Assembly: GCF_030252425.1 (NCBI RefSeq)
Contig: NZ_CP126994.1
Coordinates: 2,108,001 to 2,172,000, forward strand
Length of the DNA stretch: 64,000 nucleotides
Direction of reading: 5' to 3'
DNA from: Acidisoma sp. PAMC 29798
Lineage (GTDB): Bacteria; Pseudomonadota; Alphaproteobacteria; Acetobacterales; Acetobacteraceae
In this document: positions 1 to 64,000 of the stretch, piece by piece
How positions within the stretch are numbered: the stretch's first letter is position 1
How the letters are laid out: each line of letters starts with the position of its first letter
The notes under the pieces: model-generated
What the model saw: only the letters and a program-made list of their open reading frames with translations
Databases searched by the model: none
Told to the model about the DNA's origin: nothing
Made by a program: the position numbers and the translations under genes

Positions 1-1609
1 GCACCAACCGGCCGACGACATTGCCATAGCCGTTGCGCACACGGTCGATGCCACGGCTGAGGCGCGAGAAGGGTCCCTTCCGCGTCTCCTTGTTCCTCAC
101 CGGACGCAGGAACAGCGCGCAGAGCGCCGGTGACAGCGTCAGCGCATTGGTCGCCGAGATCAGCATGGTCACGCTGATGGTCACGGCGAACTGCTTGAAC
201 AGCTGGCCGGACAGGCCGGGAATGAAGCCGACCGGCACGAACACCGACAGCAGCACCAGCGAGATGGCGATGATGGGGCCGAAGATTTGCCGCATCGCGA
301 GTTTTGTCGCCTGGGCCGGAGTGAGATCCGGCCTCTCCTCCATCACGCGTTCAACGTTCTCGACCACGACGATCGCGTCATCGACGACTACGCCGATCGC
401 CACGACCAACGCCAGCATCGAAATCGTATTGGCCGAATAGCCGAGCACCAGAAGGAAGGCGAAGGCGCCGATGAGACTGACCGGCACGGCCACGGCTGGG
501 ATGATGGTCGCCCGAATATTGCCGCCGAGGAACAGGAACACCACCAGCACGACAAGGCAGAAGGCTTCGATAATCGTCTTCACCACCTCATGGATGGTGT
601 CGTTCACGAAGGTGCTGGTGTCGTAGATGACCTGCGCCTTCAGATCCGGTGGAAAGCGCTTCGACAGATCGGCGATGGCGTTTTGCACGCGCTGCGAGGT
701 GGCGACCGCATTGGCGCCGGGCTCGAGATAGATGCCGATGCCGAGCGCCGGTGCGCCGTCGAGCTGATCCTGCGTCGATTGGCTCTGCGCCCCGAGTTCC
801 ATCCGCGCGACATCCTTCACGCGCAGGATCGACCCATCCGGATTGGCGCGGATGACGATGTCGCCGAACTGTTTCGGCGTAATCAACCGCCCCTGCGTGG
901 TGATACTGAGCTGGAACTGTTGCTCGGGCCCGATCGGCTTGGCGCCGATGGTGCCAACGGCCGCCTGCACGTTCTGCGACTGAACGGCGTTGATGATATC
1001 GGTCGGGGCCAGGCCAAGCTGGGTCAGCCGCGCCGTGTTCATCCAGATGCGCATCGAATAGTTTTGCGCGCCGAACAAAAATGCCTGGCCGACGCCGGGC
1101 GTGCGCGACAGCACATCCAGCACATTGATGGTGATATAATTGCTGATGAACAGCGGCTTCAGCGTCTTCTTCGGACTTGAGAAGATGACGAATTGCAGCA
1201 CGGCGGAGGACTTCTGGCGCAGCTGCACGCCTTCGAGCTGCACCTGACTGGGCAATTGGGACAGCGCTTGCGACACCCGGTTTTCGACGTTCACGACATC
1301 GATGTTCGGGTCGGTGCCGAGGGCGAAGCTCACCGTCAGGCTGTAGCTGCCGTCATTGCCGCTGTACGAGCGCATGTACAGCATCTTGTCGGCGCCCACG
1401 ATCTGCGCCTCCAAAGGCTGCGCGACGGTCGCTTCAACGACGGCGGCGGATGCGCCCGGATAGCTGGTCGAGACGGAGACCTGCGGCGGCACGATGTCGG
1501 GGAACTGCGCCACCGGAATGCTCATCAGGCCGAGCACGCCCGCGAGCGTGATCAGAACGGCGATGACGACGGCAAGCCGTGGCCGGTCGATGAAGATCGA
1601 GGAGATCAT
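1..1609 (-). CDS. RND multidrug efflux permease, HAE1/AcrB type (3' end beyond window)
   Basis: Inner-membrane proton/drug antiporter subunit of a tripartite efflux pump. The reverse strand opens at an ATG ending at 1609 and stays open to the window edge, about 536 codons of an expected 1,030-1,060. The N-terminus (MISSIFIDRPRLAVVIAVL) is the usual RND cytoplasmic start plus TM1. It is followed by the porter-domain stretch SIPVAQFPDIVPPQVSVS. Near residue 408 the TM4 proton-relay motif VDDAIVVVENVER is present, then FGPIIAISLVLLSVFVPVGF, as in AcrB. It starts 10 nt after the adaptor gene stops, so both are one operon. The rest of the gene, and any outer-membrane factor, lie outside the window to the left. 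Substrate cannot be told from sequence. Confidence 0.95.
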   Translation of the reverse strand, partial: MISSIFIDRPRLAVVIAVLITLAGVLGLMSIPVAQFPDIVPPQVSVSTSYPGASAAVVEATVAQPLEAQIVGADKMLYMRSYSGNDGSYSLTVSFALGTDPNIDVVNVENRVSQALSQLPSQVQLEGVQLRQKSSAVLQFVIFSSPKKTLKPLFISNYITINVLDVLSRTPGVGQAFLFGAQNYSMRIWMNTARLTQLGLAPTDIINAVQSQNVQAAVGTIGAKPIGPEQQFQLSITTQGRLITPKQFGDIVIRANPDGSILRVKDVARMELGAQSQSTQDQLDGAPALGIGIYLEPGANAVATSQRVQNAIADLSKRFPPDLKAQVIYDTSTFVNDTIHEVVKTIIEAFCLVVLVVFLFLGGNIRATIIPAVAVPVSLIGAFAFLLVLGYSANTISMLALVVAIGVVVDDAIVVVENVERVMEERPDLTPAQATKLAMRQIFGPIIAISLVLLSVFVPVGFIPGLSGQLFKQFAVTISVTMLISATNALTLSPALCALFLRPVRNKETRKGPFSRLSRGIDRVRNGYGNVVGRLV

Positions 1610-1619
1610 TTAAGTCGAC

Positions 1620-2780
1620 CTAACCGTTCGTCCCGGTACCGTCGCCGTAATTGGGCGGCGTATAGGGCACTGTCTTGACCACCGCACCAGGCTTCACGCG
1701 TTGCACACCGTCTGCGACGACGGTATCGCCCGCCTTCAGGCCGGAGGTCACGACGGCTAGGACACCATCCGCGTCGCCGATGGCGATGTTCTGCCGGCTG
1801 ACCTTCGAGTCTGGTCCAAGCACATAGACGTAGTTGCCCTGCTGATCGGCCAGCACGGCCGCCCGCGGTATCGTCACCTCCTGCTGAGCCGATTGCGATT
1901 GCAGAATGACCGTGACGAAGCCGCCATCGATCAGGGTCCGGTTGCCTTCGGTGGCACCCTCCGCACCGCGCGCGGGGTTCGGCAATGTGGCGCGCAGCGT
2001 GAGCGTATCGGTCGAGGAACTGACCGAAATATCCGTGAAGTCGATCTTGCCGGTCTTGTCGTACATATGGCCGTCCGGCAGCTGCACCTTCACGGTAAGC
2101 GATGCGAGGCCGCCATGGCCCGAATACTCATCCTCAAGCTGGGACGCTTCGGATTCCGACACTGGGAAGGTGATGTATTCCGGATCCTGGCTGACGATCT
2201 TCGCGAGGGCGCCGCTGGTGGGCGACACGACGTTGCCAGGATCGGTCGCGAGGCCGATGCGGCCATCGATGGGGGAGGCGATCGTCGTGTAGCCGAGATT
2301 GATCTCCGCCTGCTGAAGCTGCGCCTCAGCGGTCAGCAATTGGCCCTGGTTGCTTCCGGCGGAGGCGACGGCGGTATCCACGTTCGACTGCTGTCCCGCA
2401 GGCGTATTCAGCAGCGTCCGTGACCGCCCCAAGGTCAGCTGGGAGTTGCGGAGCTGCGCTTGCGCCTGGGAGACGGCGCCCTGCGCGCTCAAGACCGCAG
2501 CCTGATAGGGCGGCTGCTCGATCACGAACAGGACCTGGCCCTTCTTGACGTCGCTGCCTTCCGCGAAGTTGCGCTGCTGCAGAAAGCCGGTGACACGTGC
2601 TTGCAGGGTGATGTGATTGATGGCTTCGACGCGGCCGACATATTGGCTCGTCTTGTAGATCGGGGTCAGGGTCGCCTTGGATACGCCCACGGTGGGCGGC
2701 CCGCCCATCTGGGCCTCTGCGGCAGAGACGCCGCTCAACAGCGTGACAGCGAAAACGGTCGCGGAGAAGCGGAGCCTCAT
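1620..2780 (-). CDS. RND efflux periplasmic adaptor (membrane fusion protein, AcrA/MexA type)
   Basis: Periplasmic adaptor that bridges the RND permease and an outer-membrane channel. It has 386 aa, typical for the family. An N-terminal signal peptide (MRLRFSATVFAVTLLSGVSAAEAQ) is visible. A biotinyl/lipoyl half-motif follows (GFLQQRNFAEGSDVKKGQVLF, near residues 65-85), then a Gln/Ala-rich helical hairpin (about 95-155), the second lipoyl half (TTIASPIDGRIG) and beta-barrel/membrane-proximal domains. It is first in the operon, directly upstream of the permease. A dyad resembling a TetR-family operator lies about 115-125 bp upstream, so local repression is likely, but no TetR gene is in the window. 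Confidence 0.95.
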   Translation of the reverse strand: MRLRFSATVFAVTLLSGVSAAEAQMGGPPTVGVSKATLTPIYKTSQYVGRVEAINHITLQARVTGFLQQRNFAEGSDVKKGQVLFVIEQPPYQAAVLSAQGAVSQAQAQLRNSQLTLGRSRTLLNTPAGQQSNVDTAVASAGSNQGQLLTAEAQLQQAEINLGYTTIASPIDGRIGLATDPGNVVSPTSGALAKIVSQDPEYITFPVSESEASQLEDEYSGHGGLASLTVKVQLPDGHMYDKTGKIDFTDISVSSSTDTLTLRATLPNPARGAEGATEGNRTLIDGGFVTVILQSQSAQQEVTIPRAAVLADQQGNYVYVLGPDSKVSRQNIAIGDADGVLAVVTSGLKAGDTVVADGVQRVKPGAVVKTVPYTPPNYGDGTGTNG

Positions 2781-2873
2781 CAGAATGTCCCCGGATTTGA
2801 GCCGTATCGTCCGAGCGGGCGCCCACGCCGATGTGTGGAGCGTCCCCGGGCGGGAGAAGCTTGCGGATTATCC

Positions 2874-2907
2874 ATTATCTTTAGGGTTCTGCTGACCGAG
2901 CGGTCAA
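2874..2907 (-). promoter_or_regulatory. TetR-like operator overlapping a putative promoter of the RND operon
   Basis: Positions 2893-2906 read TGACCGAGCGGTCA, two perfect 6-bp arms (TGACCG/CGGTCA) around 2 nt, a layout common for TetR/AcrR operators. On the minus strand TTGACC (2907-2902) could serve as a -35 box and GATAAT (2879-2874) as a -10 box, but the spacing (22 nt) is long, so the exact promoter is uncertain. The dyad sits in the 215-bp gap between divergent trpS and the adaptor gene and would block the minus-strand promoter when occupied. Confidence 0.55.
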
Positions 2908-2995
2908 CCACCGTGACGCGACGCAGCATGGTCGGAACCAGGCACGGCACGTTGACGCCGCGCCCCGATGCGCGGAAAAGCCGCCCGATGACCAT

Positions 2996-4015
2996 ATGAG
3001 GCTTGCGATGCAACGCGTCTTTTCCGGAATCCAGCCGTCCGGCGTGCCGACACTGGGCAATTACCTCGGCGCCATGCGGAACTGGGTCGCCCTTCAGGCG
3101 GACCATGAATGCCTCTACTGCGTCGTCGATCTGCATGCCATCACCGTGTGGCAAGACCCCGCGACGCTGCGCCAGCAGACGCGGGAAATGGCGGCGGCGA
3201 TCATCGCCTGCGGCGTCGATCCTGAGCGGCATATCGTCTTCCACCAATCCGCCGTCAGTGCGCATGCGCGCCTCGCCTGGATCTTCAATTGCGTCGCGCG
3301 CCTTGGCTGGCTGAACCGTATGACACAGTTCAAGGACAAGGCGGGGAAGGACCGGGAGGCCGCTTCGGCCGGCCTGTACGTCTATCCCAACCTTATGGCA
3401 GCGGACGTCCTTGCCTATCACGCGACGCGCGTGCCGGTGGGGGATGACCAGCGCCAGCACCTGGAACTTGCCAACGACATCGCCCAAAAATTCAACCATG
3501 ACTATGAGACGACATTCTTCCCGGTGATCGAGCCGCTGATCATCGGCGAAGCCGCGCGCGTCATGTCCTTGCGGGACGGCACCAAGAAGATGTCCAAGTC
3601 CGATCCGTCTGATCAGAGCCGGATCAACCTCACCGACGAAACCGACGTCATCGCCAGTAAGATTCGCCGCGCTCGTACGGATGCCGAGCCGCTGCCGAGC
3701 GAGATTGCAGGCCTCGAAGGCCGCGCCGAGGCGCGCAACCTCGTCGGCATCTATTCGGCGCTCTCGGGCATCTCCCAGGCCGAGGTTTTGGCGGAATATG
3801 GCGGGCAGGGCTTTGCCGGCTTCAAGGATGCGCTGGCCGCCCTGACGGTGGATAAGCTGGCCCCGATCGCTGCCGAAATGCGCCGCCTGCTCGCCGATCC
3901 CGGCCATATCGACCGGGTTCTGTTCGCGGGTGCTGCCCGCGCCAGTGCCATCGCCGATCCGATCGTGGCCGAAGCACAAGCCCTGGTCGGATTTCTTCCC
4001 AGGCCACAGGTGTAA
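2996..4015 (+). CDS. trpS: Tryptophanyl-tRNA synthetase
   Basis: Class I aminoacyl-tRNA synthetase that charges tRNA-Trp in the cytoplasm. It has 339 aa, the usual bacterial length. The N-terminus [20 protein letters not shown] holds the HIGH-equivalent segment (PTLGNYLG, residues 18-25), and the second signature KKMSKS falls near residues 198-203. The [13 protein letters not shown] segment is also typical. An in-frame ATG at 3008 ([12 protein letters not shown]) is nearer to the usual family start and may be the true initiator; 2996 is the longest option. The gene diverges from the RND operon and stops 12 nt before hisB, so it probably shares a transcript with the histidine genes. Confidence 0.96.
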
Positions 4016-4027
4016 CGCGCGGCGCCG

Positions 4028-4711
4028 ATGGTCTATCAAGCAGACATGGATGTGCCCCCGCCTTCCTCACCCGCCTCTGCTCTTACGGACGCGCCCCCCG
4101 CGTCTCTTACAGACGCGCAGCGCGCAGCCAGTCTGACGCGCAAAACCTCCGAGACCGAGGTGACCATTCACCTTGACCTCGATGGAAGCGGGCAGGTGCG
4201 GGCCGAGACCGGCATCGGCTTCTTCGACCATATGCTGACGGCCCTCGGCCGCCACGCGCTGTTCGACCTCGATGTCGTGGCGCGCGGCGACCTGCATGTC
4301 GATTTCCACCACACGGTGGAGGATGTCGGCATCGTGCTCGGCCAGCTTCTGCTGAAGACGCTCGGCGACAAGCGCGGCATCGGCCGCTACGGCCAGGCGA
4401 TCGTGCCGATGGATGAGGCGCTGATCGAAGCGGCGGTCGATCTATCGGGCCGCGCGACCCTCGGCTGGCAGGTCGCCTTCACACGACCGAAGATCGGCGA
4501 GATGGATACCGAGTTATTCGAGGAATTCTTCCGTGCCCTGTCCGGCAACGGGCTTTTCGCCCTGCACCTGATCCAAAAGGCTGGGCGCAACGATCACCAC
4601 ATCGCCGAAGGCTGCTTCAAGGCGACCGCGCGGGCGCTACGCATGGCGGTGGAGCCCGATCCGCGCCAACGTGGCGCCATCCCCTCCACCAAGGGCTCGC
4701 TGGCGGGATGA
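4028..4711 (+). CDS. hisB: Imidazoleglycerol-phosphate dehydratase
   Basis: Sixth step of histidine synthesis: dehydrates imidazole-glycerol phosphate to imidazole-acetol phosphate, with manganese held by conserved His/Glu residues. Visible signatures are GIGFFDHML, DFHHTVEDVGIVLG, NDHHIAEGCFKA and the C-terminal IPSTKGSL. The 227-aa product has about 35 extra low-complexity Pro/Ala/Ser/Thr residues before the conserved RKTSETEV start. An internal ATG at 4046 is an alternative initiator, and both carry part of that tail. This is the monofunctional form, without the HisB-N phosphatase domain of enterobacteria. It overlaps the next gene by 4 nt (ATGA). Confidence 0.96.
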   Translation: MVYQADMDVPPPSSPASALTDAPPASLTDAQRAASLTRKTSETEVTIHLDLDGSGQVRAETGIGFFDHMLTALGRHALFDLDVVARGDLHVDFHHTVEDVGIVLGQLLLKTLGDKRGIGRYGQAIVPMDEALIEAAVDLSGRATLGWQVAFTRPKIGEMDTELFEEFFRALSGNGLFALHLIQKAGRNDHHIAEGCFKATARALRMAVEPDPRQRGAIPSTKGSLAG

Positions 4712-5085
4712 GGATCTACACCGCCCATACCCGGCCGGATCGCGCGCCGCGCCTGGTGCGGGAGGGGTTCAGCCTCGGCGCCTTCCTGTTCGGGCCGATC
4801 TGGCTGCTGGCGCATCGTGCCTGGCTGGCGGCAGTTCTGGATATCGCGGCCATCGTCGTCCTTCTCGCGTTGGGGCGCGCCCTGCCCGGCTCTGCCATCC
4901 CCGCTGTCCTGATGCTGGGCCTCGCGGCGCTGACCGGCTGGAACGGCCGCGACCTCTGCCGCTGGTCGCTGTCCCGGCGCGGCTTCACCACGAGCTACGT
5001 GATTGCCGCCCGCAACGCCGACGCGGCCTTCGCGCGGCTGCTGACGCGCGATCCCGCGCTCATTCCACAGGCGGCCGGTCGATGA
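4708..5085 (+). CDS. DUF2628-like small membrane protein in his operon
   Basis: 125-aa protein of unknown biochemical role. The N-terminal block (MRIYTAHTRPDRAPRLVREGF followed by SLGAFLFGPIWLLAHRAWLAA) matches the DUF2628 pattern: a short strand, then FxxxAFLFxPIWLL leading into hydrophobic helices. Two or three membrane segments are apparent at about residues 30-90. It overlaps hisB and hisH by 4 nt each, so it is translationally coupled inside the histidine operon. The same placement is familiar from related alphaproteobacteria. Nothing in the sequence links it to histidine chemistry. Confidence 0.8.
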   Translation: MRIYTAHTRPDRAPRLVREGFSLGAFLFGPIWLLAHRAWLAAVLDIAAIVVLLALGRALPGSAIPAVLMLGLAALTGWNGRDLCRWSLSRRGFTTSYVIAARNADAAFARLLTRDPALIPQAAGR

Positions 5086-5717
5086 AGATCGCCGTCGTCG
5101 ATTACGGCTCCGGCAATCTCGCCTCGGCCTCCCGCGCCGTGCAGCTCGCCGCCGAGCGCGCGGGTCTGCCCGTGCAGGTGCTTGTCACCAGCGAACCGGT
5201 GGAAATTCGCAGCGCCGACCGCATCGTGCTGCCTGGCCAGGGCGCCTTCGCCGACTGCATGTCGGGCCTCGAGTCCGTGCCCGGCCTGCGCGATGCGCTG
5301 GACCAGGCGGTGGAGGGCGGCGCGCCCTTCCTGGGCATTTGCGTCGGTATGCAGCTGATGGCGGCACGCGGGTTGGAATATGGCGCGACGGACGGGTTGA
5401 ACTGGATCGCAGGCGAAATCACCCGCATGCCGGCCGAAGGGCTTCGCCTGCCGCAGATGGGCTGGAACGCGCTCGATTTCGCAGCCGACGCCCATCCGCT
5501 GCTGGCGGGATTGGTGCCCGGCGACCATGTCTATTTCACCCATAGCTACGCGCTGACAGACGGCGACGCCGCCGAATGCCTCGCGACGACCGATTATGGC
5601 GGTCCTGTCGTTGCCATGGTGGCGCGCGGCAACCGCGCCGGCACGCAGTTTCACCCTGAGAAAAGCCAGGAGGTGGGCCTCACCATCATGGGCAATTTTC
5701 TGAAGTGGACACCATGA
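5082..5717 (+). CDS. hisH: Imidazole glycerol phosphate synthase, glutaminase subunit
   Basis: Class I glutamine amidotransferase that supplies ammonia to HisF. The 211-aa reading starts at ATG 5082 (MKIAVVDYGSGNLASASRAV), fixed by the conserved VVDYGSGNL start and by the 4-nt overlap with the preceding stop; a longer in-frame opening upstream is only the hisB-DUF2628 region read in another frame. The nucleophile elbow is FLGICVGMQLM, and the His/Glu of the triad are in TQFHPEKSQ. Its partner hisF does not follow hisA here and is not in the window, which is unusual because HisH works only as a HisHF dimer. Confidence 0.96.
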   Translation: MKIAVVDYGSGNLASASRAVQLAAERAGLPVQVLVTSEPVEIRSADRIVLPGQGAFADCMSGLESVPGLRDALDQAVEGGAPFLGICVGMQLMAARGLEYGATDGLNWIAGEITRMPAEGLRLPQMGWNALDFAADAHPLLAGLVPGDHVYFTHSYALTDGDAAECLATTDYGGPVVAMVARGNRAGTQFHPEKSQEVGLTIMGNFLKWTP

Positions 5718-6301
5718 TCGCGCTTGAGGGCGTTCCGGGCGAAGACCGGCCGGCGCCCCGTGGACCGCAGGCCCGGGCGAAGCTCGCCGTCGATCGCGTC
5801 ACGACCTTCACGGACGAGGATCTGCTCGCTTTGTGTGAAGCGACGGACGCTGCGATCATCGATGGCGGCGGTTTCGGTTGGGTGACACCGCCGGGTCGCC
5901 AGGTGATCGAAAGCTATTTCCGCGGTCTGCTCATGGTGCCGGAACGCGAGATCTATGTCGGCCGCGTCGATGGCGTCATCGTCGGCTCCACGCAGCTCGT
6001 GCGGCCGTCGCGCAACAACGAGGCCCAGGCCATGGCCGCCACCATCACCCAGGCTTTTGTTGCGCCCTATGCGCGCCGCCTCGGCCTCGCGCGGATGCTG
6101 GCGATGCGGGTCGAGGAACGGGCGCGGGGCATGGGCTATCAGGTGCTCAATCTCGATGTGCGGGAAACTCATACCGGGGCGATCGCCCTGTATGAGGGCC
6201 TCGGCTATATCCGGTGGGGTACACACCCCGCCTATGCCCGCGTCGGCGGCCAAATGATTGCGGGCGCCTTCTATCACAAGCTGCTCCAGCGGAAATCATG
6301 A
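5714..6301 (+). CDS. GNAT-family N-acetyltransferase
   Basis: Acetyl-CoA-dependent acyltransferase of unknown substrate. The GNAT core is visible: a strand with [17 protein letters not shown], the acetyl-CoA loop region [21 protein letters not shown] (a variant of the usual R/Q-x-x-G-x-G/A), then [22 protein letters not shown], the standard motif B. ATG 5714 overlaps the hisH stop by 4 nt (ATGA) and is preferred to a GTG at 5705. It ends by a 4-nt overlap with hisA. Its place between hisH and hisA suggests co-expression; a role in histidine metabolism is not shown. Confidence 0.85.
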
Positions 6302-7041
6302 AGCCCCTCACCCTCTATCCGGCGATCGACCTCAAGGGCGGCGCCTGCGTGCGCCTCCAACGCGGCGACATGGCGCATGCGACGGTCTATGCCGACGATC
6401 CCGGCGCCCAGGCCCAGCTGTGGCAGGATTCAGGCTGCACCTGGCTGCATGTAGTGGATCTGGACGGCGCCTTCGCCGGGCATTCGGTTAATACGGCTGC
6501 GGTGCGTTCCATCCTCGCCGCCGCCAACGTTCCAGTGCAGCTCGGCGGCGGGATTCGGGACATGGACGGTATCGAGGCCTGGCTGAATGAAGGCGTCAGC
6601 CGCGTCATCCTGGGCAGTATCGCCGCCAAGAACCCCGATCTGGTGCGGGAGGCCTGCCGCCAGTTCCCGGGCAGCATCGTGGTCGGCATCGATGCGCGGG
6701 ATGGTTTGGTCGCGACCGAGGGCTGGGCCGAAACCTCCTCCATCGCGGCGGAGGAACTCGGGTTCCGCTTCGAGGATGCGGGCGCTTCGGCGATCATTTT
6801 CACCGATATTGGGCGAGACGGCATGTTGGCGGGTCTCAACCTCGACGCGACGGCGGCCCTCGCCCGCGCTTTGACGACGCCGGTGATCGCTTCGGGCGGC
6901 GTCGGCTCGCTCGCCGATCTGCATGCGCTGCGCGAAACCGCCATGTCCGCGAATGGCATCGAGGGCGTGATCGTCGGCCGCGCGTTGTACGATGGGCGGA
7001 TGACGCCGACCGAGGCGATCGAGGCGCTGGCGGCGGATTAG
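6298..7041 (+). CDS. hisA: ProFAR isomerase, HisA
   Basis: (Beta-alpha)8-barrel enzyme that converts ProFAR to PRFAR in histidine synthesis. The start ATG 6298 overlaps the GNAT stop by 4 nt and gives 247 aa, the normal size. Signatures: [18 protein letters not shown] with the first catalytic Asp, [16 protein letters not shown], the phosphate-binding RVILGSIA, a second Asp in FTDIGRDGM, and [12 protein letters not shown]. In relatives hisF and hisE normally come next. Here the gene ends 20 nt before a REP-like inverted pair and a toxin-antitoxin module, so the operon is broken at this point. Confidence 0.97.
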
Positions 7042-7060
7042 GCTTCGGCCGCGCGAAGAT

Positions 7061-7130
7061 GGTGGATTGCGCTTCGCTGATCCACCCTACGATCGGCGCT
7101 GTAGGGCGGATGAGCGAAGCGTTATCCGCC
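7061..7130. repeat. Inverted pair of REP-like palindromes (locus 1)
   Basis: Two 30-nt units in opposite orientation. The unit at 7061-7090 reads on the minus strand as GTAG, GGTGGAT, CA, GCGAAGC, GCA, ATCCACC. The unit at 7101-7130 reads on the plus strand as GTAG, GGCGGAT, GA, GCGAAGC, GTT, ATCCGCC. Each has a GTAG head, a 7-bp stem and a GC-GAA-GC mini-hairpin tip, the organisation of bacterial REP elements. The second unit runs into the last codons and stop of the vapC-like gene. Three further loci in this window carry the same family. Confidence 0.85.
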
Positions 7131-7535
7131 GAGAACGCGGATTTTTTCCCTGCGCGCGGCAAGGATGAGGTCGCCATCCCGTGAGGCGATAGGCAACTCC
7201 AATCGGATTGCCAATTCGAGATAGGCCCCGTCATACAGCGTCAGCCCATGACGTTCCGCCAAGGTATAGGTCGTGGTCCAGGCCCGAGATGTTGCAGCGT
7301 TGTCGATCGAGATCGGCAAGGCTTCGAGGTCGGCGACAATCAAGGCCGGAAGCGTCGGAGCGATCCGCTTCCGCCGCACCGCCATCAACAGCACATTCGC
7401 GACCTCGAAGCGCCACAACGCCGGGACGTGAGCGCCCTCGGTCGCAATCTGCTCCGTCACCTCCGCAACGTCGGGCACATCACCCTCGTCTAAGACGAGA
7501 GCGCTCGTATAGGAAGTGTCGAGCACGAGGCTCAT
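7122..7535 (-). CDS. VapC-like PIN-domain toxin
   Basis: Probable ribonuclease toxin of a type II module. The 137-aa protein has the PIN acidic residues: Asp in MSLVLDTSYTSALV (residue 6), Glu in ALWRFEVANVLL (about 44), and later Asp residues in LTLYDGAYLELA and PIASRDGDLI. The ATG at 7535 is 3 nt after the antitoxin stop. The last codons (VLGG then TAA) lie inside a REP-like palindrome, so the C-terminus appears to be encoded by the repeat. RNA target unknown. Confidence 0.88.
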   Translation of the reverse strand: MSLVLDTSYTSALVLDEGDVPDVAEVTEQIATEGAHVPALWRFEVANVLLMAVRRKRIAPTLPALIVADLEALPISIDNAATSRAWTTTYTLAERHGLTLYDGAYLELAIRLELPIASRDGDLILAARREKIRVLGG

Positions 7536-7538
7536 CCG

Positions 7539-7790
7539 TCAGCGCTGGTCGGCTGCCTTCCATTCGAGGATGTCGTCCGTTGATATAGGAGCGCCACCAT
7601 GATCGCGCGCGTGGCGCCGCAGTCTCGCCAATACTTCACGCACCTTGGCGACGTCCGGCCCCTGACTTACTGGTCCAAGTCGCGCGATCGGCACGCCGCG
7701 ATGGGTGATGGTGAAAGCCTCGCCGTTCTTGGCGCGGTCCAGAAGCCGAGAAAACTGAGTCTTCGCCTCGAAGGCGCCAATCTCAGTCAT
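7539..7790 (-). CDS. Phd/YefM-type antitoxin
   Basis: 83-aa DNA-binding antitoxin, partner of the PIN toxin downstream. The start is set at ATG 7790 (MTEIGAFEAKTQFSRLLDRA), which is where the Phd/YefM domain begins. The longer opening to 7838 would add 16 residues read through the operator. The motif FxxAKxxFSxLLDRAxxGExxxITxxGxPVA is nearly complete (ending ITHRGVPIARLGPV). The C-terminal part after residue 45 would bind and neutralise the toxin. A 7-bp inverted repeat immediately upstream (7808-7823) fits autorepression. Confidence 0.88.
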   Translation of the reverse strand: MTEIGAFEAKTQFSRLLDRAKNGEAFTITHRGVPIARLGPVSQGPDVAKVREVLARLRRHARDHGGAPISTDDILEWKAADQR

Positions 7791-7805
7791 GATTGATCTC
7801 CTACA

Positions 7806-7826
7806 GGCCAGTCTACAGACTGGTCC
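7806..7826 (-). promoter_or_regulatory. Inverted repeat upstream of the phd/vapC-like pair (probable operator)
   Basis: CCAGTCT (7808-7814) and AGACTGG (7817-7823) are perfect inverted arms around AC, with GG/TCC flanks extending imperfectly. It lies 16-36 nt upstream of the antitoxin ATG, where a Phd dimer would be expected to bind and autoregulate. Function is inferred from position and symmetry. Confidence 0.6.
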
Positions 7827-7849
7827 ATAGAGGATCAATCTTGTTACCC

Positions 7850-9139
7850 TTAAATCGGGGTACTCGCGATCAAAGCCGTCGAAGGTGTCGTCTTATCCGT
7901 CCAGGCGATGCGGCCGACGGTACCGCAGACGGAACAGGCCGGATGCCAGACCGCATGCTCCGCACCACAGGCCTCGCAACGCCAGCGCGGATCGGGACGT
8001 GCGGTCGAAATGCGTCGCAACGCCTCACGAATGGCGGACCCCGCCGCCTCGCCGCCGGCAGGCGCGTCAGCCTCCTCGATATCCGCCTTCAACAGCCACA
8101 GCCGCCGCTGATCCATGCCGGCGGCCAGCGCGTCATTCGCATGGCGCCGGGCTTCGCCCGTCAACTGCGCCGCGAGCGCCGCCTGCGCCATCATGAAATG
8201 GCTTTCGCCGCTCTGCGGATTGAACGTGGCAAGACGCTCGGCCCGCTTCACGCGGGCCAGCGGGTCAGGCTCCGGCGCCAGGTAGAAGGCCGCGAGATCG
8301 GGATGCGGATAGGCGGCCCAGGCCTGTTGCATCACCTTTTCAGCCCGACGCTCATCATTGCCGAGCCGCAAACGGCTGGCATAGGCGAGCGCCGCCGGCG
8401 GCAAAGCGGGATCGGCCGCGAAAGCCTCCTTCGCGAGGCGCAAGGCCTGCAACGGATCGGTCGAAGCCTCTGCGGCGGCGGTCGCCATCACGGCGCGCGG
8501 CGCTTCGGGTCCGGCAAGCGCCAAGGCTTCCGCCCAGCTTCCGGTCCGCAAGGCGAGGCGCGCGCGCTCAGCCTTCAGCCAGGGCGCACCGGGATGGGCG
8601 AGTTCCGCCCGCCGCGCGAGGTCGGCCGCCAGCGTCCAATCCTGGGCATCGAGCGCTTGGCGCAACAGGCCCCGCAAGCCGAGGAAGGCGGCGTCCGGCT
8701 GCTCGGCGAGCGCGCGCCAATCAGCCTCACTGTCGCCGGGCTTACCCGCGAGCCGTGACGCTTCGGCCGAGGCCAGCAGGGCGAGCGGCGCGTTCGGCAG
8801 CAGACGCTTGGCGCGCTGCGCTTCCCGCATCGCGGCTTTGGGGTCGGCGGCGGCGATGGCCGCGAAGGCGCGCGTCACGGCGCGGTCACCCTGACGCAGC
8901 TGGCGTTCATGCCGGTTGCGGCCCAAGCGGCCGGGTGCGGCGAAGATGAGGCTGAACAGCCGGATCAGGACATAGAGCACCAGGACGATCGCCAAGAAGG
9001 CGACCACTACCAAAGGCAAGGGCGCCTGGATGGTGAGCGTGCCGATGGTCGCCTCAATCTGGCCTGGCAACGCGCCCAGGCCGAAGGCGATGGCGATCAG
9101 AATGACCGCCAGAACCAGGAAGCCGAGAACGCGGGCCAT
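7850..9139 (-). CDS. hemY: HemY-like TPR membrane protein with C-terminal zinc ribbon
   Basis: Conserved membrane protein of the hem gene block; its precise part in heme synthesis is not established. Start at ATG 9139 (MARVLGFLVLAVILIAIAFG), which overlaps the preceding stop as TGATG; 22 residues of a longer opening belong to the upstream gene's region. Two N-terminal membrane helices (about 1-22 and 40-65) match the HemY_N pattern. A long Ala/Leu/Arg-rich TPR-like helical region follows, and a C-terminal CxxC...CxxC zinc-ribbon-like knot (RCEACGAEHAVWHPACSVCG) near residues 390-410. 429 aa. The order hemC-hemD-mitofilin-hemY is typical of alphaproteobacteria. Confidence 0.88.
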   Translation of the reverse strand: MARVLGFLVLAVILIAIAFGLGALPGQIEATIGTLTIQAPLPLVVVAFLAIVLVLYVLIRLFSLIFAAPGRLGRNRHERQLRQGDRAVTRAFAAIAAADPKAAMREAQRAKRLLPNAPLALLASAEASRLAGKPGDSEADWRALAEQPDAAFLGLRGLLRQALDAQDWTLAADLARRAELAHPGAPWLKAERARLALRTGSWAEALALAGPEAPRAVMATAAAEASTDPLQALRLAKEAFAADPALPPAALAYASRLRLGNDERRAEKVMQQAWAAYPHPDLAAFYLAPEPDPLARVKRAERLATFNPQSGESHFMMAQAALAAQLTGEARRHANDALAAGMDQRRLWLLKADIEEADAPAGGEAAGSAIREALRRISTARPDPRWRCEACGAEHAVWHPACSVCGTVGRIAWTDKTTPSTALIASTPI

Positions 9140-10251
9140 CAGCCGGCGGCCATCTGGGCCAAGGCCTGCCGCGCATCGACGAGTGACTTGGCCTGTGCCA
9201 TCCACGGGGTCATCGCGGCCCGCGCCGGATCGGACAAGGTGGAGAGCACACCGAGCGCGCCCGGCAGATCACCGGCGTCGAGCAGCCGCTCGGCATGAGC
9301 CAGCACGCCGGCCGTAGGATCACCGACCAGCACCTGATCGCCCCTGCGCACCACGACGAGGTTCTGCACGCGAAGCCAGACGCGGTGCCAAAATTTTCCG
9401 TCACTTGGCAGCGGTTGGCCGGCGGCATCCGCTGTCTTGGCGGCGGCGGAAAAACTCAGACGCAAGGCGGCTTCGGTCGGCGGCGACACCGTGTCGAACT
9501 TTGCCAGCGCCGGCGGCGCGCCATCGATCGGCCCGAGCGGCATGCCGGCGCGCAAAGCCTCCTGCGCGTGCAGGATCTGCCCCAGATGCGCCGATTGCGC
9601 AGCGAGCTTCGGCAGCCCGCTGGTATCCTTCGTGAGGCCCTGAATCTGGCTCGTCACGGCCGCGACTTGCTGACGCACCGCGCTCATGTCCTGCCGCAAT
9701 GCCTGGCTGTCCTGGCTCTGCTGCTTCGTCAGGCTGTCGAGATGGGTCGAGAGCGCGGACATATCCTGAGCCGAAGGGGCGGATTGGGCCTGCTGCGACT
9801 GGCTGGAAGCGATTTTGTCCAGCCGATCTGACAGCGCCGCCACCTGTTGGGCGAGACCGGTATCGACCGCAGGCGGCGCGACAACAGGCGCGGGTGCGGG
9901 CGCGGTGGGCGTTTGCGTCGCGCTTGCCGCCTGCCACTGTGCGGCGTCCTGCTTTTCCTGACCGTCGATGCCGGCCACGCGCGCCTTCAAGGCATTGAGA
10001 TCGGCGCGTAACGCGGCGACGGCGCCGCTTTGGTCCTGTACCGCAGGCGCCTGGGCGGTCAGCATCTGCTGCTGACGCTCGTAGACATAACCGATCGCGA
10101 CCGCGAGGATGACGAAACCGATCAGGCACAGGATCGGCAGGATAGGCCGGCGCGCCTGCACGGGGGTCACCAGCGCGGGCGGCGTCTCCACGACCGGATC
10201 GCGGACCGGTTCGGTTTCGGGCAAACGGTCCGGGTTGGGCTCATCGCTCAT
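9139..10251 (-). CDS. Mitofilin-like inner-membrane protein (COG4223 type)
   Basis: 370 aa. Residues 1-33 are Pro-rich and cytoplasmic, with one membrane helix at about 35-55 (ILPILCLIGFVILAVAIGYV). A long Gln/Ala/Ser-rich stretch that should form coiled coils follows (about 60-215), then a C-terminal helical domain (from LPKLAAQSAHLGQIL to the end). This is the architecture of alphaproteobacterial mitofilin homologues, which sit between hemD and hemY and are related to the mitochondrial MICOS protein Mic60. It overlaps hemD by 11 nt and hemY by 1 nt. A membrane-shaping role is known for the family but not shown here. Confidence 0.85.
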   Translation of the reverse strand: MSDEPNPDRLPETEPVRDPVVETPPALVTPVQARRPILPILCLIGFVILAVAIGYVYERQQQMLTAQAPAVQDQSGAVAALRADLNALKARVAGIDGQEKQDAAQWQAASATQTPTAPAPAPVVAPPAVDTGLAQQVAALSDRLDKIASSQSQQAQSAPSAQDMSALSTHLDSLTKQQSQDSQALRQDMSAVRQQVAAVTSQIQGLTKDTSGLPKLAAQSAHLGQILHAQEALRAGMPLGPIDGAPPALAKFDTVSPPTEAALRLSFSAAAKTADAAGQPLPSDGKFWHRVWLRVQNLVVVRRGDQVLVGDPTAGVLAHAERLLDAGDLPGALGVLSTLSDPARAAMTPWMAQAKSLVDARQALAQMAAG

Positions 10252-10945
10252 CTATTAGGGCCAATACCGCGTTTTCTGTGGGCGTCATTGCCACATGGAT
10301 ACTCCGCCAGGGCAAGTCCCGCACGGAATCGGCCACGGGGTGGCTGATGGCGGCGAGCCTAAGCGGTCGAAGACCGGCCAGCAGGTCGCCATGCCGCACC
10401 AGCCGATGAAAGCAAAATGCGGTCTCGCGCGAGAAGAGCAAGACCCAACCCGCGTGCGACGACGCCAACATGTCGCGTGCGGGCGCCGGAAGCGCCTCCA
10501 CCGGCTGCGCGGCATAGACCTCTCGTCGCAGGACCGTGAAGCCGCGCCGCGTCAGCAGGCGTTCGAGATGATGCCCCTGCCCGACACCCGAGGCCAGCAG
10601 CAGAGGAGCGCCGTTGGGGGCGAGCGACCGTGCGGCCAGCACGGCGAGCGCCTTGGCGTCACCGTCCGCGCTCGACACCTGCGTGAAGCCATGCGCACGG
10701 GCCGACCCGGCGGTCGCGTCGCCGACGGCAAGCAAAGGACAATGGGCGTAAGCATGGGGAAGCCGAGGGATTGCCTGTCGGCTGGTGACCAGGATCGCCT
10801 GGACGGTATCGGGGGCCGGCAACTCGGCAGCCACGGCATGGATCGTGAGCAGTGGCGCCACGACCGGGTGATAGCCCATAGCGACGAGCTGCGCCGCCGT
10901 GGCGGCAGCGCCGGGCTCGGGCCGCGTGATGAGGACGGGCGTCAG
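10241..10945 (-). CDS. hemD: Uroporphyrinogen-III synthase, probable CTG start
   Basis: Cyclises hydroxymethylbilane to uroporphyrinogen III, the branch point to heme and to the cobalamin genes in this window. The first ATG (10879) would remove the conserved N-terminal strand. Reading upstream in frame gives TPVLITRPEPGAAATAAQLVA, the classic HemD opening, beginning at CTG 10945-10943. That CTG overlaps the hemC stop as CTGA, the same 4-nt geometry as ATGA junctions elsewhere here. No in-frame ATG, GTG or TTG lies just upstream. Length is then 234 aa, normal for HemD. Later blocks (ILVTSRQAIPRL, PLLAVGDATA, GHHLERLL, VLLFSRETAFCF) fit the family. Confidence 0.9.
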   Translation of the reverse strand: MTPVLITRPEPGAAATAAQLVAMGYHPVVAPLLTIHAVAAELPAPDTVQAILVTSRQAIPRLPHAYAHCPLLAVGDATAGSARAHGFTQVSSADGDAKALAVLAARSLAPNGAPLLLASGVGQGHHLERLLTRRGFTVLRREVYAAQPVEALPAPARDMLASSHAGWVLLFSRETAFCFHRLVRHGDLLAGLRPLRLAAISHPVADSVRDLPWRSIHVAMTPTENAVLALIDER

Positions 10946-11940
10946 TCGAGAAAGATGTCGGACGGGGATTGTCCGCGCAGTTCATCCCCCAGCGCGCGGC
11001 CGAGCGCTTCCGCCTCCCGCGCGCTCCCGCGAATTTCGGACTTCAGCAGGAAGGTGCCGTCTTCCCGCGCCACCAGGCCGGTCAAGCGCAGCTCACCGTC
11101 AACGAGGCGCGCATAGCCGCCGATTGGCGTCCGGCAGGACCCATCGAGCGCCGCCAGCAGGCCACGCTCGGCCATGGAGACGGCACGCGCCTCCGGGTCC
11201 TCGATCGCCGCCAGCAACTCACGCAATTCGACATCATCCTCACGCACCGTCACACCGACGATCCCCTGCCCGGCGGCCGGCACCATGATTTCCGGCGCGA
11301 TGATCACGGCGGCCTCAGCGGCGATGCCGAGCCGACGCAGGCCGGCAAGCGCCAGCAGGCTACCGTCGAACTCACCGCCCTTGACCCGACTGAGACGGGT
11401 CTGAACATTCCCGCGAATGGTCCGGATTTCGATGTCCGGGCGCTGATGCAGCAGTTGCGCCTGACGCCTGACGGATGCCGAGCCGACGATCGCATGCGGC
11501 GGCAAGGTGCTGAAGGGTGCTTCCGGGTCCGGCTTCTCCAACCCGTCACGCAGGATCAGCGCATCCCGCGCGTCTTCCCGCTTCAAAGTACAGGCGAGCA
11601 CGATGCCGGGCGGGAGGTCGGTTTCGAGATCCTTCAGACTATGCACCGCGAAATCGATGCGGCCATCGTCCAAAGCCTCATGGATCTCTTTCGAGAACAA
11701 TCCCTTGCCGCCAATATCCGCCAGCCGCCGATCCTGGATGCGATCGCCGGAGGTCGTAATCACATGCTCTTCGAAGACGCTCATGGAATCGAGCACGGGG
11801 CAGAACCGGCTCAACTGGGCCTGAAAGGCGCGGGTCTGAGCTAGGGCCAGCGGCGACCCCCGGGTTCCGACGCGCAGGGGCAGCGCGCGTGCATGGGGTC
11901 TCACACGCGGCTGATGCGATAGGATGTCGGAAGACCTCAT
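10942..11940 (-). CDS. hemC: Hydroxymethylbilane synthase (porphobilinogen deaminase)
   Basis: Polymerises four porphobilinogens to hydroxymethylbilane. 332 aa. Core begins at LRVGTRGSPLALAQTRAFQ (residue 22 on). Other signatures: TSGDRIQDRRLADIGGKGLFSKEIHEAL, DFAVHSLKDLETDLPPG, GSASVRRQAQLL, TIRGNVQTRLSRV, and LDGSCRTPIGGYA, which carries the Cys that binds the dipyrromethane cofactor. The HSLKDLET variant of the commoner HSMKDVPT is conservative. The start lies 12 nt from divergent tsaD, so each promoter must overlap the other gene's 5' end. Confidence 0.97.
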   Translation of the reverse strand: MRSSDILSHQPRVRPHARALPLRVGTRGSPLALAQTRAFQAQLSRFCPVLDSMSVFEEHVITTSGDRIQDRRLADIGGKGLFSKEIHEALDDGRIDFAVHSLKDLETDLPPGIVLACTLKREDARDALILRDGLEKPDPEAPFSTLPPHAIVGSASVRRQAQLLHQRPDIEIRTIRGNVQTRLSRVKGGEFDGSLLALAGLRRLGIAAEAAVIIAPEIMVPAAGQGIVGVTVREDDVELRELLAAIEDPEARAVSMAERGLLAALDGSCRTPIGGYARLVDGELRLTGLVAREDGTFLLKSEIRGSAREAEALGRALGDELRGQSPSDIFLD

Positions 11941-11952
11941 GGGCGCGTGTTA

Positions 11953-13071
11953 ATGCCTGACTTCATCGAAGAAAAGACCGCTGTGACGCAGATCGGCTCT
12001 GACGCAATCTCTGCGTCGGAAGGTCCCATTCTGGCCCCAGTTTTGGCGATCGAAACCTCCTGCGATGAAACCGCCGTGGCCATTCTGGACGCGCAAGGAC
12101 GCGTGCTGGTGGAGCGGGTGCTGAGCCAATTCGCGGACCATGCGCCCTTCGGCGGCGTGGTGCCCGAAATTGCGGCCCGCGCCCATCTGCGTCATCTGCC
12201 GGCGATGACGCGCGCCGCACTCAGCGCTGCCGGCTTGCGAGCCGAGGATCTCGGTGCGATCGCCGCCACGTCCGGCCCAGGCCTCATCGGCGGCCTTCTT
12301 GTGGGCGCCGGCTTCGGCAAAGGCCTCGCCCTCGCAGCCGGTCGGCCATTCCTGGCGATCAACCATTTGGAGGGGCACGCCCTCACTGCCCGGCTGCCCG
12401 GCCTGGTGGCGGAGCCTGTCCGCTTCCCCTACCTGCTGCTGCTGCTATCGGGTGGCCATTGCCAATGCGTGGCGGTGGAGGGCGTTGGCCGCTACCGCCG
12501 CCTGGGCGGCACGATCGATGATGCGGTGGGGGAGGCGTTCGACAAGGTGGCGAAGCTGCTCGGCCTGCCTATCCCCGGCGGACCAGCGCTGGAACGCTTG
12601 GCACTAACGGGCGACGCAAACCGCTACGCCTTCCCGCGACCGCTGCACGGCCGCGCAGGATGCGATTTCAGCTTCTCCGGCCTGAAGACCGCCGTCGCCC
12701 AGGTCATCGCCCAGCTTCCCGAAGGGCCCATCGCGGCGTTCACCGTCGCGGATATTGCGGCGAGCTTTCAGCGCGCGGTGGCGGATGTCCTCGCTGACCG
12801 CGCGGCGCATGCCCTGGGCGCGATGCCAGAGGCCACTGTGCTCGTCGTGGCAGGCGGCGTGGCCGCGAACCAGACCATTCGCCAATCCATCGCGCGCGTC
12901 GCGGCACGGCATGGGCTTGCTTTGGTCGCACCGCCGCTGCGCTATTGCGGAGACAATGCGGTCATGATCGCCTGGGCAGCGATTGAGCGCCGTCGCGCCG
13001 GATTGGCCGAGGACGGGATGAACCACCGACCTCTGCCGCGTTGGCCGCTGGAGTCCCTGTCGATATCGTGA
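11953..13071 (+). CDS. tsaD: tRNA N6-adenosine threonylcarbamoyltransferase
   Basis: Transfers the threonylcarbamoyl group to A37 of ANN-decoding tRNAs, with TsaB and TsaE. 372 aa from ATG 11953; a GTG at 11947 is also possible. The ASKHA-fold core starts near residue 30 with VLAIETSCDETAVAIL. Metal-binding His residues are in ARAHLRHL and NHLEGHALT, followed by LLLLSGGHCQCVAV, a GTIDDAVGEAFDKVAKLLGL block, FSFSGLKTAV and CGDNAVMIAW. The roughly 28 residues before the core are not conserved. tsaD divergent from hemC is a common alphaproteobacterial arrangement. Confidence 0.97.
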   Translation: MPDFIEEKTAVTQIGSDAISASEGPILAPVLAIETSCDETAVAILDAQGRVLVERVLSQFADHAPFGGVVPEIAARAHLRHLPAMTRAALSAAGLRAEDLGAIAATSGPGLIGGLLVGAGFGKGLALAAGRPFLAINHLEGHALTARLPGLVAEPVRFPYLLLLLSGGHCQCVAVEGVGRYRRLGGTIDDAVGEAFDKVAKLLGLPIPGGPALERLALTGDANRYAFPRPLHGRAGCDFSFSGLKTAVAQVIAQLPEGPIAAFTVADIAASFQRAVADVLADRAAHALGAMPEATVLVVAGGVAANQTIRQSIARVAARHGLALVAPPLRYCGDNAVMIAWAAIERRRAGLAEDGMNHRPLPRWPLESLSIS

Positions 13072-13167
13072 TCGCAAAGCGGCCGGTTTGAGCACGTAAT
13101 CAATCTGGAAGTCCCCACCGAATACTATACCTATCAAGACGTTAATCGTGTCATCGATGGGTCTCCC

Positions 13168-14259
13168 TTGATCAAAAGTCGTAGAGCGTTTCACGGTCTC
13201 CCGCTGGCCAGCGTCTGCGCGGTGGTGCTGGCCCTGTCGGGCTGCGCCGGCGACGACGATGGCGCCATCGGCACGCCCAATGCGCGTGTCGAGGGGCTGG
13301 TGAATACGCCGCCCCCTGCGGCGGTCCAGGTCTCCAGCCCAGTGCCGTCGGCCCCAATGTCCATTCCGACTTACGATCCCCAGGTGGCGCCGATGTCGGC
13401 CCCGCCGCCCGCCATTCTGTCGAGCCCGATCGGCCAGCCGGTAAGCCTGGGAACCGCCAAAGTCTTAGACGTGTCTTATGTCCCGCCCGTCGTGCAGCCT
13501 GTGCCAGAAGCGGCCACAGTGGCCGAAGACGCCAACCGGATCAGCAGCGATATGGCGCGGGAGGTTCGCGCCGCCGTGCCGTTGAGTGCGGCGCGACGAC
13601 AGGCATTGATCACCTTGGCGCAGCAGATGGCCGCGGATGGCAACTTCTTCGTGCGCCGGCCGCAGCTCGTGTTGATCGTGGACCGCGCCAATAATGCGCA
13701 ACTCATGGCCATGACGCTCGCGCGGCCGGATGGAGCGTGGGAGATTCTGGGCACGACCCACGTCTCGACCGGAAAGCCGGGACGGAAGGAACACTACAAA
13801 ACGCCGGTGGGCGTGTTGGTGAATGACGGCTCCGAACTCGGCTATCGCGCCCAAGGCACTTACAACCAGAACCATATCCGTGGCCTTGGCGTGAAGGGTA
13901 TGCGGGTGTGGGATTTCGGCTGGCAGACGACCGATGACTGGAAGACGCCGGGTGCCACCACACAAATACGCGTCGAGATGCATGCGACGGATCCCTCGGT
14001 GCTGGAGCAGCGGATCGGTCGTGCGGACTCGGAGGGCTGCATTCGCGTGCCGGACGCGGTGAACAAGTTCCTCGACCACCACGGCATCATCGATGCGGAT
14101 CTGGAAAAGCTCGCCGCCGACAATATCGGCTACCGGGCGCTGCTGCCGGCCTCCGCCGACCCGACGCCGATCGCGGGTGACGCGGTCATTGTGGTGGATA
14201 GTTCCGCATCCTGGCTCAAGCCACATCCCCCTGCCACGACGGTGGCCCTGAGCGACTGA
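13168..14259 (+). CDS. L,D-transpeptidase (YkuD) lipoprotein
   Basis: Probable periplasmic peptidoglycan or lipoprotein cross-linking enzyme. 363 aa with a TTG start (13168). A signal peptide ends in a lipobox-like LALSGC (residues 22-27), so the Cys is likely lipidated. A Pro-rich linker runs from about 45 to 110. The catalytic core lies at about 165-300 (LVLIVDRANNAQLMAM, THVSTGKPGRKEHYKTPVGV, RVEMHATDPS). The YkuD motif is HATDPS, about 14 residues, then SEGCIRVP, with Cys as the nucleophile; the usual HGC is EGC here. No in-frame ATG precedes the lipobox. It follows tsaD by 96 bp and looks monocistronic. Confidence 0.85.
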   Translation: MIKSRRAFHGLPLASVCAVVLALSGCAGDDDGAIGTPNARVEGLVNTPPPAAVQVSSPVPSAPMSIPTYDPQVAPMSAPPPAILSSPIGQPVSLGTAKVLDVSYVPPVVQPVPEAATVAEDANRISSDMAREVRAAVPLSAARRQALITLAQQMAADGNFFVRRPQLVLIVDRANNAQLMAMTLARPDGAWEILGTTHVSTGKPGRKEHYKTPVGVLVNDGSELGYRAQGTYNQNHIRGLGVKGMRVWDFGWQTTDDWKTPGATTQIRVEMHATDPSVLEQRIGRADSEGCIRVPDAVNKFLDHHGIIDADLEKLAADNIGYRALLPASADPTPIAGDAVIVVDSSASWLKPHPPATTVALSD

Positions 14260-14300
14260 ATATCCTTGTCGCCCTTAGTGACGCCACCTATGATGTCACT

Positions 14301-14723
14301 ATGAGGGTCGTCCTTGATACAGATGTTCTCGTATCGGGCTTTATTTCGCCCGGCGGTGCGTCCAGACAGCTTTTGCTCGACGCCCTTGATGGAAAGTTTG
14401 CGCTTCTTCTCTCGACGCCGCTGCTCGTCGAATACGAGTCAGTTCTCCGTCGGCCCGAGCACCTCGACCGTGCGGGTGCGACCGACGCCGTGGTGAGCGA
14501 AATTCTGGACGCGCTTGCTGGTCTCTGCGTCCCGGTCGCATTCGACTATAGATGGCGGCCGACCGGAGCCCACCCGGACGACGAACTGGTCATCGAGACT
14601 GCGATCAACGGCCACGCAGATGCGCTGGCGACGTTCAACTTGAAAGACATGAGGCACGCCGGTGATACGTTTGGGTTTCGCGCCCAGCGACCAGGCGCAG
14701 TGCTACAAAGGACAAGATCATGA
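14301..14723 (+). CDS. PIN-family toxin (COG1569 type)
   Basis: 140-aa predicted ribonuclease. Acidic PIN residues: Asp in MRVVLDTDVLVSGFISPG (residues 6 and 8), Glu in PLLVEYESVLRRPEHL, and the Asp pair in GAHPDDELVIETAINGHADALATFN, which is diagnostic of the 'putative toxin component, PIN family' group. It overlaps the next gene by 4 nt (ATGA). Here the toxin precedes the antitoxin, the reverse of the Phd/VapC-like module at 7.1-7.8 kb. Confidence 0.85.
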   Translation: MRVVLDTDVLVSGFISPGGASRQLLLDALDGKFALLLSTPLLVEYESVLRRPEHLDRAGATDAVVSEILDALAGLCVPVAFDYRWRPTGAHPDDELVIETAINGHADALATFNLKDMRHAGDTFGFRAQRPGAVLQRTRS

Positions 14724-14998
14724 GCAACACAAAGATTCAGCTTCGGCTGCCGGAGGATTTGAAGGACGCGGCCATACGCCAGGCGGCCATCTCAGGCATC
14801 AGCATGAATTTATTTGTCGCAACGGCTGTAGCGGCGAGGATCGGCGCGCAGGCCGAGGCGGAGCGCTACTTTTCTGCCCGTGGATCACGCACCACACCAG
14901 CGCGCGCAAAAGCATTGTTGTTGCGGCTGGGGAATCCGGCCGAGCTTCGCGATGATGACGGACTTGAAGAGGCCGGCGGCGAGACGCCGCCGGCTTAA
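14720..14998 (+). CDS. Ribbon-helix-helix antitoxin (HicB/CopG-like)
   Basis: 92 aa. N-terminal SNTKIQLRLPEDLKDAAIRQAAISGISMNLFVATAVAARIG is a ribbon-helix-helix DNA-binding unit: a strand with alternating charged residues, then two helices, with the conserved GISMNxFV turn of HicB-C/CopG antitoxins. The C-terminal tail (45-92) is polar and probably binds the toxin. Its ATG overlaps the PIN gene stop. The pair sits between the L,D-transpeptidase and an ABC ATPase gene read on the other strand, which ends only 4 nt away. Confidence 0.8.
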   Translation: MSNTKIQLRLPEDLKDAAIRQAAISGISMNLFVATAVAARIGAQAEAERYFSARGSRTTPARAKALLLRLGNPAELRDDDGLEEAGGETPPA

Positions 14999-15001
14999 AC
15001 G

Positions 15002-16132
<1,131 letters not shown>

Positions 16133-16344
16133 CGTTCCTCTTCCTTCGCGCGCTGTATTGTCAGCGAACACCAATGGTGCAGGCTGACAGGGCGCATTCT
16201 TCTTGGCAACCAGTCATGTCAACTGTCTAGCTCAGGCCATCGGCCGCCGCCATGGGAATACGCGGCCGGCGAGACCCTTCACAACACGCTGCACTTGCGC
16301 ATTGAGGCGTTGAAAATCCCCGCTACCCGGCCGACCATGGCAGG

Positions 16345-17511
16345 ATGACACTCGACGCTCATGAGGCCGCCATGCCCGCCAGTCCCATCCGCACCGCCCT
16401 GATCGGCTATGGCTATGCCGGGCGGACCTTCCATGCCCCGCTTATCCGCGCCGTGGCGGGGCTCGACCTGGTGGCGGTCGGGTCACGCCAGCCGGCCGCG
16501 GAGGTGCAGGACACCGCGCCGGGCATCACCGTCATCGCCGATCCGCATGCCGCCGCGACCTGGGAGGGTGCCGACCTCATCGTCATCGCAACGCCCAATG
16601 ACAGCCATGCCGCGCTCGCCGAGGCGGCGCTGGCCGCGGGCAAGCATGTCGTGGTGGACAAGCCCTTCACGGTCACGCTCGCGGAGGCGCGAAGATTGGC
16701 GGACGCCGCCGCAGCCTCCGGCAGAGTGCTGTCGGCCTTTCAGAATCGTCGCTGGGACAGTGACTTCCTCACCGTCAAAAGCGCCATCGAGAGCGGCCGC
16801 CTTGGGGAGATCGTGCAGTTCGATTCGCATATCGACCGCTTCCGGCCTGTGGTGCTCGACCGGTGGCGCGAGCGTCCAGGACCGGGCGCCGGCCTGTGGT
16901 TCGACCTCGGACCGCATCTGCTCGACCAGGCGTTCCAGTTGTTTGGCCTGCCCGACACCATGGCCGTGTCCATCGCGCAGCAGCGCGCGGGTGCGATGGC
17001 GCCGGACTGGTTCCATGCCGTGCTGAGCTACCCGCGTCTGCGGGCCGTGCTGCAAGGCGGCATGCTCGTCTCCGGTGGCAGCGCGCGCTTCACCCTGCAC
17101 GGGACGGTCGCGAGCCTGGTGAAGGGCAATGTCGATGTCCAGGAGTCGCAGCTCCGTGCCGGCGTGGTGCCGGGCGATCTCGACTGGGGGATCGACCTCG
17201 ACGCCGCCACCCTTTTTGACGGTGCGACCGGCGATACCGAGACTCTGGCCGCAAACGACGGGGACTATCGGCGCTATTACGGGGCGGTTGTGGAGGCCAT
17301 TCGCGGCGCGGCACCCAATCCCGTGACGCCCGCCGAGGCGGTGGCCGTCATGGCGGCGCTGGAGACCGGGATGCAGTCAGCCGCTGAGGGCCGCGTATTG
17401 CCTTTGCCGCTGACCGAAGCGGAAGCCGCCGCCTTCTACGCCGCTCAGCGCGCCCGGGTTGGTATCACGGCTGAGAAGGAGATCGATCCATTGGCCGGAT
17501 CGATTTTGTAG
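16345..17511 (+). CDS. Gfo/Idh/MocA-family oxidoreductase (YdgJ-like)
   Basis: NAD(P)-dependent sugar or inositol-type dehydrogenase of unknown substrate. 388 aa. Rossmann segment IRTALIGYGYAGRTFHAPLI near residues 15-34, then LIVIATPNDSHAALAEAALAAGKHVVVDKPF, which holds the EKP-like motif as DKP. The YdgJ-type FQNRRWDSDFLTVK and GLWFDLGPHLLDQAFQLFG follow. ATG 16345 gives the longest reading; ATG 16372 (MPASPIRTALIG) is equally possible. The stop TAG is also part of the GTAG head of a REP-like repeat. Confidence 0.9.
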   Translation: MTLDAHEAAMPASPIRTALIGYGYAGRTFHAPLIRAVAGLDLVAVGSRQPAAEVQDTAPGITVIADPHAAATWEGADLIVIATPNDSHAALAEAALAAGKHVVVDKPFTVTLAEARRLADAAAASGRVLSAFQNRRWDSDFLTVKSAIESGRLGEIVQFDSHIDRFRPVVLDRWRERPGPGAGLWFDLGPHLLDQAFQLFGLPDTMAVSIAQQRAGAMAPDWFHAVLSYPRLRAVLQGGMLVSGGSARFTLHGTVASLVKGNVDVQESQLRAGVVPGDLDWGIDLDAATLFDGATGDTETLAANDGDYRRYYGAVVEAIRGAAPNPVTPAEAVAVMAALETGMQSAAEGRVLPLPLTEAEAAAFYAAQRARVGITAEKEIDPLAGSIL

Positions 17512-17604
17512 GGTGGTTTGGCGGAAGGCGCTTCGCTTTTCCGCCCTACGGTCCCGCGTCTGTAGGGTCGAAAAGCGCAGCGCATTCCATCGCAAACCAA
17601 ACTA
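17508..17604. repeat. REP-like palindrome cluster between two convergent genes (locus 2)
   Basis: 17520-17549 reads on the minus strand as GTAG, GGCGGAA, AA, GCGAAGC, GCC, TTCCGCC. 17562 to about 17591 is a degenerate plus-strand copy (GTAG, GGTCGAA, AA, GCGCAGC, GCA, TTCCATC). An outer imperfect inverted pair is GTAGGGTGGTTTGG from 17508 and CAAACCAAACTAC ending at 17604. The outermost TAGs are the stop codons of the Gfo/Idh/MocA gene (17509-17511) and of phoB (17604-17602). Confidence 0.8.
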
Positions 17605-18321
17605 CGCCGGCTCGGTGTCCAGAGCGTAGCCGGCGGCGCGCACGGTGCGGACGACATCCAGCTCGTCCGGCCCATTGATCGCCTTGCGCAGCCGGCGGAT
17701 ATGCACATCGACCGTACGTGGCTCGACATGGATGTTCGGACCCCAGATGGCGTCGAGCAGTTCCTCCCGCGAGAAAACGCGGCGCGGGCGCTGCATGAGG
17801 AATTCCATCAGCCGGTATTCGGTCGGCCCAAGATGCAGCGCGCGGCCGTTGCGGCTTATCCGATGCGCACCGAGATCGAGCACGATGTCATGGAAGCGCA
17901 GCTCACCCTTGGCTGGCACGGTATTGGACCGGCGCATCAGCGCGCGCATGCGGGCGACCAGCGCCTCGGTGCTGAAGGGCTTGGTGACATAATCGTCCGC
18001 ACCGGTATTGAGTCCGCGCACAGCATCCTGGTCCTCGCTGCGTGCGGTGATCATGATCACCGGCAATTCGCGGGTTGCAGGCTTGCGACGGATTTGGCGG
18101 CAAACCTCAATGCCGGACAGATGCGGCAGCATCCAGTCCAGCAGAACCATATCCGGCTTCAGCTCGGCAATGCGCGTCAGCGCCTCCTCCCCGTCCCCGG
18201 CTTCCTCGACCCGAAAACCCTGCTTTTCAAGGTTGTAGCGAAGCATGGTCATGAGAGCTGCCTCGTCCTCGACGATGAGAACGAGGGGCTTGTTGGAAAT
18301 GGCAGCGCCGTCTGGAATCAC
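17602..18321 (-). CDS. phoB: Phosphate regulon response regulator PhoB
   Basis: OmpR/PhoB-type transcription activator of phosphate-starvation genes. GTG 18321 is chosen because the receiver core (NKPLVLIVEDEAALMTMLRYN) begins 9 residues later and the start lies 4 nt after the phoU stop; longer reading frames run back through phoU. 239 aa. Phospho-acceptor Asp in DMVLLDWMLPHLSG, Thr in IMITARSED, Lys in DDYVTKPFS. The C-terminal winged helix (about 140-235) shows LGPTEYRLMEFLMQRPRRVFSREELLD and EPRTVDVHIRRLRKAI. The sensor phoR is not in the window. Confidence 0.95.
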   Translation of the reverse strand: MIPDGAAISNKPLVLIVEDEAALMTMLRYNLEKQGFRVEEAGDGEEALTRIAELKPDMVLLDWMLPHLSGIEVCRQIRRKPATRELPVIMITARSEDQDAVRGLNTGADDYVTKPFSTEALVARMRALMRRSNTVPAKGELRFHDIVLDLGAHRISRNGRALHLGPTEYRLMEFLMQRPRRVFSREELLDAIWGPNIHVEPRTVDVHIRRLRKAINGPDELDVVRTVRAAGYALDTEPA

Positions 18322-18325
18322 GCGA

Positions 18326-19057
18326 TCAATCCTCGCCGAGCTGACGGCCCGGGGTGGCATAGGGGCTTTCACCGCGCGGCCGCTCGGACGGCAATGCCTC
18401 GCCGGTGATGGCATAGTAGATGGTTTCGGCGATATTGGTCGCGTGGTCGCCCATACGCTCAAGGTTCTTGGCGATCGCCAGCACATGCGTACACGGCGTG
18501 ATGTTGCGCGGATCTTCCATCATATAGGTGATCTGCTCGCGGAAGATGCCGGAATAGACGTCGTCGATCATGCTATCCGACCGCCAGACCTCAACCGCAC
18601 GCTCCGCATTGCCCTCACCCACCGCATCGACGGTGAGCTTGAGGTTGTCCTGAACCAGGCGCGCCATATGGCCGATGCCGCTCAGCGTATAGGGATGCGC
18701 GGTCTCGTTGAGGATCAGGCTGCGTTTCGCGACATTGGCGGCATAATCGCCGATCCGTTCTAGATCGCCGCTGATCTTGAGGCTCGCGACGATCAGCCGC
18801 AGGTCAGCCGCCACGGGCTGGCGCAGCGCCAGCAGCCGAATGGCGAATTGCTCGATCTCACGCTCCAGCGCATCGACCTTGGGATCGTCCTGAACGGCAT
18901 AGGTCGCGGCCGTGGTGTTGTGCTCCATCACGGCACGCGTGGCATTGGCGGCTTGCGCTTCCACCATGCCGCCCATCTGCGTCACCATGCCACGAAGCCG
19001 GCTCAATTCCTGTTCGTAGCTTTTCACGAGATGCTCCGGTTCTGATCCGATGACCAT
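18326..19057 (-). CDS. phoU: Phosphate-specific transport regulator PhoU
   Basis: Cytoplasmic two-repeat helical bundle that couples PstB activity to PhoR signalling. The start is placed at ATG 19057 (MVIGSEPEHLVKSYEQELSRL), 10 nt after pstB ends; an ATG at 19111 would overlap pstB by 44 nt and add an unlike tail. 243 aa. Both PhoU repeats show the E/D metal-binding signature: LRLIVASLKISGDLERIGDYAANVAKR (about 85-110) and VLAIAKNLERMGDHATNIAE (about 195-215). Lies between pstB and phoB. Confidence 0.95.
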   Translation of the reverse strand: MVIGSEPEHLVKSYEQELSRLRGMVTQMGGMVEAQAANATRAVMEHNTTAATYAVQDDPKVDALEREIEQFAIRLLALRQPVAADLRLIVASLKISGDLERIGDYAANVAKRSLILNETAHPYTLSGIGHMARLVQDNLKLTVDAVGEGNAERAVEVWRSDSMIDDVYSGIFREQITYMMEDPRNITPCTHVLAIAKNLERMGDHATNIAETIYYAITGEALPSERPRGESPYATPGRQLGED

Positions 19058-19067
19058 GTCCTCTAGA

Positions 19068-19883
19068 TCACCCAAACCGGCCGGTGATGTATTCTTGGGT
19101 GCGCCGTTCACGTGGGCTGGTGAACATCTGCGCAGCGGCGTCCACTTCCACCAATTCGCCCAGGTAGAAGAAGGCGACCCGGTCGGCGCAGCGCGCGGCC
19201 TGCTGCATATTGTGCGTGACGATGACGATGGTGAAATCTTTCTTGAGCTCGTCGATCAGCTCCTCGACCTTGGCAGTGCTGATCGGGTCAAGGGCACTGG
19301 TCGGCTCATCGAGCAGCAGGACCGAGGGCTTCACCGCGATGCTGCGGGCGATGCACAGGCGCTGCTGCTGTCCGCCCGACATCCCGGCGGCGGATGTCTT
19401 CAACCGGTCTTTGACCTCATCCCACAGCGCCGCGCGCGTCAGCGACCACTGCACGCGCTCATCCATCTCGGCGCGGGACAGCTTTTCATGGAGGCGCACG
19501 CCAAAGGCGACGTTGTCGTAGATCGACATCTGAAAGGGTGTCGGCTTCTGGAAGACCATGCCAACCCGGCTGCGCAGATCATTCAGGTCCACGTCGGACG
19601 CGATGATGTTTGTGCCATCGAGCAGCACCTCACCGGTCGCGCGTTGGCCGGGATAAAGGTCATACATCCGGTTGATGACGCGCAGCAGGGTGGACTTGCC
19701 GCAGCCCGACGGCCCGATCATCGCCACCACCTGACGGTCGATGACTTCCAGGTTGATCGACTTGAGAGCGTGGTTCTTGCCGTAATAGAAATCGAGCGAA
19801 CGGATCGAAATGCGGGGTTGCGCGTCCACGGGCGTGGCATCGACCACGGCCGGACTGGCCTTTTCAATCACCGCCATATTCAT
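19068..19883 (-). CDS. pstB: Phosphate ABC transporter ATPase PstB
   Basis: ATPase of the high-affinity PstSCAB phosphate importer. ATG 19883 (MNMAVIEKA) has a GGTGG Shine-Dalgarno-like stretch; ATG 19877 is an alternative. 271 aa. Walker [19 protein letters not shown]-loop [19 protein letters not shown], signature [16 protein letters not shown], Walker [14 protein letters not shown], His-loop [13 protein letters not shown], and the PstB-typical [10 protein letters not shown]. pstS, pstC and pstA are absent upstream, where the next gene is an unrelated peroxiredoxin; they must lie elsewhere in the genome. Confidence 0.96.
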
Positions 19884-20009
19884 CCACCTACCCCACTGAC
19901 CGACTCTGATACTTAGTCCGGCTCCATGTGCTGGGGAATAGCGGGTTGGGTGCCGAGGCACTATGGCCGCTGCGTGAAGCTTTGATGACGGCCCCAAGAG
20001 GCCTAGGGC

Positions 20010-20033
20010 GGCCTGCGACGGCATCCGCAGGCC
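20010..20033. other. Strong hairpin between pstB and peroxiredoxin genes
   Basis: GGCCTGCG (20010-20017) pairs with CGCAGGCC (20026-20033) around an 8-nt loop. It starts 12 nt beyond the peroxiredoxin stop on the minus strand. No T-tract follows on that strand; the run of six A at 20035-20040 would be upstream of it. It may therefore be a 3'-end stabiliser or factor-dependent terminator rather than an intrinsic one. Confidence 0.5.
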
Positions 20034-20044
20034 GAAAAAAGACG

Positions 20045-20695
20045 CTATTCGGCGGCCTTCGGTGCTGCGTTGAGGTCCACGATCCGCAGATAGGGGCGCA
20101 GCGTCGTCCAACCCTGGGGGAAGCGCGCCTTGGCATCCTCGTCTGACAGGCTCGGCACGATGATGACCTTTTCGCCAGGCGTCCAATCGGCCGGCGTCGC
20201 GACCTTGGTGCTGTCAGTGAGTTGCAGGCTGTCGATCACCCGCAGGATCTCGTGAAAGTTGCGACCCGTGGCCGGCGGATAGGTGAGGATCAGGCGCACC
20301 TTCTTGTTCGGGTCGATGATAAAGACGCTGCGCACTGTCAGGCTGGGGTCGGATTCCGGATGGACCATGCCGTAGAGGTGGGCGACCGTACGGTCCTTAT
20401 CCGCGATCACCGGGAAGTTGAGGGCCTGGCCCTGCGTCTCCAGGATGTCCGTCTCCCAGGCGGCGTGGTTCTCGGTGCTGTCGACCGAAAGGCCGACCGG
20501 CTTCACCTGTCGCTTGTCCCATTCAGGCGCGAGGCGCGCGACGGCGGCGAGTTCCGTGGTGCAGACCGGAGTGAAATCCTTTGGATGGCTGAACAGAATG
20601 CCCCAGTACGCCCCCAGATAATCATGCAGCTTGATCGGGCCACGGCTGCTGTCCTGCTCGAAATCGGGGGCGATCTGCCCGAGTTGAATGGTCAT
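20045..20695 (-). CDS. 1-Cys peroxiredoxin (Prx6 type)
   Basis: Thiol peroxidase that reduces hydrogen peroxide and organic peroxides. ATG 20695 ([19 protein letters not shown]) with AGGA about 8 nt upstream; a 29-residue longer opening is not family-like. 216 aa. Peroxidatic Cys45 lies in [15 protein letters not shown]; no other Cys is present, which marks the 1-Cys/Prx6 class. [21 protein letters not shown] and the long C-terminal dimerisation arm ([16 protein letters not shown]) also match Prx6. Appears to be a single-gene unit. Confidence 0.95.
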
Positions 20696-20765
20696 AACGT
20701 GAGTCCTTAGGAGTGTGTCGCAGCCCAGATCGCACCTCGCGGCGGGGCGATCAAGCGACGCGGTC

Positions 20766-21737
20766 TCAGGCCTGATCGTCACCTTCCGGCAGCGGGTCCA
20801 CGGTACCCGGGCGCATCACGACCTCGGCGCCGATCAGGCGATGTGCATGCGAGAAGCGGCGCCAATACCAGCCATCCTCGCGGAAGGGCCTCAGCCTGAC
20901 ACCGATCGGGATCGTCGCCCCACTGGCATCCCGGTGCAGAGTCTGGGTGCAATCGAGGATGAGAGGTGTGGCCGTGGGTGACTGCCCCACCACCCCCAGC
21001 CACATGACGACATGCGACACCCGATCCTGCCTGTTGCGGATGTACAGTAGATCGGCGGGCGCCAAAACCGCGCGGAGATCGTCGTAGCGACGCACATCGA
21101 TGCGCCGGGCCCGCAGCACCCCGACGTCGCCGGGTCCCGGAAGATCGACCGTATGGCCCTGGAGGGCGATGCCCGTCGGAAGTTTGAGGCCGAGGGCATA
21201 GTTATAGGCGAAGGAGACGAAGTTGCTGCAATCGAGGCCCGGCCCATTGGAACCGGCCTCGACTGGCAGCCAGGGCCATCCCGCCGGTGGCCCCCAGGAC
21301 GGCACATGATGGTGCTGATAGGGGAGGCCGATATGGCGGGCGGCGACCGAGATCACCCTCTGGCGACGATAATCCTCATCCTGCCGCGCCAAAGTGGGCT
21401 GAGGGTATTGCCGCGCCGGCGGACCCCAGGCTGCGCCGCGCGCCCCCCGATATGCGGTCTCCCACGCGGGGACGGACTCTGCGGCCTCGGCATCCGGATC
21501 GTTCCAGGGTGCCCGATCGAAGCCGGTATTCAGCAAGGTTGTGTCGATCGAGAAGGCCAGGGAATAGGGAGAGAGATAGTCCGGCCCGACCGTGACAGGC
21601 GCAGCCTCACCCACGGTTTGCGCTCCCGATGCCCGCGTCGTAAACGCCGCAGCGAGTCCCGCCAGGCCCGCCAGGATCACGCGGCGGGGTGTGCGTTCCA
21701 CGCGGTCACACGCCGCCCCTTGATAGAGGTCCAGCAT
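20766..21737 (-). CDS. NlpC/P60-family cell-wall hydrolase-like protein, exported
   Basis: Probable periplasmic cysteine peptidase or amidase. From ATG 21737 the product has 323 aa. A twin-arginine-containing signal sequence (RTPRRVILAGLAGLAAAFTTRASGA) is visible at about 17-42. The catalytic Cys is in GPGLDCSNFVSFAYNYALG and the His in DRVSHVVMWLG, the NlpC/P60 order. The block between the signal and the core (YLSPYSLAFSIDTTLLNTGFDRAPW) is family-specific. The start codon overlaps the divergent HAD gene's ATG within one CATG. A downstream GTG at the VERTPRR position is an alternative start. Confidence 0.8.
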   Translation of the reverse strand: MLDLYQGAACDRVERTPRRVILAGLAGLAAAFTTRASGAQTVGEAAPVTVGPDYLSPYSLAFSIDTTLLNTGFDRAPWNDPDAEAAESVPAWETAYRGARGAAWGPPARQYPQPTLARQDEDYRRQRVISVAARHIGLPYQHHHVPSWGPPAGWPWLPVEAGSNGPGLDCSNFVSFAYNYALGLKLPTGIALQGHTVDLPGPGDVGVLRARRIDVRRYDDLRAVLAPADLLYIRNRQDRVSHVVMWLGVVGQSPTATPLILDCTQTLHRDASGATIPIGVRLRPFREDGWYWRRFSHAHRLIGAEVVMRPGTVDPLPEGDDQA

Positions 21738-22404
21738 GCGGTTCGAAAGCGGTCGGCAACTCACGGCGCGTGGCTTCCTGTTCGACATGGACGGGACTCT
21801 CGTCGATTCGGGCGCCGTCGTCGAGCGTGTCTGGGGTGCCTGGGCGATCCGCCACGGGCTCGATCCCGTCGGGCTGCTGCCGGTGGCCCACGGACGGCGC
21901 GCCATCGAAACCATCCGCATGTTCGCGCCCTCGGTGCGCGACCCCGAAGCCGAAGCGAGAATTTTGGAAGACGCGGAGCGACTGGATCTGGAAGGTCTGG
22001 TCGAAATCCCCGGCGCCCGCGCCCTCATCGCATCCCTGCCGCCGGAGCGTTGGGCGCTGGTCACCTCGGCCGACGCCGCGCTGGCGCGCTCTCGCCTCGC
22101 CGCCTGCGGCCTACCCGTGCCGCGCGTCTTCATCACCGCCGAATCGGTCGAGCGCGGCAAGCCCGATCCGCGCTGCTACCAGCTTGGCGCCGAGGGACTG
22201 GGCTTGGATCCCGCCGACTGCATCGTGTTCGAGGATGCGGATGCGGGCCTCGCCGCCGGCCGTGCCGCCGGCGCGCAGATTGTGGCGGTGGCCTCCACCC
22301 AATCCGCCGAAGGATTGGACCGCAAGGGTGAGCTTTGGGTACCCGATCTCTCGGGCCTTCAAGCGCGGATGGACGGAGACTGGCTGCAGCTCAATCACGT
22401 CTGA
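21736..22404 (+). CDS. HAD-superfamily sugar-phosphatase-like hydrolase
   Basis: 222 aa. Motif I FLFDMDGTLVDSGAVV has the nucleophile Asp17 and Asp19. Motif II is WALVTSADAAL, motif III the Lys in VERGKPDPRCYQLGAEGLG, and motif IV CIVFEDADAGLAAGRAAGA. The cap is the small helical C1 type inserted at about 30-90, as in YfbT/glycerol-3-phosphatase and phosphoglycolate-type enzymes. The exact phosphate ester is unknown. Its ATG at 21736 overlaps the divergent NlpC/P60 gene's ATG. Confidence 0.88.
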   Translation: MRFESGRQLTARGFLFDMDGTLVDSGAVVERVWGAWAIRHGLDPVGLLPVAHGRRAIETIRMFAPSVRDPEAEARILEDAERLDLEGLVEIPGARALIASLPPERWALVTSADAALARSRLAACGLPVPRVFITAESVERGKPDPRCYQLGAEGLGLDPADCIVFEDADAGLAAGRAAGAQIVAVASTQSAEGLDRKGELWVPDLSGLQARMDGDWLQLNHV

Positions 22405-22482
22405 CGGTCGTCACACGGGCGCCCCGAATTTGCCATGCCTGGGCGCCATCCACTCGTCTAAGATAAAAGAAGGGAGGACCGC

Positions 22483-22893
22483 ATGACCTGTTCATTCGTC
22501 ACCAAGAGCCTGCGAGGCATCGCTCTGGCCGCCCTCGGAACCGTCACGTTACTCGGGGCCGGCGGGGTCCTGACTCCAACGCCGGCGCATGCCTGGTGGC
22601 GCGGCGGCGTCTGGTATGGCGGGCCGCGCTTCTACGGGCCGCGACCCTATTATGGCCCCCGGCCCTACTACGCGCCGCCGCCGGTCTATTATCCGCCACC
22701 GCCCGTCTATTACGCACCGCCGGTCTATGTGCCGCCACCGGTCTATTATCCGCCGGCTGCGAGCTACCCAGGACCGGCACGGACCTGCTTTACGCCAACC
22801 AATAACTGCCCGATGGAAGTGCCGCGCGCGCCCGGCGCCGCTTGCTACTGCTCCAACGGCGCGGGCGGCCAGTCTTGGGGCACGGCGCACTGA
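22483..22893 (+). CDS. Small exported Pro/Tyr-repeat protein
   Basis: 136 aa; function unknown. Signal peptide with cleavage expected after TPAHA (residue 38). The mature part starts with WWRGGVWYGG, continues with PRPYY/PPVYY repeats (about 48-95), and ends with a compact four-Cys region: CFTPTNNCPMEVPRAPGAACYCSNGAGG. AAGGGAGGACCGC provides a strong ribosome-binding site at 22471-22482. Similar small secreted proteins with a PY-rich stretch and a CPxxxPxAPGxxCxC end occur in related bacteria. A surface or envelope role is only a guess. Confidence 0.75.
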   Translation: MTCSFVTKSLRGIALAALGTVTLLGAGGVLTPTPAHAWWRGGVWYGGPRFYGPRPYYGPRPYYAPPPVYYPPPPVYYAPPVYVPPPVYYPPAASYPGPARTCFTPTNNCPMEVPRAPGAACYCSNGAGGQSWGTAH

Positions 22894-22921
22894 TCCATGC
22901 CGCTGTCTTTGGCTGAGTCCC

Positions 22922-23638
22922 ATGACTGATCGGGTGAAGGTCACGGCCCTGCTCGTCTGCGCGGGGCGTGGGACGCGCATGGGCCCCGGCTCGCCCAAGC
23001 AATATCGTGCCTTGGGCGGCATGGCGGTGCTGCGCCACACCGCCCTCGCCTTCAGCCGCCATGCCGCGATCACCGCCATCGCCGTGGTCATCCATCCCGA
23101 TGACCGCGTCCTGTATGACGCGGCGACCGAGGGCATGGATTTGCTACCCCCGATCTTCGGCGGGGCAACGCGTGACGAGTCGGTGCGCCTGGGACTGGAG
23201 GCGCTGGCCGAGACGTCGCCCGATCTGGTGCTGATCCATGACGGTGTGCGGCCTTTCGTGACCGCTGAGACCATCACCGCCGTGATTGCCGCCTTGAACG
23301 AAGGGCCAGCGGCGATCGCCGCTATGCCGGTCTTCGACACCATCAAATCCTGCCAGGGCGGCGTCATTACCGGCACCATCGACCGTGCGCCGCTGTGGCG
23401 GGCACAGACGCCACAGGGCTTCACCTATCCCGAGATCGTCGCCGCCCATCGCGCCGCCCGTCTGCGCACTGACCTTCCGCCAATGACGGATGACGCCGCC
23501 GTGGCCGAAGCCGCCGGCCTGCCGGTGCGCGTGATCCTGGGGTCCGAGGATGCCTTCAAGATCACGACGGAGGCGGACCTGCGTCGTGCCGAGCGCCACC
23601 TGCGTGACGAGGCCTGGCTGCCCGCAGCGCCGCAATAA
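22922..23638 (+). CDS. ispD: 2-C-methyl-D-erythritol 4-phosphate cytidylyltransferase, monofunctional
   Basis: Third step of the MEP isoprenoid pathway: MEP plus CTP to CDP-ME. Start at ATG 22922 (MTDRVKVTALLVCAGRGTRMG), 28 nt after the previous stop. 238 aa. The nucleotide-binding loop is VCAGRGTRMGPGSPKQY, followed by GGATRDESVRLGLEAL, LIHDGVRPFV, RAQTPQGF, TDDAAVAEAAGLPV and ILGSEDAFKITTEADL. Many alphaproteobacteria have a fused IspDF; here the protein stops just after the IspD domain. The last 77 nt overlap the convergent LysR gene. Confidence 0.96.
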   Translation: MTDRVKVTALLVCAGRGTRMGPGSPKQYRALGGMAVLRHTALAFSRHAAITAIAVVIHPDDRVLYDAATEGMDLLPPIFGGATRDESVRLGLEALAETSPDLVLIHDGVRPFVTAETITAVIAALNEGPAAIAAMPVFDTIKSCQGGVITGTIDRAPLWRAQTPQGFTYPEIVAAHRAARLRTDLPPMTDDAAVAEAAGLPVRVILGSEDAFKITTEADLRRAERHLRDEAWLPAAPQ

Positions 23639-24506
23639 AGGCCGCCAGGGTCGGCGGCACCTGTTTGCGGCTGGGATAGTAGAGAAAGTAGCCCGCAAAC
23701 GGGGGCGTCCATTCCTCCAGCAGCCGCACCAGCCGGCCAGCCGCGAGATCCGGCGCCGCTTGATCCGCCAGCACATAGGCGATCCCGAGACCATCCATCG
23801 CGGCGCCGAGCATGAGTTCGGGCGCGTTAAAGGTCAGAGGCCCATCGACCTTGATCTCCAATGTGCGGCCGTCCGCTTCGAAATCCCAGGCCATGATCGG
23901 GCTTGCGGGCGTGATGCGGTAATTGATGCAGTCATGCTGCGTCAGATCCTGCGGCATTGCCGGCGCGGTGTGGCGGGCGAGATAGCCGGGCGAGGCCACC
24001 ACGGCCATCCGCAAGTCGAGACCGACGCTGACCGCGATCATGTCCTTGTCGAGCTTCTCGCCCAGGCGGATCCCCGCATCGAGCCGATCAGCGATGATGT
24101 CACGGAACTGGGTGTCGATCAGCACCTCGACCTTTGCCTGCCGATGCGCCGCGTGAAAGGCCGGCAGCACAGGCCGGATCACCGTCTCGTAGGCATGGCG
24201 TGTCGCGGTGATGCGCACGGTGCCGGACAAGGCCCCGCGGTCCTGCCCCAGCTGTTCAAGGGCGCCGCCAATCTCCACGAGCGCAGGCTCCAGCGCGCGA
24301 AGCAACTGCGCCCCCGCCGCCGTCGCGGCGACGCTCCGGCTGTTGCGTTGAAGAAGCCGCACATCGAGCCGCGCCTCAAGCCCCTTGATGAGGTGGCTGA
24401 GCGCGGAGGTAGAGAGCCGCAACTCCGCCGCCGCCCGGGTGAAGCTGCGGGTGCGCGCGACAACCGCGAAAGCCGCAAGATCGTCCAGAGTGCCGCGCAT
24501 CATCAT
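23562..24506 (-). CDS. LysR-family transcriptional regulator
   Basis: 314 aa. Winged helix-turn-helix at residues 4-62 (LDDLAAFAVVARTRSFTRAA, then AELRLSTSALSHLIKGLEARLDVRLLQR); the effector-binding domain covers about 90-295 (GTVRITATRHAYETVIRPVL, DIIADRLDAGIRLGE, GLGIAYVLAD). Three tandem ATGs (24506, 24503, 24500) compete as starts. It diverges from an SDR gene across an intergenic dyad, the classic LysR target layout. The C-terminal tail after AAFIAALRAARP reads across the end of ispD. Confidence 0.9.
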   Translation of the reverse strand: MMMRGTLDDLAAFAVVARTRSFTRAAAELRLSTSALSHLIKGLEARLDVRLLQRNSRSVAATAAGAQLLRALEPALVEIGGALEQLGQDRGALSGTVRITATRHAYETVIRPVLPAFHAAHRQAKVEVLIDTQFRDIIADRLDAGIRLGEKLDKDMIAVSVGLDLRMAVVASPGYLARHTAPAMPQDLTQHDCINYRITPASPIMAWDFEADGRTLEIKVDGPLTFNAPELMLGAAMDGLGIAYVLADQAAPDLAAGRLVRLLEEWTPPFAGYFLYYPSRKQVPPTLAAFIAALRAARPRHAGGARHDAGPPPS

Positions 24507-24556
24507 CCCATTCCGCTCAACCTGCCATCGCGATCTTAGCGGATAGTGGGATGATG
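24501..24556. promoter_or_regulatory. Dyad in the LysR-SDR divergent region (probable LysR binding site)
   Basis: CATCATCCCA (24501-24510) is perfectly inverted as TGGGATGATG (24547-24556), and CCGCT (24513-24517) pairs with AGCGG (24538-24542). The left arm covers the LysR start codons and the right arm lies about 45 nt upstream of the SDR start, so bound LysR could repress itself and act on the SDR gene. Confidence 0.55.
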
Positions 24557-24601
24557 CGTCAGCCTCTATGTCTTCAGGCACACATCCCAAGGGGTGGTTT
24601 T

Positions 24602-25336
24602 ATGTCCCAATTGAACGACAAGGTCGTGCTGATCACCGGCGCATCGAGCGGCATCGGTGAAGGCACGGCGCGCGTGCTGGCTGCCGCCGGGGCGCGGCTT
24701 GTGCTCGGCGCCCGCCGCACGGATCGCCTGCAGGCGCTGGCCGAGGACCTGACGGCGCAGGGCGCGCAGGTGCGGTTTCGGACCCTCGACGTTACGAGTC
24801 TGGTGGAGATGCAGGCCTTCGTCGCCTTCGCCGAGAGCGCATTCGGCCGCGTTGACGTGCTGGTCAATAATGCCGGCGTGATGCCGCTGTCGCCCCTGGC
24901 CGCCTTGAAGGTTGATGAGTGGAACTGGATGATCGACGTGAACATCCGTGGCGTCTTGCACGGCATCGCGGCCGTTCTGCCGAAGATGGAAGCCCAAGGT
25001 GCGGGCCAGATCATCAACGTCTCCTCGATCGGCGGCTTCGTGGCACAACCAACCGCCGCCGTTTATGCCGCGACGAAGTTCGCGGTGCGCGCGATTTCAG
25101 AAGGCCTGCGCAAGGAACATGACAAAATCCGCTGCACCTGTGTCTATCCCGGCGTCGTCGAATCCGAACTTGCGGATACGATCAGCGATGCGACCGCGCG
25201 CGACCGCATGATCACCTATCGCAAGACGGCCATCCAACCGGATGCGATTGGACGTGCCATCCTGTTTGCCATTGAACAACCCGGCGATGTCGATGTGAAC
25301 GAGATCGTCGTGCGTCCCTCGGCGACGGTGGTCTAG
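24602..25336 (+). CDS. Short-chain dehydrogenase/reductase
   Basis: NAD(P)-dependent oxidoreductase, classical SDR. ATG 24602 (MSQLNDKVVLITGASSGIGEG) preceded by AAGGGGTGG. 244 aa. Cofactor loop TGASSGIG (residues 12-19), NNAG motif in VLVNNAGVMPLSPL, catalytic Ser in INVSSIGGF, YxxxK in YAATKFAVRA. Regulated most likely by the divergent LysR protein. Substrate unknown; LysR/SDR pairs of this kind are common accessory genes. Confidence 0.93.
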   Translation: MSQLNDKVVLITGASSGIGEGTARVLAAAGARLVLGARRTDRLQALAEDLTAQGAQVRFRTLDVTSLVEMQAFVAFAESAFGRVDVLVNNAGVMPLSPLAALKVDEWNWMIDVNIRGVLHGIAAVLPKMEAQGAGQIINVSSIGGFVAQPTAAVYAATKFAVRAISEGLRKEHDKIRCTCVYPGVVESELADTISDATARDRMITYRKTAIQPDAIGRAILFAIEQPGDVDVNEIVVRPSATVV

Positions 25337-25349
25337 AGCCAGATGGGAT

Positions 25350-26264
25350 TTAGCCCTTCGGCACCAGGCTGACCCCGTTCATCTCCGCGACGATGTCTGA
25401 CAGCATCGGCACATAATCCTCGCCACGGCCTGCGCCCACGGCGAGGGCGAAGCTGTTGCGCACGGCGGCCCCCATCGGATTGGCGAAACTGGCCGCGCTC
25501 GCGAAACCTGCCAGATAGCTCATGTCCTTGAGCGCATTCCGCAACGCGAATTGATGGGCGTTGCGGTCCCGCTCCAGCACATAGGTCATGAAGGTCTGAT
25601 AGAAGGGGCCATCCATCCGGCCGCCGCGAATGACGCTGTCGAAGACCTTCGGCGTCAGACCCGCCTTCGCCCCGAGGGCCAAGGCCTCGGCATAAAGCGC
25701 CGCATAACCCATCGCGAGGAAGTTGTTCAGCAGCTTCATGGTATGGCCCGTGCCCGTCGGCCCCGTCGGCATGACGCGACCGGCAAAAGCTTCCAGAATC
25801 GGGAGCACCCGCGCGACCACGGCGTCATCCCCGCCGACCATCACATCCAAAGTGCCGGCCGCCGCATCCTTCGGCGTGCGGCTCAAGGGCGCATCGATCA
25901 GCGTGATCCCCCGCTCGCGCAGGCTTTCAGCCAACCGCAGGGTCTGGGACGGATCGGAGGTCGAGCAATCGATGATCACGATCGGCTTGCCCGTCGCCGC
26001 CAAGCCGTCCGGCCCTTCGACGAGGGCCGATACCTCCGGCGAGCCGGTGACGCACAGCACGACCACGTCGCTCGCCTCCGCGAGGGCGCGGGCCGTTTTG
26101 GCTTCTGTGGCGCCCTCGGCGACCAGCGCCTCGACCGCCGTGCGGCTGCGATGCGCCAGCACCGTCAGCGGCCAGCCCTTCTTCAGGATATTTCGCGCCA
26201 TGCCCTGGCCCATCAGGCCAAGACCCGCAAATCCGACGCGTTCCTTCAAGGCTGGCTCGCTCAT
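25350..26264 (-). CDS. NAD(P)-dependent beta-hydroxyacid dehydrogenase (3-HIBADH family)
   Basis: 304 aa. N-terminal Rossmann motif VGFAGLGLMGQGMARNILKKG (residues 11-31), substrate-binding signature region IDAPLSRTPKDAAAGTLDVMVGG, catalytic Lys in GTGHTMKLLNNFLAMGYAALYAEAL, C-terminal helical dimer domain to 300. This matches the 3-hydroxyisobutyrate, tartronate semialdehyde or glyoxylate reductase group; the precise substrate is not decided. It stops 13 nt after the convergent SDR gene and starts 16 nt after the satP stop, so it may be co-transcribed with the acetate transporter. Confidence 0.9.
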   Translation of the reverse strand: MSEPALKERVGFAGLGLMGQGMARNILKKGWPLTVLAHRSRTAVEALVAEGATEAKTARALAEASDVVVLCVTGSPEVSALVEGPDGLAATGKPIVIIDCSTSDPSQTLRLAESLRERGITLIDAPLSRTPKDAAAGTLDVMVGGDDAVVARVLPILEAFAGRVMPTGPTGTGHTMKLLNNFLAMGYAALYAEALALGAKAGLTPKVFDSVIRGGRMDGPFYQTFMTYVLERDRNAHQFALRNALKDMSYLAGFASAASFANPMGAAVRNSFALAVGAGRGEDYVPMLSDIVAEMNGVSLVPKG

Positions 26265-26280
26265 GCTGTCTCCTTCGATC

Positions 26281-26865
26281 TCAGATCACTTGTGCGTTTC
26301 TAATGTCGTTCGGCGGCAGGCGAACGCCAAGGGGCAGAACGACATGCCCATGGGTTTCATTGATGATCTCCGCCGCCGAGACATAAAAGGCGATGAAGGC
26401 GGTGACGAGACCGGTATAGCCGCCGATCATCGTCGCCTCCGTAATGCCCCAGGCGCCCAGCGCCAGCAGCAGGAAGGTGATCCAGAGCGCGAGGAAGACG
26501 TAGCTGACCGCCCGCGTCAGGGCGAGGCTGCCGATCCACATGTAGAAGGTGAAGACGCCCCACATGAACAGATACCAGCCGACGAAGGCGCCCGGCACAT
26601 GCGCCGAGAAGAACAGCACGAAGAGGGCGAAGGACCACCAGAAGGCGCCGTAGCTGCAAAAGGCCACGAAGCCGAAGGTATTGCCGCGCGGCAATTCCAG
26701 CAGCCCGGCGCAAAACTGCGCGGCGCCGCCGAAGGCGAAGGCGAGGGCCAGCACCAGCGGCACGCCGGTGGGCAGATACCACCCGGCATTGACCATGCTC
26801 AGCATCCAGGTTGTCAGGGCGAATCCTGCGAGCCCGAGCGGGGCCGGATTGGCGAGTTTATACAT
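26281..26865 (-). CDS. satP: Acetate/succinate uptake transporter, SatP (AceTr/GPR1-FUN34) family
   Basis: 194-aa integral membrane protein with six hydrophobic segments. The hallmark NPAPLGLAGFALTTW is at residues 7-21. Other family blocks are FGGAAQFCAGLLELPRGNTFGF, SYGAFWWSFA and GAFVGWYLFMWGVFTFYMW. GGGAGG precedes the ATG. Family members carry acetate and related short-chain acids. Placement upstream of a hydroxyacid dehydrogenase and divergent from an aldehyde dehydrogenase suggests a small organic-acid utilisation locus. Confidence 0.93.
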   Translation of the reverse strand: MYKLANPAPLGLAGFALTTWMLSMVNAGWYLPTGVPLVLALAFAFGGAAQFCAGLLELPRGNTFGFVAFCSYGAFWWSFALFVLFFSAHVPGAFVGWYLFMWGVFTFYMWIGSLALTRAVSYVFLALWITFLLLALGAWGITEATMIGGYTGLVTAFIAFYVSAAEIINETHGHVVLPLGVRLPPNDIRNAQVI

Positions 26866-27053
26866 TGCAGCCTCCCGTTTGCCCGGGACGTCTTTGCGGC
26901 CCGGATCGTTATTTCCGCGATTACTGACGCGCGTCTTGGACGAGTCTGGGCGGGCGCGCCACAGCCACGCTACTCCTTTCCTTGCGAAATGCGAGCATTG
27001 CGTGGCCCTTCCGCCCTCATGCTAGGCTGGCCCCGAACACAGTGGAGCTTCCG

Positions 27054-28538
27054 ATGAGCGCGACGAATTGGCATGAGAAGGCGGCCGGACTGGCCTTGGA
27101 GACGCGGTTCTTCATCGGCGGTGACTTGGTGGAGGGCACCGGCGGCCATTTCGAGACCATCAACCCTGCCAATGGCCTGGTGCTGGCGGCCGTCAGCCAG
27201 GGCACGCCTGCGGATATCGACCGCGCCGTGGCCGATGGCCTCAAGGCCTATAAGTCGGGTGCGTGGTCGCGCATGGCGCCGCGCGACCGCATGACCGTGC
27301 TGTACAAGTTCGCCGATCTGGTGGAGGCGAATACCGAGCTGTTCGCCCTGCTCGATACGCTGGATATGGGCAAGCCGATCAGCGACATGATCAACATCGA
27401 TGTGCCTGGCTCGGTCCATTGCATTCGCTACACGACGGAAGTCATCGACAAGATGACCGGCACCACCACGGCGACGCCCGACAATGTGCTGCATTACACC
27501 ACGCGCGAGCCGCTGGGCGTGGTCGGCGCCATCGTGCCCTGGAACTATCCGCTGATGATGGCAATCTGGAAGGTGGCGCCCGCGCTCGCCGCCGGCAATT
27601 CCGTGGTGCTGAAACCGGCCGAGCAATCCCCCCTCTCCGCCGTGCATCTCGCCCGGCTGTTCGTGGAAGCGGGCGGCCCCGCCGGCGTCTTCAACGTGGT
27701 CAATGGCCCCGGTGAGACGGTGGGCCGCGCGCTCGCGCTGCATAATGACGTCGCCAAAGTGAGCTTCACGGGCTCGACTGAAGTCGGCAAGTTGATGCTG
27801 CAATATGCCGGGCAGTCCAACATGAAGAAGGTGGCCCTGGAATGCGGTGGCAAGACGCCGCAAGTGCTGATGGCCGATCTTCCCGACCTCGCGACCGCTG
27901 CCAAGACCGCCGCCTTCGGCATCTATGGCAATATGGGCGAGGTCTGCAATGCGGGGTCCCGCCTGTTGGTGGACCGCAAGATCCATGACGAGTTCCTGTA
28001 TAGCTTCATGCGCGAGAGCGAGAATTTCGTGCCCGGCGACCCGCTGAACGAAGAGACCAATATGGGGCCGCTGGTGACGTTCGAGCAGCAGAAGCGCGTG
28101 CTGGGTTATATCGACATCGGCAAGAATGAAGGCGCGTCCTTGGCCTTTGGCGGCAATGTACCGCAGGGCCTGGAAAAAGGCGCCTATGTCGCGCCGGCTT
28201 TGTTCACCGGCGTCAACAGCGACATGCGCATTGCGCGGGAAGAGATTTTTGGGCCCGTCGCGGCGATCATTCCCATCGATGGCATCGAGAATGCGATCGA
28301 GGTTGCCAACGACACCATCTATGGCCTCGCCGCCGGAATCTGGACATCCAACCTCACCACGGCGCATCGCCTGGCGCGGGAGATCGAAGCCGGCACGGTC
28401 TGGGTGAATTGCTTCGACGAGGGCGATATGACGCAGCCCTTCGGCGGCTACAAGCAATCAGGCAGTGCGCGCGACAAGTGTTTCGATACCGTTCTGGCCT
28501 ATACGCAGCAGAAATCCACTTGGGTGAAGCTGGTCTGA
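27054..28538 (+). CDS. Aldehyde dehydrogenase (PuuC-like)
   Basis: 494 aa from ATG 27054 (MSATNWHEKAAGL), with GTGGAG at 27042-27047 as a plausible ribosome-binding site. Cofactor site EPLGVVGAIVPWNYPLMMA, FTGSTEVGK, general-base Glu in ALECGGKTPQV (usually ELGGK; Cys replaces Leu), catalytic Cys in GNMGEVCNAGSRLLVD, EEIFGPVAAI. The pattern is closest to gamma-glutamyl-gamma-aminobutyraldehyde or betaine-type dehydrogenases. No polyamine genes flank it, so the substrate is unresolved. Divergent from satP over 188 bp. Confidence 0.94.
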   Translation: MSATNWHEKAAGLALETRFFIGGDLVEGTGGHFETINPANGLVLAAVSQGTPADIDRAVADGLKAYKSGAWSRMAPRDRMTVLYKFADLVEANTELFALLDTLDMGKPISDMINIDVPGSVHCIRYTTEVIDKMTGTTTATPDNVLHYTTREPLGVVGAIVPWNYPLMMAIWKVAPALAAGNSVVLKPAEQSPLSAVHLARLFVEAGGPAGVFNVVNGPGETVGRALALHNDVAKVSFTGSTEVGKLMLQYAGQSNMKKVALECGGKTPQVLMADLPDLATAAKTAAFGIYGNMGEVCNAGSRLLVDRKIHDEFLYSFMRESENFVPGDPLNEETNMGPLVTFEQQKRVLGYIDIGKNEGASLAFGGNVPQGLEKGAYVAPALFTGVNSDMRIAREEIFGPVAAIIPIDGIENAIEVANDTIYGLAAGIWTSNLTTAHRLAREIEAGTVWVNCFDEGDMTQPFGGYKQSGSARDKCFDTVLAYTQQKSTWVKLV

Positions 28539-29047
28539 GTCCTTTTCGTGTTGCACTCGTTCGTCATCCGGCGGTCTCCGGCGGTGACGGACGATGCTAC
28601 GGGCGGATGGATCTTCCCCTCGCGTCCTTGGACTTCTCGACGATTGTGGCTGAGCTTTCGGCGTTTCGGGGAGCGAGGGTGTGGAGCAGCCCCCTCACCC
28701 GCTGTCGCCGGCTCGCCGAGGCTTTGACCCCGCACCCGATTCTCGACGATCGGTTGCTGGAGTTGAGTTTCGGCGATTGGGAAGGTGTGTTGTGGGACGA
28801 TGTTCCCCGAGCCGATCTCGATCGTTGGGCTTTAGACCTTTACGGCTTTGCGGCGCCGGGTGGAGAGACTGGGGCGTCGCTCATCGCCCGCGTGACGGCG
28901 TTCTGGCGGGATCTTGGGGAGGGGTCGCATATCGTGGTGAGCCATGGCGGCCCGCTGCGGGTGTTGATCGCCCTCGCCGAGGGGCGGCCGGTTGACTTGG
29001 CAAACTCCGCGCCGAGGTTGGGAAGCGTGACGGTGTTTGCCCGTTAA
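28520..29047 (+). CDS. Histidine phosphatase family protein (alpha-ribazole phosphatase/PGM-like)
   Basis: About 175 aa. The catalytic His is in VALVRHPAVSGGDGRCYGRMDLPL (RHP instead of the usual RHG); the second Arg is in SSPLTRC, Glu in LLELSFGDWEGVLWDD, and the second His in IVVSHGGPLRV. The start is uncertain. TTG 28520 is the nearest standard codon and overlaps the aldehyde dehydrogenase. CTG 28535 overlaps the dehydrogenase stop as CTGA and gives SPFRVALVRH, a more usual N-terminus. The fold would suit CobC (alpha-ribazole phosphatase), but it is far from the cob cluster. Confidence 0.8.
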   Translation: MGEAGLSPFRVALVRHPAVSGGDGRCYGRMDLPLASLDFSTIVAELSAFRGARVWSSPLTRCRRLAEALTPHPILDDRLLELSFGDWEGVLWDDVPRADLDRWALDLYGFAAPGGETGASLIARVTAFWRDLGEGSHIVVSHGGPLRVLIALAEGRPVDLANSAPRLGSVTVFAR

Positions 29048-29065
29048 CAAAAGGTACCGTCAGCC

Positions 29066-29080
29066 GCGGACTTGGTCCGC
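29066..29080. repeat. Short palindrome, degenerate relative of the 36.57 kb repeat
   Basis: GCGGAC, TTG, GTCCGC forms a perfect 6-bp hairpin between two convergent genes. With its flanks (CCGTCAG before, ATCC after) it resembles the CGTCATCC-CCGGACTTGATCCGG-GGATCC unit at 36571-36600, so it may be a decayed copy of the same intergenic repeat, or a bidirectional terminator stem without a T-tract. Confidence 0.45.
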
Positions 29081-29113
29081 ATCCGGGCGCTAATCAAAGA
29101 TACCGTACCCGCC

Positions 29114-29758
29114 TCACTCACTCACCACCCAACCGCCACCTTCACCCCTTACAAACCGCGGCGAGCGGAACACGCTCGCCACATCCAAACCCTCCGCACC
29201 GCGTCCCTGCGTCATCGCCACCACATACCCACTGATCGCGACACCCAAGCCGCTTAGCAGCGCCGTAACGGCGCGCAGCGAACTCCCGGTGCTCACCACA
29301 TCATCGACCACGACGACACGTTTGCCCGCGAGCCTCTGCAGAATCAGCGGATCGATGAACAAGCGCTTACCCGCATCGGGCGTTGTGATGGAGCTGATGG
29401 CGACGGAATGATCGTCCCGATACCAAAACTTCCGCGAATAGCCGAGCGGCACGAAATTTCTATGCCCCAGCCCCTTCGCCACACCCGGCGCGAAGGCGAG
29501 GCCGAGCGTCGGCAGCCCCACGATGATGTCCGGCGCGAAGGGTTTTGCCAGCTCGACCATGCGGGCCGTGAGGAATTCCACGACCGTGAAACCCGCCTGA
29601 TTGGCGATGAAGGACGCGACGGCAGTCGTGGGGTCCGGCAAAGGGCGAATGGGAAGGTCAAGGTAGCGGCTTGGCGCAAGTTCGACCGAGTAACGATCGG
29701 CATAGGGCGGCCCGCTGGCAGGCGTGGCGGCGAAATCCTGCCAGAAGCGATGCATCAT
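29114..29758 (-). CDS. Phosphoribosyltransferase family protein
   Basis: 214 aa. The PRPP-binding loop is VVVVDDVVSTGSSLRAV (near residues 150-165), the type I PRTase signature of two acidic residues followed by a Thr-Gly-Ser loop. Upstream, FAPDIIVGLPTLGLAFAPGVAKGLGHRNFVPLGYSRKFW resembles the flexible-loop region of adenine/xanthine PRTases. ATG 29758 overlaps the upstream stop by 4 nt and is preferred to ATG 29755. Base specificity cannot be assigned. The gene is translationally coupled to a Pro-rich membrane protein. Confidence 0.82.
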   Translation of the reverse strand: MMHRFWQDFAATPASGPPYADRYSVELAPSRYLDLPIRPLPDPTTAVASFIANQAGFTVVEFLTARMVELAKPFAPDIIVGLPTLGLAFAPGVAKGLGHRNFVPLGYSRKFWYRDDHSVAISSITTPDAGKRLFIDPLILQRLAGKRVVVVDDVVSTGSSLRAVTALLSGLGVAISGYVVAMTQGRGAEGLDVASVFRSPRFVRGEGGGWVVSE

Positions 29759-30705
29759 GGATGATGGGCGCGCGATTTCGACGGCGCGTTCTTCAGCAGC
29801 GACACCTCGACCGTGCCCGCATTCGGATAAGGATGACGATTGCTGAGGCGCGAATGCTCGGTCCGTCCCGTCACCGCCGACAATTGTTGCGCGATCACCC
29901 GCGCCTTCTCGCGGTCGCCGTCGAAGAAGAAAGCGACACCGGGCCAGCGGCCGGGCGTCTCGGGAATGATGAGGGTCACCACGGTGAACCCCTGCTGCCG
30001 GAGTTTTTTGGCGAAGGCGGCACCCGGCACCGCTTCATCGGCGTCGTAGCTCAGCCGGATGGTGAAAGGCGCGGCCGGAGCGGGTTTTGCAGCGGGCGGC
30101 GCCACCACCGTCGCGGGCGCGACGACGACCGGTTTGGGCGGTGGTGGTGCGACCGGCTGAGGTGCGACCGGCTGGGGTGGTGCAGGCTGAGGTGGGGGTT
30201 GTGCGACGACGACGGGCGCCGGCGGCTTGGTCACCACGGGCGGCGGCGGCGCCGGAGCCGGCTGTGGCGCGGGCGGGGCAATGGCGATCTTCACTGGCGG
30301 CGGCGCTGGCGGAGTCGGTTTCGGCGTGGCGACGGGTGGTGCGGCGACTGATGGTGTAGCGACTGATGGTGTAGCGACTGGCGGTGCTGCCACGGGGACC
30401 ATGACGACCAGCGGCGTTTGGGGGGACGCCACGCTTGCCTTGGGTTTCGCGCCGCGCGTGTTGGTTTCGGGCCAGGACAGGACCGCCCCTGCCCCGCAAA
30501 TGGCGACCAGAAGCACGACGGCGGCGCTCACGAGCACGCCGCGCCCGCTGATGCGCTGCCTGAGGGGGACGGCGTTCATCTCCCGAGGCGGCGCATCGGC
30601 ATCGAAGATCCAATGGACCGAGTCGGACCGCGCGGCCCTGTTCTGGAGGGGCGATCGCGGCGCGATCTCCTGGCGGGGCGGCTTGGGCGGCAGGCTAGAC
30701 GACAC
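29755..30705 (-). CDS. Single-pass Pro-rich envelope protein of unknown function
   Basis: 316 aa, GTG start. Cytoplasmic N-terminus (1-52), membrane helix at about 55-77 (GVLVSAAVVLLVAICGAGAVLSW), then a Pro/Ala/Val spacer of roughly 110 residues with imperfect repeats (SVATPSVATPSVAAPPVATP), and a C-terminal domain (about 220-316: FTIRLSYDADEAVPGAAFAKKL then QQGFTVVTLIIPETPGRW and GVAFFFDGDREKARVIAQQL). The periplasmic domain is reminiscent of small alpha/beta domains at the end of LytR-type or SPOR-type proteins, but I do not recognise it securely. Coupled to the phosphoribosyltransferase gene. Confidence 0.7.
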   Translation of the reverse strand: MSSSLPPKPPRQEIAPRSPLQNRAARSDSVHWIFDADAPPREMNAVPLRQRISGRGVLVSAAVVLLVAICGAGAVLSWPETNTRGAKPKASVASPQTPLVVMVPVAAPPVATPSVATPSVAAPPVATPKPTPPAPPPVKIAIAPPAPQPAPAPPPPVVTKPPAPVVVAQPPPQPAPPQPVAPQPVAPPPPKPVVVAPATVVAPPAAKPAPAAPFTIRLSYDADEAVPGAAFAKKLRQQGFTVVTLIIPETPGRWPGVAFFFDGDREKARVIAQQLSAVTGRTEHSRLSNRHPYPNAGTVEVSLLKNAPSKSRAHHP

Positions 30706-30949
30706 GGATATGCAACCTCGAAGCGATTCGGCGAGGTCTTCCTAGCGTATCTTGGGTCGGATGATCACCCTTCGTGGTGGATAAATTGGGCGGTGGTGGT
30801 TGATCCGCCTTGCAAGGGGAGAGGGTTGGGTTGGTGAGGTGTTACCAATAGGTTAGGAGTTCGTTAACTATGGTCCATGGACCAGTAGTGCTGGCACGTT
30901 TAGCGCTTTCCGTCGAACCTGCCTCCGTGTTTCACGGCTAAGCCGAAAA
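30706..30949. other. AT-rich left flank of the island with a 14-bp perfect palindrome
   Basis: No convincing gene. TGGTCCATGGACCA at 30871-30884 is self-complementary. Ten bases, ATGGACCAGT (30877-30886), also occur in the operator of the Phd/VapC-like module (minus strand, around 7830-7820). Composition shifts from GC-rich to AT-rich across this segment, marking the left edge of foreign-looking DNA. No tRNA or obvious direct repeat is seen. Confidence 0.5.
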
Positions 30950-32272
30950 TTACGTGACTGATGCAGTAAACATTCTTAAGGCGAGGGACTTTACAGAGAC
31001 GCCATCCCTTTTTTGGGTGGCATTCACCAATGCCTTTATTCTCTGTCCGACAAAATTCGAATTTTCAATGTCTAGAGCAATAAATAGTTCGATCCAATTA
31101 GCACACGGGCCACTTTCACTAAGCTTTGATAGGATAATACGGTCACTTTCGAGCCGCTCGTTTACATAGTATATCCAACGATCTTTTGAGAGTCGTTGAA
31201 TGATTTCGTCAGCTGGCGCTTGGGCGGCCCAAGATGTGCCGTAGACATTTCCAAGTTTGACGCAAAGAACAGCCGTTATACACGCAGCCAATGCGGGGCC
31301 TGGAATTGACGTTCCAAGACTTGCTAGCTCACGCATGGGTGCAGGCTCATTGTAGAAATTGTTAGTGCCCTGGTGTGCCGCAATAACGCTACTTGCAACC
31401 TGCACAAACGTCATAGAACGCAGATTTTCAGGGACATAATCAAATCCCGCCACAGCGAGCAAGACTGCATGCAGTCCCTTAACTGATTCCTTTCGGCCTT
31501 CGCTAAACTCAACAGCATACGCCTGTCCAATTTGCCACCGCTCTGGTGCCTTCAGTTGAGGCCAAAACTGCGGAATAAGAAGAAGAGAGTTTCGAGCTGC
31601 ATGTTCGAGTTGCGCACCTTTAGCCGTTTTAAATAGTGACAACAGAATACTGATTGCTGTGCGGACAAAAAAATACGGTGACGACTTTAGCTTATTAACT
31701 TCAGGCGCATCAGGAGCGAGAGTCTCAGATTCTAGTCTGTGACGGAAGCTCTTGAAGTCGTCTGCGACAGCGACTTGTTCGTGACCAAGAACGCCTTGAA
31801 CACATACCCTTAGACAAGAAATCGCCTCCTCTTTTGTCATAACTTCGTCTTGATTTGACGAAGGGTCATTCTCCAATCCGACAAAATGATTGACGATCGC
31901 TTGCGACTGAAGCAATCGAATCGTCTGGAGTGGCGTGATCATTCCAAGATCCCGTGCTAATGAGATGGCTTCGGTCTCAGATACGGCCGTGCGGATGTCG
32001 CTAAACTCGTCAATATCTGGGCGTTGTAGAAGCTCGCCGATGAACTCCATGCCAAGCGACGCGAGTTGCTTCCTCAGGAGCGCCATGGTTCGAAGCCAGA
32101 CGAAGCTCGCTGCGAGCTCATAGTTTTCAGCTTGAAAGTTTGTCGCTATTTGGTTGCGCTCGCGGTCCCGTAGTTGAAAAGCATGAGATGCGATCGTAGC
32201 GGGATCAGACACGGTATCCAACACCGCCGGTGGCGGCGCGGGCGTCCAAAGCTGCACGGTCGTTCTGGTCAC
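30950..32272 (-). CDS. Unrecognised 440-aa protein, second gene of AT-rich two-gene island
   Basis: I do not recognise the family. GTG start at 32272 overlaps the upstream gene's stop by 4 nt (GTGA), so the two are co-translated. No signal peptide or clear membrane helix. After a Pro-rich start (VQLWTPAPPPAV) the sequence looks mainly helical, with repeated amphipathic Leu/Ala segments (FVWLRTMALLRKQLASLGMEF, IRLLQSQAIVNHFVGL, FVRTAISILLSLFKTAKG, LHAVLLAVAGFDYV), suggesting a helical-repeat or bundle protein. Base composition is far lower in GC than its neighbours (22 G+C in the 60 bases 31021-31080). As partner of a DAC-like protein it could be an effector or regulator, which is inference. 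Confidence 0.75.
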   Translation of the reverse strand: MTRTTVQLWTPAPPPAVLDTVSDPATIASHAFQLRDRERNQIATNFQAENYELAASFVWLRTMALLRKQLASLGMEFIGELLQRPDIDEFSDIRTAVSETEAISLARDLGMITPLQTIRLLQSQAIVNHFVGLENDPSSNQDEVMTKEEAISCLRVCVQGVLGHEQVAVADDFKSFRHRLESETLAPDAPEVNKLKSSPYFFVRTAISILLSLFKTAKGAQLEHAARNSLLLIPQFWPQLKAPERWQIGQAYAVEFSEGRKESVKGLHAVLLAVAGFDYVPENLRSMTFVQVASSVIAAHQGTNNFYNEPAPMRELASLGTSIPGPALAACITAVLCVKLGNVYGTSWAAQAPADEIIQRLSKDRWIYYVNERLESDRIILSKLSESGPCANWIELFIALDIENSNFVGQRIKALVNATQKRDGVSVKSLALRMFTASVT

Positions 32273-33324
32273 GCACTGACTCCATGATAAAGCGTTAGTC
32301 CATCATGCGATCGGAAGAGGACGGAGGGCGTTTGAGCATTCATAAGCTCCTCAAGACCTTCGAAGGCTCGGCGACGAGCACCTCCAACGATGCCCGACAC
32401 AACCGGTCCACTGCTTACAGGTCTATAGAACACCCGATATGCTGTAACTCTACCTACGCGATCGAAAACTATCATGCCGTCACATCTCAGAAAGCCTTCT
32501 AGCAACTCTTCACAACGCTGGAGCGTAAGAATTGATCCTGCGGTATTGGTAGCAGCAAACTCGGAAAACGCTGCATAGAAGTCTAACAAAGGCGATACAG
32601 GTATTGCGTCCTTAAGTTCAACTGAAAATGTCTGAGGCGCATTACTTGAGCAAATCAATATCGTGCCATGCGACAATGCTAGCGCTGATTCTAACAGTTG
32701 ACTGAAATATACGAGAAACTCGTCAACTCGGTCTACCTTGGTCAATTGGCTGCAGCACGCCCTTGCAAAATTCTCAACGGGGTTGCCTAACGGGACTGGT
32801 TCTCGCATGGTCGAGAAAATGAGCGTTAGTTTGCTTCCTTTTGCTCCCGTAATCTCAATTGTGTTAGTGCTTATTTTTCTAAGCAGCACGCAAAATTGCG
32901 TTGCGTCAATTGCGATGCCCTCGTGAAGAGGTATCGTTGTTGGCAGACGATAATACGTGAAAACGCCATAGCTTACATACCCGTCCGCGTTCCTCTCGAT
33001 AAACATGAACCAATTATGACCCGACAATGGACCACAGTCCTTTAGAATTCGAGGACCGGACGCCGGATCCAGAGGCGCCCGGCCAATCGTGTGGGCGACA
33101 GCGCCTGGAAATGATCTTATTACGGACTCAATCTCATCGCACAAAACGACAGAAGGGGTAAATTCGATGCCTTCGTCTTTATAGTTCAACAAAGCGCCGG
33201 CAAGATAGCCGATAAGATTCTGAGAGTGAGCACAAGGTTTGTCCTCGTCTATTAGCAAGTCATTTATACGGCCGGTTATCTGATCACGAAATGTAACAGA
33301 CACGGGGACTGGCATTCGATTCAT
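32269..33324 (-). CDS. Divergent diadenylate-cyclase-like (DisA_N/DAC) protein with N-terminal sensor-like region
   Basis: 351 aa, AT-rich, no signal peptide. By eye, residues about 215-348 follow the DAC domain block by block: LSHGTILICSS (like the IGALLTIE strand), FSVELKDAIPVSP (like TGIPLNAKVS), CEELLEGFLRCDGMIVFD (282-284 DGM for DGA), GRVTAYRVFYRP, VGGARRRAFEGLEELMN (315-320, for GTRHRAAxGxSE), and TPSVLFRSHDGLTLYHG. The catalytic Asp of DGA is kept; the RHR motif appears as RRR, so activity is uncertain. Residues 1-210 are not recognised and could be a sensor, as in predicted DAC-linked conflict systems. It is first of the two coupled genes. c-di-AMP signalling is rare in alphaproteobacteria. 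Confidence 0.6.
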   Translation of the reverse strand: MNRMPVPVSVTFRDQITGRINDLLIDEDKPCAHSQNLIGYLAGALLNYKDEGIEFTPSVVLCDEIESVIRSFPGAVAHTIGRAPLDPASGPRILKDCGPLSGHNWFMFIERNADGYVSYGVFTYYRLPTTIPLHEGIAIDATQFCVLLRKISTNTIEITGAKGSKLTLIFSTMREPVPLGNPVENFARACCSQLTKVDRVDEFLVYFSQLLESALALSHGTILICSSNAPQTFSVELKDAIPVSPLLDFYAAFSEFAATNTAGSILTLQRCEELLEGFLRCDGMIVFDRVGRVTAYRVFYRPVSSGPVVSGIVGGARRRAFEGLEELMNAQTPSVLFRSHDGLTLYHGVSA

Positions 33325-33569
33325 TCAAATGTCTGTTATGAAGGCATTGATACATCTCATCCCGCAACTTGACCATGAAAATTTCCAATGTAATCTGACG
33401 GTTCCTCTACGCATAAGGCACACCTTGGAAATGGTCTCACCTTGTAGTTAGTCTCAATTTGCTTGTGTCCATACCCGTCGGTCGCTATCGACTGAAAGCA
33501 TTACCAACAGCGACGCGGCAACACTCATAACCTATGCTACCTGTTCCAGGGCTGACACGCATTCTGAAA
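33325..33569. other. AT-rich right flank and promoter region of the island
   Basis: About 245 bp with no convincing open reading frame. It must hold the promoter of the minus-strand pair and the 3' end of the VOC gene's transcription unit. Composition is still AT-rich up to roughly 33540 and then returns to the GC-rich background, so the right boundary of the acquired segment is probably here. No terminal repeat was found. Confidence 0.5.
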
Positions 33570-34448
33570 CTACGCCTCTGCAAACTCCACCACCACTCCA
33601 TGCGCGGCGGTGGGTGCCACAACGAGCGACGTCTCCACCTTCCGATACGCCACCCTGTTCGCGCGCAACACAGCCTCCGCCACGGCGAGATCACCGACCT
33701 CCACCCGATACGCCCGGAACCGAGGCAACTCCCCAGCACCCGATCCCGCCAACTCGGGAAACCGTTCCGCCAAGCGCGAAGGCGTCATCACCGTGATCCG
33801 GTCCGAGGCATCGCCCACCGTCATCACCGCCTCGTCGCCGCCCACAACACCACCCGTCAGCCGCGCGAGAAACGCTTCATGCGCACGCGGCACTTCCGCT
33901 GACAGCACAATTTCGGTCAACCGCACCGCCCCGTTCGCATGCGCCTGATAGTCGCTCTTCCAGAACAGCTCTGGGGCATGCCGTTGCTGGCAAGTAAAGA
34001 ACGACACATCAGGCATCGCCACATCGGTCACGAAGGCCAGCGAGAACCCTACCCGTGCGATACTTCCATCCGGCAGTGTCGCATCCCGGCCGAAATCGAC
34101 GGGCGCGTAGGTCGTGAGCCCCTTGGCGCGGAATTCCGCGACATCGGCGCGCGCGTCATCTCCCGCGAAAACGAGCATCGACATCCCCTCGCCATGGCGC
34201 CGCATAAACGCGGCACTTTCGGCCGCGAAGCTAAACCGTTCAGGAAAGTCATGCGGCGGAATGGCCGCCGCATCGTTCAGCGCGAGGAGTTCCAGAAAAT
34301 TTCGCCCCGCGAATTGCACCAGGGAATTGCGCGTGCCGAAGGGGTGGATGGCCGGCGGCGTCAGTGTAAAGCCGAGGTCTCGGTAACTCTGCCGCGCCCG
34401 CTCCAGATCGTCCACGCAGAGCACGATGTGATCCAGCGTTCTGGCCAT
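33570..34448 (-). CDS. VOC/glyoxalase-like protein (Glyoxalase_3 type)
   Basis: 292 aa. Starts with the vicinal-oxygen-chelate strand TLDHIVLCVDDLERARQSYRDLGFTLTPPAIHPFGTRNSL, with a candidate metal His at residue 7. Next come NFLELLALN, a central region SFFTCQQRHAPELFW found in this subfamily, and a C-terminal betaalphabeta unit (RAYRVEVGDLAVAEAVLRANRVAYRKVE) ending HGVVVEFAE. Likely a metal-dependent isomerase, dioxygenase or hydrolase; substrate unknown. It restarts GC-rich DNA to the right of the AT-rich island. Confidence 0.85.
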   Translation of the reverse strand: MARTLDHIVLCVDDLERARQSYRDLGFTLTPPAIHPFGTRNSLVQFAGRNFLELLALNDAAAIPPHDFPERFSFAAESAAFMRRHGEGMSMLVFAGDDARADVAEFRAKGLTTYAPVDFGRDATLPDGSIARVGFSLAFVTDVAMPDVSFFTCQQRHAPELFWKSDYQAHANGAVRLTEIVLSAEVPRAHEAFLARLTGGVVGGDEAVMTVGDASDRITVMTPSRLAERFPELAGSGAGELPRFRAYRVEVGDLAVAEAVLRANRVAYRKVETSLVVAPTAAHGVVVEFAEA

Positions 34449-34455
34449 GAAGCGG

Positions 34456-34725
34456 CTAGCTCTTGCTCCCGAGCTTCAGCCAGTCCCGCAAAGCCGCGTT
34501 CATCCGGCTCTGCCAACCCTCACCGCTGCCACGCAGCGCCGTCAGGACATCGGCATCGAGACGCACCGTCACCTGTTGCTTCGTCACCTCAAGCCGAGGC
34601 CGGCCACGGCGGATCAAGGTTTCGCCGTTGTACCAATCGGCATGATCAAAATAATCCGCCGTCAATTCCGGAGCGTCATCCGGATCAACCCAGTCGCTTT
34701 CGCCATTCTGAGGCTTCTCGCTCAT
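34456..34725 (-). CDS. brnA: BrnA-family antitoxin
   Basis: 89 aa. Acidic N-terminus (WVDPDDAPELTADYFDHADWYNGETLIRRGRPR) followed by VTKQQVTVRLDADVLTALRGSGEGWQSRMNAALRDWL, the BrnA ribbon-helix-helix pattern. Overlaps the 3' end of the toxin gene by 41 nt, as is usual for brnT-brnA. It should bind BrnT and repress the shared promoter. Seven nt separate it from the VOC gene start. Confidence 0.9.
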   Translation of the reverse strand: MSEKPQNGESDWVDPDDAPELTADYFDHADWYNGETLIRRGRPRLEVTKQQVTVRLDADVLTALRGSGEGWQSRMNAALRDWLKLGSKS

Positions 34726-34957
34726 GACACGTCCTCATTGAAATAATGCGCCGGGTCCCATCCCGCGGCGTCCAAACCACGACCACCATACGGCCACGCA
34801 AAACGCCCGCCGTGATAAATCGAGGCTCACCGTAATCCCGCTTCAGATCGCGCTCGACCGCGTAATCCCCGGCGAAAACCTCCACGGCATCGGCGAAATC
34901 CAGCCCTCGCTCCAGAAGCGTCCTTAGACGTTTCGCGGAATCGAAGGTGATCTCCAC
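34685..34957 (-). CDS. brnT: BrnT-family ribonuclease toxin
   Basis: 90 aa, GTG start. The BrnT fold appears as ITFDSAKRLRTLLERGLDFADAVEVFAGDYAVERDLKRDYGEPRF, then GVLRGRMVVVVWTPRDGTRRIISMRTCHEREASEWRK. The RIISMRxAxxxE end is diagnostic; its Arg and His/Glu residues belong to the RelE-like catalytic surface. The N-terminal WDxxKxxxNxxKHG of many homologues is replaced by FDSAKRLRTLLERG. First gene of the module, preceded by an inverted repeat. Confidence 0.88.
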   Translation of the reverse strand: MEITFDSAKRLRTLLERGLDFADAVEVFAGDYAVERDLKRDYGEPRFITAGVLRGRMVVVVWTPRDGTRRIISMRTCHEREASEWRKRLG

Positions 34958-34971
34958 TATTTAATGTAGTG
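34955..34971 (-). promoter_or_regulatory. Inverted repeat over the brnT start (probable BrnA operator)
   Basis: CACTA (34955-34959) and TAGTG (34967-34971) are inverted around an AT-rich 7-nt centre; the left arm includes the GTG start codon of brnT. On the minus strand ATTAAAT between the arms could form a -10 box, so the transcript may start almost at the initiation codon. Autorepression by BrnA would fit. Confidence 0.5.
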
Positions 34972-34994
34972 TCATTAAAGCGGCGCGGCAAGAC

Positions 34995-36545
34995 TTAACT
35001 CCGCGCTTCCGCCTCGCCATACGTGCCGGGCGGGGGCGTGTCCGCATCAACATGCTCCAAAGCCGCGAGGGCCATGATCCGCTCCTCGGACGCATCTTCG
35101 AAGGCGATTTCCCCCGCCATCATGCCGGACCGCATGACCAGGATGCGGTCGGAAATCGTCAGCACCTCGGGCAGGTCGCTGGAAATGACGAGGATGGCCA
35201 GCCCGTCCCGCGCCAATTCGCGCATGAGGGCGTAGATCTCGGCCTTGGTGCCCACGTCCACGCCGCGCGTTGGCTCGTCCACGATCAGCACACGCGGCTT
35301 CGTCGCCAGCCACTTTGCCAGCACAACCTTCTGCTGATTGCCACCCGACAATAACCCGACGAGCTGCTCGATCGAGGGCGTCTTGATGCGGAAGCGGTCG
35401 ACATAGGTGTCGATCATGCGCGCCTCCGCGCGGGGCCTCACGACATTCGCATTCGACAATTGGCCGAGGCCCAGTGCGGCGAGGGAGACATTGGCGCCAA
35501 CGCCCATGCCAAGCACGAGGCCTTGCAGTTTGCGGTCTTCCGGCACCAGGCCGAGGCCGAGGCGCATGGCGTCCTTGGGCTTGCGGATGCGCACCTCCTG
35601 GCCGGCGATGCTGATGGTGCCGCTGGCCGCTGGCGGCGCGCCGAAGATGCCCAGCGCAGTCTCAGACCGACCCGCGCCGATGAGACCGGCGAGACCCACG
35701 ATCTCTCCCTCGCGCAGATCGAAGGAAATGTCGTGGTAGCGTTTATTGTCCGTCAAGCCGCGCACGGAAAACACCACAGGTCGGCCGGCGGAATTGGGTT
35801 TCACGCGCTGCACACCGGCGAGATCGCGCCCGACCATGAGGCGCACGACCTCATCCTGATCGGTTTCGTCCAGGCGCATGGTGCGCACGTGTCGCCCGTC
35901 CCGCAGCACGGTCACGTAATCGCAATTCGCGAAAACCTCGCGCATGCGGTGGGAGATATAGAGGATGGTCACGCCGCTCGCCCGCAAGTCATGCACCACG
36001 CGGAACAGCAGCAGCGTCTCGGTCTCCGACAGGCTCGATGTCGGCTCATCGAGAATGAGCAGGCGCGGCTCATGCACAAGAGATTTGCAGATTTCGATCA
36101 GTTGCTGTTGGGCGATGGTGAGTTCACCCAGCCGCTGGTCGGGATCGATGGCAATGCCCATGCGGCTCAGTGCCGCCGTGGTCTTGGCGCGCAGGGTTGC
36201 GCGATCCACCAACACGCCGCCGAGCCGGGGCTCGACACCGAGAAAGACATTTTCGGCGACCGACATATTCGGCGCCAGCATCAGTTCCTGAAAGACGATG
36301 GAAATGCCCTTGGCGGCGGCATCGCGCGTGCCCGACAGGGTCAGCACATTCCCATCGAAGATCAGCCGGCCGGAATCGGGGCGCAGCGCGCCCGCGATCA
36401 CCTGCATCAAGGTCGATTTGCCGGCGCCGTTCTCGCCCATGATGGCATGGACGGTCCCGGCCTCGACATGGAAGGTCACATCCCGCAGCGCCTGCACACC
36501 GGGGAAGCCCTTCGAGATGGATTCCACGGTGAGCAGAACGGTCAT
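34995..36545 (-). CDS. Ribose-type sugar ABC transporter ATPase (RbsA/MglA family)
   Basis: 516 aa with two ABC modules, as in all CUT2-class importers. Module 1: GENGAGKSTLMQVIAG Walker A, VFQELMLAPNMSVAENVFLG, LTIAQQQLIEICKSL, LLILDEPTSSLSE. Module 2: GLIGAGRSETALGIFG (degenerate Walker A, normal for this class), VPEDRKLQGLVLGM, LLSGGNQQKVVLAKWL, VLIVDEPTRGVDVGTK. Last gene of the permease, binding-protein, ATPase operon, separated from the binding-protein gene by a repeat-rich 134 bp. Sugar not determined. Confidence 0.95.
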   Translation of the reverse strand: MTVLLTVESISKGFPGVQALRDVTFHVEAGTVHAIMGENGAGKSTLMQVIAGALRPDSGRLIFDGNVLTLSGTRDAAAKGISIVFQELMLAPNMSVAENVFLGVEPRLGGVLVDRATLRAKTTAALSRMGIAIDPDQRLGELTIAQQQLIEICKSLVHEPRLLILDEPTSSLSETETLLLFRVVHDLRASGVTILYISHRMREVFANCDYVTVLRDGRHVRTMRLDETDQDEVVRLMVGRDLAGVQRVKPNSAGRPVVFSVRGLTDNKRYHDISFDLREGEIVGLAGLIGAGRSETALGIFGAPPAASGTISIAGQEVRIRKPKDAMRLGLGLVPEDRKLQGLVLGMGVGANVSLAALGLGQLSNANVVRPRAEARMIDTYVDRFRIKTPSIEQLVGLLSGGNQQKVVLAKWLATKPRVLIVDEPTRGVDVGTKAEIYALMRELARDGLAILVISSDLPEVLTISDRILVMRSGMMAGEIAFEDASEERIMALAALEHVDADTPPPGTYGEAEARS

Positions 36546-36570
36546 GCGAGGTCCTCTACGAGTAACACAC

Positions 36571-36645
36571 CGTCATCCCCGGACTTGATCCGGGGATCCA
36601 TGGGCGCCCAAAGTGTGGATCCGCGGATCAAGCCCGCGGATGACG
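36571..36645. repeat. Large inverted repeat between ABC transporter genes
   Basis: Two 30-nt arms, 36571-36600 and 36616-36645, are imperfect inverted copies: the left is CGTCATCC, CCGGACTTGATCCGG, GGATCCA and the right, read on the minus strand, is CGTCATCC, GCGGGCTTGATCCGC, GGATCCA. Changes inside the stems are compensatory, so each arm keeps its own hairpin as well as pairing with the other. The GGACTTGATCC core is a common intergenic repeat in alphaproteobacteria. Confidence 0.8.
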
Positions 36646-36682
36646 TGATAGCAAGGCCGCGATTCCGCGGGCTATCACGTCA
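36641..36682 (-). other. Stop-codon hairpin after the sugar-binding-protein gene
   Basis: TGACGTGATAGC (36641-36652) and GCTATCACGTCA (36671-36682) form a perfect 12-bp stem enclosing CCGCG/CGCGG. On the minus strand the stem begins with the TGA stop codon of the binding-protein gene. No T-tract follows, so it is more likely a 3'-end mRNA stabiliser or partial attenuator within the operon than a full terminator. Confidence 0.65.
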
Positions 36683-37636
36683 CTTCTTCGCCATGAACGC
36701 ATCGACATTCGATGCGCTCACAACGTCGGTGCCGGTGTCGGTGATCGGCGGAACCGTGCCGCCCTGCGTCAGCGTGTTCAGCTCATCGATCGAGCCGGTG
36801 CCCATGGCGTAGGGGCGCTGGCCGACGAGCGTCGTCGCATAGCCTTCCTTGAGCAGCTTCAACTGCGGCAGCAGCGTGTCAAAGGACACGACGACAAACT
36901 TGCCGCTTTGGATATCGGCCTTGCGGCTCTTCAGCGCGCGGGCATAGGCTGCGGGCGCGAACATCGGCCAGCCGCCGGAGTAGAAGATGCCGTCCAGATG
37001 CGGGTATTTGGACAGGATGTCCTGGATCACCTGCACCGCCTGGTTGGAATCGTCATTGCAGGAATAGGGCGAACCCGAGACTTCCTTGAAGCTGGCGCCA
37101 AGCTTGGACTTGAAGCCGGAAATGCGGTCATTGAGGTTGGCCGCAGACAGGCCGCCCGTCAGCACGGCATAGGTGCCGCCATTCGGCAGGGCCTTGGCGA
37201 AAGCGTCCCCTGCCGTGGCGCCGGCGCTCGCGTTATTGGTGCCGACGAAGGCGATGCGCTTGGAGGTCGGGGCATCGGAATCGAAGGTGATGACCGGAAT
37301 GCCGGCCTTCAGCGCGGCGGCGATCACGTTCTTGATCGAGTCCGGGTTGTTCGGCGCGACCGAAATGCCGGCGACATGCTTGGTGATGAGGTCACGCATG
37401 ATGCTGATCTGCGCGGCATCGTCGAGCTGCGACGGGCCGGTGAATTCGCATTTGGCGCCAATCTTGGCGGCTTCAGCCTCACAGCCCGTCTCGGCATCTG
37501 CATAGAAGGGAATGCCGAGCGCCTTGGGTACCAGGGCGAAGGTCTTTTCTGCGGCGCGGGCATGCATCGCGCCGACGCTCATCAGGCCTAGGCCCATGGT
37601 CATGACGGCCGCAGTCGTCAGCAGGATCTTTTTCAT
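36680..37636 (-). CDS. Periplasmic sugar-binding protein of ribose-type ABC importer
   Basis: 318 aa. Signal peptide MKKILLTTAAVMTMGLGLMSVGAMHARAA, then a type I periplasmic binding fold: FALVPKALGIPFYADAETGCEAEAAKIG, ITKHVAGISVAPNNPDSIKNVI, GIPVITFDSDAP, AFVGTNNASAGATAGDAFAKAL, and a late LVGQRPYAMGTGSIDEL block. This order is typical of RbsB-like proteins. GGGAGAA precedes the ATG. The permease gene ends 54 nt upstream; the ATPase follows after strong hairpins, so the binding protein may be made in excess. Confidence 0.94.
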   Translation of the reverse strand: MKKILLTTAAVMTMGLGLMSVGAMHARAAEKTFALVPKALGIPFYADAETGCEAEAAKIGAKCEFTGPSQLDDAAQISIMRDLITKHVAGISVAPNNPDSIKNVIAAALKAGIPVITFDSDAPTSKRIAFVGTNNASAGATAGDAFAKALPNGGTYAVLTGGLSAANLNDRISGFKSKLGASFKEVSGSPYSCNDDSNQAVQVIQDILSKYPHLDGIFYSGGWPMFAPAAYARALKSRKADIQSGKFVVVSFDTLLPQLKLLKEGYATTLVGQRPYAMGTGSIDELNTLTQGGTVPPITDTGTDVVSASNVDAFMAKK

Positions 37637-37690
37637 GGATAGTTCTCCCTTGGGGATGTTGTCGAATGGAAGTTTCGTGTGCAGGCACGG

Positions 37691-38686
37691 TTAGCGCGTT
37701 CGCCAGAACCCTTTCCTGAGCTGATCGATGAACACCGCCAGCACGATGACGGAGCCGACGAACACGCCTTGCCAATAGGCATCCGTGCCGAGCAGCACGA
37801 GGCCGTTGCGCAAAACCTCGAGGATCACCGCACCGATGAAGACGCCGAGGATGGTGCCCTCGCCGCCCGTGAGATTGGTGCCCCCGATGACCGCCGCCGC
37901 GATGACACTCAGCTCCTTGCCGAGCCCTTGGTTGGAAATCGCGGAGGAGAGGTAACTGACTTCGATGATGCCCGCGAGACCGGCGAGCACGGCCGAAATC
38001 ACATAGACGCTGATCTTCAGGCGATCGACTTCAAGTCCGGTCAGCCGCGCGGCGCGTTCATTGCCGCCGATGGCATAAAGCTGGCGGCCGTACACGCTGC
38101 GGGTCAGCACCAGACTCGCGATCACCGAGAGCACCAGAAAGACGATGAAGGGATTGGGCAGGCCGAAAGTCTGGCCGCCGCCGAGGTTGAAGAAAGGGCT
38201 GTCATCGGGCCGGAAGCCGTCGATGGAATGGCCGCGCGTGATGACGAGGGCGAGGGCACGCGCGATGCTCATGGTCGCAAGCGTCGGCACGAACGGCGGC
38301 ATGCGCAGCTTCGTCACGCACAGGCCGTTGAACAGGCCGAACAAGCCCGCAATGACCAGGGCGATGGCGCAGGCCGGAATGGTGCCCATGCCGGTGTTCA
38401 TCAGCGCGGCCGAGGCGACCGCCGTGAGGCCCCAGACGCTGCCGACCGAAAGGTCGATGCCGCCGGTGATCATCACCATCGCCTGGCCGAGCACGACGAT
38501 GCCGACAAAGGAGAAGTTGCGCGAATCGTTGAGCAGGTTGTTCGGCGTCGCAAAGTCTGGCGCGAAGATCGAAAGCCCCACGACCATGATCAGCAATGCC
38601 ATGACGATACCGGTCTCGCGCGAGCGGAAGACGCGGCTCACGAAGGACCGTTGAACCCGGCCACCACTGGGCTGAACCGCACTCAT
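37691..38686 (-). CDS. Ribose-type ABC transporter permease (RbsC family)
   Basis: 331 aa, about eight to ten membrane helices starting at residue 27 (GIVMALLIMVVGLSIFAPDF). Signatures: VVLGQAMVMITGGIDLSVGS (the BPD_transp_2 motif), NGLCVTKLRMPPFVPTLATMSIARALALVITRG, YAIGGNERAARLTGLEVDRLKISVYVISAVLAGLAGI, AAVIGGTNLTGGEGTILG. It is the first gene of its operon, an unusual position since the binding protein normally leads. The region upstream (38687-38945) must contain the promoter. Confidence 0.95.
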   Translation of the reverse strand: MSAVQPSGGRVQRSFVSRVFRSRETGIVMALLIMVVGLSIFAPDFATPNNLLNDSRNFSFVGIVVLGQAMVMITGGIDLSVGSVWGLTAVASAALMNTGMGTIPACAIALVIAGLFGLFNGLCVTKLRMPPFVPTLATMSIARALALVITRGHSIDGFRPDDSPFFNLGGGQTFGLPNPFIVFLVLSVIASLVLTRSVYGRQLYAIGGNERAARLTGLEVDRLKISVYVISAVLAGLAGIIEVSYLSSAISNQGLGKELSVIAAAVIGGTNLTGGEGTILGVFIGAVILEVLRNGLVLLGTDAYWQGVFVGSVIVLAVFIDQLRKGFWRTR

Positions 38687-38945
38687 GCGATCCCGCCGCC
38701 GTCTTGGCTCGGTGTGCGACTATTCTTCGTCAATGAAACCCCTCCCCGTCACTCTGTACTGCCCGGGGTTTCATCCCACGGTGGATTTCTTCAGTCCGCG
38801 AACTGCGCCACGGTATGCATCACGGTATAGCGGCAGAACGGATGGCGGCAAGCCCGTAACAATGAAGCGGCCGGTCAGAGTAAACAGAACAAAATTCGGG
38901 GACGCGCACAGATGAGCGAAAGTCGCCTGGCGTATCGTCTCGTCG
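38687..38945. other. Intergenic region between cobS end and ABC permease start
   Basis: 259 bp with no convincing reading frame in either direction. It has to serve as terminator region for the leftward cobS transcript and promoter region for the leftward ABC operon. I see no B12-box (the riboswitch is elsewhere), no strong inverted repeat with a T-tract and no clear operator. Confidence 0.4.
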
Positions 38946-39704
38946 CTAAAACACCATCGCCACAAGAACGAGCAGCACCACGCATTCCGTGAGCTGCTCA
39001 GCCGCGCCGAGGGTGTCGCCCGTATAGCCGCCGAGCATCCGCCGCCCGAGGGCGGCCATGCCGAAGACCACCACCACCGCCCCGATGACCGCCGCGAGAG
39101 CATGATGCGGCGTCACGAGCAGGAGGCAGACCAGGGCGGCGATCAGCCAGCCGGCGCCGATGCGCGCGCGATCGGGCACGCCGAGGCTCGCGGCCAATCC
39201 GTTCGCCCGCGCGGCGGCTGACAGCAGCAGCACGCCGGGCATGGCGGCGCGGCCCAGAACGGCCGCCGTGATCAGGATCGCCGCCACCACGCGGGGCTCG
39301 GCGATTTGCGTGATCGTGAAGACGCGCAGGCCGACGGAGCCGATCAGCGCCAAGGCGCCAAAGCTGCCGATGCGGCTGTCCTTCATGATGGCGAGCCGCC
39401 GCTCGGGCGTGGCGCCACCGCCGATGCCATCGGCGGTATCGGCCAAGCCGTCCTCATGCAGCGCCCCGGTGATCGCGGTCATCGCCAAGACGGCCAGCAA
39501 GGCGCCGATCAGGGGCCAGAGATGGCAGCGCAGGGCGAGGGCGTAGACGCCGGCACCGATGGCACCGACCACCAGGCCGACCAGCGGCCAGACCCAGATG
39601 GAACGGCCCAGCGGCGAGCCCTGAATGCCGCGCGGCATCGGCAGTCGCGTCAGCAGGCCGAAGCCCGCGATCAGATCGGCCCGCGCCTCCTGCCAGCGGA
39701 TCAT
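38946..39704 (-). CDS. cobS: Adenosylcobinamide-GDP ribazoletransferase (cobalamin synthase)
   Basis: Last step of the nucleotide-loop assembly: joins AdoCbi-GDP with alpha-ribazole (phosphate) in the inner membrane. ATG 39704 (MIRWQEARADLIAGFGLLTRLPMP) overlaps the cobT stop by 4 nt. 252 aa. Polytopic. LTRLP at the N-terminus, ALHEDGLADTADGIGGG with conserved acidic residues, SRIGSFGALALI, and GYTGDTLGAAEQLTE are all standard. Named cobV in the aerobic-pathway literature. Last of the cobA-cobB-cobT-cobS unit. Confidence 0.96.
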   Translation of the reverse strand: MIRWQEARADLIAGFGLLTRLPMPRGIQGSPLGRSIWVWPLVGLVVGAIGAGVYALALRCHLWPLIGALLAVLAMTAITGALHEDGLADTADGIGGGATPERRLAIMKDSRIGSFGALALIGSVGLRVFTITQIAEPRVVAAILITAAVLGRAAMPGVLLLSAAARANGLAASLGVPDRARIGAGWLIAALVCLLLVTPHHALAAVIGAVVVVFGMAALGRRMLGGYTGDTLGAAEQLTECVVLLVLVAMVF

Positions 39705-40714
39705 GAGCCGTCTGCCACGCCGGCTTCGGCGAATGTCGCCATGCCCGCGTGACAGGCGAGTGCGGAACGCAGGAGATTGACGGCGAGCGTCGCGCCCGAG
39801 CCCTCCCCCAGGCGCATGTCGAGGTCGAGAAGCGCGGGGCGGTCGAGAATGCGAACAAGGCGCCGATGCCCGGCCTCGGCCGAAACATGGCCGATGAGGG
39901 TGTGATCCAAGCCACCCGGCATCAGCTTGGCAAGCGCCGCGGCCGCGGCGGAGCAAACGAAACCATCGAGCAGCACGGGAATGCTGTGGCGCCGCGCAGC
40001 GATGGTGGCGCCCAGAATGGCCGCCGTCTCCCGCCCACCCAGGCGGCGGGCGACTTGCCAAGGATCGGCGAGGTGATCGGCATGCAGGGCGAGCGCCCGG
40101 TCCACCACCGCCGCCTTGCGAGCGACGCCTTCGGCATCCAGGCCGGTGCCGCGCCCGGCCCAATCGGCCCCCGTGCCACCGAACAGCGCGGCGGCCAGCG
40201 CCGCCGCCGCCGTGGTATTGCCGATCCCCATTTCACCGAGGCACAGCAGATCGGTGCCCGGCACCACGGCATCGAACCCGGCATTAACCGCCTTGAGGAA
40301 CTCGCCCTCGGTCATCGCCGGCTCTTGCGTGAAGTCGGCGGTCGGCTGGTCGAGGGACAGCGGCACGACGGAGAGCTTGGCTCCGGCGATGGCCGCGATC
40401 TGGTTGATGGCGGCACCGCCGGTCTGGAAATTCGCCACCATCTGCACGGTGACCTCGACGGGAAAGGACGAAACGCCCTGCGCCGTCACGCCATGATTGC
40501 CGGCAAAAATGACGACATCGACCTGGTCGAGCCGCGGCATGTCGCGCCGCTGCCAGCGGGCCAGCCAACCGACCACCTCCTCCAGCCGGCCGAGGCTGCC
40601 GGGCGGCTTGGTCAGCCGCGCCTGCCGCTGCGCCACGGCATCGGCCGCCGCCTCATCAGCACCGGGCAGGCCGTGGAGCAGATCGGAGAGGTGATTGAAG
40701 CGGAGCGTGGTCAT
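39701..40714 (-). CDS. cobT: Nicotinate-nucleotide--dimethylbenzimidazole phosphoribosyltransferase
   Basis: Makes alpha-ribazole phosphate from dimethylbenzimidazole and nicotinate mononucleotide for the lower ligand. 337 aa. Signatures: LTKPPGSLGRLEEV, VVIFAGNHGVTAQGVSSFP, GGAAINQIA, LLCLGEMGIGNTTAAAALAA, VLLDGFVCSAAAAAL and GHVSAEAGHRRLVRIL; the catalytic Glu is in the segment after GEGSGATLAV near the C-terminus. Named cobU in aerobic nomenclature. Touches cobB by 1 nt and overlaps cobS by 4 nt. Confidence 0.96.
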   Translation of the reverse strand: MTTLRFNHLSDLLHGLPGADEAAADAVAQRQARLTKPPGSLGRLEEVVGWLARWQRRDMPRLDQVDVVIFAGNHGVTAQGVSSFPVEVTVQMVANFQTGGAAINQIAAIAGAKLSVVPLSLDQPTADFTQEPAMTEGEFLKAVNAGFDAVVPGTDLLCLGEMGIGNTTAAAALAAALFGGTGADWAGRGTGLDAEGVARKAAVVDRALALHADHLADPWQVARRLGGRETAAILGATIAARRHSIPVLLDGFVCSAAAAALAKLMPGGLDHTLIGHVSAEAGHRRLVRILDRPALLDLDMRLGEGSGATLAVNLLRSALACHAGMATFAEAGVADGS

Positions 40715-42006
40715 CAGGCGGCGTCCTCTTGGGCGATCAGGTGGAAGAAGCTGCCGGACACGCGGCCACGCCGGCTGCCGGCCGGGCCGAGATCGGCGCC
40801 GACGCCGTCGGCCAGATGGGCGAAGGGCGCATCGGTCCCGGCGTGGGAGACGGTGGCGTAATGGAATTCATGGCCGCGCAGGATGGCGTCCGTCTCGATC
40901 AGCCGAGCACGGCGGTAGCCTAGATGCAGTTTGCGGCGCGCGAAACTCGTCTCATGGTCGAGAAGGTTCAGCATCTCATGCGAGTGTCCGGCGGCATCCG
41001 TCAGAGCGCGGCCGAGCATCATATAGCCGCCGCACTCCCCATGCACGGCGCGCGTTTCGGCGAAATGCCGCACGCCGCGCCGAAACCCCTCGGCGGCGGC
41101 GAGCGCGGGACCGTGCAACTCCGGATATCCACCCGGCAGCCAGCAGGCGTCGGCATCTTCGGCCGGGGCTTCGTCGGCCAGGGGCGAGAAGTATGAAATC
41201 TCGGCCCCAGCTCGGCGCCAACCCTCCAGCAGATGCGGATAGAGGAAGGAAAACGCGTCGTCCCGTGCCACCGCCACGCGCTGGCCCGGTGGCGGAACCG
41301 CCGTGGCTTTGGCGGCGGCGACCGTGATCGGCGCCGCCATGGCCTGAATCGCCGTGAGTTCGAGACGCGCCTCGGCGAGATCAGCGAGATGGTCGAACCG
41401 CGCCGCGAGGTCGGAGAATTCGCCGGCCTGGACCAGGCCGAGGTGGCGTTCGGGCAGCGAAACGCTCGGGTCGCGCAGAAGGGCGCCGAGCACGGGCAGG
41501 CCGATGGCGGCCATGGCGGGGCGGATACCGGCCTCATGCTTGGGACTGCCGAGGCGATTGAGGATGGTGCCGGCGATGGTCACGCCCGGCTCGAACTCCA
41601 TGAAGCCGCGCGCGGTCGCGGCTGCGGTTTGTGACTGGCCGGAGACGTCCATCACGAGCACCACAGGAAGGCCCCACCGCGCCGCGAGGTCCGCCGCACG
41701 CCCCGCCTGCCCAGGCGCACCCACGCCGTCGAACAACCCCATGGAGGCCTCGATCAGCACAAGGTCGGCGGTTTCGGCGACCGACCCGATCAGCCCATCC
41801 AGCACCGCCGGCGGCATCGCCCAGCTGTCGAGGTTGAAGGCCGGGCGCCCCGTCGCCGCTGCGTGGAAGGCAGGATCGATATAGTCGGGGCCGGACTTCA
41901 TCACTGCCACCGCGACGCCCCGCCGGCGATAGGCGGCGGCGAGCGCCAGCGTGACGGTCGTCTTTCCCGATCCCGAACGCGGTGCGGCGAGGATGAGGCC
42001 CTTCAT
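40714..42006 (-). CDS. cobB: Cobyrinate a,c-diamide synthase
   Basis: ATP- and glutamine-dependent amidation of the a and c side chains of (hydrogeno)byrinic acid. 430 aa in two domains. The N-terminal dethiobiotin-synthetase-like ATPase carries APRSGSGKTTVTLAL and KSGPDYIDPAFH. The C-terminal class I glutaminase (from about 245) has LPGGYPELH and the nucleophile Cys in VHGECGGYMMLG, with a His in the RGHEFHYA segment. Overlaps cobA by 4 nt and cobT by 1 nt. Confidence 0.96.
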   Translation of the reverse strand: MKGLILAAPRSGSGKTTVTLALAAAYRRRGVAVAVMKSGPDYIDPAFHAAATGRPAFNLDSWAMPPAVLDGLIGSVAETADLVLIEASMGLFDGVGAPGQAGRAADLAARWGLPVVLVMDVSGQSQTAAATARGFMEFEPGVTIAGTILNRLGSPKHEAGIRPAMAAIGLPVLGALLRDPSVSLPERHLGLVQAGEFSDLAARFDHLADLAEARLELTAIQAMAAPITVAAAKATAVPPPGQRVAVARDDAFSFLYPHLLEGWRRAGAEISYFSPLADEAPAEDADACWLPGGYPELHGPALAAAEGFRRGVRHFAETRAVHGECGGYMMLGRALTDAAGHSHEMLNLLDHETSFARRKLHLGYRRARLIETDAILRGHEFHYATVSHAGTDAPFAHLADGVGADLGPAGSRRGRVSGSFFHLIAQEDAA

Positions 42007-42821
42007 CGCAGTTCCGGTTGGAGCTGGGCGATGAGGTCGTAAATGCGGCGCCGCATCGCGACGATGCCGCCGATTACGATCAGGGCGGGCGATTCCTCAT
42101 CCGCCGTGCCGACGACCTCGGCGATATGGCCGAGATCGGTCACCGTCACATGCTGCTCGGGCGTCGTCGCATTAAGGATCAGAGCCGCCGGAAGCCCGCT
42201 CGCCATGCCGCCCGCCATCAGTCGACGGGCGATGGTGCCGATGCGGCGGGCGCCCATGTAGAGGACAATGGGCTGGCCGAGGCTCGCCATCGCCTCCCAG
42301 TTCAGGCTCGCATGCTGCGATTCCGCGCCATGACCGGTGGCGAAGATCACGGCCTGGTTGATGCCGCGCATCGTCGCCGGAATCAGCGCGGCGGCGAGGC
42401 CCGCAACGCCCGCCGTCATGCCCGGAATGACTCGAAACGGAATCCCGGCTTCGGCCAGGGCGAGAATTTCCTCCCCACCTCGCCCGAAGACGAAGGGATC
42501 GCCACCCTTCAAGCGCAGCACCCGCCGTCCCGCGCGCGCCTGGGCGATCAACTCATTGGAAATGCTGGTTTGCTCGGAAGATGGCCGGCCGCATCGCTTG
42601 CCGGCATGGATCAGCTCCGTGCCCGGTTTGGCCAGGGCCAAGACGCTGTCACTCACCAGCGCGTCATGCAGCACGACTTCGGCCTGGGCGAGGCCGGCAA
42701 TGGCATGGAGGGTCAGGTGACCGGCATCGCCTGGGCCCGCGCCGGCCAGCCAAACATGGCCGCCTGCGAAGACCGGCACCTCTCCCATCAGGCGCGTCAG
42801 CGCGTCCTCGACCGTCATCAT
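42003..42821 (-). CDS. cobA: Uroporphyrinogen-III C-methyltransferase (SUMT)
   Basis: First committed step to siroheme and cobalamin: methylates uroporphyrinogen III at C2 and C7 to precorrin-2. 272 aa. SAM-binding start VWLAGAGPGDAGHLTLHAI, then VVLHDALVSDSVL, GKRCGRPSSEQTSISN, RLKGGDPFVFGRGGEE and PFRVIPGMTAGVAGLAAA. It takes the HemD product made by the block at 10.2-10.9 kb. First gene of cobA-cobB-cobT-cobS. Its start is only 47 nt from the divergent cbiD, so the two share a short promoter region. Confidence 0.96.
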   Translation of the reverse strand: MMTVEDALTRLMGEVPVFAGGHVWLAGAGPGDAGHLTLHAIAGLAQAEVVLHDALVSDSVLALAKPGTELIHAGKRCGRPSSEQTSISNELIAQARAGRRVLRLKGGDPFVFGRGGEEILALAEAGIPFRVIPGMTAGVAGLAAALIPATMRGINQAVIFATGHGAESQHASLNWEAMASLGQPIVLYMGARRIGTIARRLMAGGMASGLPAALILNATTPEQHVTVTDLGHIAEVVGTADEESPALIVIGGIVAMRRRIYDLIAQLQPELR

Positions 42822-42868
42822 CCGTCTTCACCGTGACTCGCGCGCCGAGCCTCTCTAGTTTCTAGCGG

Positions 42869-43936
42869 GTGGAAACCTCCCCCCTTCGTCGCGGCTGGAC
42901 CACAGGCGCCTGTGCCGCCGCCGCCGTCCGCGCCGCCGCCGAAGCGCTGCGCAGCGGCATCTTCCCCGATCCGGTGACGATCCGTCTGCCCGGTGGCAGC
43001 AGCGTCGCCTTCGCCCTGGCCGAAACGTCGTTGCGGGATGGTCATGCCATGGCCGCCATCGTCAAGGACGCGGGTGACGACCCAGACGTCACGCATGGGG
43101 CGCTGATTCGCGTGACCGTGGCAGCGGGCGCGGCGCAATCCGGCCTTGTGTTCCGGGCGGGCGAAGGCGTCGGCACCGTCACCCTGCCCGGTCTGCCGAT
43201 CCCGCCGGGCGAGCCGGCCATCAATCCCGTGCCACGCCGCATGATCGCCGATGCGCTGGCCGAAGTCTTTGGCGCCGGCGGCGATTGGGTGGTGGAAGTG
43301 TCCATTCCCGGCGGCGAGGCGCTGGCCGAACAGACCTTGAACGGGCGCCTCGGCATTCGCGGAGGCTTGTCCATTCTCGGCACGACGGGGATTGTGATTC
43401 CGTTCTCCTGCGCTGCCTGGATCGACAGCATCTGTCGCGGGATCGACGTCGCGCGCGCCACCGGCCTCGCCCACGTCATCGCTGCGACCGGCCGCACGTC
43501 GGAACTGGCGGCTCAAGCCCGATACGGCCTGCCGGATCTGTCCCTGATCGACATGGGGGATTTCGCCGGCGGCACGCTGAAATATCTGCGGCGGCATCCG
43601 GTGGCGCGCGTCACCCTCGCGGGCGGATTGGCGAAAATGACCAAGCTGGCCCAGGGCCGGCTCGATCTGCATTCCAAGCGCGGCGGCGTGGATAGCGCCG
43701 CGTTGGCAGAGCTCGCTGCCGAACTCGGCGCAGATGCAGACCTGGCGCAGCGGATCGCCGAGGCGAATACCACCGCACTGGCGTTTGAATTTGCGGGCAA
43801 GATTCCTCTCGCCGCCACCATTGCCGCGCGCGCTCATGCGGTCGCGATGGAGGTTCTGGGCGAGGCGCCCATCGCACTCGACGTTCTGATGATCGACCGC
43901 GACGGTCATGTTATCGCCGGTCATCCAGCCCCCTGA
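42869..43936 (+). CDS. cbiD: Cobalt-precorrin-5B (C1)-methyltransferase CbiD
   Basis: Methylates C1 of the contracted ring. 355 aa, GTG start. [21 protein letters not shown] is the standard CbiD opening; [77 protein letters not shown] and [11 protein letters not shown] are all CbiD blocks. CbiD belongs to the anaerobic pathway in nomenclature, yet here it stands with aerobic genes and there is no cobF, so it presumably fills that step. Only cobK shares its strand within the cluster; its 3' end overlaps cobM by 26 nt. Confidence 0.94.
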
Positions 43937-44678
43937 AGCGGCGAAGATAGTCCGCGTCATAAAGGGCGCTTTCGCGGAAATCCTCTGGTCCCAGCGCGGC
44001 GCCGACAAAAATTAGCGCTGTGCGGGCGACGGGCGCCGCCGCATGCAGCATGACGATGGTGTGCAACGTGCCGGTGATGATCTGCTCGTCCGGCCAGCTT
44101 GCCCGTGCGACGATCGCCACCGGGCAATCCGCACCGTAATGCGGCAGCAGGGCCGCAGCCACCTCCTCCAGCCGATGAATGGCGAGATGGATCGCGAGCG
44201 TCGCGCCCGTCGCGGCGAAGGCCGCCAGGGTTTCGCCCGGCGGCATGGGCGAGGCGCGGCCATCGATGCGCGTCAGCACCACGCTCTGGGCGAGACCGGG
44301 CACCGTCAGTTCGCGGCCGAGGAGGGCGGCGGCGGCGGAAAAGGCCGGCACGCCGGGGGTCATGGTCCAGGCAATGCCGCGGCGGTCGAGCCGCCGCGTC
44401 TGCTCCGCCACCGCGCTATAGATCGAGAGATCGCCGGAATGCAGCCGCGCGACATCCTGCCCGGCGCGATGCGCGGTGATGTATTCCGCCTCGATCTGGT
44501 CGAGGCTGAAGGACGCCGTATCCACCAGTCGGGTGCCCTCGGGGCAATGGGCGAGCATGGCGGTCGGCACGATCGACCCGGCATAGAGGCAGACCGGGCA
44601 GCGGGCGAGAATGTCCCGCCCCCGGATCGTCAGCAGGTCGGCGGCACCGGGTCCGGCGCCGATGAAATGGACGGTCAT
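43911..44678 (-). CDS. cobM: Precorrin-4 C(11)-methyltransferase
   Basis: SAM-dependent methylation of precorrin-4 at C11. 255 aa. Family start [35 protein letters not shown] is distinctive of CobM/CbiF; then [66 protein letters not shown] and [15 protein letters not shown] follow. Overlaps cobE by 4 nt upstream and convergent cbiD by 26 nt downstream. Part of the leftward cobL-cobE-cobM unit. Confidence 0.96.
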
Positions 44679-45037
44679 GCCGAGGCCGCCAGAGCGCAGG
44701 TGACGCCGCCGCCGACGATGCGCGGCAGAACCAGCCGTGACTGCGGGCCAGCCGCGAAAAGCGCCGCCGCCTCAGCGACGCAGGACAATCCGACTTCGGT
44801 CTCGGCGCGGGCGGAGCGGGTCTGGCAACGGCCTTGCTCGCCCTTCAGCGCCGCATGGTCGATCCAGGTGATCGGGAGGTCGAGTGCTCGCGCCGCTTCG
44901 GCGATACCCGACTCGTGCTGCCGGAAGACCGGCACGGCCAGCGCGTCGATCCGCCTGCCCTCCGCAGCATGCGTGACAAGGGCGACGACAGCCTCCGACG
45001 AGACGCCGGTGCGGCAACCGATACCCGCTACTATCAA
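44675..45037 (-). CDS. cobE: Cobalamin biosynthesis protein CobE (CbiG C-terminal-like)
   Basis: 120-aa protein homologous to the C-terminal domain of Cbi[22 protein letters not shown] is the standard CobE/CbiG_C opening, followed by [29 protein letters not shown] and [16 protein letters not shown]. CobE is required in the aerobic pathway but its reaction is not firmly defined; CbiG opens the delta-lactone and removes the C20 acetaldehyde in the anaerobic one. With CbiD present instead of CobF, its role here deserves attention. 4-nt overlaps with both cobL and cobM. Confidence 0.9.
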
Positions 45038-46227
45038 GGTTTTACAGCCCGATATTGCAGCACTGTGCGCGCCGGAGCGAAGCCCTGCATCGGGCCGATC
45101 GGCTCAAGCCGTTCGATGCCTATGCGCGTCAACCGACCGCCCCATTCAGCCTGCCGCTGCATCATCACCCGCTCCGTCGGAAGTGTCACCGCGTTGATGA
45201 CCAGCCGACCGCCGGGCCGTAAGACCGACCAGCACTGCATTGATAGTGCAGGATTAGAGGAACCCCCGCCGATGAAGATCGCGTCCGGCGGCGTGAGACC
45301 GTCCAGCACCTCCGGCGCTCGTCCCTGCTTCACCACAAGCGCCGGCACACCCAAGGCAAGCGCATTGCGCATCACGCGCTCCGCGCGATCCGGTCGGGCC
45401 TCAATGGCGATGGTGCGGTTGGCCGGGTGGCGCAGCATCCATTCGATGCCCACCGAGCCCGACCCCGCGCCGATGTCCCACAAGACCTCGCCGCGCTTGG
45501 GGGCCAGCGCCGCGATCGTCAGCGCCCGGATTTCCTGCTTGGTGATCTGGCCATCGGTTTCGAACCAATCCTCATCGAGCCCGGCAGACAGTGACATTGC
45601 CGGGCCGCCGACGACTTCCAAAGCCATCAGGTTGAGCGGATCCGGCTGTATGCCTTTGAAAGTCGATACTTTTTCTGCAGGACCGCCGAGGGATTCCAAC
45701 ACAGTCATGCGGGTTTCCGAGAAACCCCAGGATGCGAGCAGGAGCGCGACGGCGGCGGGCGTGGTGGCATCAGCCGACAGGGCCAGAATCTGCGCACCGG
45801 GCTGCAACAGCGGACGCAGCGCCTCCAGCGGACGACCACAGAAGGAGATCGTCTCGACATCCTGAAACGACCAGCCGAGCCGGGCGCAGGCGAGGGAAAA
45901 GGCCGAAGGTGCTGGAATCACAACATACTCCCCCATCAGCACATGCCGCGCGAGGGTGCTGCCGATGCCGAAGCAGAAGGGATCGCCTGAGGCGAGCACC
46001 GCAACCGCGCTGCCGCGCCGCGCCAGGATCACCGGGATCGCCTCGACCAAGGGTATCGGCCAGGCCAAACGCTCGCTCTGGATCAGGCTGTCAGCCAGCG
46101 CCAGATGCCGGTGACCGCCGACCACGAGGTCCGCCGCGACGATGGCGGAGCAAGCAAGGGGGGACAGGCCCTCGACACCATCCTCCCCGATGCCGACAAT
46201 CGTCAGCCATGGCCGATCCCCCATCAT
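45034..46227 (-). CDS. cobL: Precorrin-6Y C5,15-methyltransferase (decarboxylating)
   Basis: 397 aa, the fused CbiE-CbiT form used in the aerobic pathway. N-terminal half: LTIVGIGEDGVEGLSPLACSAI and ASGDPFCFGIGSTLARHVL (CobL/CbiE methyltransferase). C-terminal half from about residue 210: TKQEIRALTIAALAPKRGEVLWDIGAGSGSVGIEWML and GRAPEVLDGLTPPDAIFIGGG (CbiT decarboxylating methyltransferase). ATG 46227 and 46224 are adjacent alternatives. Its start overlaps the divergent cobK start by about 19 nt. Confidence 0.96.
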   Translation of the reverse strand: MMGDRPWLTIVGIGEDGVEGLSPLACSAIVAADLVVGGHRHLALADSLIQSERLAWPIPLVEAIPVILARRGSAVAVLASGDPFCFGIGSTLARHVLMGEYVVIPAPSAFSLACARLGWSFQDVETISFCGRPLEALRPLLQPGAQILALSADATTPAAVALLLASWGFSETRMTVLESLGGPAEKVSTFKGIQPDPLNLMALEVVGGPAMSLSAGLDEDWFETDGQITKQEIRALTIAALAPKRGEVLWDIGAGSGSVGIEWMLRHPANRTIAIEARPDRAERVMRNALALGVPALVVKQGRAPEVLDGLTPPDAIFIGGGSSNPALSMQCWSVLRPGGRLVINAVTLPTERVMMQRQAEWGGRLTRIGIERLEPIGPMQGFAPARTVLQYRAVKP

Positions 46228-46979
46228 TGCGCCTGCTCATTCTGGGCGGCACGACCGAAGCCGCTGGCCTCTCGCGGCTGCTGGTGGATCAGGCGTGGCT
46301 GGCGCCGATCCTCTCCCTCGCCGGGCGAACGCGCGCGCCGGTGCTGCCGCCGATCCCCAGCCGCATCGGCGGTTTCGGCGGTGCCGAGGGCCTCGCCGCC
46401 TATCTCGGCGCCACGCCCATCGATGTGCTGATCGATGCCACCCATCCCTTCGCCGCCCGTATCTCCGCCAATGCCGAAATCGCCTGCGCGGCGGTGGGTG
46501 TGCCGAGGTTGGTGCTGCAACGGCCGGGCTGGACCGCCGGTCCCGGCGATAACTGGCGCATGGTGGCGAGCGTGGCCGATGCCGCCGAGGCTTTGGGTGC
46601 CGCGCCGCGCCGCGTGTTCCTGACCATCGGGCGGCAGGACCTGCTGCCCTTCCAGGCCGCTGCCCATCACCGTTATCTCATCCGCAGCGTCGATGCGCCC
46701 GACGCCGCTTTGCTGCCGCCGCATGCCGAGATCATCACCGGGCGTGGGCCCTTCGATGAGGCGGCGGAGCGCGCGCTGCTGCACGATATCGACGTGCTCG
46801 TGACCAAGAATTCCGGCGGGGACGATGCCAAGCTCCGCGCTGCGCGCGCCCTCGGCCTGCCGGTCATCCTGGTGGAACGGCCCGCCGCGCCCATGGGTGA
46901 GCGGGTGGCGACGCCGGCCGAGGCGCTGATCTGGCTGCGCGCTCATGCCGAAACCTTGGCGGCGGCACGGGGCGCATAG
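46209..46979 (+). CDS. cobK: Precorrin-6A reductase
   Basis: NADPH-dependent reduction of precorrin-6A to 6B. ATG 46209 gives 256 aa beginning MADPPSLRLLILGGTTEAAGL; a TTG at 46227 would start right at the core and avoid most of the overlap with divergent cobL. Signatures: ILGGTTEAAGLSRLL, RIGGFGGAEGLAAYL, DVLIDATHPFAARISANA, RVFLTIGRQDLLPF, GPFDEAAERALL, VTKNSGGDDAKLRAARALGLPVILVERP. The 3' end overlaps convergent cobJ by 37 nt. Confidence 0.95.
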   Translation: MADPPSLRLLILGGTTEAAGLSRLLVDQAWLAPILSLAGRTRAPVLPPIPSRIGGFGGAEGLAAYLGATPIDVLIDATHPFAARISANAEIACAAVGVPRLVLQRPGWTAGPGDNWRMVASVADAAEALGAAPRRVFLTIGRQDLLPFQAAAHHRYLIRSVDAPDAALLPPHAEIITGRGPFDEAAERALLHDIDVLVTKNSGGDDAKLRAARALGLPVILVERPAAPMGERVATPAEALIWLRAHAETLAAARGA

Positions 46980-47707
46980 AGCCAGTCCCTGCCCTCGCGG
47001 CGCGCGATCCGTCGCGTCTCGGCCGTGCCGATGAGCACCAGGGTCCGCATATCGGCACGGGCCGAGTCGGCCTCGGCGAGGCTCAGGATGTCGAGACGCT
47101 CGTCGGGCCGGCTGACAGCGGTGGCGAAAACGACCGGCGTTTCCCCAGGCAGGATCGTCCGCAGATGGTCGAGCGCGGCGCCCAATTGCCAGGGCCGCGC
47201 GCGGGAAATGGGGTTGTAGAGCGCGAGGGCGAAGCCGGCAGTCGCCGCCGCACCGATGCGGCTCAGCACCAGCGCCCAGGGTTTCAGATTATCGGACAGC
47301 GAGACGACCGCGAAATCATGCCCCAGCGGCGCGCCCAGCCGGGCGGCGGCGGCGAGCATCGCCGAAATGCCGGGCACGACGGTGATGTCGAGCGCCCGCC
47401 ATTCGGGCGGCCCGGTATCGATCGCCTCGAACACCGCGCTCGCCATGGCGAAGACGCCGGGATCGCCGCCGGACACGATGCCGACGATCTTGCCCGTCAG
47501 GGCCAGCGCCAACGCGGTGCCGGCGCGGGCCAGTTCCTCGCGATTGTCCGAGGCATGGCGTGTCACGCCGGCCCGTTCCGGGATGCGGTCGATGTAGGGA
47601 AAATAGCCGAAGAGGTCGGTGCAGAGATCCAGCGCCGCCCGCGCCTCGCCGGTCAGCAGCGACGGATCGCCGGGACCAAGCCCAATGACGAAGACCCGGC
47701 CGGTCAA
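46943..47707 (-). CDS. cobJ: Precorrin-3B C(17)-methyltransferase
   Basis: Methylates C17 and drives ring contraction of precorrin-3B to precorrin-4. 254 aa. Signatures: VFVIGLGPGDPSLLTGEARAALDLCTDLFGYFPYIDRI, IVGIVSGGDPGVFAMASAVFEAID, DITVVPGISAMLAAAARLGAPLGHDFAVVSLSDNLKPW, ALYNPISRARPWQL, and GTAETRRIAR near the end. Convergent with cobK (37-nt overlap). Separated from cobI by a REP-like inverted pair of about 100 bp, so it may or may not belong to the riboswitch-controlled transcript. Confidence 0.96.
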   Translation of the reverse strand: MTGRVFVIGLGPGDPSLLTGEARAALDLCTDLFGYFPYIDRIPERAGVTRHASDNREELARAGTALALALTGKIVGIVSGGDPGVFAMASAVFEAIDTGPPEWRALDITVVPGISAMLAAAARLGAPLGHDFAVVSLSDNLKPWALVLSRIGAAATAGFALALYNPISRARPWQLGAALDHLRTILPGETPVVFATAVSRPDERLDILSLAEADSARADMRTLVLIGTAETRRIARREGRDWLYAPRAAAKVSA

Positions 47708-47723
47708 AGCTCTGCTCGATATC

Positions 47724-47796
47724 GTAGGGCGGAAAAGCGAAGCGTATTCCGCCGAATCAGGGGGCCGGCGGATTTCGCTGCACTCTTCCGCCCTAC
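47724..47796. repeat. Inverted pair of REP-like palindromes between cobI and cobJ (locus 3)
   Basis: 47724-47753 reads on the plus strand as GTAG, GGCGGAA, AA, GCGAAGC, GTA, TTCCGCC, identical to the unit at 56206-56235. 47767-47796 is a minus-strand unit with a slightly altered tip (GTAG, GGCGGAA, GAG, TGCAGC, GAA, ATCCGCC). Lying inside the cob transcript, the stems could limit 3'-5' decay or transcription from cobI into cobJ. Confidence 0.85.
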
Positions 47797-47807
47797 GAGA
47801 GACTTGG

Positions 47808-48533
47808 TCAACGCACCCTCTGCCGACCCGGCACCAGGATCATCGAAAAATATGGCGCACCGTCATCGGCGATTTCCGCGAGGGGCAAGATGCGCGATCC
47901 CACCATGGTGCCGCGCTCGCAATAAACAGCGCGCTCGGCCCGACCCAGGGCCGTCAGCACAGCCCGTACCTTCGGCAGATTGCGCCCCAGCTTCATGATC
48001 ACCGCCGCATCCGCACCTTCGAGATGCCGGCGCAGATCGGCCTCGGCCATCGTGCCGGGCAGGACGGCGAGCACATCGTCACCATAGGTCATCGGCAGAC
48101 GCGCCTCCGCCCAGCAGCCGCTCATGCCCAGCACGCCGGGCACGATCTCCATCGGAAACCGGTCCCGCAACCGGTCGAACAGATACATCGAGGAGCCGTA
48201 GAAGAACGGATCGCCCTCACAGAGCAGCGCGACATTCTCGCCCCGTTCCAGGCGCGCGGCGATGGTCTCGGTCGCCGCCGCGTAACATCCGGCCATGGCA
48301 TCGACGTAACGACCGTCGCGGTGCGACATCTCGGTCGTTATCGGATAGTCGAAGCGCAGTTCCTCAGCCGTCGCGGCGATATGGCTGTCGGCGATGCTGC
48401 GCGCATGGCCGCGCTGGCCGGCCTTGGCGAAGAAGGCGACCACCGGTGCGGCGGCCAGGATGCGCGCCGCCTTGACCGTGATCAGCTCGGGGTCGCCCGG
48501 CCCCATGCCTAGGGTAAAAAGGGTACCGGTCAT
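47808..48533 (-). CDS. cobI: Precorrin-2 C(20)-methyltransferase
   Basis: Second SAM-dependent methylation of the pathway, precorrin-2 to precorrin-3A. ATG 48533 (MTGTLFTLGMGPGDPELITVKAARIL) overlaps the cobH stop by 4 nt; 241 aa. Signatures: GMGPGDPELITVKAARIL, VAFFAKAGQRGHARSIA, YDAMAGCY-type region RYVDAMAGCYAAATETIAARLERGENVALLCEGDPFFYGSSMYLFDRL, VPGVLGMSGCWAEARLPMTYGDDVLAVLPGTM. Last gene of the overlapping DUF1636-cobW-cobN-cobG-cobH-cobI series. Confidence 0.96.
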   Translation of the reverse strand: MTGTLFTLGMGPGDPELITVKAARILAAAPVVAFFAKAGQRGHARSIADSHIAATAEELRFDYPITTEMSHRDGRYVDAMAGCYAAATETIAARLERGENVALLCEGDPFFYGSSMYLFDRLRDRFPMEIVPGVLGMSGCWAEARLPMTYGDDVLAVLPGTMAEADLRRHLEGADAAVIMKLGRNLPKVRAVLTALGRAERAVYCERGTMVGSRILPLAEIADDGAPYFSMILVPGRQRVR

Positions 48534-49162
48534 TCCGCTTCGCTCGCGAGGGCATTGACGGCCGAAACGGCCATGGCGCTGCCGCCGCGCCGACCCTCCA
48601 CAATCACGAAAGGCAGCCGACCGTCCGCCGCCAAGGCCGCCTTGGATTCCGCCGCGCCCACAAAGCCCACGGGCAGGCCGATCACGGCGGCGGGCATGGG
48701 CGCGCCGGCATCGATCAGTTCCAGCAAGTGGAACAGGGCCGTGGGCGCATTGCCGATGGCGACGACGGCCCCCGCGAGCCTGTCGCCCCAAAGATCGAGC
48801 GCAGCGGCCGAGCGCGTATTGCAGATGCGGGCGGCAATGCCCGGCACCTCCGGCGCATCGAGCAGGCAGATGATCTCGTTCTTCGCCGGCAACCGGGGGC
48901 GGGTGATGCCATTGGCGACCATCTTCGAGTCACACAGGATCGGCGCCCCGGCCAGCAGCGCCGCGCGGCCGGCACGCGCGAAGTCTCCGCCGAAGTGGAT
49001 GGCCTCGGCGATCTCCACCATGCCGCTGCCATGGATCATGCGCACGGCGATCCGCGCCTCCTCCACCGAGAAGCGAGAGAGGTCGGATTCGGACCGGATG
49101 ATCGCGAAGGACCGCGCATAGATCGCGGCCCCGTCGTGGATATAGTCGTAACGGCGTGTCAT
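48530..49162 (-). CDS. cobH: Precorrin-8X methylmutase
   Basis: Moves the C11 methyl group to C12 to give hydrogenobyrinic acid. 210 aa. Signatures: YDYIHDGAAIYARSFAIIRSESDL, VRMIHGSGMVEIAEAIHF with the catalytic His, ILCDSKMVANGITRPRLPAKNEI, AVVAIGNAPTALFHLLELID, PAAVIGLPVGFVGAAESKAAL and VVEGRRGGSAMAVSAVNAL. Coupled by 4-nt overlaps to cobG and cobI. Confidence 0.97.
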   Translation of the reverse strand: MTRRYDYIHDGAAIYARSFAIIRSESDLSRFSVEEARIAVRMIHGSGMVEIAEAIHFGGDFARAGRAALLAGAPILCDSKMVANGITRPRLPAKNEIICLLDAPEVPGIAARICNTRSAAALDLWGDRLAGAVVAIGNAPTALFHLLELIDAGAPMPAAVIGLPVGFVGAAESKAALAADGRLPFVIVEGRRGGSAMAVSAVNALASEAE

Positions 49163-50238
49163 GCGGGCACGCTCTGCATGAGCTGGAGTGTTTCCGCCAG
49201 GGTCAGAGCGCGGCGTTCGGGCATATCGCCTGCCGCGCCGTCACGCACCAGGTTCAGCAGCCGGTAATTCCCGACCAGCGTGACCGCCGCCGGCCCCGGA
49301 TGGGCGCAGCCCTTCACGCAGCCGGAGACATGCCACAGCGGATCATGAGGGCGACGGCCCGCTGCCAGCGCCGCCGCCGTTTCATGCGTCAGAAGCTCCC
49401 CCCGCAGGCAGGCCGGCGCGCCGGCACAGGTGACGATGCCGAGGCGCGGATCGGCGGGATCTGTGATGAGACCGAGAGCCTCCAAAGCAGGTTGCGCCGA
49501 CAGGGGGCATCTGATGCCGGCTATCGCAAAGCTCTTCCACGGCGTCGGCCGCAGCGCGCCATCGCCCTCTCGGACGCAAATATCGACGAGCTTCGACAGC
49601 GTCTCGGCCCGGATCTGGCCAAACTGCGGCGCGAAAAGCTGTGCGGTGCCGTATCGCCCCAGGGCCGGCGGCGGCGCTGTTCGGCGCGGAGAGACATGAC
49701 CCGCCTGCCGCGCCAAATCGAGCGCAAGCCGCGCCGCGTCCGCGCTCGGCACCGCCTCGCCCTGCAAGGTCCAGCCACCGACTGTCGCGCGCAGCGTCAC
49801 GTCCAGACTCATGCCGGTCAGCGGCAGCAGACCACCGCCATCGATCAGGAAACCGAATTTGCCGGGCAGAGTAGCGAAAGCGTCCTCCGCCAAACCCTCG
49901 GCAATGGTGCCTGCGATGGCCGCCGTCTCCGGCGCGATAGTGGCATCGGCACTGAGGAGCGGCGAGACGAGCAAGTTCCGCCGTTCATCCGCCTCATCGA
50001 TCCCCACGGCCCGCATCGCGTCCGTGAAGGGCAGAATCGTGTCGCGCCGAAGCCCGCGAATCTGGAGATTGGCGCGGTTGGTGATTTCGATCAGGCCATT
50101 GCCATAGCGAGCGGAGGCGTCCGCGACGGCCTGCAGAACCTCGGCCGTCAGCACCGCATCGCGCGGGCGCACCCGTACCAGCCAGCCATCCCCGGACTCC
50201 ATCGGTCGGAACAGGCTCGGGCACCAGCCGCGTTTCAT
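49159..50238 (-). CDS. cobG: Precorrin-3B synthase CobG
   Basis: Oxygen-dependent iron-sulfur/siroheme-type monooxygenase converting precorrin-3A to 3B, the hallmark of the aerobic route. 359 aa. Nitrite/sulfite-reductase ferredoxin-like half domains are visible: GWCPSLFRPMESGDGWLVRVRPRDAVL, and NGLIEITNRANLQIRGL. The 4Fe-4S cysteines lie in VTCAGAPACLRGE and HVSGCVKGCAHPGPAAVTLVGN. Its presence excludes a purely anaerobic pathway. Coupled to cobN and cobH by 4-nt overlaps. Confidence 0.95.
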   Translation of the reverse strand: MKRGWCPSLFRPMESGDGWLVRVRPRDAVLTAEVLQAVADASARYGNGLIEITNRANLQIRGLRRDTILPFTDAMRAVGIDEADERRNLLVSPLLSADATIAPETAAIAGTIAEGLAEDAFATLPGKFGFLIDGGGLLPLTGMSLDVTLRATVGGWTLQGEAVPSADAARLALDLARQAGHVSPRRTAPPPALGRYGTAQLFAPQFGQIRAETLSKLVDICVREGDGALRPTPWKSFAIAGIRCPLSAQPALEALGLITDPADPRLGIVTCAGAPACLRGELLTHETAAALAAGRRPHDPLWHVSGCVKGCAHPGPAAVTLVGNYRLLNLVRDGAAGDMPERRALTLAETLQLMQSVPA

Positions 50239-53200
50239 CGTGGCACGAAGACGCTGTTGCGACGAGGCCGCCAGAGGTCGCGCGCCATGGCGGTCCGAAA
50301 CCGCTCCGTCAGCACCGCATGGGCGGCCGGGCTTTCATCACGCAGGAATGCGTCCACCGCGGGTTCCCCGAGCGTCGCGTCGAACAGCATATCGAACTGC
50401 GCATCGAAGCGCGTCGGCAGGGTGGCGGCGAAGCCGGTGAGGCTTTCGGCGCCGCGCACGATCTCCGCGGCCCCGCGATAGCCGTGGCGCATCATGCCGG
50501 CGATCCAGCGCGGATTGGCGGCGCGGGCGCGTACGATGCGGCGCACCTCCTCGGCCACCAGACGCGGCTGGGGAGACTCCGGCTTGCTGGTGTCGAGGTG
50601 ATAGAGGGCCGGCGTGCCGCCGAGCATGGCGGCGGCGGCGGCGAAACCGCCCTCATGCGCCGCATAGTCGGGGCTTTCGAGCAGATCGGTCTCGGCATGA
50701 TCCTGGGTATGGACGAAGCCATCCGCCACCGCGATCCGCGCCGCGAAATCCCCCTCGCCATCGTCCCAGGCCGTGTCCGAACCCGCGAGATAGGACCGCG
50801 CCGCATCTTGCCGTGTGCCATCCAGATCGACCCCGCTGCCATAGGCGCCAGCCGACGGGCCGAAGACGCGGGCGCCGTCCTTGCCCGCCAGCGGGTTCCA
50901 CTCGGCATCCTCGTCCCGCGCGACCACCGCCCGCGCCGCCTGGTCGAACAGCGCGATTTGCGCCGCGAAGGCATCCCGGAACAGGCCGGAAATGCGGAGG
51001 GAGACATCGACGCGCGGACGATCGAGCAAGGCGATCGGCAGCACCTCGAAGCCGCCCACGCGGCTCGATCCACCGTCCCAGAGCGGTTTCACCCCCATCA
51101 GGATCAGGGCGAGGGCGAAATCCTCACCGCCGGTGCGCATGGTGGCACTACCCCAGAGGTCGATCACCAGGGCGCGCGGCCAATCCCCTTGCTCCTGCCG
51201 ATGACGCGCCAGCAGGGCCTTTGCGGCCTTTTCGGCAAGGCCCACGGCCGAGCGCGTCGGGATGGCGCGCGGATCGAGGGTGGTGAGGTTGCGGCCCGTC
51301 GGCAAAACATCGGCGCGGCCCCGGGTCGGCGCGCCGGCGGGACCGGGCGGCACGAAACGCCCATCGAGCGCCGCGAGCAGCGCCGCACCCTCGGCCTCCG
51401 CGCACGCGTCCAACCGCTCGGCCAGATCCGGGCCATCGGTCATTGCGGCTAGCAGCGCATTTCGCTGCGCCGGCGCGGGCGCGACGCCGAAGATATGCAG
51501 CCCATCGCGGATCTGCATGTCCTTCACGTCGCACAGATAGGCGTCGAGCTTGGCAAGCACCGCATCCTCGCCCTCCGTCTCAGGCTTGGCGCCGCTTTCG
51601 GCGAGCAGGCCGGAGGCTTCGGCTTCCACCAGAATCTCCCTTCGCAGGCTCGTCGCCCGACGACGATCGAGCCCGTCGGCGGCGGCAAACTCGTCGATGA
51701 TGCGTTCCAGTTCCGCCGCGCGGCCATGCAGGCCGGCACGTTGCAAGGGCGGTGTGAGATGACCGATGGTGACCGCGCCGAGGCGCCGCTTGGCGGGCGC
51801 CGCCTCCCCCGGATTGTTCACGATGAAGGGGTAGATGATCGGCAGACCGCCGGTCAGCGCCGCCGGCCAACAAGCGGCGGACAGCGCTGCCGACTTGCCC
51901 GGCAGCCATTCCAGCGTGCCATGGGTGCCGAGATGGACCATGGCGTGGATGCCGATGTCGTCGATCAGCCCGCGATAGAAAGCGATATAGGCCTCGGCCG
52001 GCGGGGCCACGGGATCGTGGTATCCCGCCTTGCGATCCACGCCGCCACGATCGGGCTGCACGGCAATGACGATCTTGCCGCAGCGGAGGGTCTCGCCCTT
52101 AGCCAGACGGGCGAGATCGACCGGGCCGGTGTCGTAGCCGGCGTCCTGGAGCCGCCGGAGAATAGCCGTGACGCTGGCGAAGCTGTCGAGACCGACGGCA
52201 TTGCCGATTTCATGACGCGTGGCAGCCGCGCCGGGATAATCGGACAGCACGATGGCGATGCGGCGCTCGGCCGCAGGGGTCGCGGCGAGGCGCGCCCAGC
52301 CGGCCGCGCGGTCGGCGGCCAGCGCTATGCCCGCCTCATGCGGCACCAGCCGCGCAAGGCCCTGGGCATCCCGCTCCTTGAAAGACACCGCCGTCGTCAG
52401 CAGTCGGCCATCGCTCTCGGGCAGCACCACCTGCATGGCGAGATCGGCCTGGGACAGGCCGCGCGATGACAATTCCCACGCCGCTTGCGTGCTACCCGCC
52501 TGAATGAGCTGCAACACGGGCACGCCCGCGCCGATCTCCGCCGCAAACCCGGTGAGATTGAGGACCACGGCCGGCGCCCACTCCGCCAACCGATCGTGCA
52601 GAAACGCGATGGCGGCTGGGTTCTTGAGGCTATCCACGAAGACCGCTTTAGCGCCAAGACCGCGGAGGGCGAGGGCCGCGATCAGTGACTCGATTGTCGC
52701 GGTTTCACCGGCCAGAAGATGCGAGCGGTAGAAAACGATCGCGGCCTCGGATGGTCCTGGGTGGGTGGTGAAAACACCGAAATCAGGCAGCGTTTCCGCG
52801 ACCGGGGGAAGATCCGCCCAGAGCCCCGCCGCATGCGCCGCGCCTCGCAGCATGCGGGCGAAATTCTCGGCCCCGCCTTGCCTCAGGCAGGCGTCGATCG
52901 CGGCACGCGGTTCGGCCGCCATGGTGGAGAGCGCAGCGAGACGCGGATCGTCCGGCCCATCGCCCGGCAAGACCGCCAAGGGAATGCCCTGCGCCGCGCA
53001 GGTCGCGGCAATTTCCTCGGCGCCATAGCGCCAATAGTCGAGGCCGCCGAGCAGCCGCAGCACCACAACGCGCGCCGGTATAACCAGTTGCTCACAGAGC
53101 AGATCCACCGAAAGCGGATGCAGGAAGCGACCGATCCGCTCGATCCGAACGGAGGGAAAGTCCGCCGGAAGTGCCGCCGCTGCGGCCGCCGCAAGATCAC

Positions 53201-53303
53201 TGTCCGAGAAGGACAGAAACAGAATCGGCGCGGGTTCACCGCCCGGCTCTACGGCCGCCTCGCCTTCCTCCAGCCCATGCGTCTCACGGAGGAGGAGATG
53301 CAT
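50235..53303 (-). CDS. cobN: Aerobic cobaltochelatase subunit CobN
   Basis: Large subunit of the ATP-dependent CobNST cobaltochelatase that inserts cobalt into hydrogenobyrinate a,c-diamide. 1,022 aa, shorter than the roughly 1,200-1,280 of well-studied CobN but continuous. Signatures: GLDYWRYGAEEIAATCAAQGIPLAVLPGDG, IHAMVHLGTHGTLEWLPGKSAAL, PIIYPFIVNNPGEA, IGHLTPPLQRAGL, DLWGSATMRTGGEDFALALILMGVKPLWD, and VDVSLRISGLFRDAF. CobS and CobT chelatase subunits are not in the window. Starts 2 nt after cobW. Confidence 0.95.
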   Translation of the reverse strand: MHLLLRETHGLEEGEAAVEPGGEPAPILFLSFSDSDLAAAAAAALPADFPSVRIERIGRFLHPLSVDLLCEQLVIPARVVVLRLLGGLDYWRYGAEEIAATCAAQGIPLAVLPGDGPDDPRLAALSTMAAEPRAAIDACLRQGGAENFARMLRGAAHAAGLWADLPPVAETLPDFGVFTTHPGPSEAAIVFYRSHLLAGETATIESLIAALALRGLGAKAVFVDSLKNPAAIAFLHDRLAEWAPAVVLNLTGFAAEIGAGVPVLQLIQAGSTQAAWELSSRGLSQADLAMQVVLPESDGRLLTTAVSFKERDAQGLARLVPHEAGIALAADRAAGWARLAATPAAERRIAIVLSDYPGAAATRHEIGNAVGLDSFASVTAILRRLQDAGYDTGPVDLARLAKGETLRCGKIVIAVQPDRGGVDRKAGYHDPVAPPAEAYIAFYRGLIDDIGIHAMVHLGTHGTLEWLPGKSAALSAACWPAALTGGLPIIYPFIVNNPGEAAPAKRRLGAVTIGHLTPPLQRAGLHGRAAELERIIDEFAAADGLDRRRATSLRREILVEAEASGLLAESGAKPETEGEDAVLAKLDAYLCDVKDMQIRDGLHIFGVAPAPAQRNALLAAMTDGPDLAERLDACAEAEGAALLAALDGRFVPPGPAGAPTRGRADVLPTGRNLTTLDPRAIPTRSAVGLAEKAAKALLARHRQEQGDWPRALVIDLWGSATMRTGGEDFALALILMGVKPLWDGGSSRVGGFEVLPIALLDRPRVDVSLRISGLFRDAFAAQIALFDQAARAVVARDEDAEWNPLAGKDGARVFGPSAGAYGSGVDLDGTRQDAARSYLAGSDTAWDDGEGDFAARIAVADGFVHTQDHAETDLLESPDYAAHEGGFAAAAAMLGGTPALYHLDTSKPESPQPRLVAEEVRRIVRARAANPRWIAGMMRHGYRGAAEIVRGAESLTGFAATLPTRFDAQFDMLFDATLGEPAVDAFLRDESPAAHAVLTERFRTAMARDLWRPRRNSVFVPR

Positions 53304-53305
53304 GG

Positions 53306-54337
53306 CTAGCCCAGGATGATCCGCTCGATCGACGCGCGATCAAGGCCGGTGCGGCCGATGACCACGATATGCCCGCCGCGCGGCTCGTCGGCCTTCCAGG
53401 CGCGGTCATATTCATGGCGGAAGCGGCTGCCGACGCCTTGAATGACCAGGCGCAGCGGTTTGCCCAGAACGCTCGCGAAGCCCTTCATGCGCAGCACATC
53501 ATGCGCCTCGGCGGCTGCGCGAAGACGGGCAACCAGCGGCTCGGGCGCCGCCTGCTCCGGCACATCCACCACGAAACTCTCCCAATCGTCATGCTCATGT
53601 TCGCCGTCCACGGCATCGTGGTGAGAGGGTCGGGACGCCAGATCGTCCTCCGCGCGGGCATCCAGGCCGAGCAGCACCGCGAGGTCGATTTTACCCTCAT
53701 GCGCCGGCATCACCTTCACGGCGCGCGGCAGGGCGGCGCCGATCTCGGCCGAGACGCGCGCGAGGTCGGTCCCGTCCATCAGATCGGTCTTGTTGAGCAG
53801 CACGAGATCCGCCGCGCCAAGCTGGTCCTCATAGACTTCGGCCAAGGGATTATCATGGTCGAGCGATGGGTCCGCCGCCATCTGGCGGGCTACTTCCTCC
53901 GGGTCGTCGGCGAAGCGGCCGGCCGCCACGGCGGGACCGTCGACCACGGCGATGACGCCATCGACCGTGACACGCGCGCGGATCGATGGCCAGGAGAAGG
54001 CCTTCAAGAGCGGCTTCGGCAGCGCGAGTCCCGACGTCTCGATCACGATATGATCGGGCGGGTTCGGGCGATCCAGCAAGGCCTCCATCGCCGGCAGGAA
54101 TTCATCCGCCACGGTGCAGCACAGGCAGCCATTCGACAGCTCGACGATGGTATCCTCGTCACAGCCGGCGATGCCGCAGCCTTCCAGCAGCGCGGCATCG
54201 ATTCCGAGGGAGCCGAATTCATTGACGATGACGGCGATGCGCCGACCTTGGGCATTTTGAAGCATATGCCGAACGAGCGTTGTTTTCCCGGCGCCGAGAA
54301 AGCCGGTGATTATGGTGGCGGGAATGCGGGCGCTCAT
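53306..54337 (-). CDS. cobW: CobW-family GTPase/metallochaperone
   Basis: G3E-family P-loop GTPase thought to deliver cobalt to CobN. ATG 54337 (MSARIPATIITGFLGAGKTTLVRHML) overlaps the DUF1636 stop by 4 nt; 343 aa. Walker A GFLGAGKTT, metal-binding CxCC in ELSNGCLCCTVAD, guanine site NKTD, a His/Asp/Glu-rich insert HHDAVDGEHEHDDWE at about 245-260 and the CobW_C domain ending RGGHIVVIGR. Position between the DUF1636 and cobN genes under a cobalamin riboswitch supports cobalt rather than zinc. Confidence 0.95.
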   Translation of the reverse strand: MSARIPATIITGFLGAGKTTLVRHMLQNAQGRRIAVIVNEFGSLGIDAALLEGCGIAGCDEDTIVELSNGCLCCTVADEFLPAMEALLDRPNPPDHIVIETSGLALPKPLLKAFSWPSIRARVTVDGVIAVVDGPAVAAGRFADDPEEVARQMAADPSLDHDNPLAEVYEDQLGAADLVLLNKTDLMDGTDLARVSAEIGAALPRAVKVMPAHEGKIDLAVLLGLDARAEDDLASRPSHHDAVDGEHEHDDWESFVVDVPEQAAPEPLVARLRAAAEAHDVLRMKGFASVLGKPLRLVIQGVGSRFRHEYDRAWKADEPRGGHIVVIGRTGLDRASIERIILG

Positions 54338-54708
54338 GCGGCGGCTCCTAACGGGGGAATGCGGCCGATGACGACGTCCTTGAGGCTTGCGGGACGGCGG
54401 GAGGGCAGCACCGACCCGCTGCCGGAGGCCGCATAGGTGCGGGCATAGGCGATGAGGTCTTCGGCGTGATCGGGCGAGAGGCGACCGAGAAGATAACCCC
54501 ATTTGCCTGGCGCGGTGGCGGCGACGGAACACCCCTGGCCGCAATGCGACAGGCAGGTGACGGGTTGCAGGGCGAAGGGCTCCTCCGCCGTCATCAGGCC
54601 CGCGATACGATCATGCAGACGCTGGCCGGGACGCGGCTCATCGGGATAGCCGCAGGTCACGCATACATGCAGGGTCTGGATCACGATTTCAGAGGACGCC
54701 ACATCCAA
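54334..54708 (-). CDS. DUF1636 metal-binding protein (thioredoxin-like ferredoxin fold)
   Basis: 124 aa. Cys pattern: HVCVTCGYPDEPRPGQRL and then VTCLSHCGQGCSVAATAPGKWGYLLGRL. Four or five conserved Cys in a thioredoxin-like 2Fe-2S ferredoxin arrangement are typical of DUF1636. Members are regularly next to cobW/cobN, so a cobalt-handling or electron-transfer role in chelation is a reasonable inference. First gene after the riboswitch, about 125 nt downstream of the B12 box. Confidence 0.85.
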   Translation of the reverse strand: MDVASSEIVIQTLHVCVTCGYPDEPRPGQRLHDRIAGLMTAEEPFALQPVTCLSHCGQGCSVAATAPGKWGYLLGRLSPDHAEDLIAYARTYAASGSGSVLPSRRPASLKDVVIGRIPPLGAAA

Positions 54709-54829
54709 CTCCGATCATGCGCCCCAAACGCCGGGCGGAAAACGGGGATGCCGCCGCAGGCACGGGCCCACGGCGTGAAGCGGAGGATTCCCACCGAGGC
54801 ACCCCGCCCGGTCGGAACTTTTGGTCGTG

Positions 54830-55010
54830 CGATGGCAGGTCTCCTGGCTCGCGGATCGAACGCGCCCGATCGTCCTTCCCAGGCCCATGAGGCCCAGTGG
54901 AAAATGACCGGATGCTTTCCGCTTACAGTTGCGGGGGCAGCCGCGGCATTGGGGGTTGAGCCCCGCACCGCATTCCCTTTTCATCCACCGACACGCGTTG
55001 GTGGAACCAT
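54830..55010 (-). promoter_or_regulatory. Cobalamin riboswitch (minus strand)
   Basis: Read on the minus strand the order is complete: a leading hairpin (arms at 54985-54990 and 54999-55004), GGGAATGCGGTG, the core GCTGCCCCCGCAACTGTAAG inside 54919-54947, CCACTGG (54900-54894), GGGAAGG, and the B12 box GCCAGGAGACCTGCC (54848-54834). These are the conserved elements of AdoCbl/MeCbl aptamers. It leads into DUF1636-cobW-cobN-cobG-cobH-cobI. The roughly 125 nt up to the first ATG would be the expression platform, likely hiding the ribosome-binding site when cobalamin binds. The divergent cobU gene is not downstream of it. Confidence 0.96.
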
Positions 55011-55035
55011 CGGGGATGATCTAGAAGCCGGAGCC

Positions 55036-55548
55036 ATGGCCAGTCAATTGGATATAACATTGATCTTAGGCGGTGCCCGTTCCGGCAAGAGCCGCTATGG
55101 CGAGGGGCTGATCACCGCCCTGCCCGGCCCCTGGACCTATATTGCGACGGCCGAGGCCTGGGACGCGGAGATGGCGGCGCGCATCGCCCTGCATCGCACG
55201 CGCCGGGACGCGCCGTGGCGGACGGTGGAGGCGCCGCTGGCGCTGGCGTCGGCGCTGATAGACGCGGCCGAGACTCCGGTGCTGGTTGATTGCCTGACGC
55301 TGTGGCTGACCAACCTCATGCTCGCCGAGCGGGATCTCGCGGCGGAGACCGAGGCTCTGCTAGAGGCTTTGGCGGCCCGCACCCCTGCCACAGTGCTGAT
55401 CGCCAATGAGGTGGGGCTCGGCATCGTGCCGGAGCATCGGCTCGGCCGGGACTTTCGGGACGCGGCGGGCGTGTTGCATCAGCAGTTGGCAGCGCGGGCC
55501 GATCGGGTACTGTTCATGGTGGCGGGCCTGCCGATGGTGGTGAAATGA
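55036..55548 (+). CDS. cobU: Adenosylcobinamide kinase / guanylyltransferase
   Basis: Bifunctional: phosphorylates adenosylcobinamide and transfers GMP to it (CobP in aerobic naming). ATG 55036 (MASQLDITLILGGARSGKSRYGE) gives 170 aa. P-loop GGARSGKS, TYIATAEAWDAEMAARIALHRTRRD with the guanylylated His, WRTVEAPLAL, VLVDCLTLWLTNLML, IANEVGLGIVPEHRLGRDFRDAAG. It diverges from the riboswitch and overlaps cobO by 4 nt. Its promoter must lie within or beside the riboswitch-coding DNA. Confidence 0.96.
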   Translation: MASQLDITLILGGARSGKSRYGEGLITALPGPWTYIATAEAWDAEMAARIALHRTRRDAPWRTVEAPLALASALIDAAETPVLVDCLTLWLTNLMLAERDLAAETEALLEALAARTPATVLIANEVGLGIVPEHRLGRDFRDAAGVLHQQLAARADRVLFMVAGLPMVVK

Positions 55549-56153
55549 GTGACGAGACCGAGGCCGACCGCTGGCGCGAAAAGATGGTCCGTCGCAAGGC
55601 CGTGCAGGACGCAGAGGTCGCGGGCAAGACCATCGAGAAGGGTCTGCTCATGGTCAATACCGGTCCTGGCAAGGGCAAGACCACGGCGGCGATGGGGCTG
55701 GCGCTGCGCATGCTGGGCCGCGACCGGCCGGTCGCCATCGTGCAATTCATCAAGGGCGCCTGGAGTACCGGGGAACGAGCCGGCTTCTCCCGCTTCGGCG
55801 ATCTGCTGACCTGGCACAGCATGGGTGAGGGTTTCACCTGGGAGACGCAGGACAAGGCGCGCGATACCGCGGCCTGCCGCCGCGCCTGGGACGAGGCACT
55901 GGTTCAGATGGCGCGGCCGGATGTGGCGCTGGTGGTGCTGGATGAGCTGTGCATCGCATTACGCTACGACTATCTCGCGGTCGATGAAGTTGTGGCCGCT
56001 TTGGTTGCGCGGCGGCCGGGATTGCATGTGATCGTGACGGGGCGCAATGCGCCGGCGGGTTTGGTCGAGGCGGCGGATCTCGTGACCGAGATGCAGGCGA
56101 CCAAGCACCACTTCAAGGCAGGCGTGAAGGCGCAGGAAGGGATCGAGTTCTAG
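55545..56153 (+). CDS. cobO: Cob(I)yrinic acid a,c-diamide adenosyltransferase
   Basis: Attaches the 5'-deoxyadenosyl upper ligand to cobalt(I) corrinoids (CobA/BtuR type). 202 aa. Walker A LLMVNTGPGKGKTTAAMGLALR, VAIVQFIKGAWSTGERAGF, WETQDKARDTAACRRAW, VVLDELCIALRYDYL, HVIVTGRNAPAGLVEAADLVTEM and HHFKAGVKAQEGIEF. Its TAG stop coincides with the first bases of a REP-like element (TAGGGTGGTT). Coupled to cobU. Confidence 0.97.
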   Translation: MSDETEADRWREKMVRRKAVQDAEVAGKTIEKGLLMVNTGPGKGKTTAAMGLALRMLGRDRPVAIVQFIKGAWSTGERAGFSRFGDLLTWHSMGEGFTWETQDKARDTAACRRAWDEALVQMARPDVALVVLDELCIALRYDYLAVDEVVAALVARRPGLHVIVTGRNAPAGLVEAADLVTEMQATKHHFKAGVKAQEGIEF

Positions 56154-56235
56154 GGTGGTTGGTGGATGACGCTGCGCCTATCCACCCTACGAAAGTTGAA
56201 GTCTCGTAGGGCGGAAAAGCGAAGCGTATTCCGCC
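56151..56235. repeat. Inverted pair of REP-like palindromes after cobO (locus 4)
   Basis: 56161-56190 reads on the minus strand as GTAG, GGTGGAT, AG, GCGCAGC, GTC, ATCCACC. 56206-56235 reads on the plus strand as GTAG, GGCGGAA, AA, GCGAAGC, GTA, TTCCGCC, identical to the unit between cobI and cobJ. A partial third head (TAGGGTGGTT) begins with the cobO stop codon. Located between convergent genes. Confidence 0.85.
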
Positions 56236-56251
56236 ATCACGATCATCGCTC

Positions 56252-57070
56252 TCACGGCTTGATCGCCTTCAGCGAGTAAGACAGCGGCAGCCAAGGCTTG
56301 TCGGGCAATCGATAAAGCCCACCCTCGGCTTCGACCATGCAGCCGAACTGCTTCCAGGCCAGGGTGTCGTGCTCGTGCAACATCGTTAGTCGCAAGCCGG
56401 CATCCAGCAGCGCCTGTACAACATCCGCGACCGGATGCATGAACTGGTGCGTGCGGATGTTTGAGATTCGTGCGACGGGATTGGCATAGTCTCGCGCGTC
56501 GTCCACCACGATCTCTCCTTGATGAAAATAGGGCGCGAACCAGCCGGGCATGCCATGCGTTCCGGGCACGTCATCATCAAAGATCAGCGCCGCCGGATGC
56601 ATATCCGCAAAGTAGACCTCTCCCCCCACCCGCAACAGGCTGGCAACGACCTCGGCCCAGCCTTGAATGTCCGGAAGCCAGCCGATCGTGCCCCACGTGG
56701 TGAAGACGCGATCGAATTCACCCTCCAACGCGGCCCTCGCCTCGTAGATGTCCGATTGCACGAAATGCGCCTCGATCCCGATTTCCGCGGCTAGACTTCG
56801 CGCCGCCGCGATGGCGGGCGCGGAGAAATCCAGCCCCGTCACCTGGGCGCCCTTCTGCGCCAAGGCCAGCGTATCGACGCCAAAATGGCATTGCAGATGC
56901 AACAGCCGCAGGCCCGCCACGGGGCCAAGCTCCCGCTCCTCTATCGCATGCAGGATGTAGTTGCCCTGGCGCAGCAAATGCGTGTCATAATCGGACTCCG
57001 GCGCCATGTGGATGGCGACGCGCTCGTCCCAATTTGCGCGATTAAGACGCCGCCATTCAGGTTCAGACAT
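56252..57070 (-). CDS. Class I SAM-dependent methyltransferase
   Basis: 272 aa from ATG 57070, chosen over 57073 because the AGGAG Shine-Dalgarno is then about 7 nt away. Motif I LRLLHLQCHFGVDTLALAQKGAQVTGLDFSAPAI, with LQCHFG in place of the usual GxGxG, a variant seen in a recognised subfamily. Then AHFVQSDIYEARAALEGEFDRVFTTWGTIGWLPDIQGWAEVVASLLRVGGEVYFADMHP. C-terminal half rich in His/Trp/Phe. Target unknown. Divergent from a second methyltransferase gene at 57132, with 61 bp between. Confidence 0.85.
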   Translation of the reverse strand: MSEPEWRRLNRANWDERVAIHMAPESDYDTHLLRQGNYILHAIEERELGPVAGLRLLHLQCHFGVDTLALAQKGAQVTGLDFSAPAIAAARSLAAEIGIEAHFVQSDIYEARAALEGEFDRVFTTWGTIGWLPDIQGWAEVVASLLRVGGEVYFADMHPAALIFDDDVPGTHGMPGWFAPYFHQGEIVVDDARDYANPVARISNIRTHQFMHPVADVVQALLDAGLRLTMLHEHDTLAWKQFGCMVEAEGGLYRLPDKPWLPLSYSLKAIKP

Positions 57071-57588
57071 CATCAGGCTCCTTCGCAGATCTTTATTGCT
57101 TATCGCACCGTTCCCAGGCCGGGAGAACGACATGAACGATCCCCACCAAACCACCGAACTCGCGGACCGGATCATCCCTCACTACGAGCGTCATGGTCGC
57201 GATTGGGAGGCAGATCGCCGCGCACTGCGATGGAGCGACAAACCCTGGCACGACCGCTTCATCGCGGCTCTGCCAAAAGGTGGAACCGTGCTCGACCTCG
57301 GATGTGGCGGCGGTGATCCGGTGGCGCTGAACATGGAGGCCGGTGGACTTCGCGTCACCGGGGTCGATGCCTCGCCAACACTCACTGCCCTCTGCCGCGA
57401 ACGCATGCCGGACCAGGAATGGATCGTCGCCGATATGCGCGCACTCTCGCTCGGTCGTCTCTTCGACGGCGTCCTCGCCTGGGACAGCTTCTTCCACCTG
57501 AAGCCGGATGATCAGCGCCGCATGTTCGCCATCTTTGCCGACCACGCGGCGCCGTCCGCTTTCCTCATGTTCAATACAGGACATGCCG

Positions 57589-58668
57589 CTAGTGGATTGA
57601 ATCTAACGCTTGGTGCCCACGCCTGACCGCGGCGATGATCTTTTCTGGGTCTTTGGTCCAATGGAAGGGGTGCGGATCGGCGTTGGTATCGGCGACGAAG
57701 CGGTTGATCGCAGCCTGCAGTGAGACGAGGGAGTGGAACACGCCACGTTTGAGGCGCCGTTTAGCGAGCTTGGCAAAAAAGCCCTCGACGGCATTGAGCC
57801 ACGAGGCCGAGGTCGGCGTGAAATGGAAGGTCCAGCGTGGATGGCGCTCCAGCCAAGCGATAACCTTCGGGTGCTTGTGGGTGGCGTAATTATCCATGAT
57901 GGCATGGACAAGTTTCCCCGCAGGGACCTCCGCTTCGACAGCATTGAGGAAACGGATGAACTCCTGGTGCCGATGGTGCTGCATGCATCGGCCGATCACG
58001 CCGCCCTCCAAAACGTTCAAGGCCGCAAACAACGTGGTCGTACCGTTCCGGATGTAATCGTGTGTCATGGTGCCGCAGCGCCCCTTCTTCAGAGGCAACC
58101 CCGGCTGGGTGCGGTCGAGCGCTTGGATTTGGCTCTTTTCGTCGACCGAGAGGACGACGGCGTGGGCGGGCGGGTCGACGTAGAGACCGACGATGTCGCG
58201 AAGCTTGGCGGCAAACTGCGGATCGTTGGAGAGCTTGAATTGGCGGAGCCGATGCGGTTGCAGACCGTGGGTGCGCCAGATGCGTTGCGTGGCGCTCAGA
58301 CTGATCTTGGCGGTCTTGGCCATGGCTCGCCCGGTCCAATGCGTCACCTCGCCGGGCGGGGTCGTCAGCGTCAGCGCCACAACCCGGTCAGCGACATTCG
58401 ATCCCAGTGCTGGGACGCGCGAAGGCCGGGTCTTGTCCCGCAGGAGCCCGTCCACGCCAGCCTGCATGAACCGCTCCTGCCAGCGCCACACCGCCGTTTT
58501 GGCCTTGCCTGTTTGCCGCATGATCTCGGCCGTGCCGTGACCCGCTGCTGTCAGAAGGACGATCTGAGCCCGCCAAACATGTTTCTGTGGGCTATTGCGG
58601 TCTGTCACGATCAACTGAAGCCGGGCCTGGTCAGCTGGGTTAACTTCGACGACGATGCCTGGGCGCAT
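57589..58668 (-). CDS. IS630-family transposase
   Basis: 359 aa. N-terminal helix-turn-helix region (HVWRAQIVLLTAAGHGTAEIMRQTGKAKTAVWRWQERF) and a DDE catalytic domain: Asp in VVLSVDEKSQIQALDRTQPG, Asp in AIMDNYATHKHP, Glu in SASWLNAVEGFFAKLAKRRLKRG. This DDE set and spacing are those of IS630/Tc1-mariner enzymes. The reading frame is intact, so it may be active. The TAG stop is formed by the TA target duplication plus a flanking host base. Confidence 0.95.
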   Translation of the reverse strand: MRPGIVVEVNPADQARLQLIVTDRNSPQKHVWRAQIVLLTAAGHGTAEIMRQTGKAKTAVWRWQERFMQAGVDGLLRDKTRPSRVPALGSNVADRVVALTLTTPPGEVTHWTGRAMAKTAKISLSATQRIWRTHGLQPHRLRQFKLSNDPQFAAKLRDIVGLYVDPPAHAVVLSVDEKSQIQALDRTQPGLPLKKGRCGTMTHDYIRNGTTTLFAALNVLEGGVIGRCMQHHRHQEFIRFLNAVEAEVPAGKLVHAIMDNYATHKHPKVIAWLERHPRWTFHFTPTSASWLNAVEGFFAKLAKRRLKRGVFHSLVSLQAAINRFVADTNADPHPFHWTKDPEKIIAAVRRGHQALDSIH

Positions 58669-58738
58669 CGTGCCAGACTCGCACGTCCCAGCCGCCGTTG
58701 GAATCTCTAAACGGACTCTTCCGTCAGGTTCTATCCAC
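57592..58738 (-). mobile_element. IS630-family insertion sequence with TA target duplication
   Basis: 1,147 bp bounded by TA dinucleotides (57590-57591 and 58739-58740), the IS630/Tc1-type target duplication. Terminal inverted repeats: GTGGATTGAATCTAACG at the left (57592-57608) and, read inward from the right, GTGGATAGAACCTGACG (58738-58722), 14 of 17 identical. It holds one transposase gene on the minus strand. The donor site reconstructs exactly. No other copy is in the window. Confidence 0.93.
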
Positions 58739-58906
58739 TAGCGAATCCATCGGCGCCTATAAAGGCGATCCGCTCTATCATGCGAGCCTGGACCCGACCG
58801 AATACGAAGCGTTGCTGTCCCGCTCGGGCTTCACCGTCGTTGCTCATGTGGTCAAGGACCCGCAGGCGGGCGGACGAACCGCATGGCTCGCCCAGCGCGC
58901 GCCGCG

Positions 58907-59986
58907 TTACCCCGGCGGTTGATTGCCCAACCGCGCGGCAGCGGCGATCAACGCCTCGGCCGCATGAGGATCGCTCGCGTATGAGGTCACCAACCGAATG
59001 ACCGTGTTGTCACCCTCCACCCGGCTCGACCAGCGATAGAAACCGAAACCCTCCGCCAGCAGGGCCGCCACCATCCCCTCAGGCATGATCACGAACAGCT
59101 CATTGGCTTGCACGGGATGTAGAAGGCTCACGCCTGGGATTGCGGAAAGCCCCTCCGCCAATCGCGTCGCGAGTCCGTTGGCCGCACGGGCGTTACGCAG
59201 CCACAAATCCTGCTCCAGATAGGCCACGAGCTGGGCGCTCATGTAGCGCATCTTCGACCACAGATGCGCGCCACGCTTGCGCCGCTGCTCGAAGCCGCGG
59301 GCCAGCGCCGGATCGAAAAACACGACCGCCTCGGCCGCCATGGCGCCGTTCTTGGTGGCCCCGAAGGACAAGACCTTCACGCCGGCTTTCCAGGTCATTT
59401 CTGCGGGCGAACAACCGAGATGCACCAGGGCATTGGCGAAACGCGCACCATCCATATGCAGCGGCAACCGATGCGCCGCTGCCGCAGCACCAAGCGCTGA
59501 CAGCTCATCGCGGCTATAGACCGCGCCCCACTCGGTGGATTGCGTGATGCTGATGGCGGCGGGTTGCATGAAATGAACCCCGAGCGCGGCAGCATGGGCC
59601 AAAGGCTCCGCGATTTGAGCGGCCGCAATGCGACCGTCCGGCGTTGGCAAACAAACCAGCTTCGCGCCACCCGTGAAGAACTCCGGCGCGCCGCATTCGT
59701 CGGTGCTGATATGCGCATCCTCGGCACAGAGCACGGCACCGTACGGGGGCACGAGTACCGACAGAGCGAGGGCATTCGCCGCAGTGCCGGTCGCGACCGG
59801 GAAGGCCACCAGATCGGTCTCGAAAATGTCGCGCAGCTTGGCGGTCACCTGCGCCGTCAAGGCATCTGCGCCGTAGGAGCCGACATTGCCGCTATTGGCC
59901 GCCGCGATGGCCGCCATGATTTCGGGTGAGATGGGCGCGACATTGTCGCTGCCGAAGTTCCAGGCACCCTTAGTTCCGTCCGCCAC
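58907..59986 (-). CDS. ltaE: Low-specificity L-threonine aldolase
   Basis: PLP-dependent retro-aldol cleavage of threonine or allo-threonine to glycine and acetaldehyde. 359 aa, beta-eliminating lyase fold. FGSDNVAPISPEIMAAIAAAN, YGADALTAQVTAKLRDIF, FPVATGTAANALALSVL, AEDAHISTDECGAPEFFTGG, LPLHMDGARFANALVHLG, and the PLP Lys in VLSFGATKNGAMAAEAVVFF. Its end overlaps the 3' piece of the broken methyltransferase gene by 16 nt. Confidence 0.94.
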   Translation of the reverse strand: MADGTKGAWNFGSDNVAPISPEIMAAIAAANSGNVGSYGADALTAQVTAKLRDIFETDLVAFPVATGTAANALALSVLVPPYGAVLCAEDAHISTDECGAPEFFTGGAKLVCLPTPDGRIAAAQIAEPLAHAAALGVHFMQPAAISITQSTEWGAVYSRDELSALGAAAAAHRLPLHMDGARFANALVHLGCSPAEMTWKAGVKVLSFGATKNGAMAAEAVVFFDPALARGFEQRRKRGAHLWSKMRYMSAQLVAYLEQDLWLRNARAANGLATRLAEGLSAIPGVSLLHPVQANELFVIMPEGMVAALLAEGFGFYRWSSRVEGDNTVIRLVTSYASDPHAAEALIAAAARLGNQPPG

Positions 59987-60112
59987 GCCATACCTCCATC
60001 AGACCAGGGGCGAGTTTCGCACGGGGGCTGCCATTGCCCAAACTCAGCATGACGCCTGCCGGATTCCGTGCGATTTTCCGTCGCAGAGCGCACAGCGCCG
60101 GGAGACACGACC

Positions 60113-61237
60113 ATGAAGAAAAAACAGATCCACCTTGGCCTTGTGGGCTCGGGCTTCATGGGGCGCACCCATGCCTTAGGCTTCCGCAGTGTCGGCGGCG
60201 TCTTCGATCTTCCGGTCGAACCGGTGCTGGAACTGCTGGCCGACGCCACCGAAACCCTCGCCCGCGACGCCGCGCAGGCACTCGGCTTCGCGCGTTCGGT
60301 GGGTGACTGGCGCGCTTTGGTCGCGGACCCGCTGGTTGATGTCGTGGACATCACCGCCCCCAACGCCCTGCACAAGCCCATCGCCCTCGCGGCGCTGGCG
60401 GCGGGCAAGCCGGTCTATTGCGAAAAGCCGCTGGCGCCGACCGCGCCGGAGGCTTTGGAGATGGTGCAGGCGGCCGAGCGCGCCGGCGTCGTGACCCAAG
60501 TCGGTTTCAATTACATCGGCAATCCGATGCTGATCCTCGCCAAACAGATGATCGAGAGCGGGGAACTCGGCCAGATCTGGTCCTTTCGCGGCATTCATGC
60601 CGAGGGCTTCATGATCGACCGCCAGACGCCCTGGACCTGGCGCCTCGACCCCTCCGGCGGGGCCGGCGCCATTGCCGATATCGGCAGCCATATCATCGGC
60701 ATGGCGCGCTTTCTGCTGGGACCGATCGCCTCGCTCTGTGCCGATGTGGAAACGGTGATCGATCGCCGGCCCATGGCCGGCAAGCCCGAGGAAATCCGGG
60801 CCGTGGAAGTCGATGATGCCGCAAGGCTGCTGGTGCGCTTCGGCAGCGGCTGCCGGGGCACGATCGAAACGAGCTGGCTCTCCTCCGGGCGCAAGATGCA
60901 GCTCGATTTCGAAGTGGTCGGTGAAAAGGGTGCGCTCGTCTTCACGCAAGAACGGTTCAACGAGCTGCGCTACTACAAGGTCGAGAAGGATTCGTCGCGC
61001 AACGGTTTCCGCACCATCATGGCGGGGCCGGAACATCCGCCGTATGGCGCCTTCTGCGTCGCCGGCGGCCATCAGATCGGCTTCAACGACCTCAAGACGA
61101 TCGAAATTCGCGGCTTTCTGGATGCGCTCGCTGGCGGCCCTCGCCCCTTCGCGGATTTCCGCGAAGCCTATGAGGTGCAGCGCGTGATCGCTGGCGCGCT
61201 GCTGTCGTCACGCGAACAACGCTGGGTGACGCTGTAA
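60113..61237 (+). CDS. Gfo/Idh/MocA-family oxidoreductase
   Basis: NAD(P)-dependent dehydrogenase, probably on a sugar or cyclitol. ATG 60113 (MKKKQIHLGLVGSGFMGRTHALGF), 374 aa; a GTG at 60068 would add 15 unlike residues. GLVGSGFMGRTHA, VDITAPNALHKPIALAALAAGKPVYCEKPLAPT with the EKP motif, GAIADIGSHIIGMARFLLG with catalytic Asp/His, and a long C-terminal domain (RPFADFREAYEVQRVI). Intact and distinct from the YdgJ-like relative at 16.3 kb. Appears monocistronic, divergent from threonine aldolase. Confidence 0.93.
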   Translation: MKKKQIHLGLVGSGFMGRTHALGFRSVGGVFDLPVEPVLELLADATETLARDAAQALGFARSVGDWRALVADPLVDVVDITAPNALHKPIALAALAAGKPVYCEKPLAPTAPEALEMVQAAERAGVVTQVGFNYIGNPMLILAKQMIESGELGQIWSFRGIHAEGFMIDRQTPWTWRLDPSGGAGAIADIGSHIIGMARFLLGPIASLCADVETVIDRRPMAGKPEEIRAVEVDDAARLLVRFGSGCRGTIETSWLSSGRKMQLDFEVVGEKGALVFTQERFNELRYYKVEKDSSRNGFRTIMAGPEHPPYGAFCVAGGHQIGFNDLKTIEIRGFLDALAGGPRPFADFREAYEVQRVIAGALLSSREQRWVTL

Positions 61238-61251
61238 GATCGACTCTTCTA

Positions 61252-62073
61252 TTACGTGGCGTCGAGAACCAGAACGGGGCAGCGCTCCCCCAACGCATAG
61301 GACAGGCGATGGGTGTGCAGAATGCGGAAGCCGGGCCGCAGGAGATCCGCGAGTTCGCTCTCCTTGGGGAAGGTGTAGCGCGTCGCGACATCACGGTAGA
61401 CATCGATGGTCCGCAATTCCGCTTCGGACCAGCCGAGCCGCGCGGCCAGATCGCCAGGATCGGCGATGGCCGATGAGCACGCATCCCAAACATCCGCCAA
61501 GCGAACGCCCTGCTCCATATCTCCGTGCAACGCCATGGCGAGGCGCCATTTGAAGATATGCGGATTGGGGACCTTGCCCGCATGCAGATCGCGAAACACC
61601 GCCTCGCAGGGTTCGGCCTCCTCCGGCCGCACGAAAATCCGCATGATGCCGTGTCCGCTTGGCTTCAGCACGCGGGCCAGTTCTTGCGCGACGCTGTGCC
61701 ACCCTGCCCGCCCCTCGCACATATTCAAGGCGCCATCGGCCAGCACCAGCCGCATTGATCCCGATGGTAGCGGAAGCGTCGCCCAATCGCCCTGAACAGC
61801 CCAAGCTGATTTGGGCGCGGACGGCGGCCGCCACAATGCCGCGATCATCACCGGTGACCGATCAACCGCGATCAGCCGCGCGTGATCGGGCCATCGCATC
61901 GCGACGATCTCGGGCGTCACGCCCAGCAGAAGGTGGCCGAGGCCGTCATCCGGTCCGCCGAGTGTTCGAGCCAGATGCTTAAACAAACGAATGTCGTCCG
62001 GGCCTGGCCGCAGCGGCTGACCCACCAGGGACCATTGCGCGGCGTGCCTGTCCCAATGACCAGCGGCTGTCAT
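61252..62073 (-). CDS. SAM-dependent methyltransferase coupled to an ATP-grasp-like gene
   Basis: 273 aa from ATG 62073 (MTAAGHWDRHAAQWSLVGQPLRPG), which overlaps the upstream stop by 4 nt. Motif I region HLLLGVTPEIVAMRWPDHARLIAVDRSPVMIAAL, a variant (LGVTPE) found in a methyltransferase subfamily, then GDWATLPLPSGSMRLVLADGALNM and VLKPSGHGIMRIFVRPEE. The last 100 residues are unassigned. The pairing with an ATP-grasp-like enzyme suggests both modify the same unknown substrate. Confidence 0.78.
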   Translation of the reverse strand: MTAAGHWDRHAAQWSLVGQPLRPGPDDIRLFKHLARTLGGPDDGLGHLLLGVTPEIVAMRWPDHARLIAVDRSPVMIAALWRPPSAPKSAWAVQGDWATLPLPSGSMRLVLADGALNMCEGRAGWHSVAQELARVLKPSGHGIMRIFVRPEEAEPCEAVFRDLHAGKVPNPHIFKWRLAMALHGDMEQGVRLADVWDACSSAIADPGDLAARLGWSEAELRTIDVYRDVATRYTFPKESELADLLRPGFRILHTHRLSYALGERCPVLVLDAT

Positions 62074-63002
62074 CGGCGCGCGAACAGGCGCCGCGCCCAA
62101 TGGGTCAATGCGGCAGCCTTTCCCCGCTCTGCTTGGGCGAGTTGGCGCAGCAGGCGATGAACCTCCGTGTTAAACCACGTCTTCGATGGCATCTGGATGG
62201 CATCGTAGCGATCCGGCGGATAAAGAAACGTCGGGTTCGTATTGATCTCCCAAACCTGCACCTTGCCATCCACAAGCCCATAGTCCATGCGGCCGAACTG
62301 AATCCCGCCGAGATCGAAGGCCGCGCGAACATCGGCTTCATGCGGGTTGCTGCGCTGAAACGCACGCTCCTCGTCTACAAATTGCGCTGACACCAGGCTG
62401 GGTCCCTTCACTTCCCAGCTCTGCGCAATCATGACGTGATGAGCCAGAATGGTATCACCGATGCGAAATGCCGCGTATTTGCGGAACAATCCATCATCGG
62501 AGACATCGGCGAATTCCACCACGAGCAGGGTTGTGGGGTCATGGCCGGCGTCAATGAGACGAGCGATCTCCGCCGTCAGGTGTTGCGGTGTAGCGATCAG
62601 GCCGGTGAGGGATCCGGCATGCTCGGTGCTGTGTCGGATGAAAACCGGAAAGCGCCAGGACGCGACCGGTTCCTCCACGCCGCCGACGCGAAACTGGTTG
62701 CGTCCGGTCGCGTGCAGCCTCGTCAGCAAGTGCCGACGACCCAAAGAATGGCCGGGCCGGTTGAGCAGAATGCTGCGACCCCGTGCGGAGAGCGTCTCCC
62801 AGACCTTGATCGCTGCGGGCAACAGGCTGCCGGGAAGCCGATCCACATCGGCGAAGATACAGGCGCCATCGGGCAAGCGCTCGATATCGCTCAGGCTTTC
62901 ATAGGGTGTAATGGCAACAAGGTCTTGAAGATCAGGCGCCCATTCATTGAGGAAATTGGTCATCGGATGAAGATTGTCTTGCATCGCAAAGAACCTGATC
63001 AA
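62070..63002 (-). CDS. ATP-grasp-like protein of unknown substrate
   Basis: 310 aa. A TTG at 63002 with GGAGGAGGGA 2-12 nt before it looks the best start; ATG 62984 lacks a good ribosome site. The C-terminal half resembles an ATP-grasp ligase: FPVFIRHSTEHAGSLTGLI, TTLLVVEFADVSDDGLFRKYAAFRIGDTILAHHVMIAQSWEVKG, then GRMDYGLVDGKVQVWEINTNPTF with the Mg/ATP acidic-Asn pair (E-x-N-x-N-P). N-terminal region about 1-110 unassigned. First gene of the pair with the methyltransferase at 61.2 kb. Confidence 0.6.
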   Translation of the reverse strand: MIRFFAMQDNLHPMTNFLNEWAPDLQDLVAITPYESLSDIERLPDGACIFADVDRLPGSLLPAAIKVWETLSARGRSILLNRPGHSLGRRHLLTRLHATGRNQFRVGGVEEPVASWRFPVFIRHSTEHAGSLTGLIATPQHLTAEIARLIDAGHDPTTLLVVEFADVSDDGLFRKYAAFRIGDTILAHHVMIAQSWEVKGPSLVSAQFVDEERAFQRSNPHEADVRAAFDLGGIQFGRMDYGLVDGKVQVWEINTNPTFLYPPDRYDAIQMPSKTWFNTEVHRLLRQLAQAERGKAAALTHWARRLFARR

Positions 63003-63032
63003 TCCCTCCTCCCCATGCCAGAGCCAGAACGT

Positions 63033-63078
63033 AAAAAGCCGGACGGCCCCGGAGCTAATAGCTCCAGAACCGTCCGGC
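63033..63078 (-). terminator. Intrinsic terminator after the sugar-binding-protein gene
   Basis: On the minus strand GCCGGACGG (63078-63070) pairs with CCGTCCGGC (63046-63038), followed directly by TTTTT (63037-63033). A second hairpin, GGAGCT/AGCTCC around ATT, sits in the loop (63065-63051). It begins 31 nt after the binding-protein stop and isolates that operon from the ATP-grasp-like gene. Confidence 0.92.
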
Positions 63079-63108
63079 CCTCAATGGCTGCGCAGAAAGT
63101 CGTGACGC

Positions 63109-64000
63109 TTACTGAGCGTGGGTCGGATCCCAGCCCTTGTAGCTGCCGATATTGTCAATGGTGATCAGGGTCGGGTTGAGCAACACGATCTTGGACGGCG
63201 GCATCTTGCCGTTCACGATATCGACCGCATAGGCATAGGCCTGGGCGGCCATGCCATAGGGGTCCTGCGCGGCAGTCGCCTTGATCATCCCGTCCTTGTT
63301 CTGGATTTCAGGCACCACGTCCGGCGCGCCATCGACGGAGGTAATGAAGAAATCGTGGCGGTTCTGCTGCTTGGCGGCGAGTTCAAGGCCGATCGCCGTC
63401 GGGTCATTGATGGCGAAAGCCGCATCGATCTTGGGAAAGCGCGTCAGCAGGCTCTGGCCCGAGGCAAAACCACCGTCGCGCGAACCCATGGCGTTCTGGC
63501 TGTCGGAGAGGATAGTGATGCCAGGTTCAGCCTTCAGAACCGCCTCGCAGCCCTTCACGCGATCAACGATGGAGGAGACCTGCGGCCCGTTGATGATGAT
63601 GACATTGCCCTTCTTGCCGGGCAGATGATCGACGATGTACTGGCAGGAGATAGAGCCGGCCTTGACGTTATCGGTCATGACCGTGACATCGGCGCCCTGG
63701 GCCGCGACGTCGAAAGCGGCGGAGACGATGCCGGCGGCCTTGGCCTTCTTCAGCGCGGGCAGAATCGCCACCGGATCGGCGGCGTTGATCATGATGATGC
63801 TGGCGCCGGCCGCGATGAAGTTGTCGATCTGGGTGAACTGCTTGTTGAGGTCATAGTCCGAGGATACGGCGACGATATGGGCGTCCGGCGTAATTTCCTT
63901 CGCCTTGGCCTCGATGCCCTTATCGGTGGCGGCGAAATAGGGGTTACCGAGTGAACCGACGGTGATACCGACGGTCTTGACGTCGGCCGCCATCGCCGCG
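63109..64000 (-). CDS. Periplasmic sugar-binding protein, ribose type (5' end beyond window)
   Basis: The reverse frame runs from the window edge to a stop at 63109, at least 297 codons. The first residues visible (AAMAADVKTVGITVGSLGNPYFAATDKGIEAKAKE) look like the end of a signal peptide and the mature start, so only the signal sequence is probably missing. Blocks: QIDNFIAAGASIIMINAADPVAI, KGNVIIINGPQVSSIVDRVKGCEAVLKAEPGI, AFAINDPTAIGLELAAKQQNRHDFFITSVDGAPDVV. Type I binding fold, RbsB-like. The other transporter genes would lie further right. Ends in a strong terminator. Confidence 0.93.
   Translation of the reverse strand, partial: AAMAADVKTVGITVGSLGNPYFAATDKGIEAKAKEITPDAHIVAVSSDYDLNKQFTQIDNFIAAGASIIMINAADPVAILPALKKAKAAGIVSAAFDVAAQGADVTVMTDNVKAGSISCQYIVDHLPGKKGNVIIINGPQVSSIVDRVKGCEAVLKAEPGITILSDSQNAMGSRDGGFASGQSLLTRFPKIDAAFAINDPTAIGLELAAKQQNRHDFFITSVDGAPDVVPEIQNKDGMIKATAAQDPYGMAAQAYAYAVDIVNGKMPPSKIVLLNPTLITIDNIGSYKGWDPTHAQ

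Follow-up and report, generated by a model that had tools for sequence, protein, structure and literature searches.

An overlapping ATP-grasp and methyltransferase gene pair in Acidisoma, and the varied carboxylate-activating neighbours of its methyltransferase

What might two overlapping genes of Acidisoma sp. PAMC 29798 make together, and do they act together at all? The pair lies in a stretch of 64,000 nucleotides of contig NZ_CP126994.1 (positions 2,108,001 to 2,172,000; the window), where both open reading frames were confirmed on the minus strand. Gene 1 (62070-63002, minus strand) encodes, probably from a TTG start, a RimK-like ATP-grasp enzyme of 310 aa that belongs to an unnamed family, and gene 2 (61252-62073, minus strand) a class I SAM-dependent methyltransferase of 273 aa, counted from its ATG. 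The initial annotation described an ATGA overlap between them, a ribosome-binding site in front of gene 1 and a separate, terminator-bounded operon beyond, all of which are present in the sequence: the stop and start codons overlap at 62070-62073 (minus strand) and may couple translation of the two genes, the Shine-Dalgarno-like GGGGAGGAGGGA precedes the TTG at 63003-63014 (minus strand), and a terminator-like hairpin of 20 pairs, found by a hairpin scan at 63036-63080 (minus strand), closes the upstream operon and stands between it and the pair. That operon resembles, by eye, genes of iol-type inositol catabolism; on the 3' side, a Gfo/Idh/MocA oxidoreductase gene on the opposite strand ends 14 bases before gene 2. 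Within 61000-63400, terminator-like sites on both strands number 5 against 1.7 expected from shuffles, and no sigma-70 consensus promoter was found.

The gene starts call for some care. A codon-usage gene caller picked both genes at full length in window positions 53001-64000; on the overlapping stretch L132 it began gene 1 at the ATG at 62985 and, of gene 2, recovered no more than the C-terminal portion. Because the caller disagrees between the two stretches, the starts rest on alignment: the TTG of gene 1 matches the start position of relatives, with the rows of one of the alignments behind it beginning at the match start. For gene 2, the mechanical list of reading frames opens at a TTG at 62100, as against the ATG that gives 61252-62073.

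The initial annotation recognised a possible ATP-grasp nucleotide and magnesium motif, VWEINTNP, in the first protein. The profile searches returned no usable sequence match: gene 1 has nothing above cut-off in Pfam, no NCBIfam family at E <= 1 (the RimK family profile included), and in the PDB two chance matches by sequence (E 0.82 and 0.89) and none at E <= 0.1 for a 51-row profile. A sub-threshold Pfam match to a type III effector model (E 0.1) was set aside as unusable. It is the predicted structure that bears the ATP-grasp proposal out. The AlphaFold model, built from 51 aligned sequences, is confident (pLDDT 93.3, pTM 0.89), and Foldseek returned 360 matches at E <= 1e-3, of which the 50 listed are all ATP-grasp enzymes, among them RimK, D-Ala/VanA-type ligases, LysX and ArgX. 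Realignment gave Z scores of 17.2 for RimK (259 residues, 3.9 A), 16.3 for LysX, 16.1 for ArgX, 15.2 for PPIP5K2, 14.4 for the graspetide ligase PsnB and about 13-14 for ITPK, gaps under 1 being ties; the RimK/LysX/ArgX fold is shared across residues 1-294.

The candidate metal-ligand residues are conserved as well. The Mg/ATP-binding segment, G237-RMD240...WE252-I-N254-TNP257 (62232-62294, minus strand), is assigned from invariance in 51/51 aligned sequences, which holds for R123, E163, R238, D240, E252, N254 and P257; K175 and K199 are kept in 50/51. By analogy with RimK, we take D240, E252 and N254 to be the metal ligands. Judged by its model, gene 1 is a complete ATP-grasp enzyme. The fold alone cannot tell a ligase from an ATP-grasp kinase, and ligase activity is a prediction.

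Gene 2 was read in the initial annotation as a SAM methyltransferase with the variant motif LGVTPE, and profile evidence agrees. Its only Pfam matches at E <= 1 are Methyltransf_11 (34.1 bits, cut-off 21.2) and Methyltransf_25, which leaves no match to the isoaspartyl (PCMT/PIMT) type at that threshold, and a profile of ten sequences matches structures of class I methyltransferases in the PDB (best 2.9e-9). At motif I, LGVTPE (61909-61926, minus strand) replaces the usual GxGxG; LGVTPELA aligns with the SAM-loop motif IGVGTGLA of 8ys9, and LGVT is invariant in 10/10 aligned sequences. From these sequence features we infer that the protein binds SAM. A structural model from a two-sequence alignment failed (pLDDT 36.8).

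The exact combination of gene-1 family and this methyltransferase is rare, being found in the window and in one other genome, at locus L029. There the two proteins are 47% and 46% identical to those of the window, and both gene order and ATGA overlap (8921-8924) are repeated; an apparent fused ATP-grasp/methyltransferase reading frame in L029 proved to be two overlapping genes. The co-occurrence raised by the initial annotation is upheld by L029, the combination being known from two genomes only. Between L029 and window positions 58000-64000 (extended by L132 8001-12500) only the pair is conserved, and the matches, consisting of the pair and other-frame shadows, include no small ORF or transporter common to both loci, the kind of conserved neighbour that the initial annotation had in mind. 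The methyltransferase was not found at L028, where the same organism carries a second copy of gene 1, and it adjoins the gene-1 family in only one of 84 other gene-1-family loci examined. L028 has, at 8914-10731 and on the strand opposite to its gene-1 copy, a second, distant ATP-grasp-like gene beside a different methyltransferase (Methyltransf_11 1.2e-11), and methyltransferases of that other type lie directly 3' of gene 1 at L077 and L092.

The gene-1 family itself is widespread, a genome scan having returned 196 relatives across many phyla, of which 80 loci were kept. Six near-identical Mesorhizobium loci were left out before neighbours were counted, and three loci had no called gene 1; a neighbour on the same strand lies no more than 100 bases away at 51 of 75 loci and is lacking at 24 of 75. 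The scan took 59 of the 61 neighbours (leaving out L003:2-1426 and L085:2039-2413), and the kinds most in evidence were GNAT acetyltransferases (9), SnoaL-like proteins (6), AMP-binding enzymes (5) and methyltransferases (3). Thirteen gene-1-family loci carry, by sequence clustering, an aKG-HExxH-type enzyme, with the HExxH motif in 13/13, and six such proteins from these or sister loci, checked by profile, all matched TIGR04267. In a tree of 74 rows, drawn after ten loci judged near-copies were left out and with incompletely settled bootstrap, gene 1 of the window clusters with the L028 and L029 sequences (100/98), apart from the HExxH clade, which holds the gene-1 paralogue of its own genome.

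That paralogue belongs to a RiPP-like locus outside the window (L131 6540-8876; G000:C1, about 737.5-739.9 kb), where it is accompanied by an aKG-HExxH-type enzyme matching TIGR04267 and by a short peptide whose leader is KLLGF-like. Peptides related to it, with a leader of about LDxSKLLGF and a Lys/Gly-rich core that often holds LGAKVGGK-like repeats and is poor in Asp and Glu by eye, occur at L003, L004, L005, L089 (two), L095, L099, L103, L105 and L107 (two); L091 yielded none, and neither did the HExxH loci L057, L068, L073, L078 and L097. The six peptides tested had no NCBIfam match and no significant Pfam match. Elsewhere in the window, at 57006-58922, a transposase gene (DDE_3 and HTH domains; 57589-58668, minus strand) appears to split another methyltransferase gene, its N-terminal part lying before 57626 and its C-terminal part, by eye, likely at 58698-58922.

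Gene 2 is rare. This methyltransferase occurs in 7/398 genomes of the phylum and 5/385 of the class, each count including the genome of the window, and in the order, among 299 genomes including it, in that genome alone. At nine methyltransferase loci, the surrounding 1.5 kb or so yielded no homologue of gene 1; another carboxylate-activating enzyme, that of the genus treated below among them, adjoins the methyltransferase in 8 of these 9, the ninth (L121, genome G677) being a methyltransferase fragment whose partner is absent. Outside that genus, a carboxylate-activating enzyme is the neighbour in 21 of 22 genomes, and in the 22nd (L156) the locus runs off the contig end. The 21 partners are of the gene-1 family (2), cyanophycin-synthetase-like ATP-grasp enzymes (4) and PaaK-like/AMP-binding enzymes (15). 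The PaaK-like cases span four genera of two families and the cyanophycin-type cases two genera, and since partners are drawn from few genera the count of independent cases is much lower than 21; in two of the 21 (G1214 and G1215) the methyltransferase looks damaged or partial. Partner identity at later-added loci was assigned by tblastn similarity to partners already profiled, and the queries were paired methyltransferases, a design that would miss distant unpaired relatives. Around four weak, unrelated methyltransferase matches that served as controls (L109-L112, about 1.5 kb per side), no ligase-like neighbour was seen by eye. The methyltransferase is the anchor of the system, and its link with a carboxylate-activating neighbour is well supported. 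The coupling proposed in the initial annotation holds for the methyltransferase and a carboxylate-activating enzyme, but the kind of activator differs.

In one genus (g378), the partner is of a fourth kind, an ATP-grasp-like protein of 284 aa whose profile alignment to gene 1 has an hhalign probability of 81 (E 1.2e-5). The methyltransferase was found in 63/119 genomes of this genus and the ATP-grasp-like gene likewise in 63/119. With fragments set aside, both genes are present in the same 60/119 genomes and neither is intact in 59/119, among which remnants of one gene only persist in four genomes and of both genes in one; methyltransferase fragments (G677, G908, G973) and ATP-grasp fragments (G588, G908, G916) were treated as absent, and G965 (both genes broken) and G950 (methyltransferase with one stop) as present. 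In view of linked loss and shared ancestry, the corresponding Fisher value, 2e-35, cannot be taken as a measure of independent events; one deletion can remove linked neighbours, so the test makes such events look more numerous than they are. The two genes are 66-182 nt apart in 65 of the 66 methyltransferase rows compared (of 69, those from G677, from G973 and from the second G965 piece being left out), and the 66th, the G908 fragment, abuts an ATP-grasp fragment outside the compared list. Five second copies all occur as pairs, and the damaged methyltransferase copies of G677 and G973 have lost the partner. ATP-grasp copies without an adjoining methyltransferase are G896:C10, which is split, and 30-33% relatives in G897, G917 and G983.

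ATP-driven activation of a carboxylate, followed by its joining to a nucleophile, is a step common to these partner families, with ATP-grasp enzymes forming an acyl phosphate and PaaK-type enzymes an acyl adenylate. We propose, with moderate confidence, that the two genes form a cassette for the production or tailoring of one small metabolite, in which one enzyme adds a methyl group and the other links a carboxylate to a nucleophile. Gene 1 would use ATP and magnesium to activate the carboxylate as an acyl phosphate and would then join it to an amine, or possibly an alcohol or thiol, while gene 2 would move a methyl group from SAM onto the substrate or the product. In this organism the two genes presumably act in one pathway, and the direction of the reaction and the small size of the substrate are likewise given here as presumed. 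Across genomes, methylation would be the constant step and activation of the acid would be interchangeable among unrelated or distantly related enzymes, the simplest view being a single pathway in which the methylated intermediate stays the same and the ligase can be exchanged. More tentatively, at a little short of even confidence, we suggest that these loci represent an undescribed biosynthetic module of Pseudomonadota, centred on one conserved LGVTPE methyltransferase. Its obligatory carboxylate activation would have passed between three or more kinds of enzyme (lineages of RimK-like ATP-grasp enzymes, ATP-grasp enzymes resembling cyanophycin synthetase, and PaaK-like adenylating ligases), and non-homologous ligases would thereby make one and the same methylated, ligated metabolite.

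Could the substrate be a ribosomal peptide instead? Gene 1 would then join or cap a peptide encoded elsewhere and the methyltransferase would decorate it, much as the initial annotation allowed when it placed such pairs in peptide and small-molecule modification. Members of the gene-1 family are indeed found in RiPP-like loci that also encode an aKG-HExxH-type peptide beta-hydroxylase and a KLLGF-type short peptide, the own-genome paralogue included, the structural match to PsnB fits such a role, and passages of PMC8939145 report Branch 2 ATP-grasp loci with a UbiE-like methyltransferase. Against this, the window holds no KLLGF-type peptide, the only genomic copy found adjoins the paralogue, gene 1 sits with L028 and L029 in the tree away from the peptide clade, and elsewhere the partners of the methyltransferase are PaaK-type and cyanophycin-synthetase-type enzymes. 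We consider the peptide reading unlikely. The initial annotation saw no obvious precursor nearby; no peptide of the one precursor family tested lies in the window and no small ORF is common to L029, though a peptide of another kind may serve the pair.

The structural matches invite two further readings. With RimK at their top, gene 1 might act on some protein of the cell, attaching an amino acid as RimK does on ribosomal protein S6, and the methyltransferase would modify that protein too, yet its identity to RimK is only 13-15%, no RimK family profile matches it, and the patchy occurrence of the methyltransferase (in the 5/385 genomes of the class) ill suits a core protein target, which makes this reading improbable. 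PPIP5K2 and ITPK, together with the iol-like look of the genes upstream, would suit an ATP-grasp inositol-phosphate kinase serving that operon; this we hold to be very improbable, given that the terminator-like hairpin divides the operon from the pair, that inspection by eye revealed no iol genes beside L029 or the methyltransferase loci, and that we know of no role for a methyltransferase in the inositol pathway. Equally slight is the chance that the genes are mere neighbours without joint function, as their meeting in just one of the other gene-1-family loci might suggest, for L029 repeats gene order and overlap and the methyltransferase has ligase partners in other genomes. The two-gene cassette for a small metabolite remains our preferred reading. 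A widespread ATP-grasp family without a sequence match in Pfam, NCBIfam or the PDB gains a structural identity and a handle on its chemistry. The recurrence of the methyltransferase beside carboxylate-activating enzymes whose folds differ leads us to expect a shared product. In the searches made of openly licensed papers, we recognised no description of the gene-1 family or of the pair.

Among known systems, the RimK, LysX and ArgX amino-acid ligases share the fold of gene 1 and differ from it by the low identity and the missing family profile match given above; we take the D..E-x-N..P metal segment to be the same as in RimK, and presumably the invariant Arg123 stands where RimK has Lys. In the mycosporine-like amino acid pathway, the O-methyltransferase MysB is followed by the ATP-grasp enzyme MysC. 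The likeness lies in a small-molecule methyltransferase followed by an ATP-grasp ligase; unlike mycosporine clusters, the surroundings of the window pair and of L029 show no cyclase gene of the valiolone-synthase type recognisable by eye. Graspetide clusters, as described in passages of PMC13001092 and PMC8939145, also bring ATP-grasp and methyltransferase genes into one locus, often with an isoaspartyl-type O-methyltransferase. Here, unlike in those clusters, no precursor was recognised near the pair (one precursor family tested, L029 compared), and gene 2 has no match to the isoaspartyl type. Finally, the PaaK-type partners match the family of the AMP-dependent ligase DVU_1553 (NF045666, best 4.8e-37), and the best NCBIfam match of gene 2 is the family of DVU_1556 (NF045667, weak, 1.1e-4), all of these matches being far below curated cut-offs. 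NF045666 was the best family for the PaaK-type partners L122, L124 and L126, and Desulfovibrio may have the same pairing.
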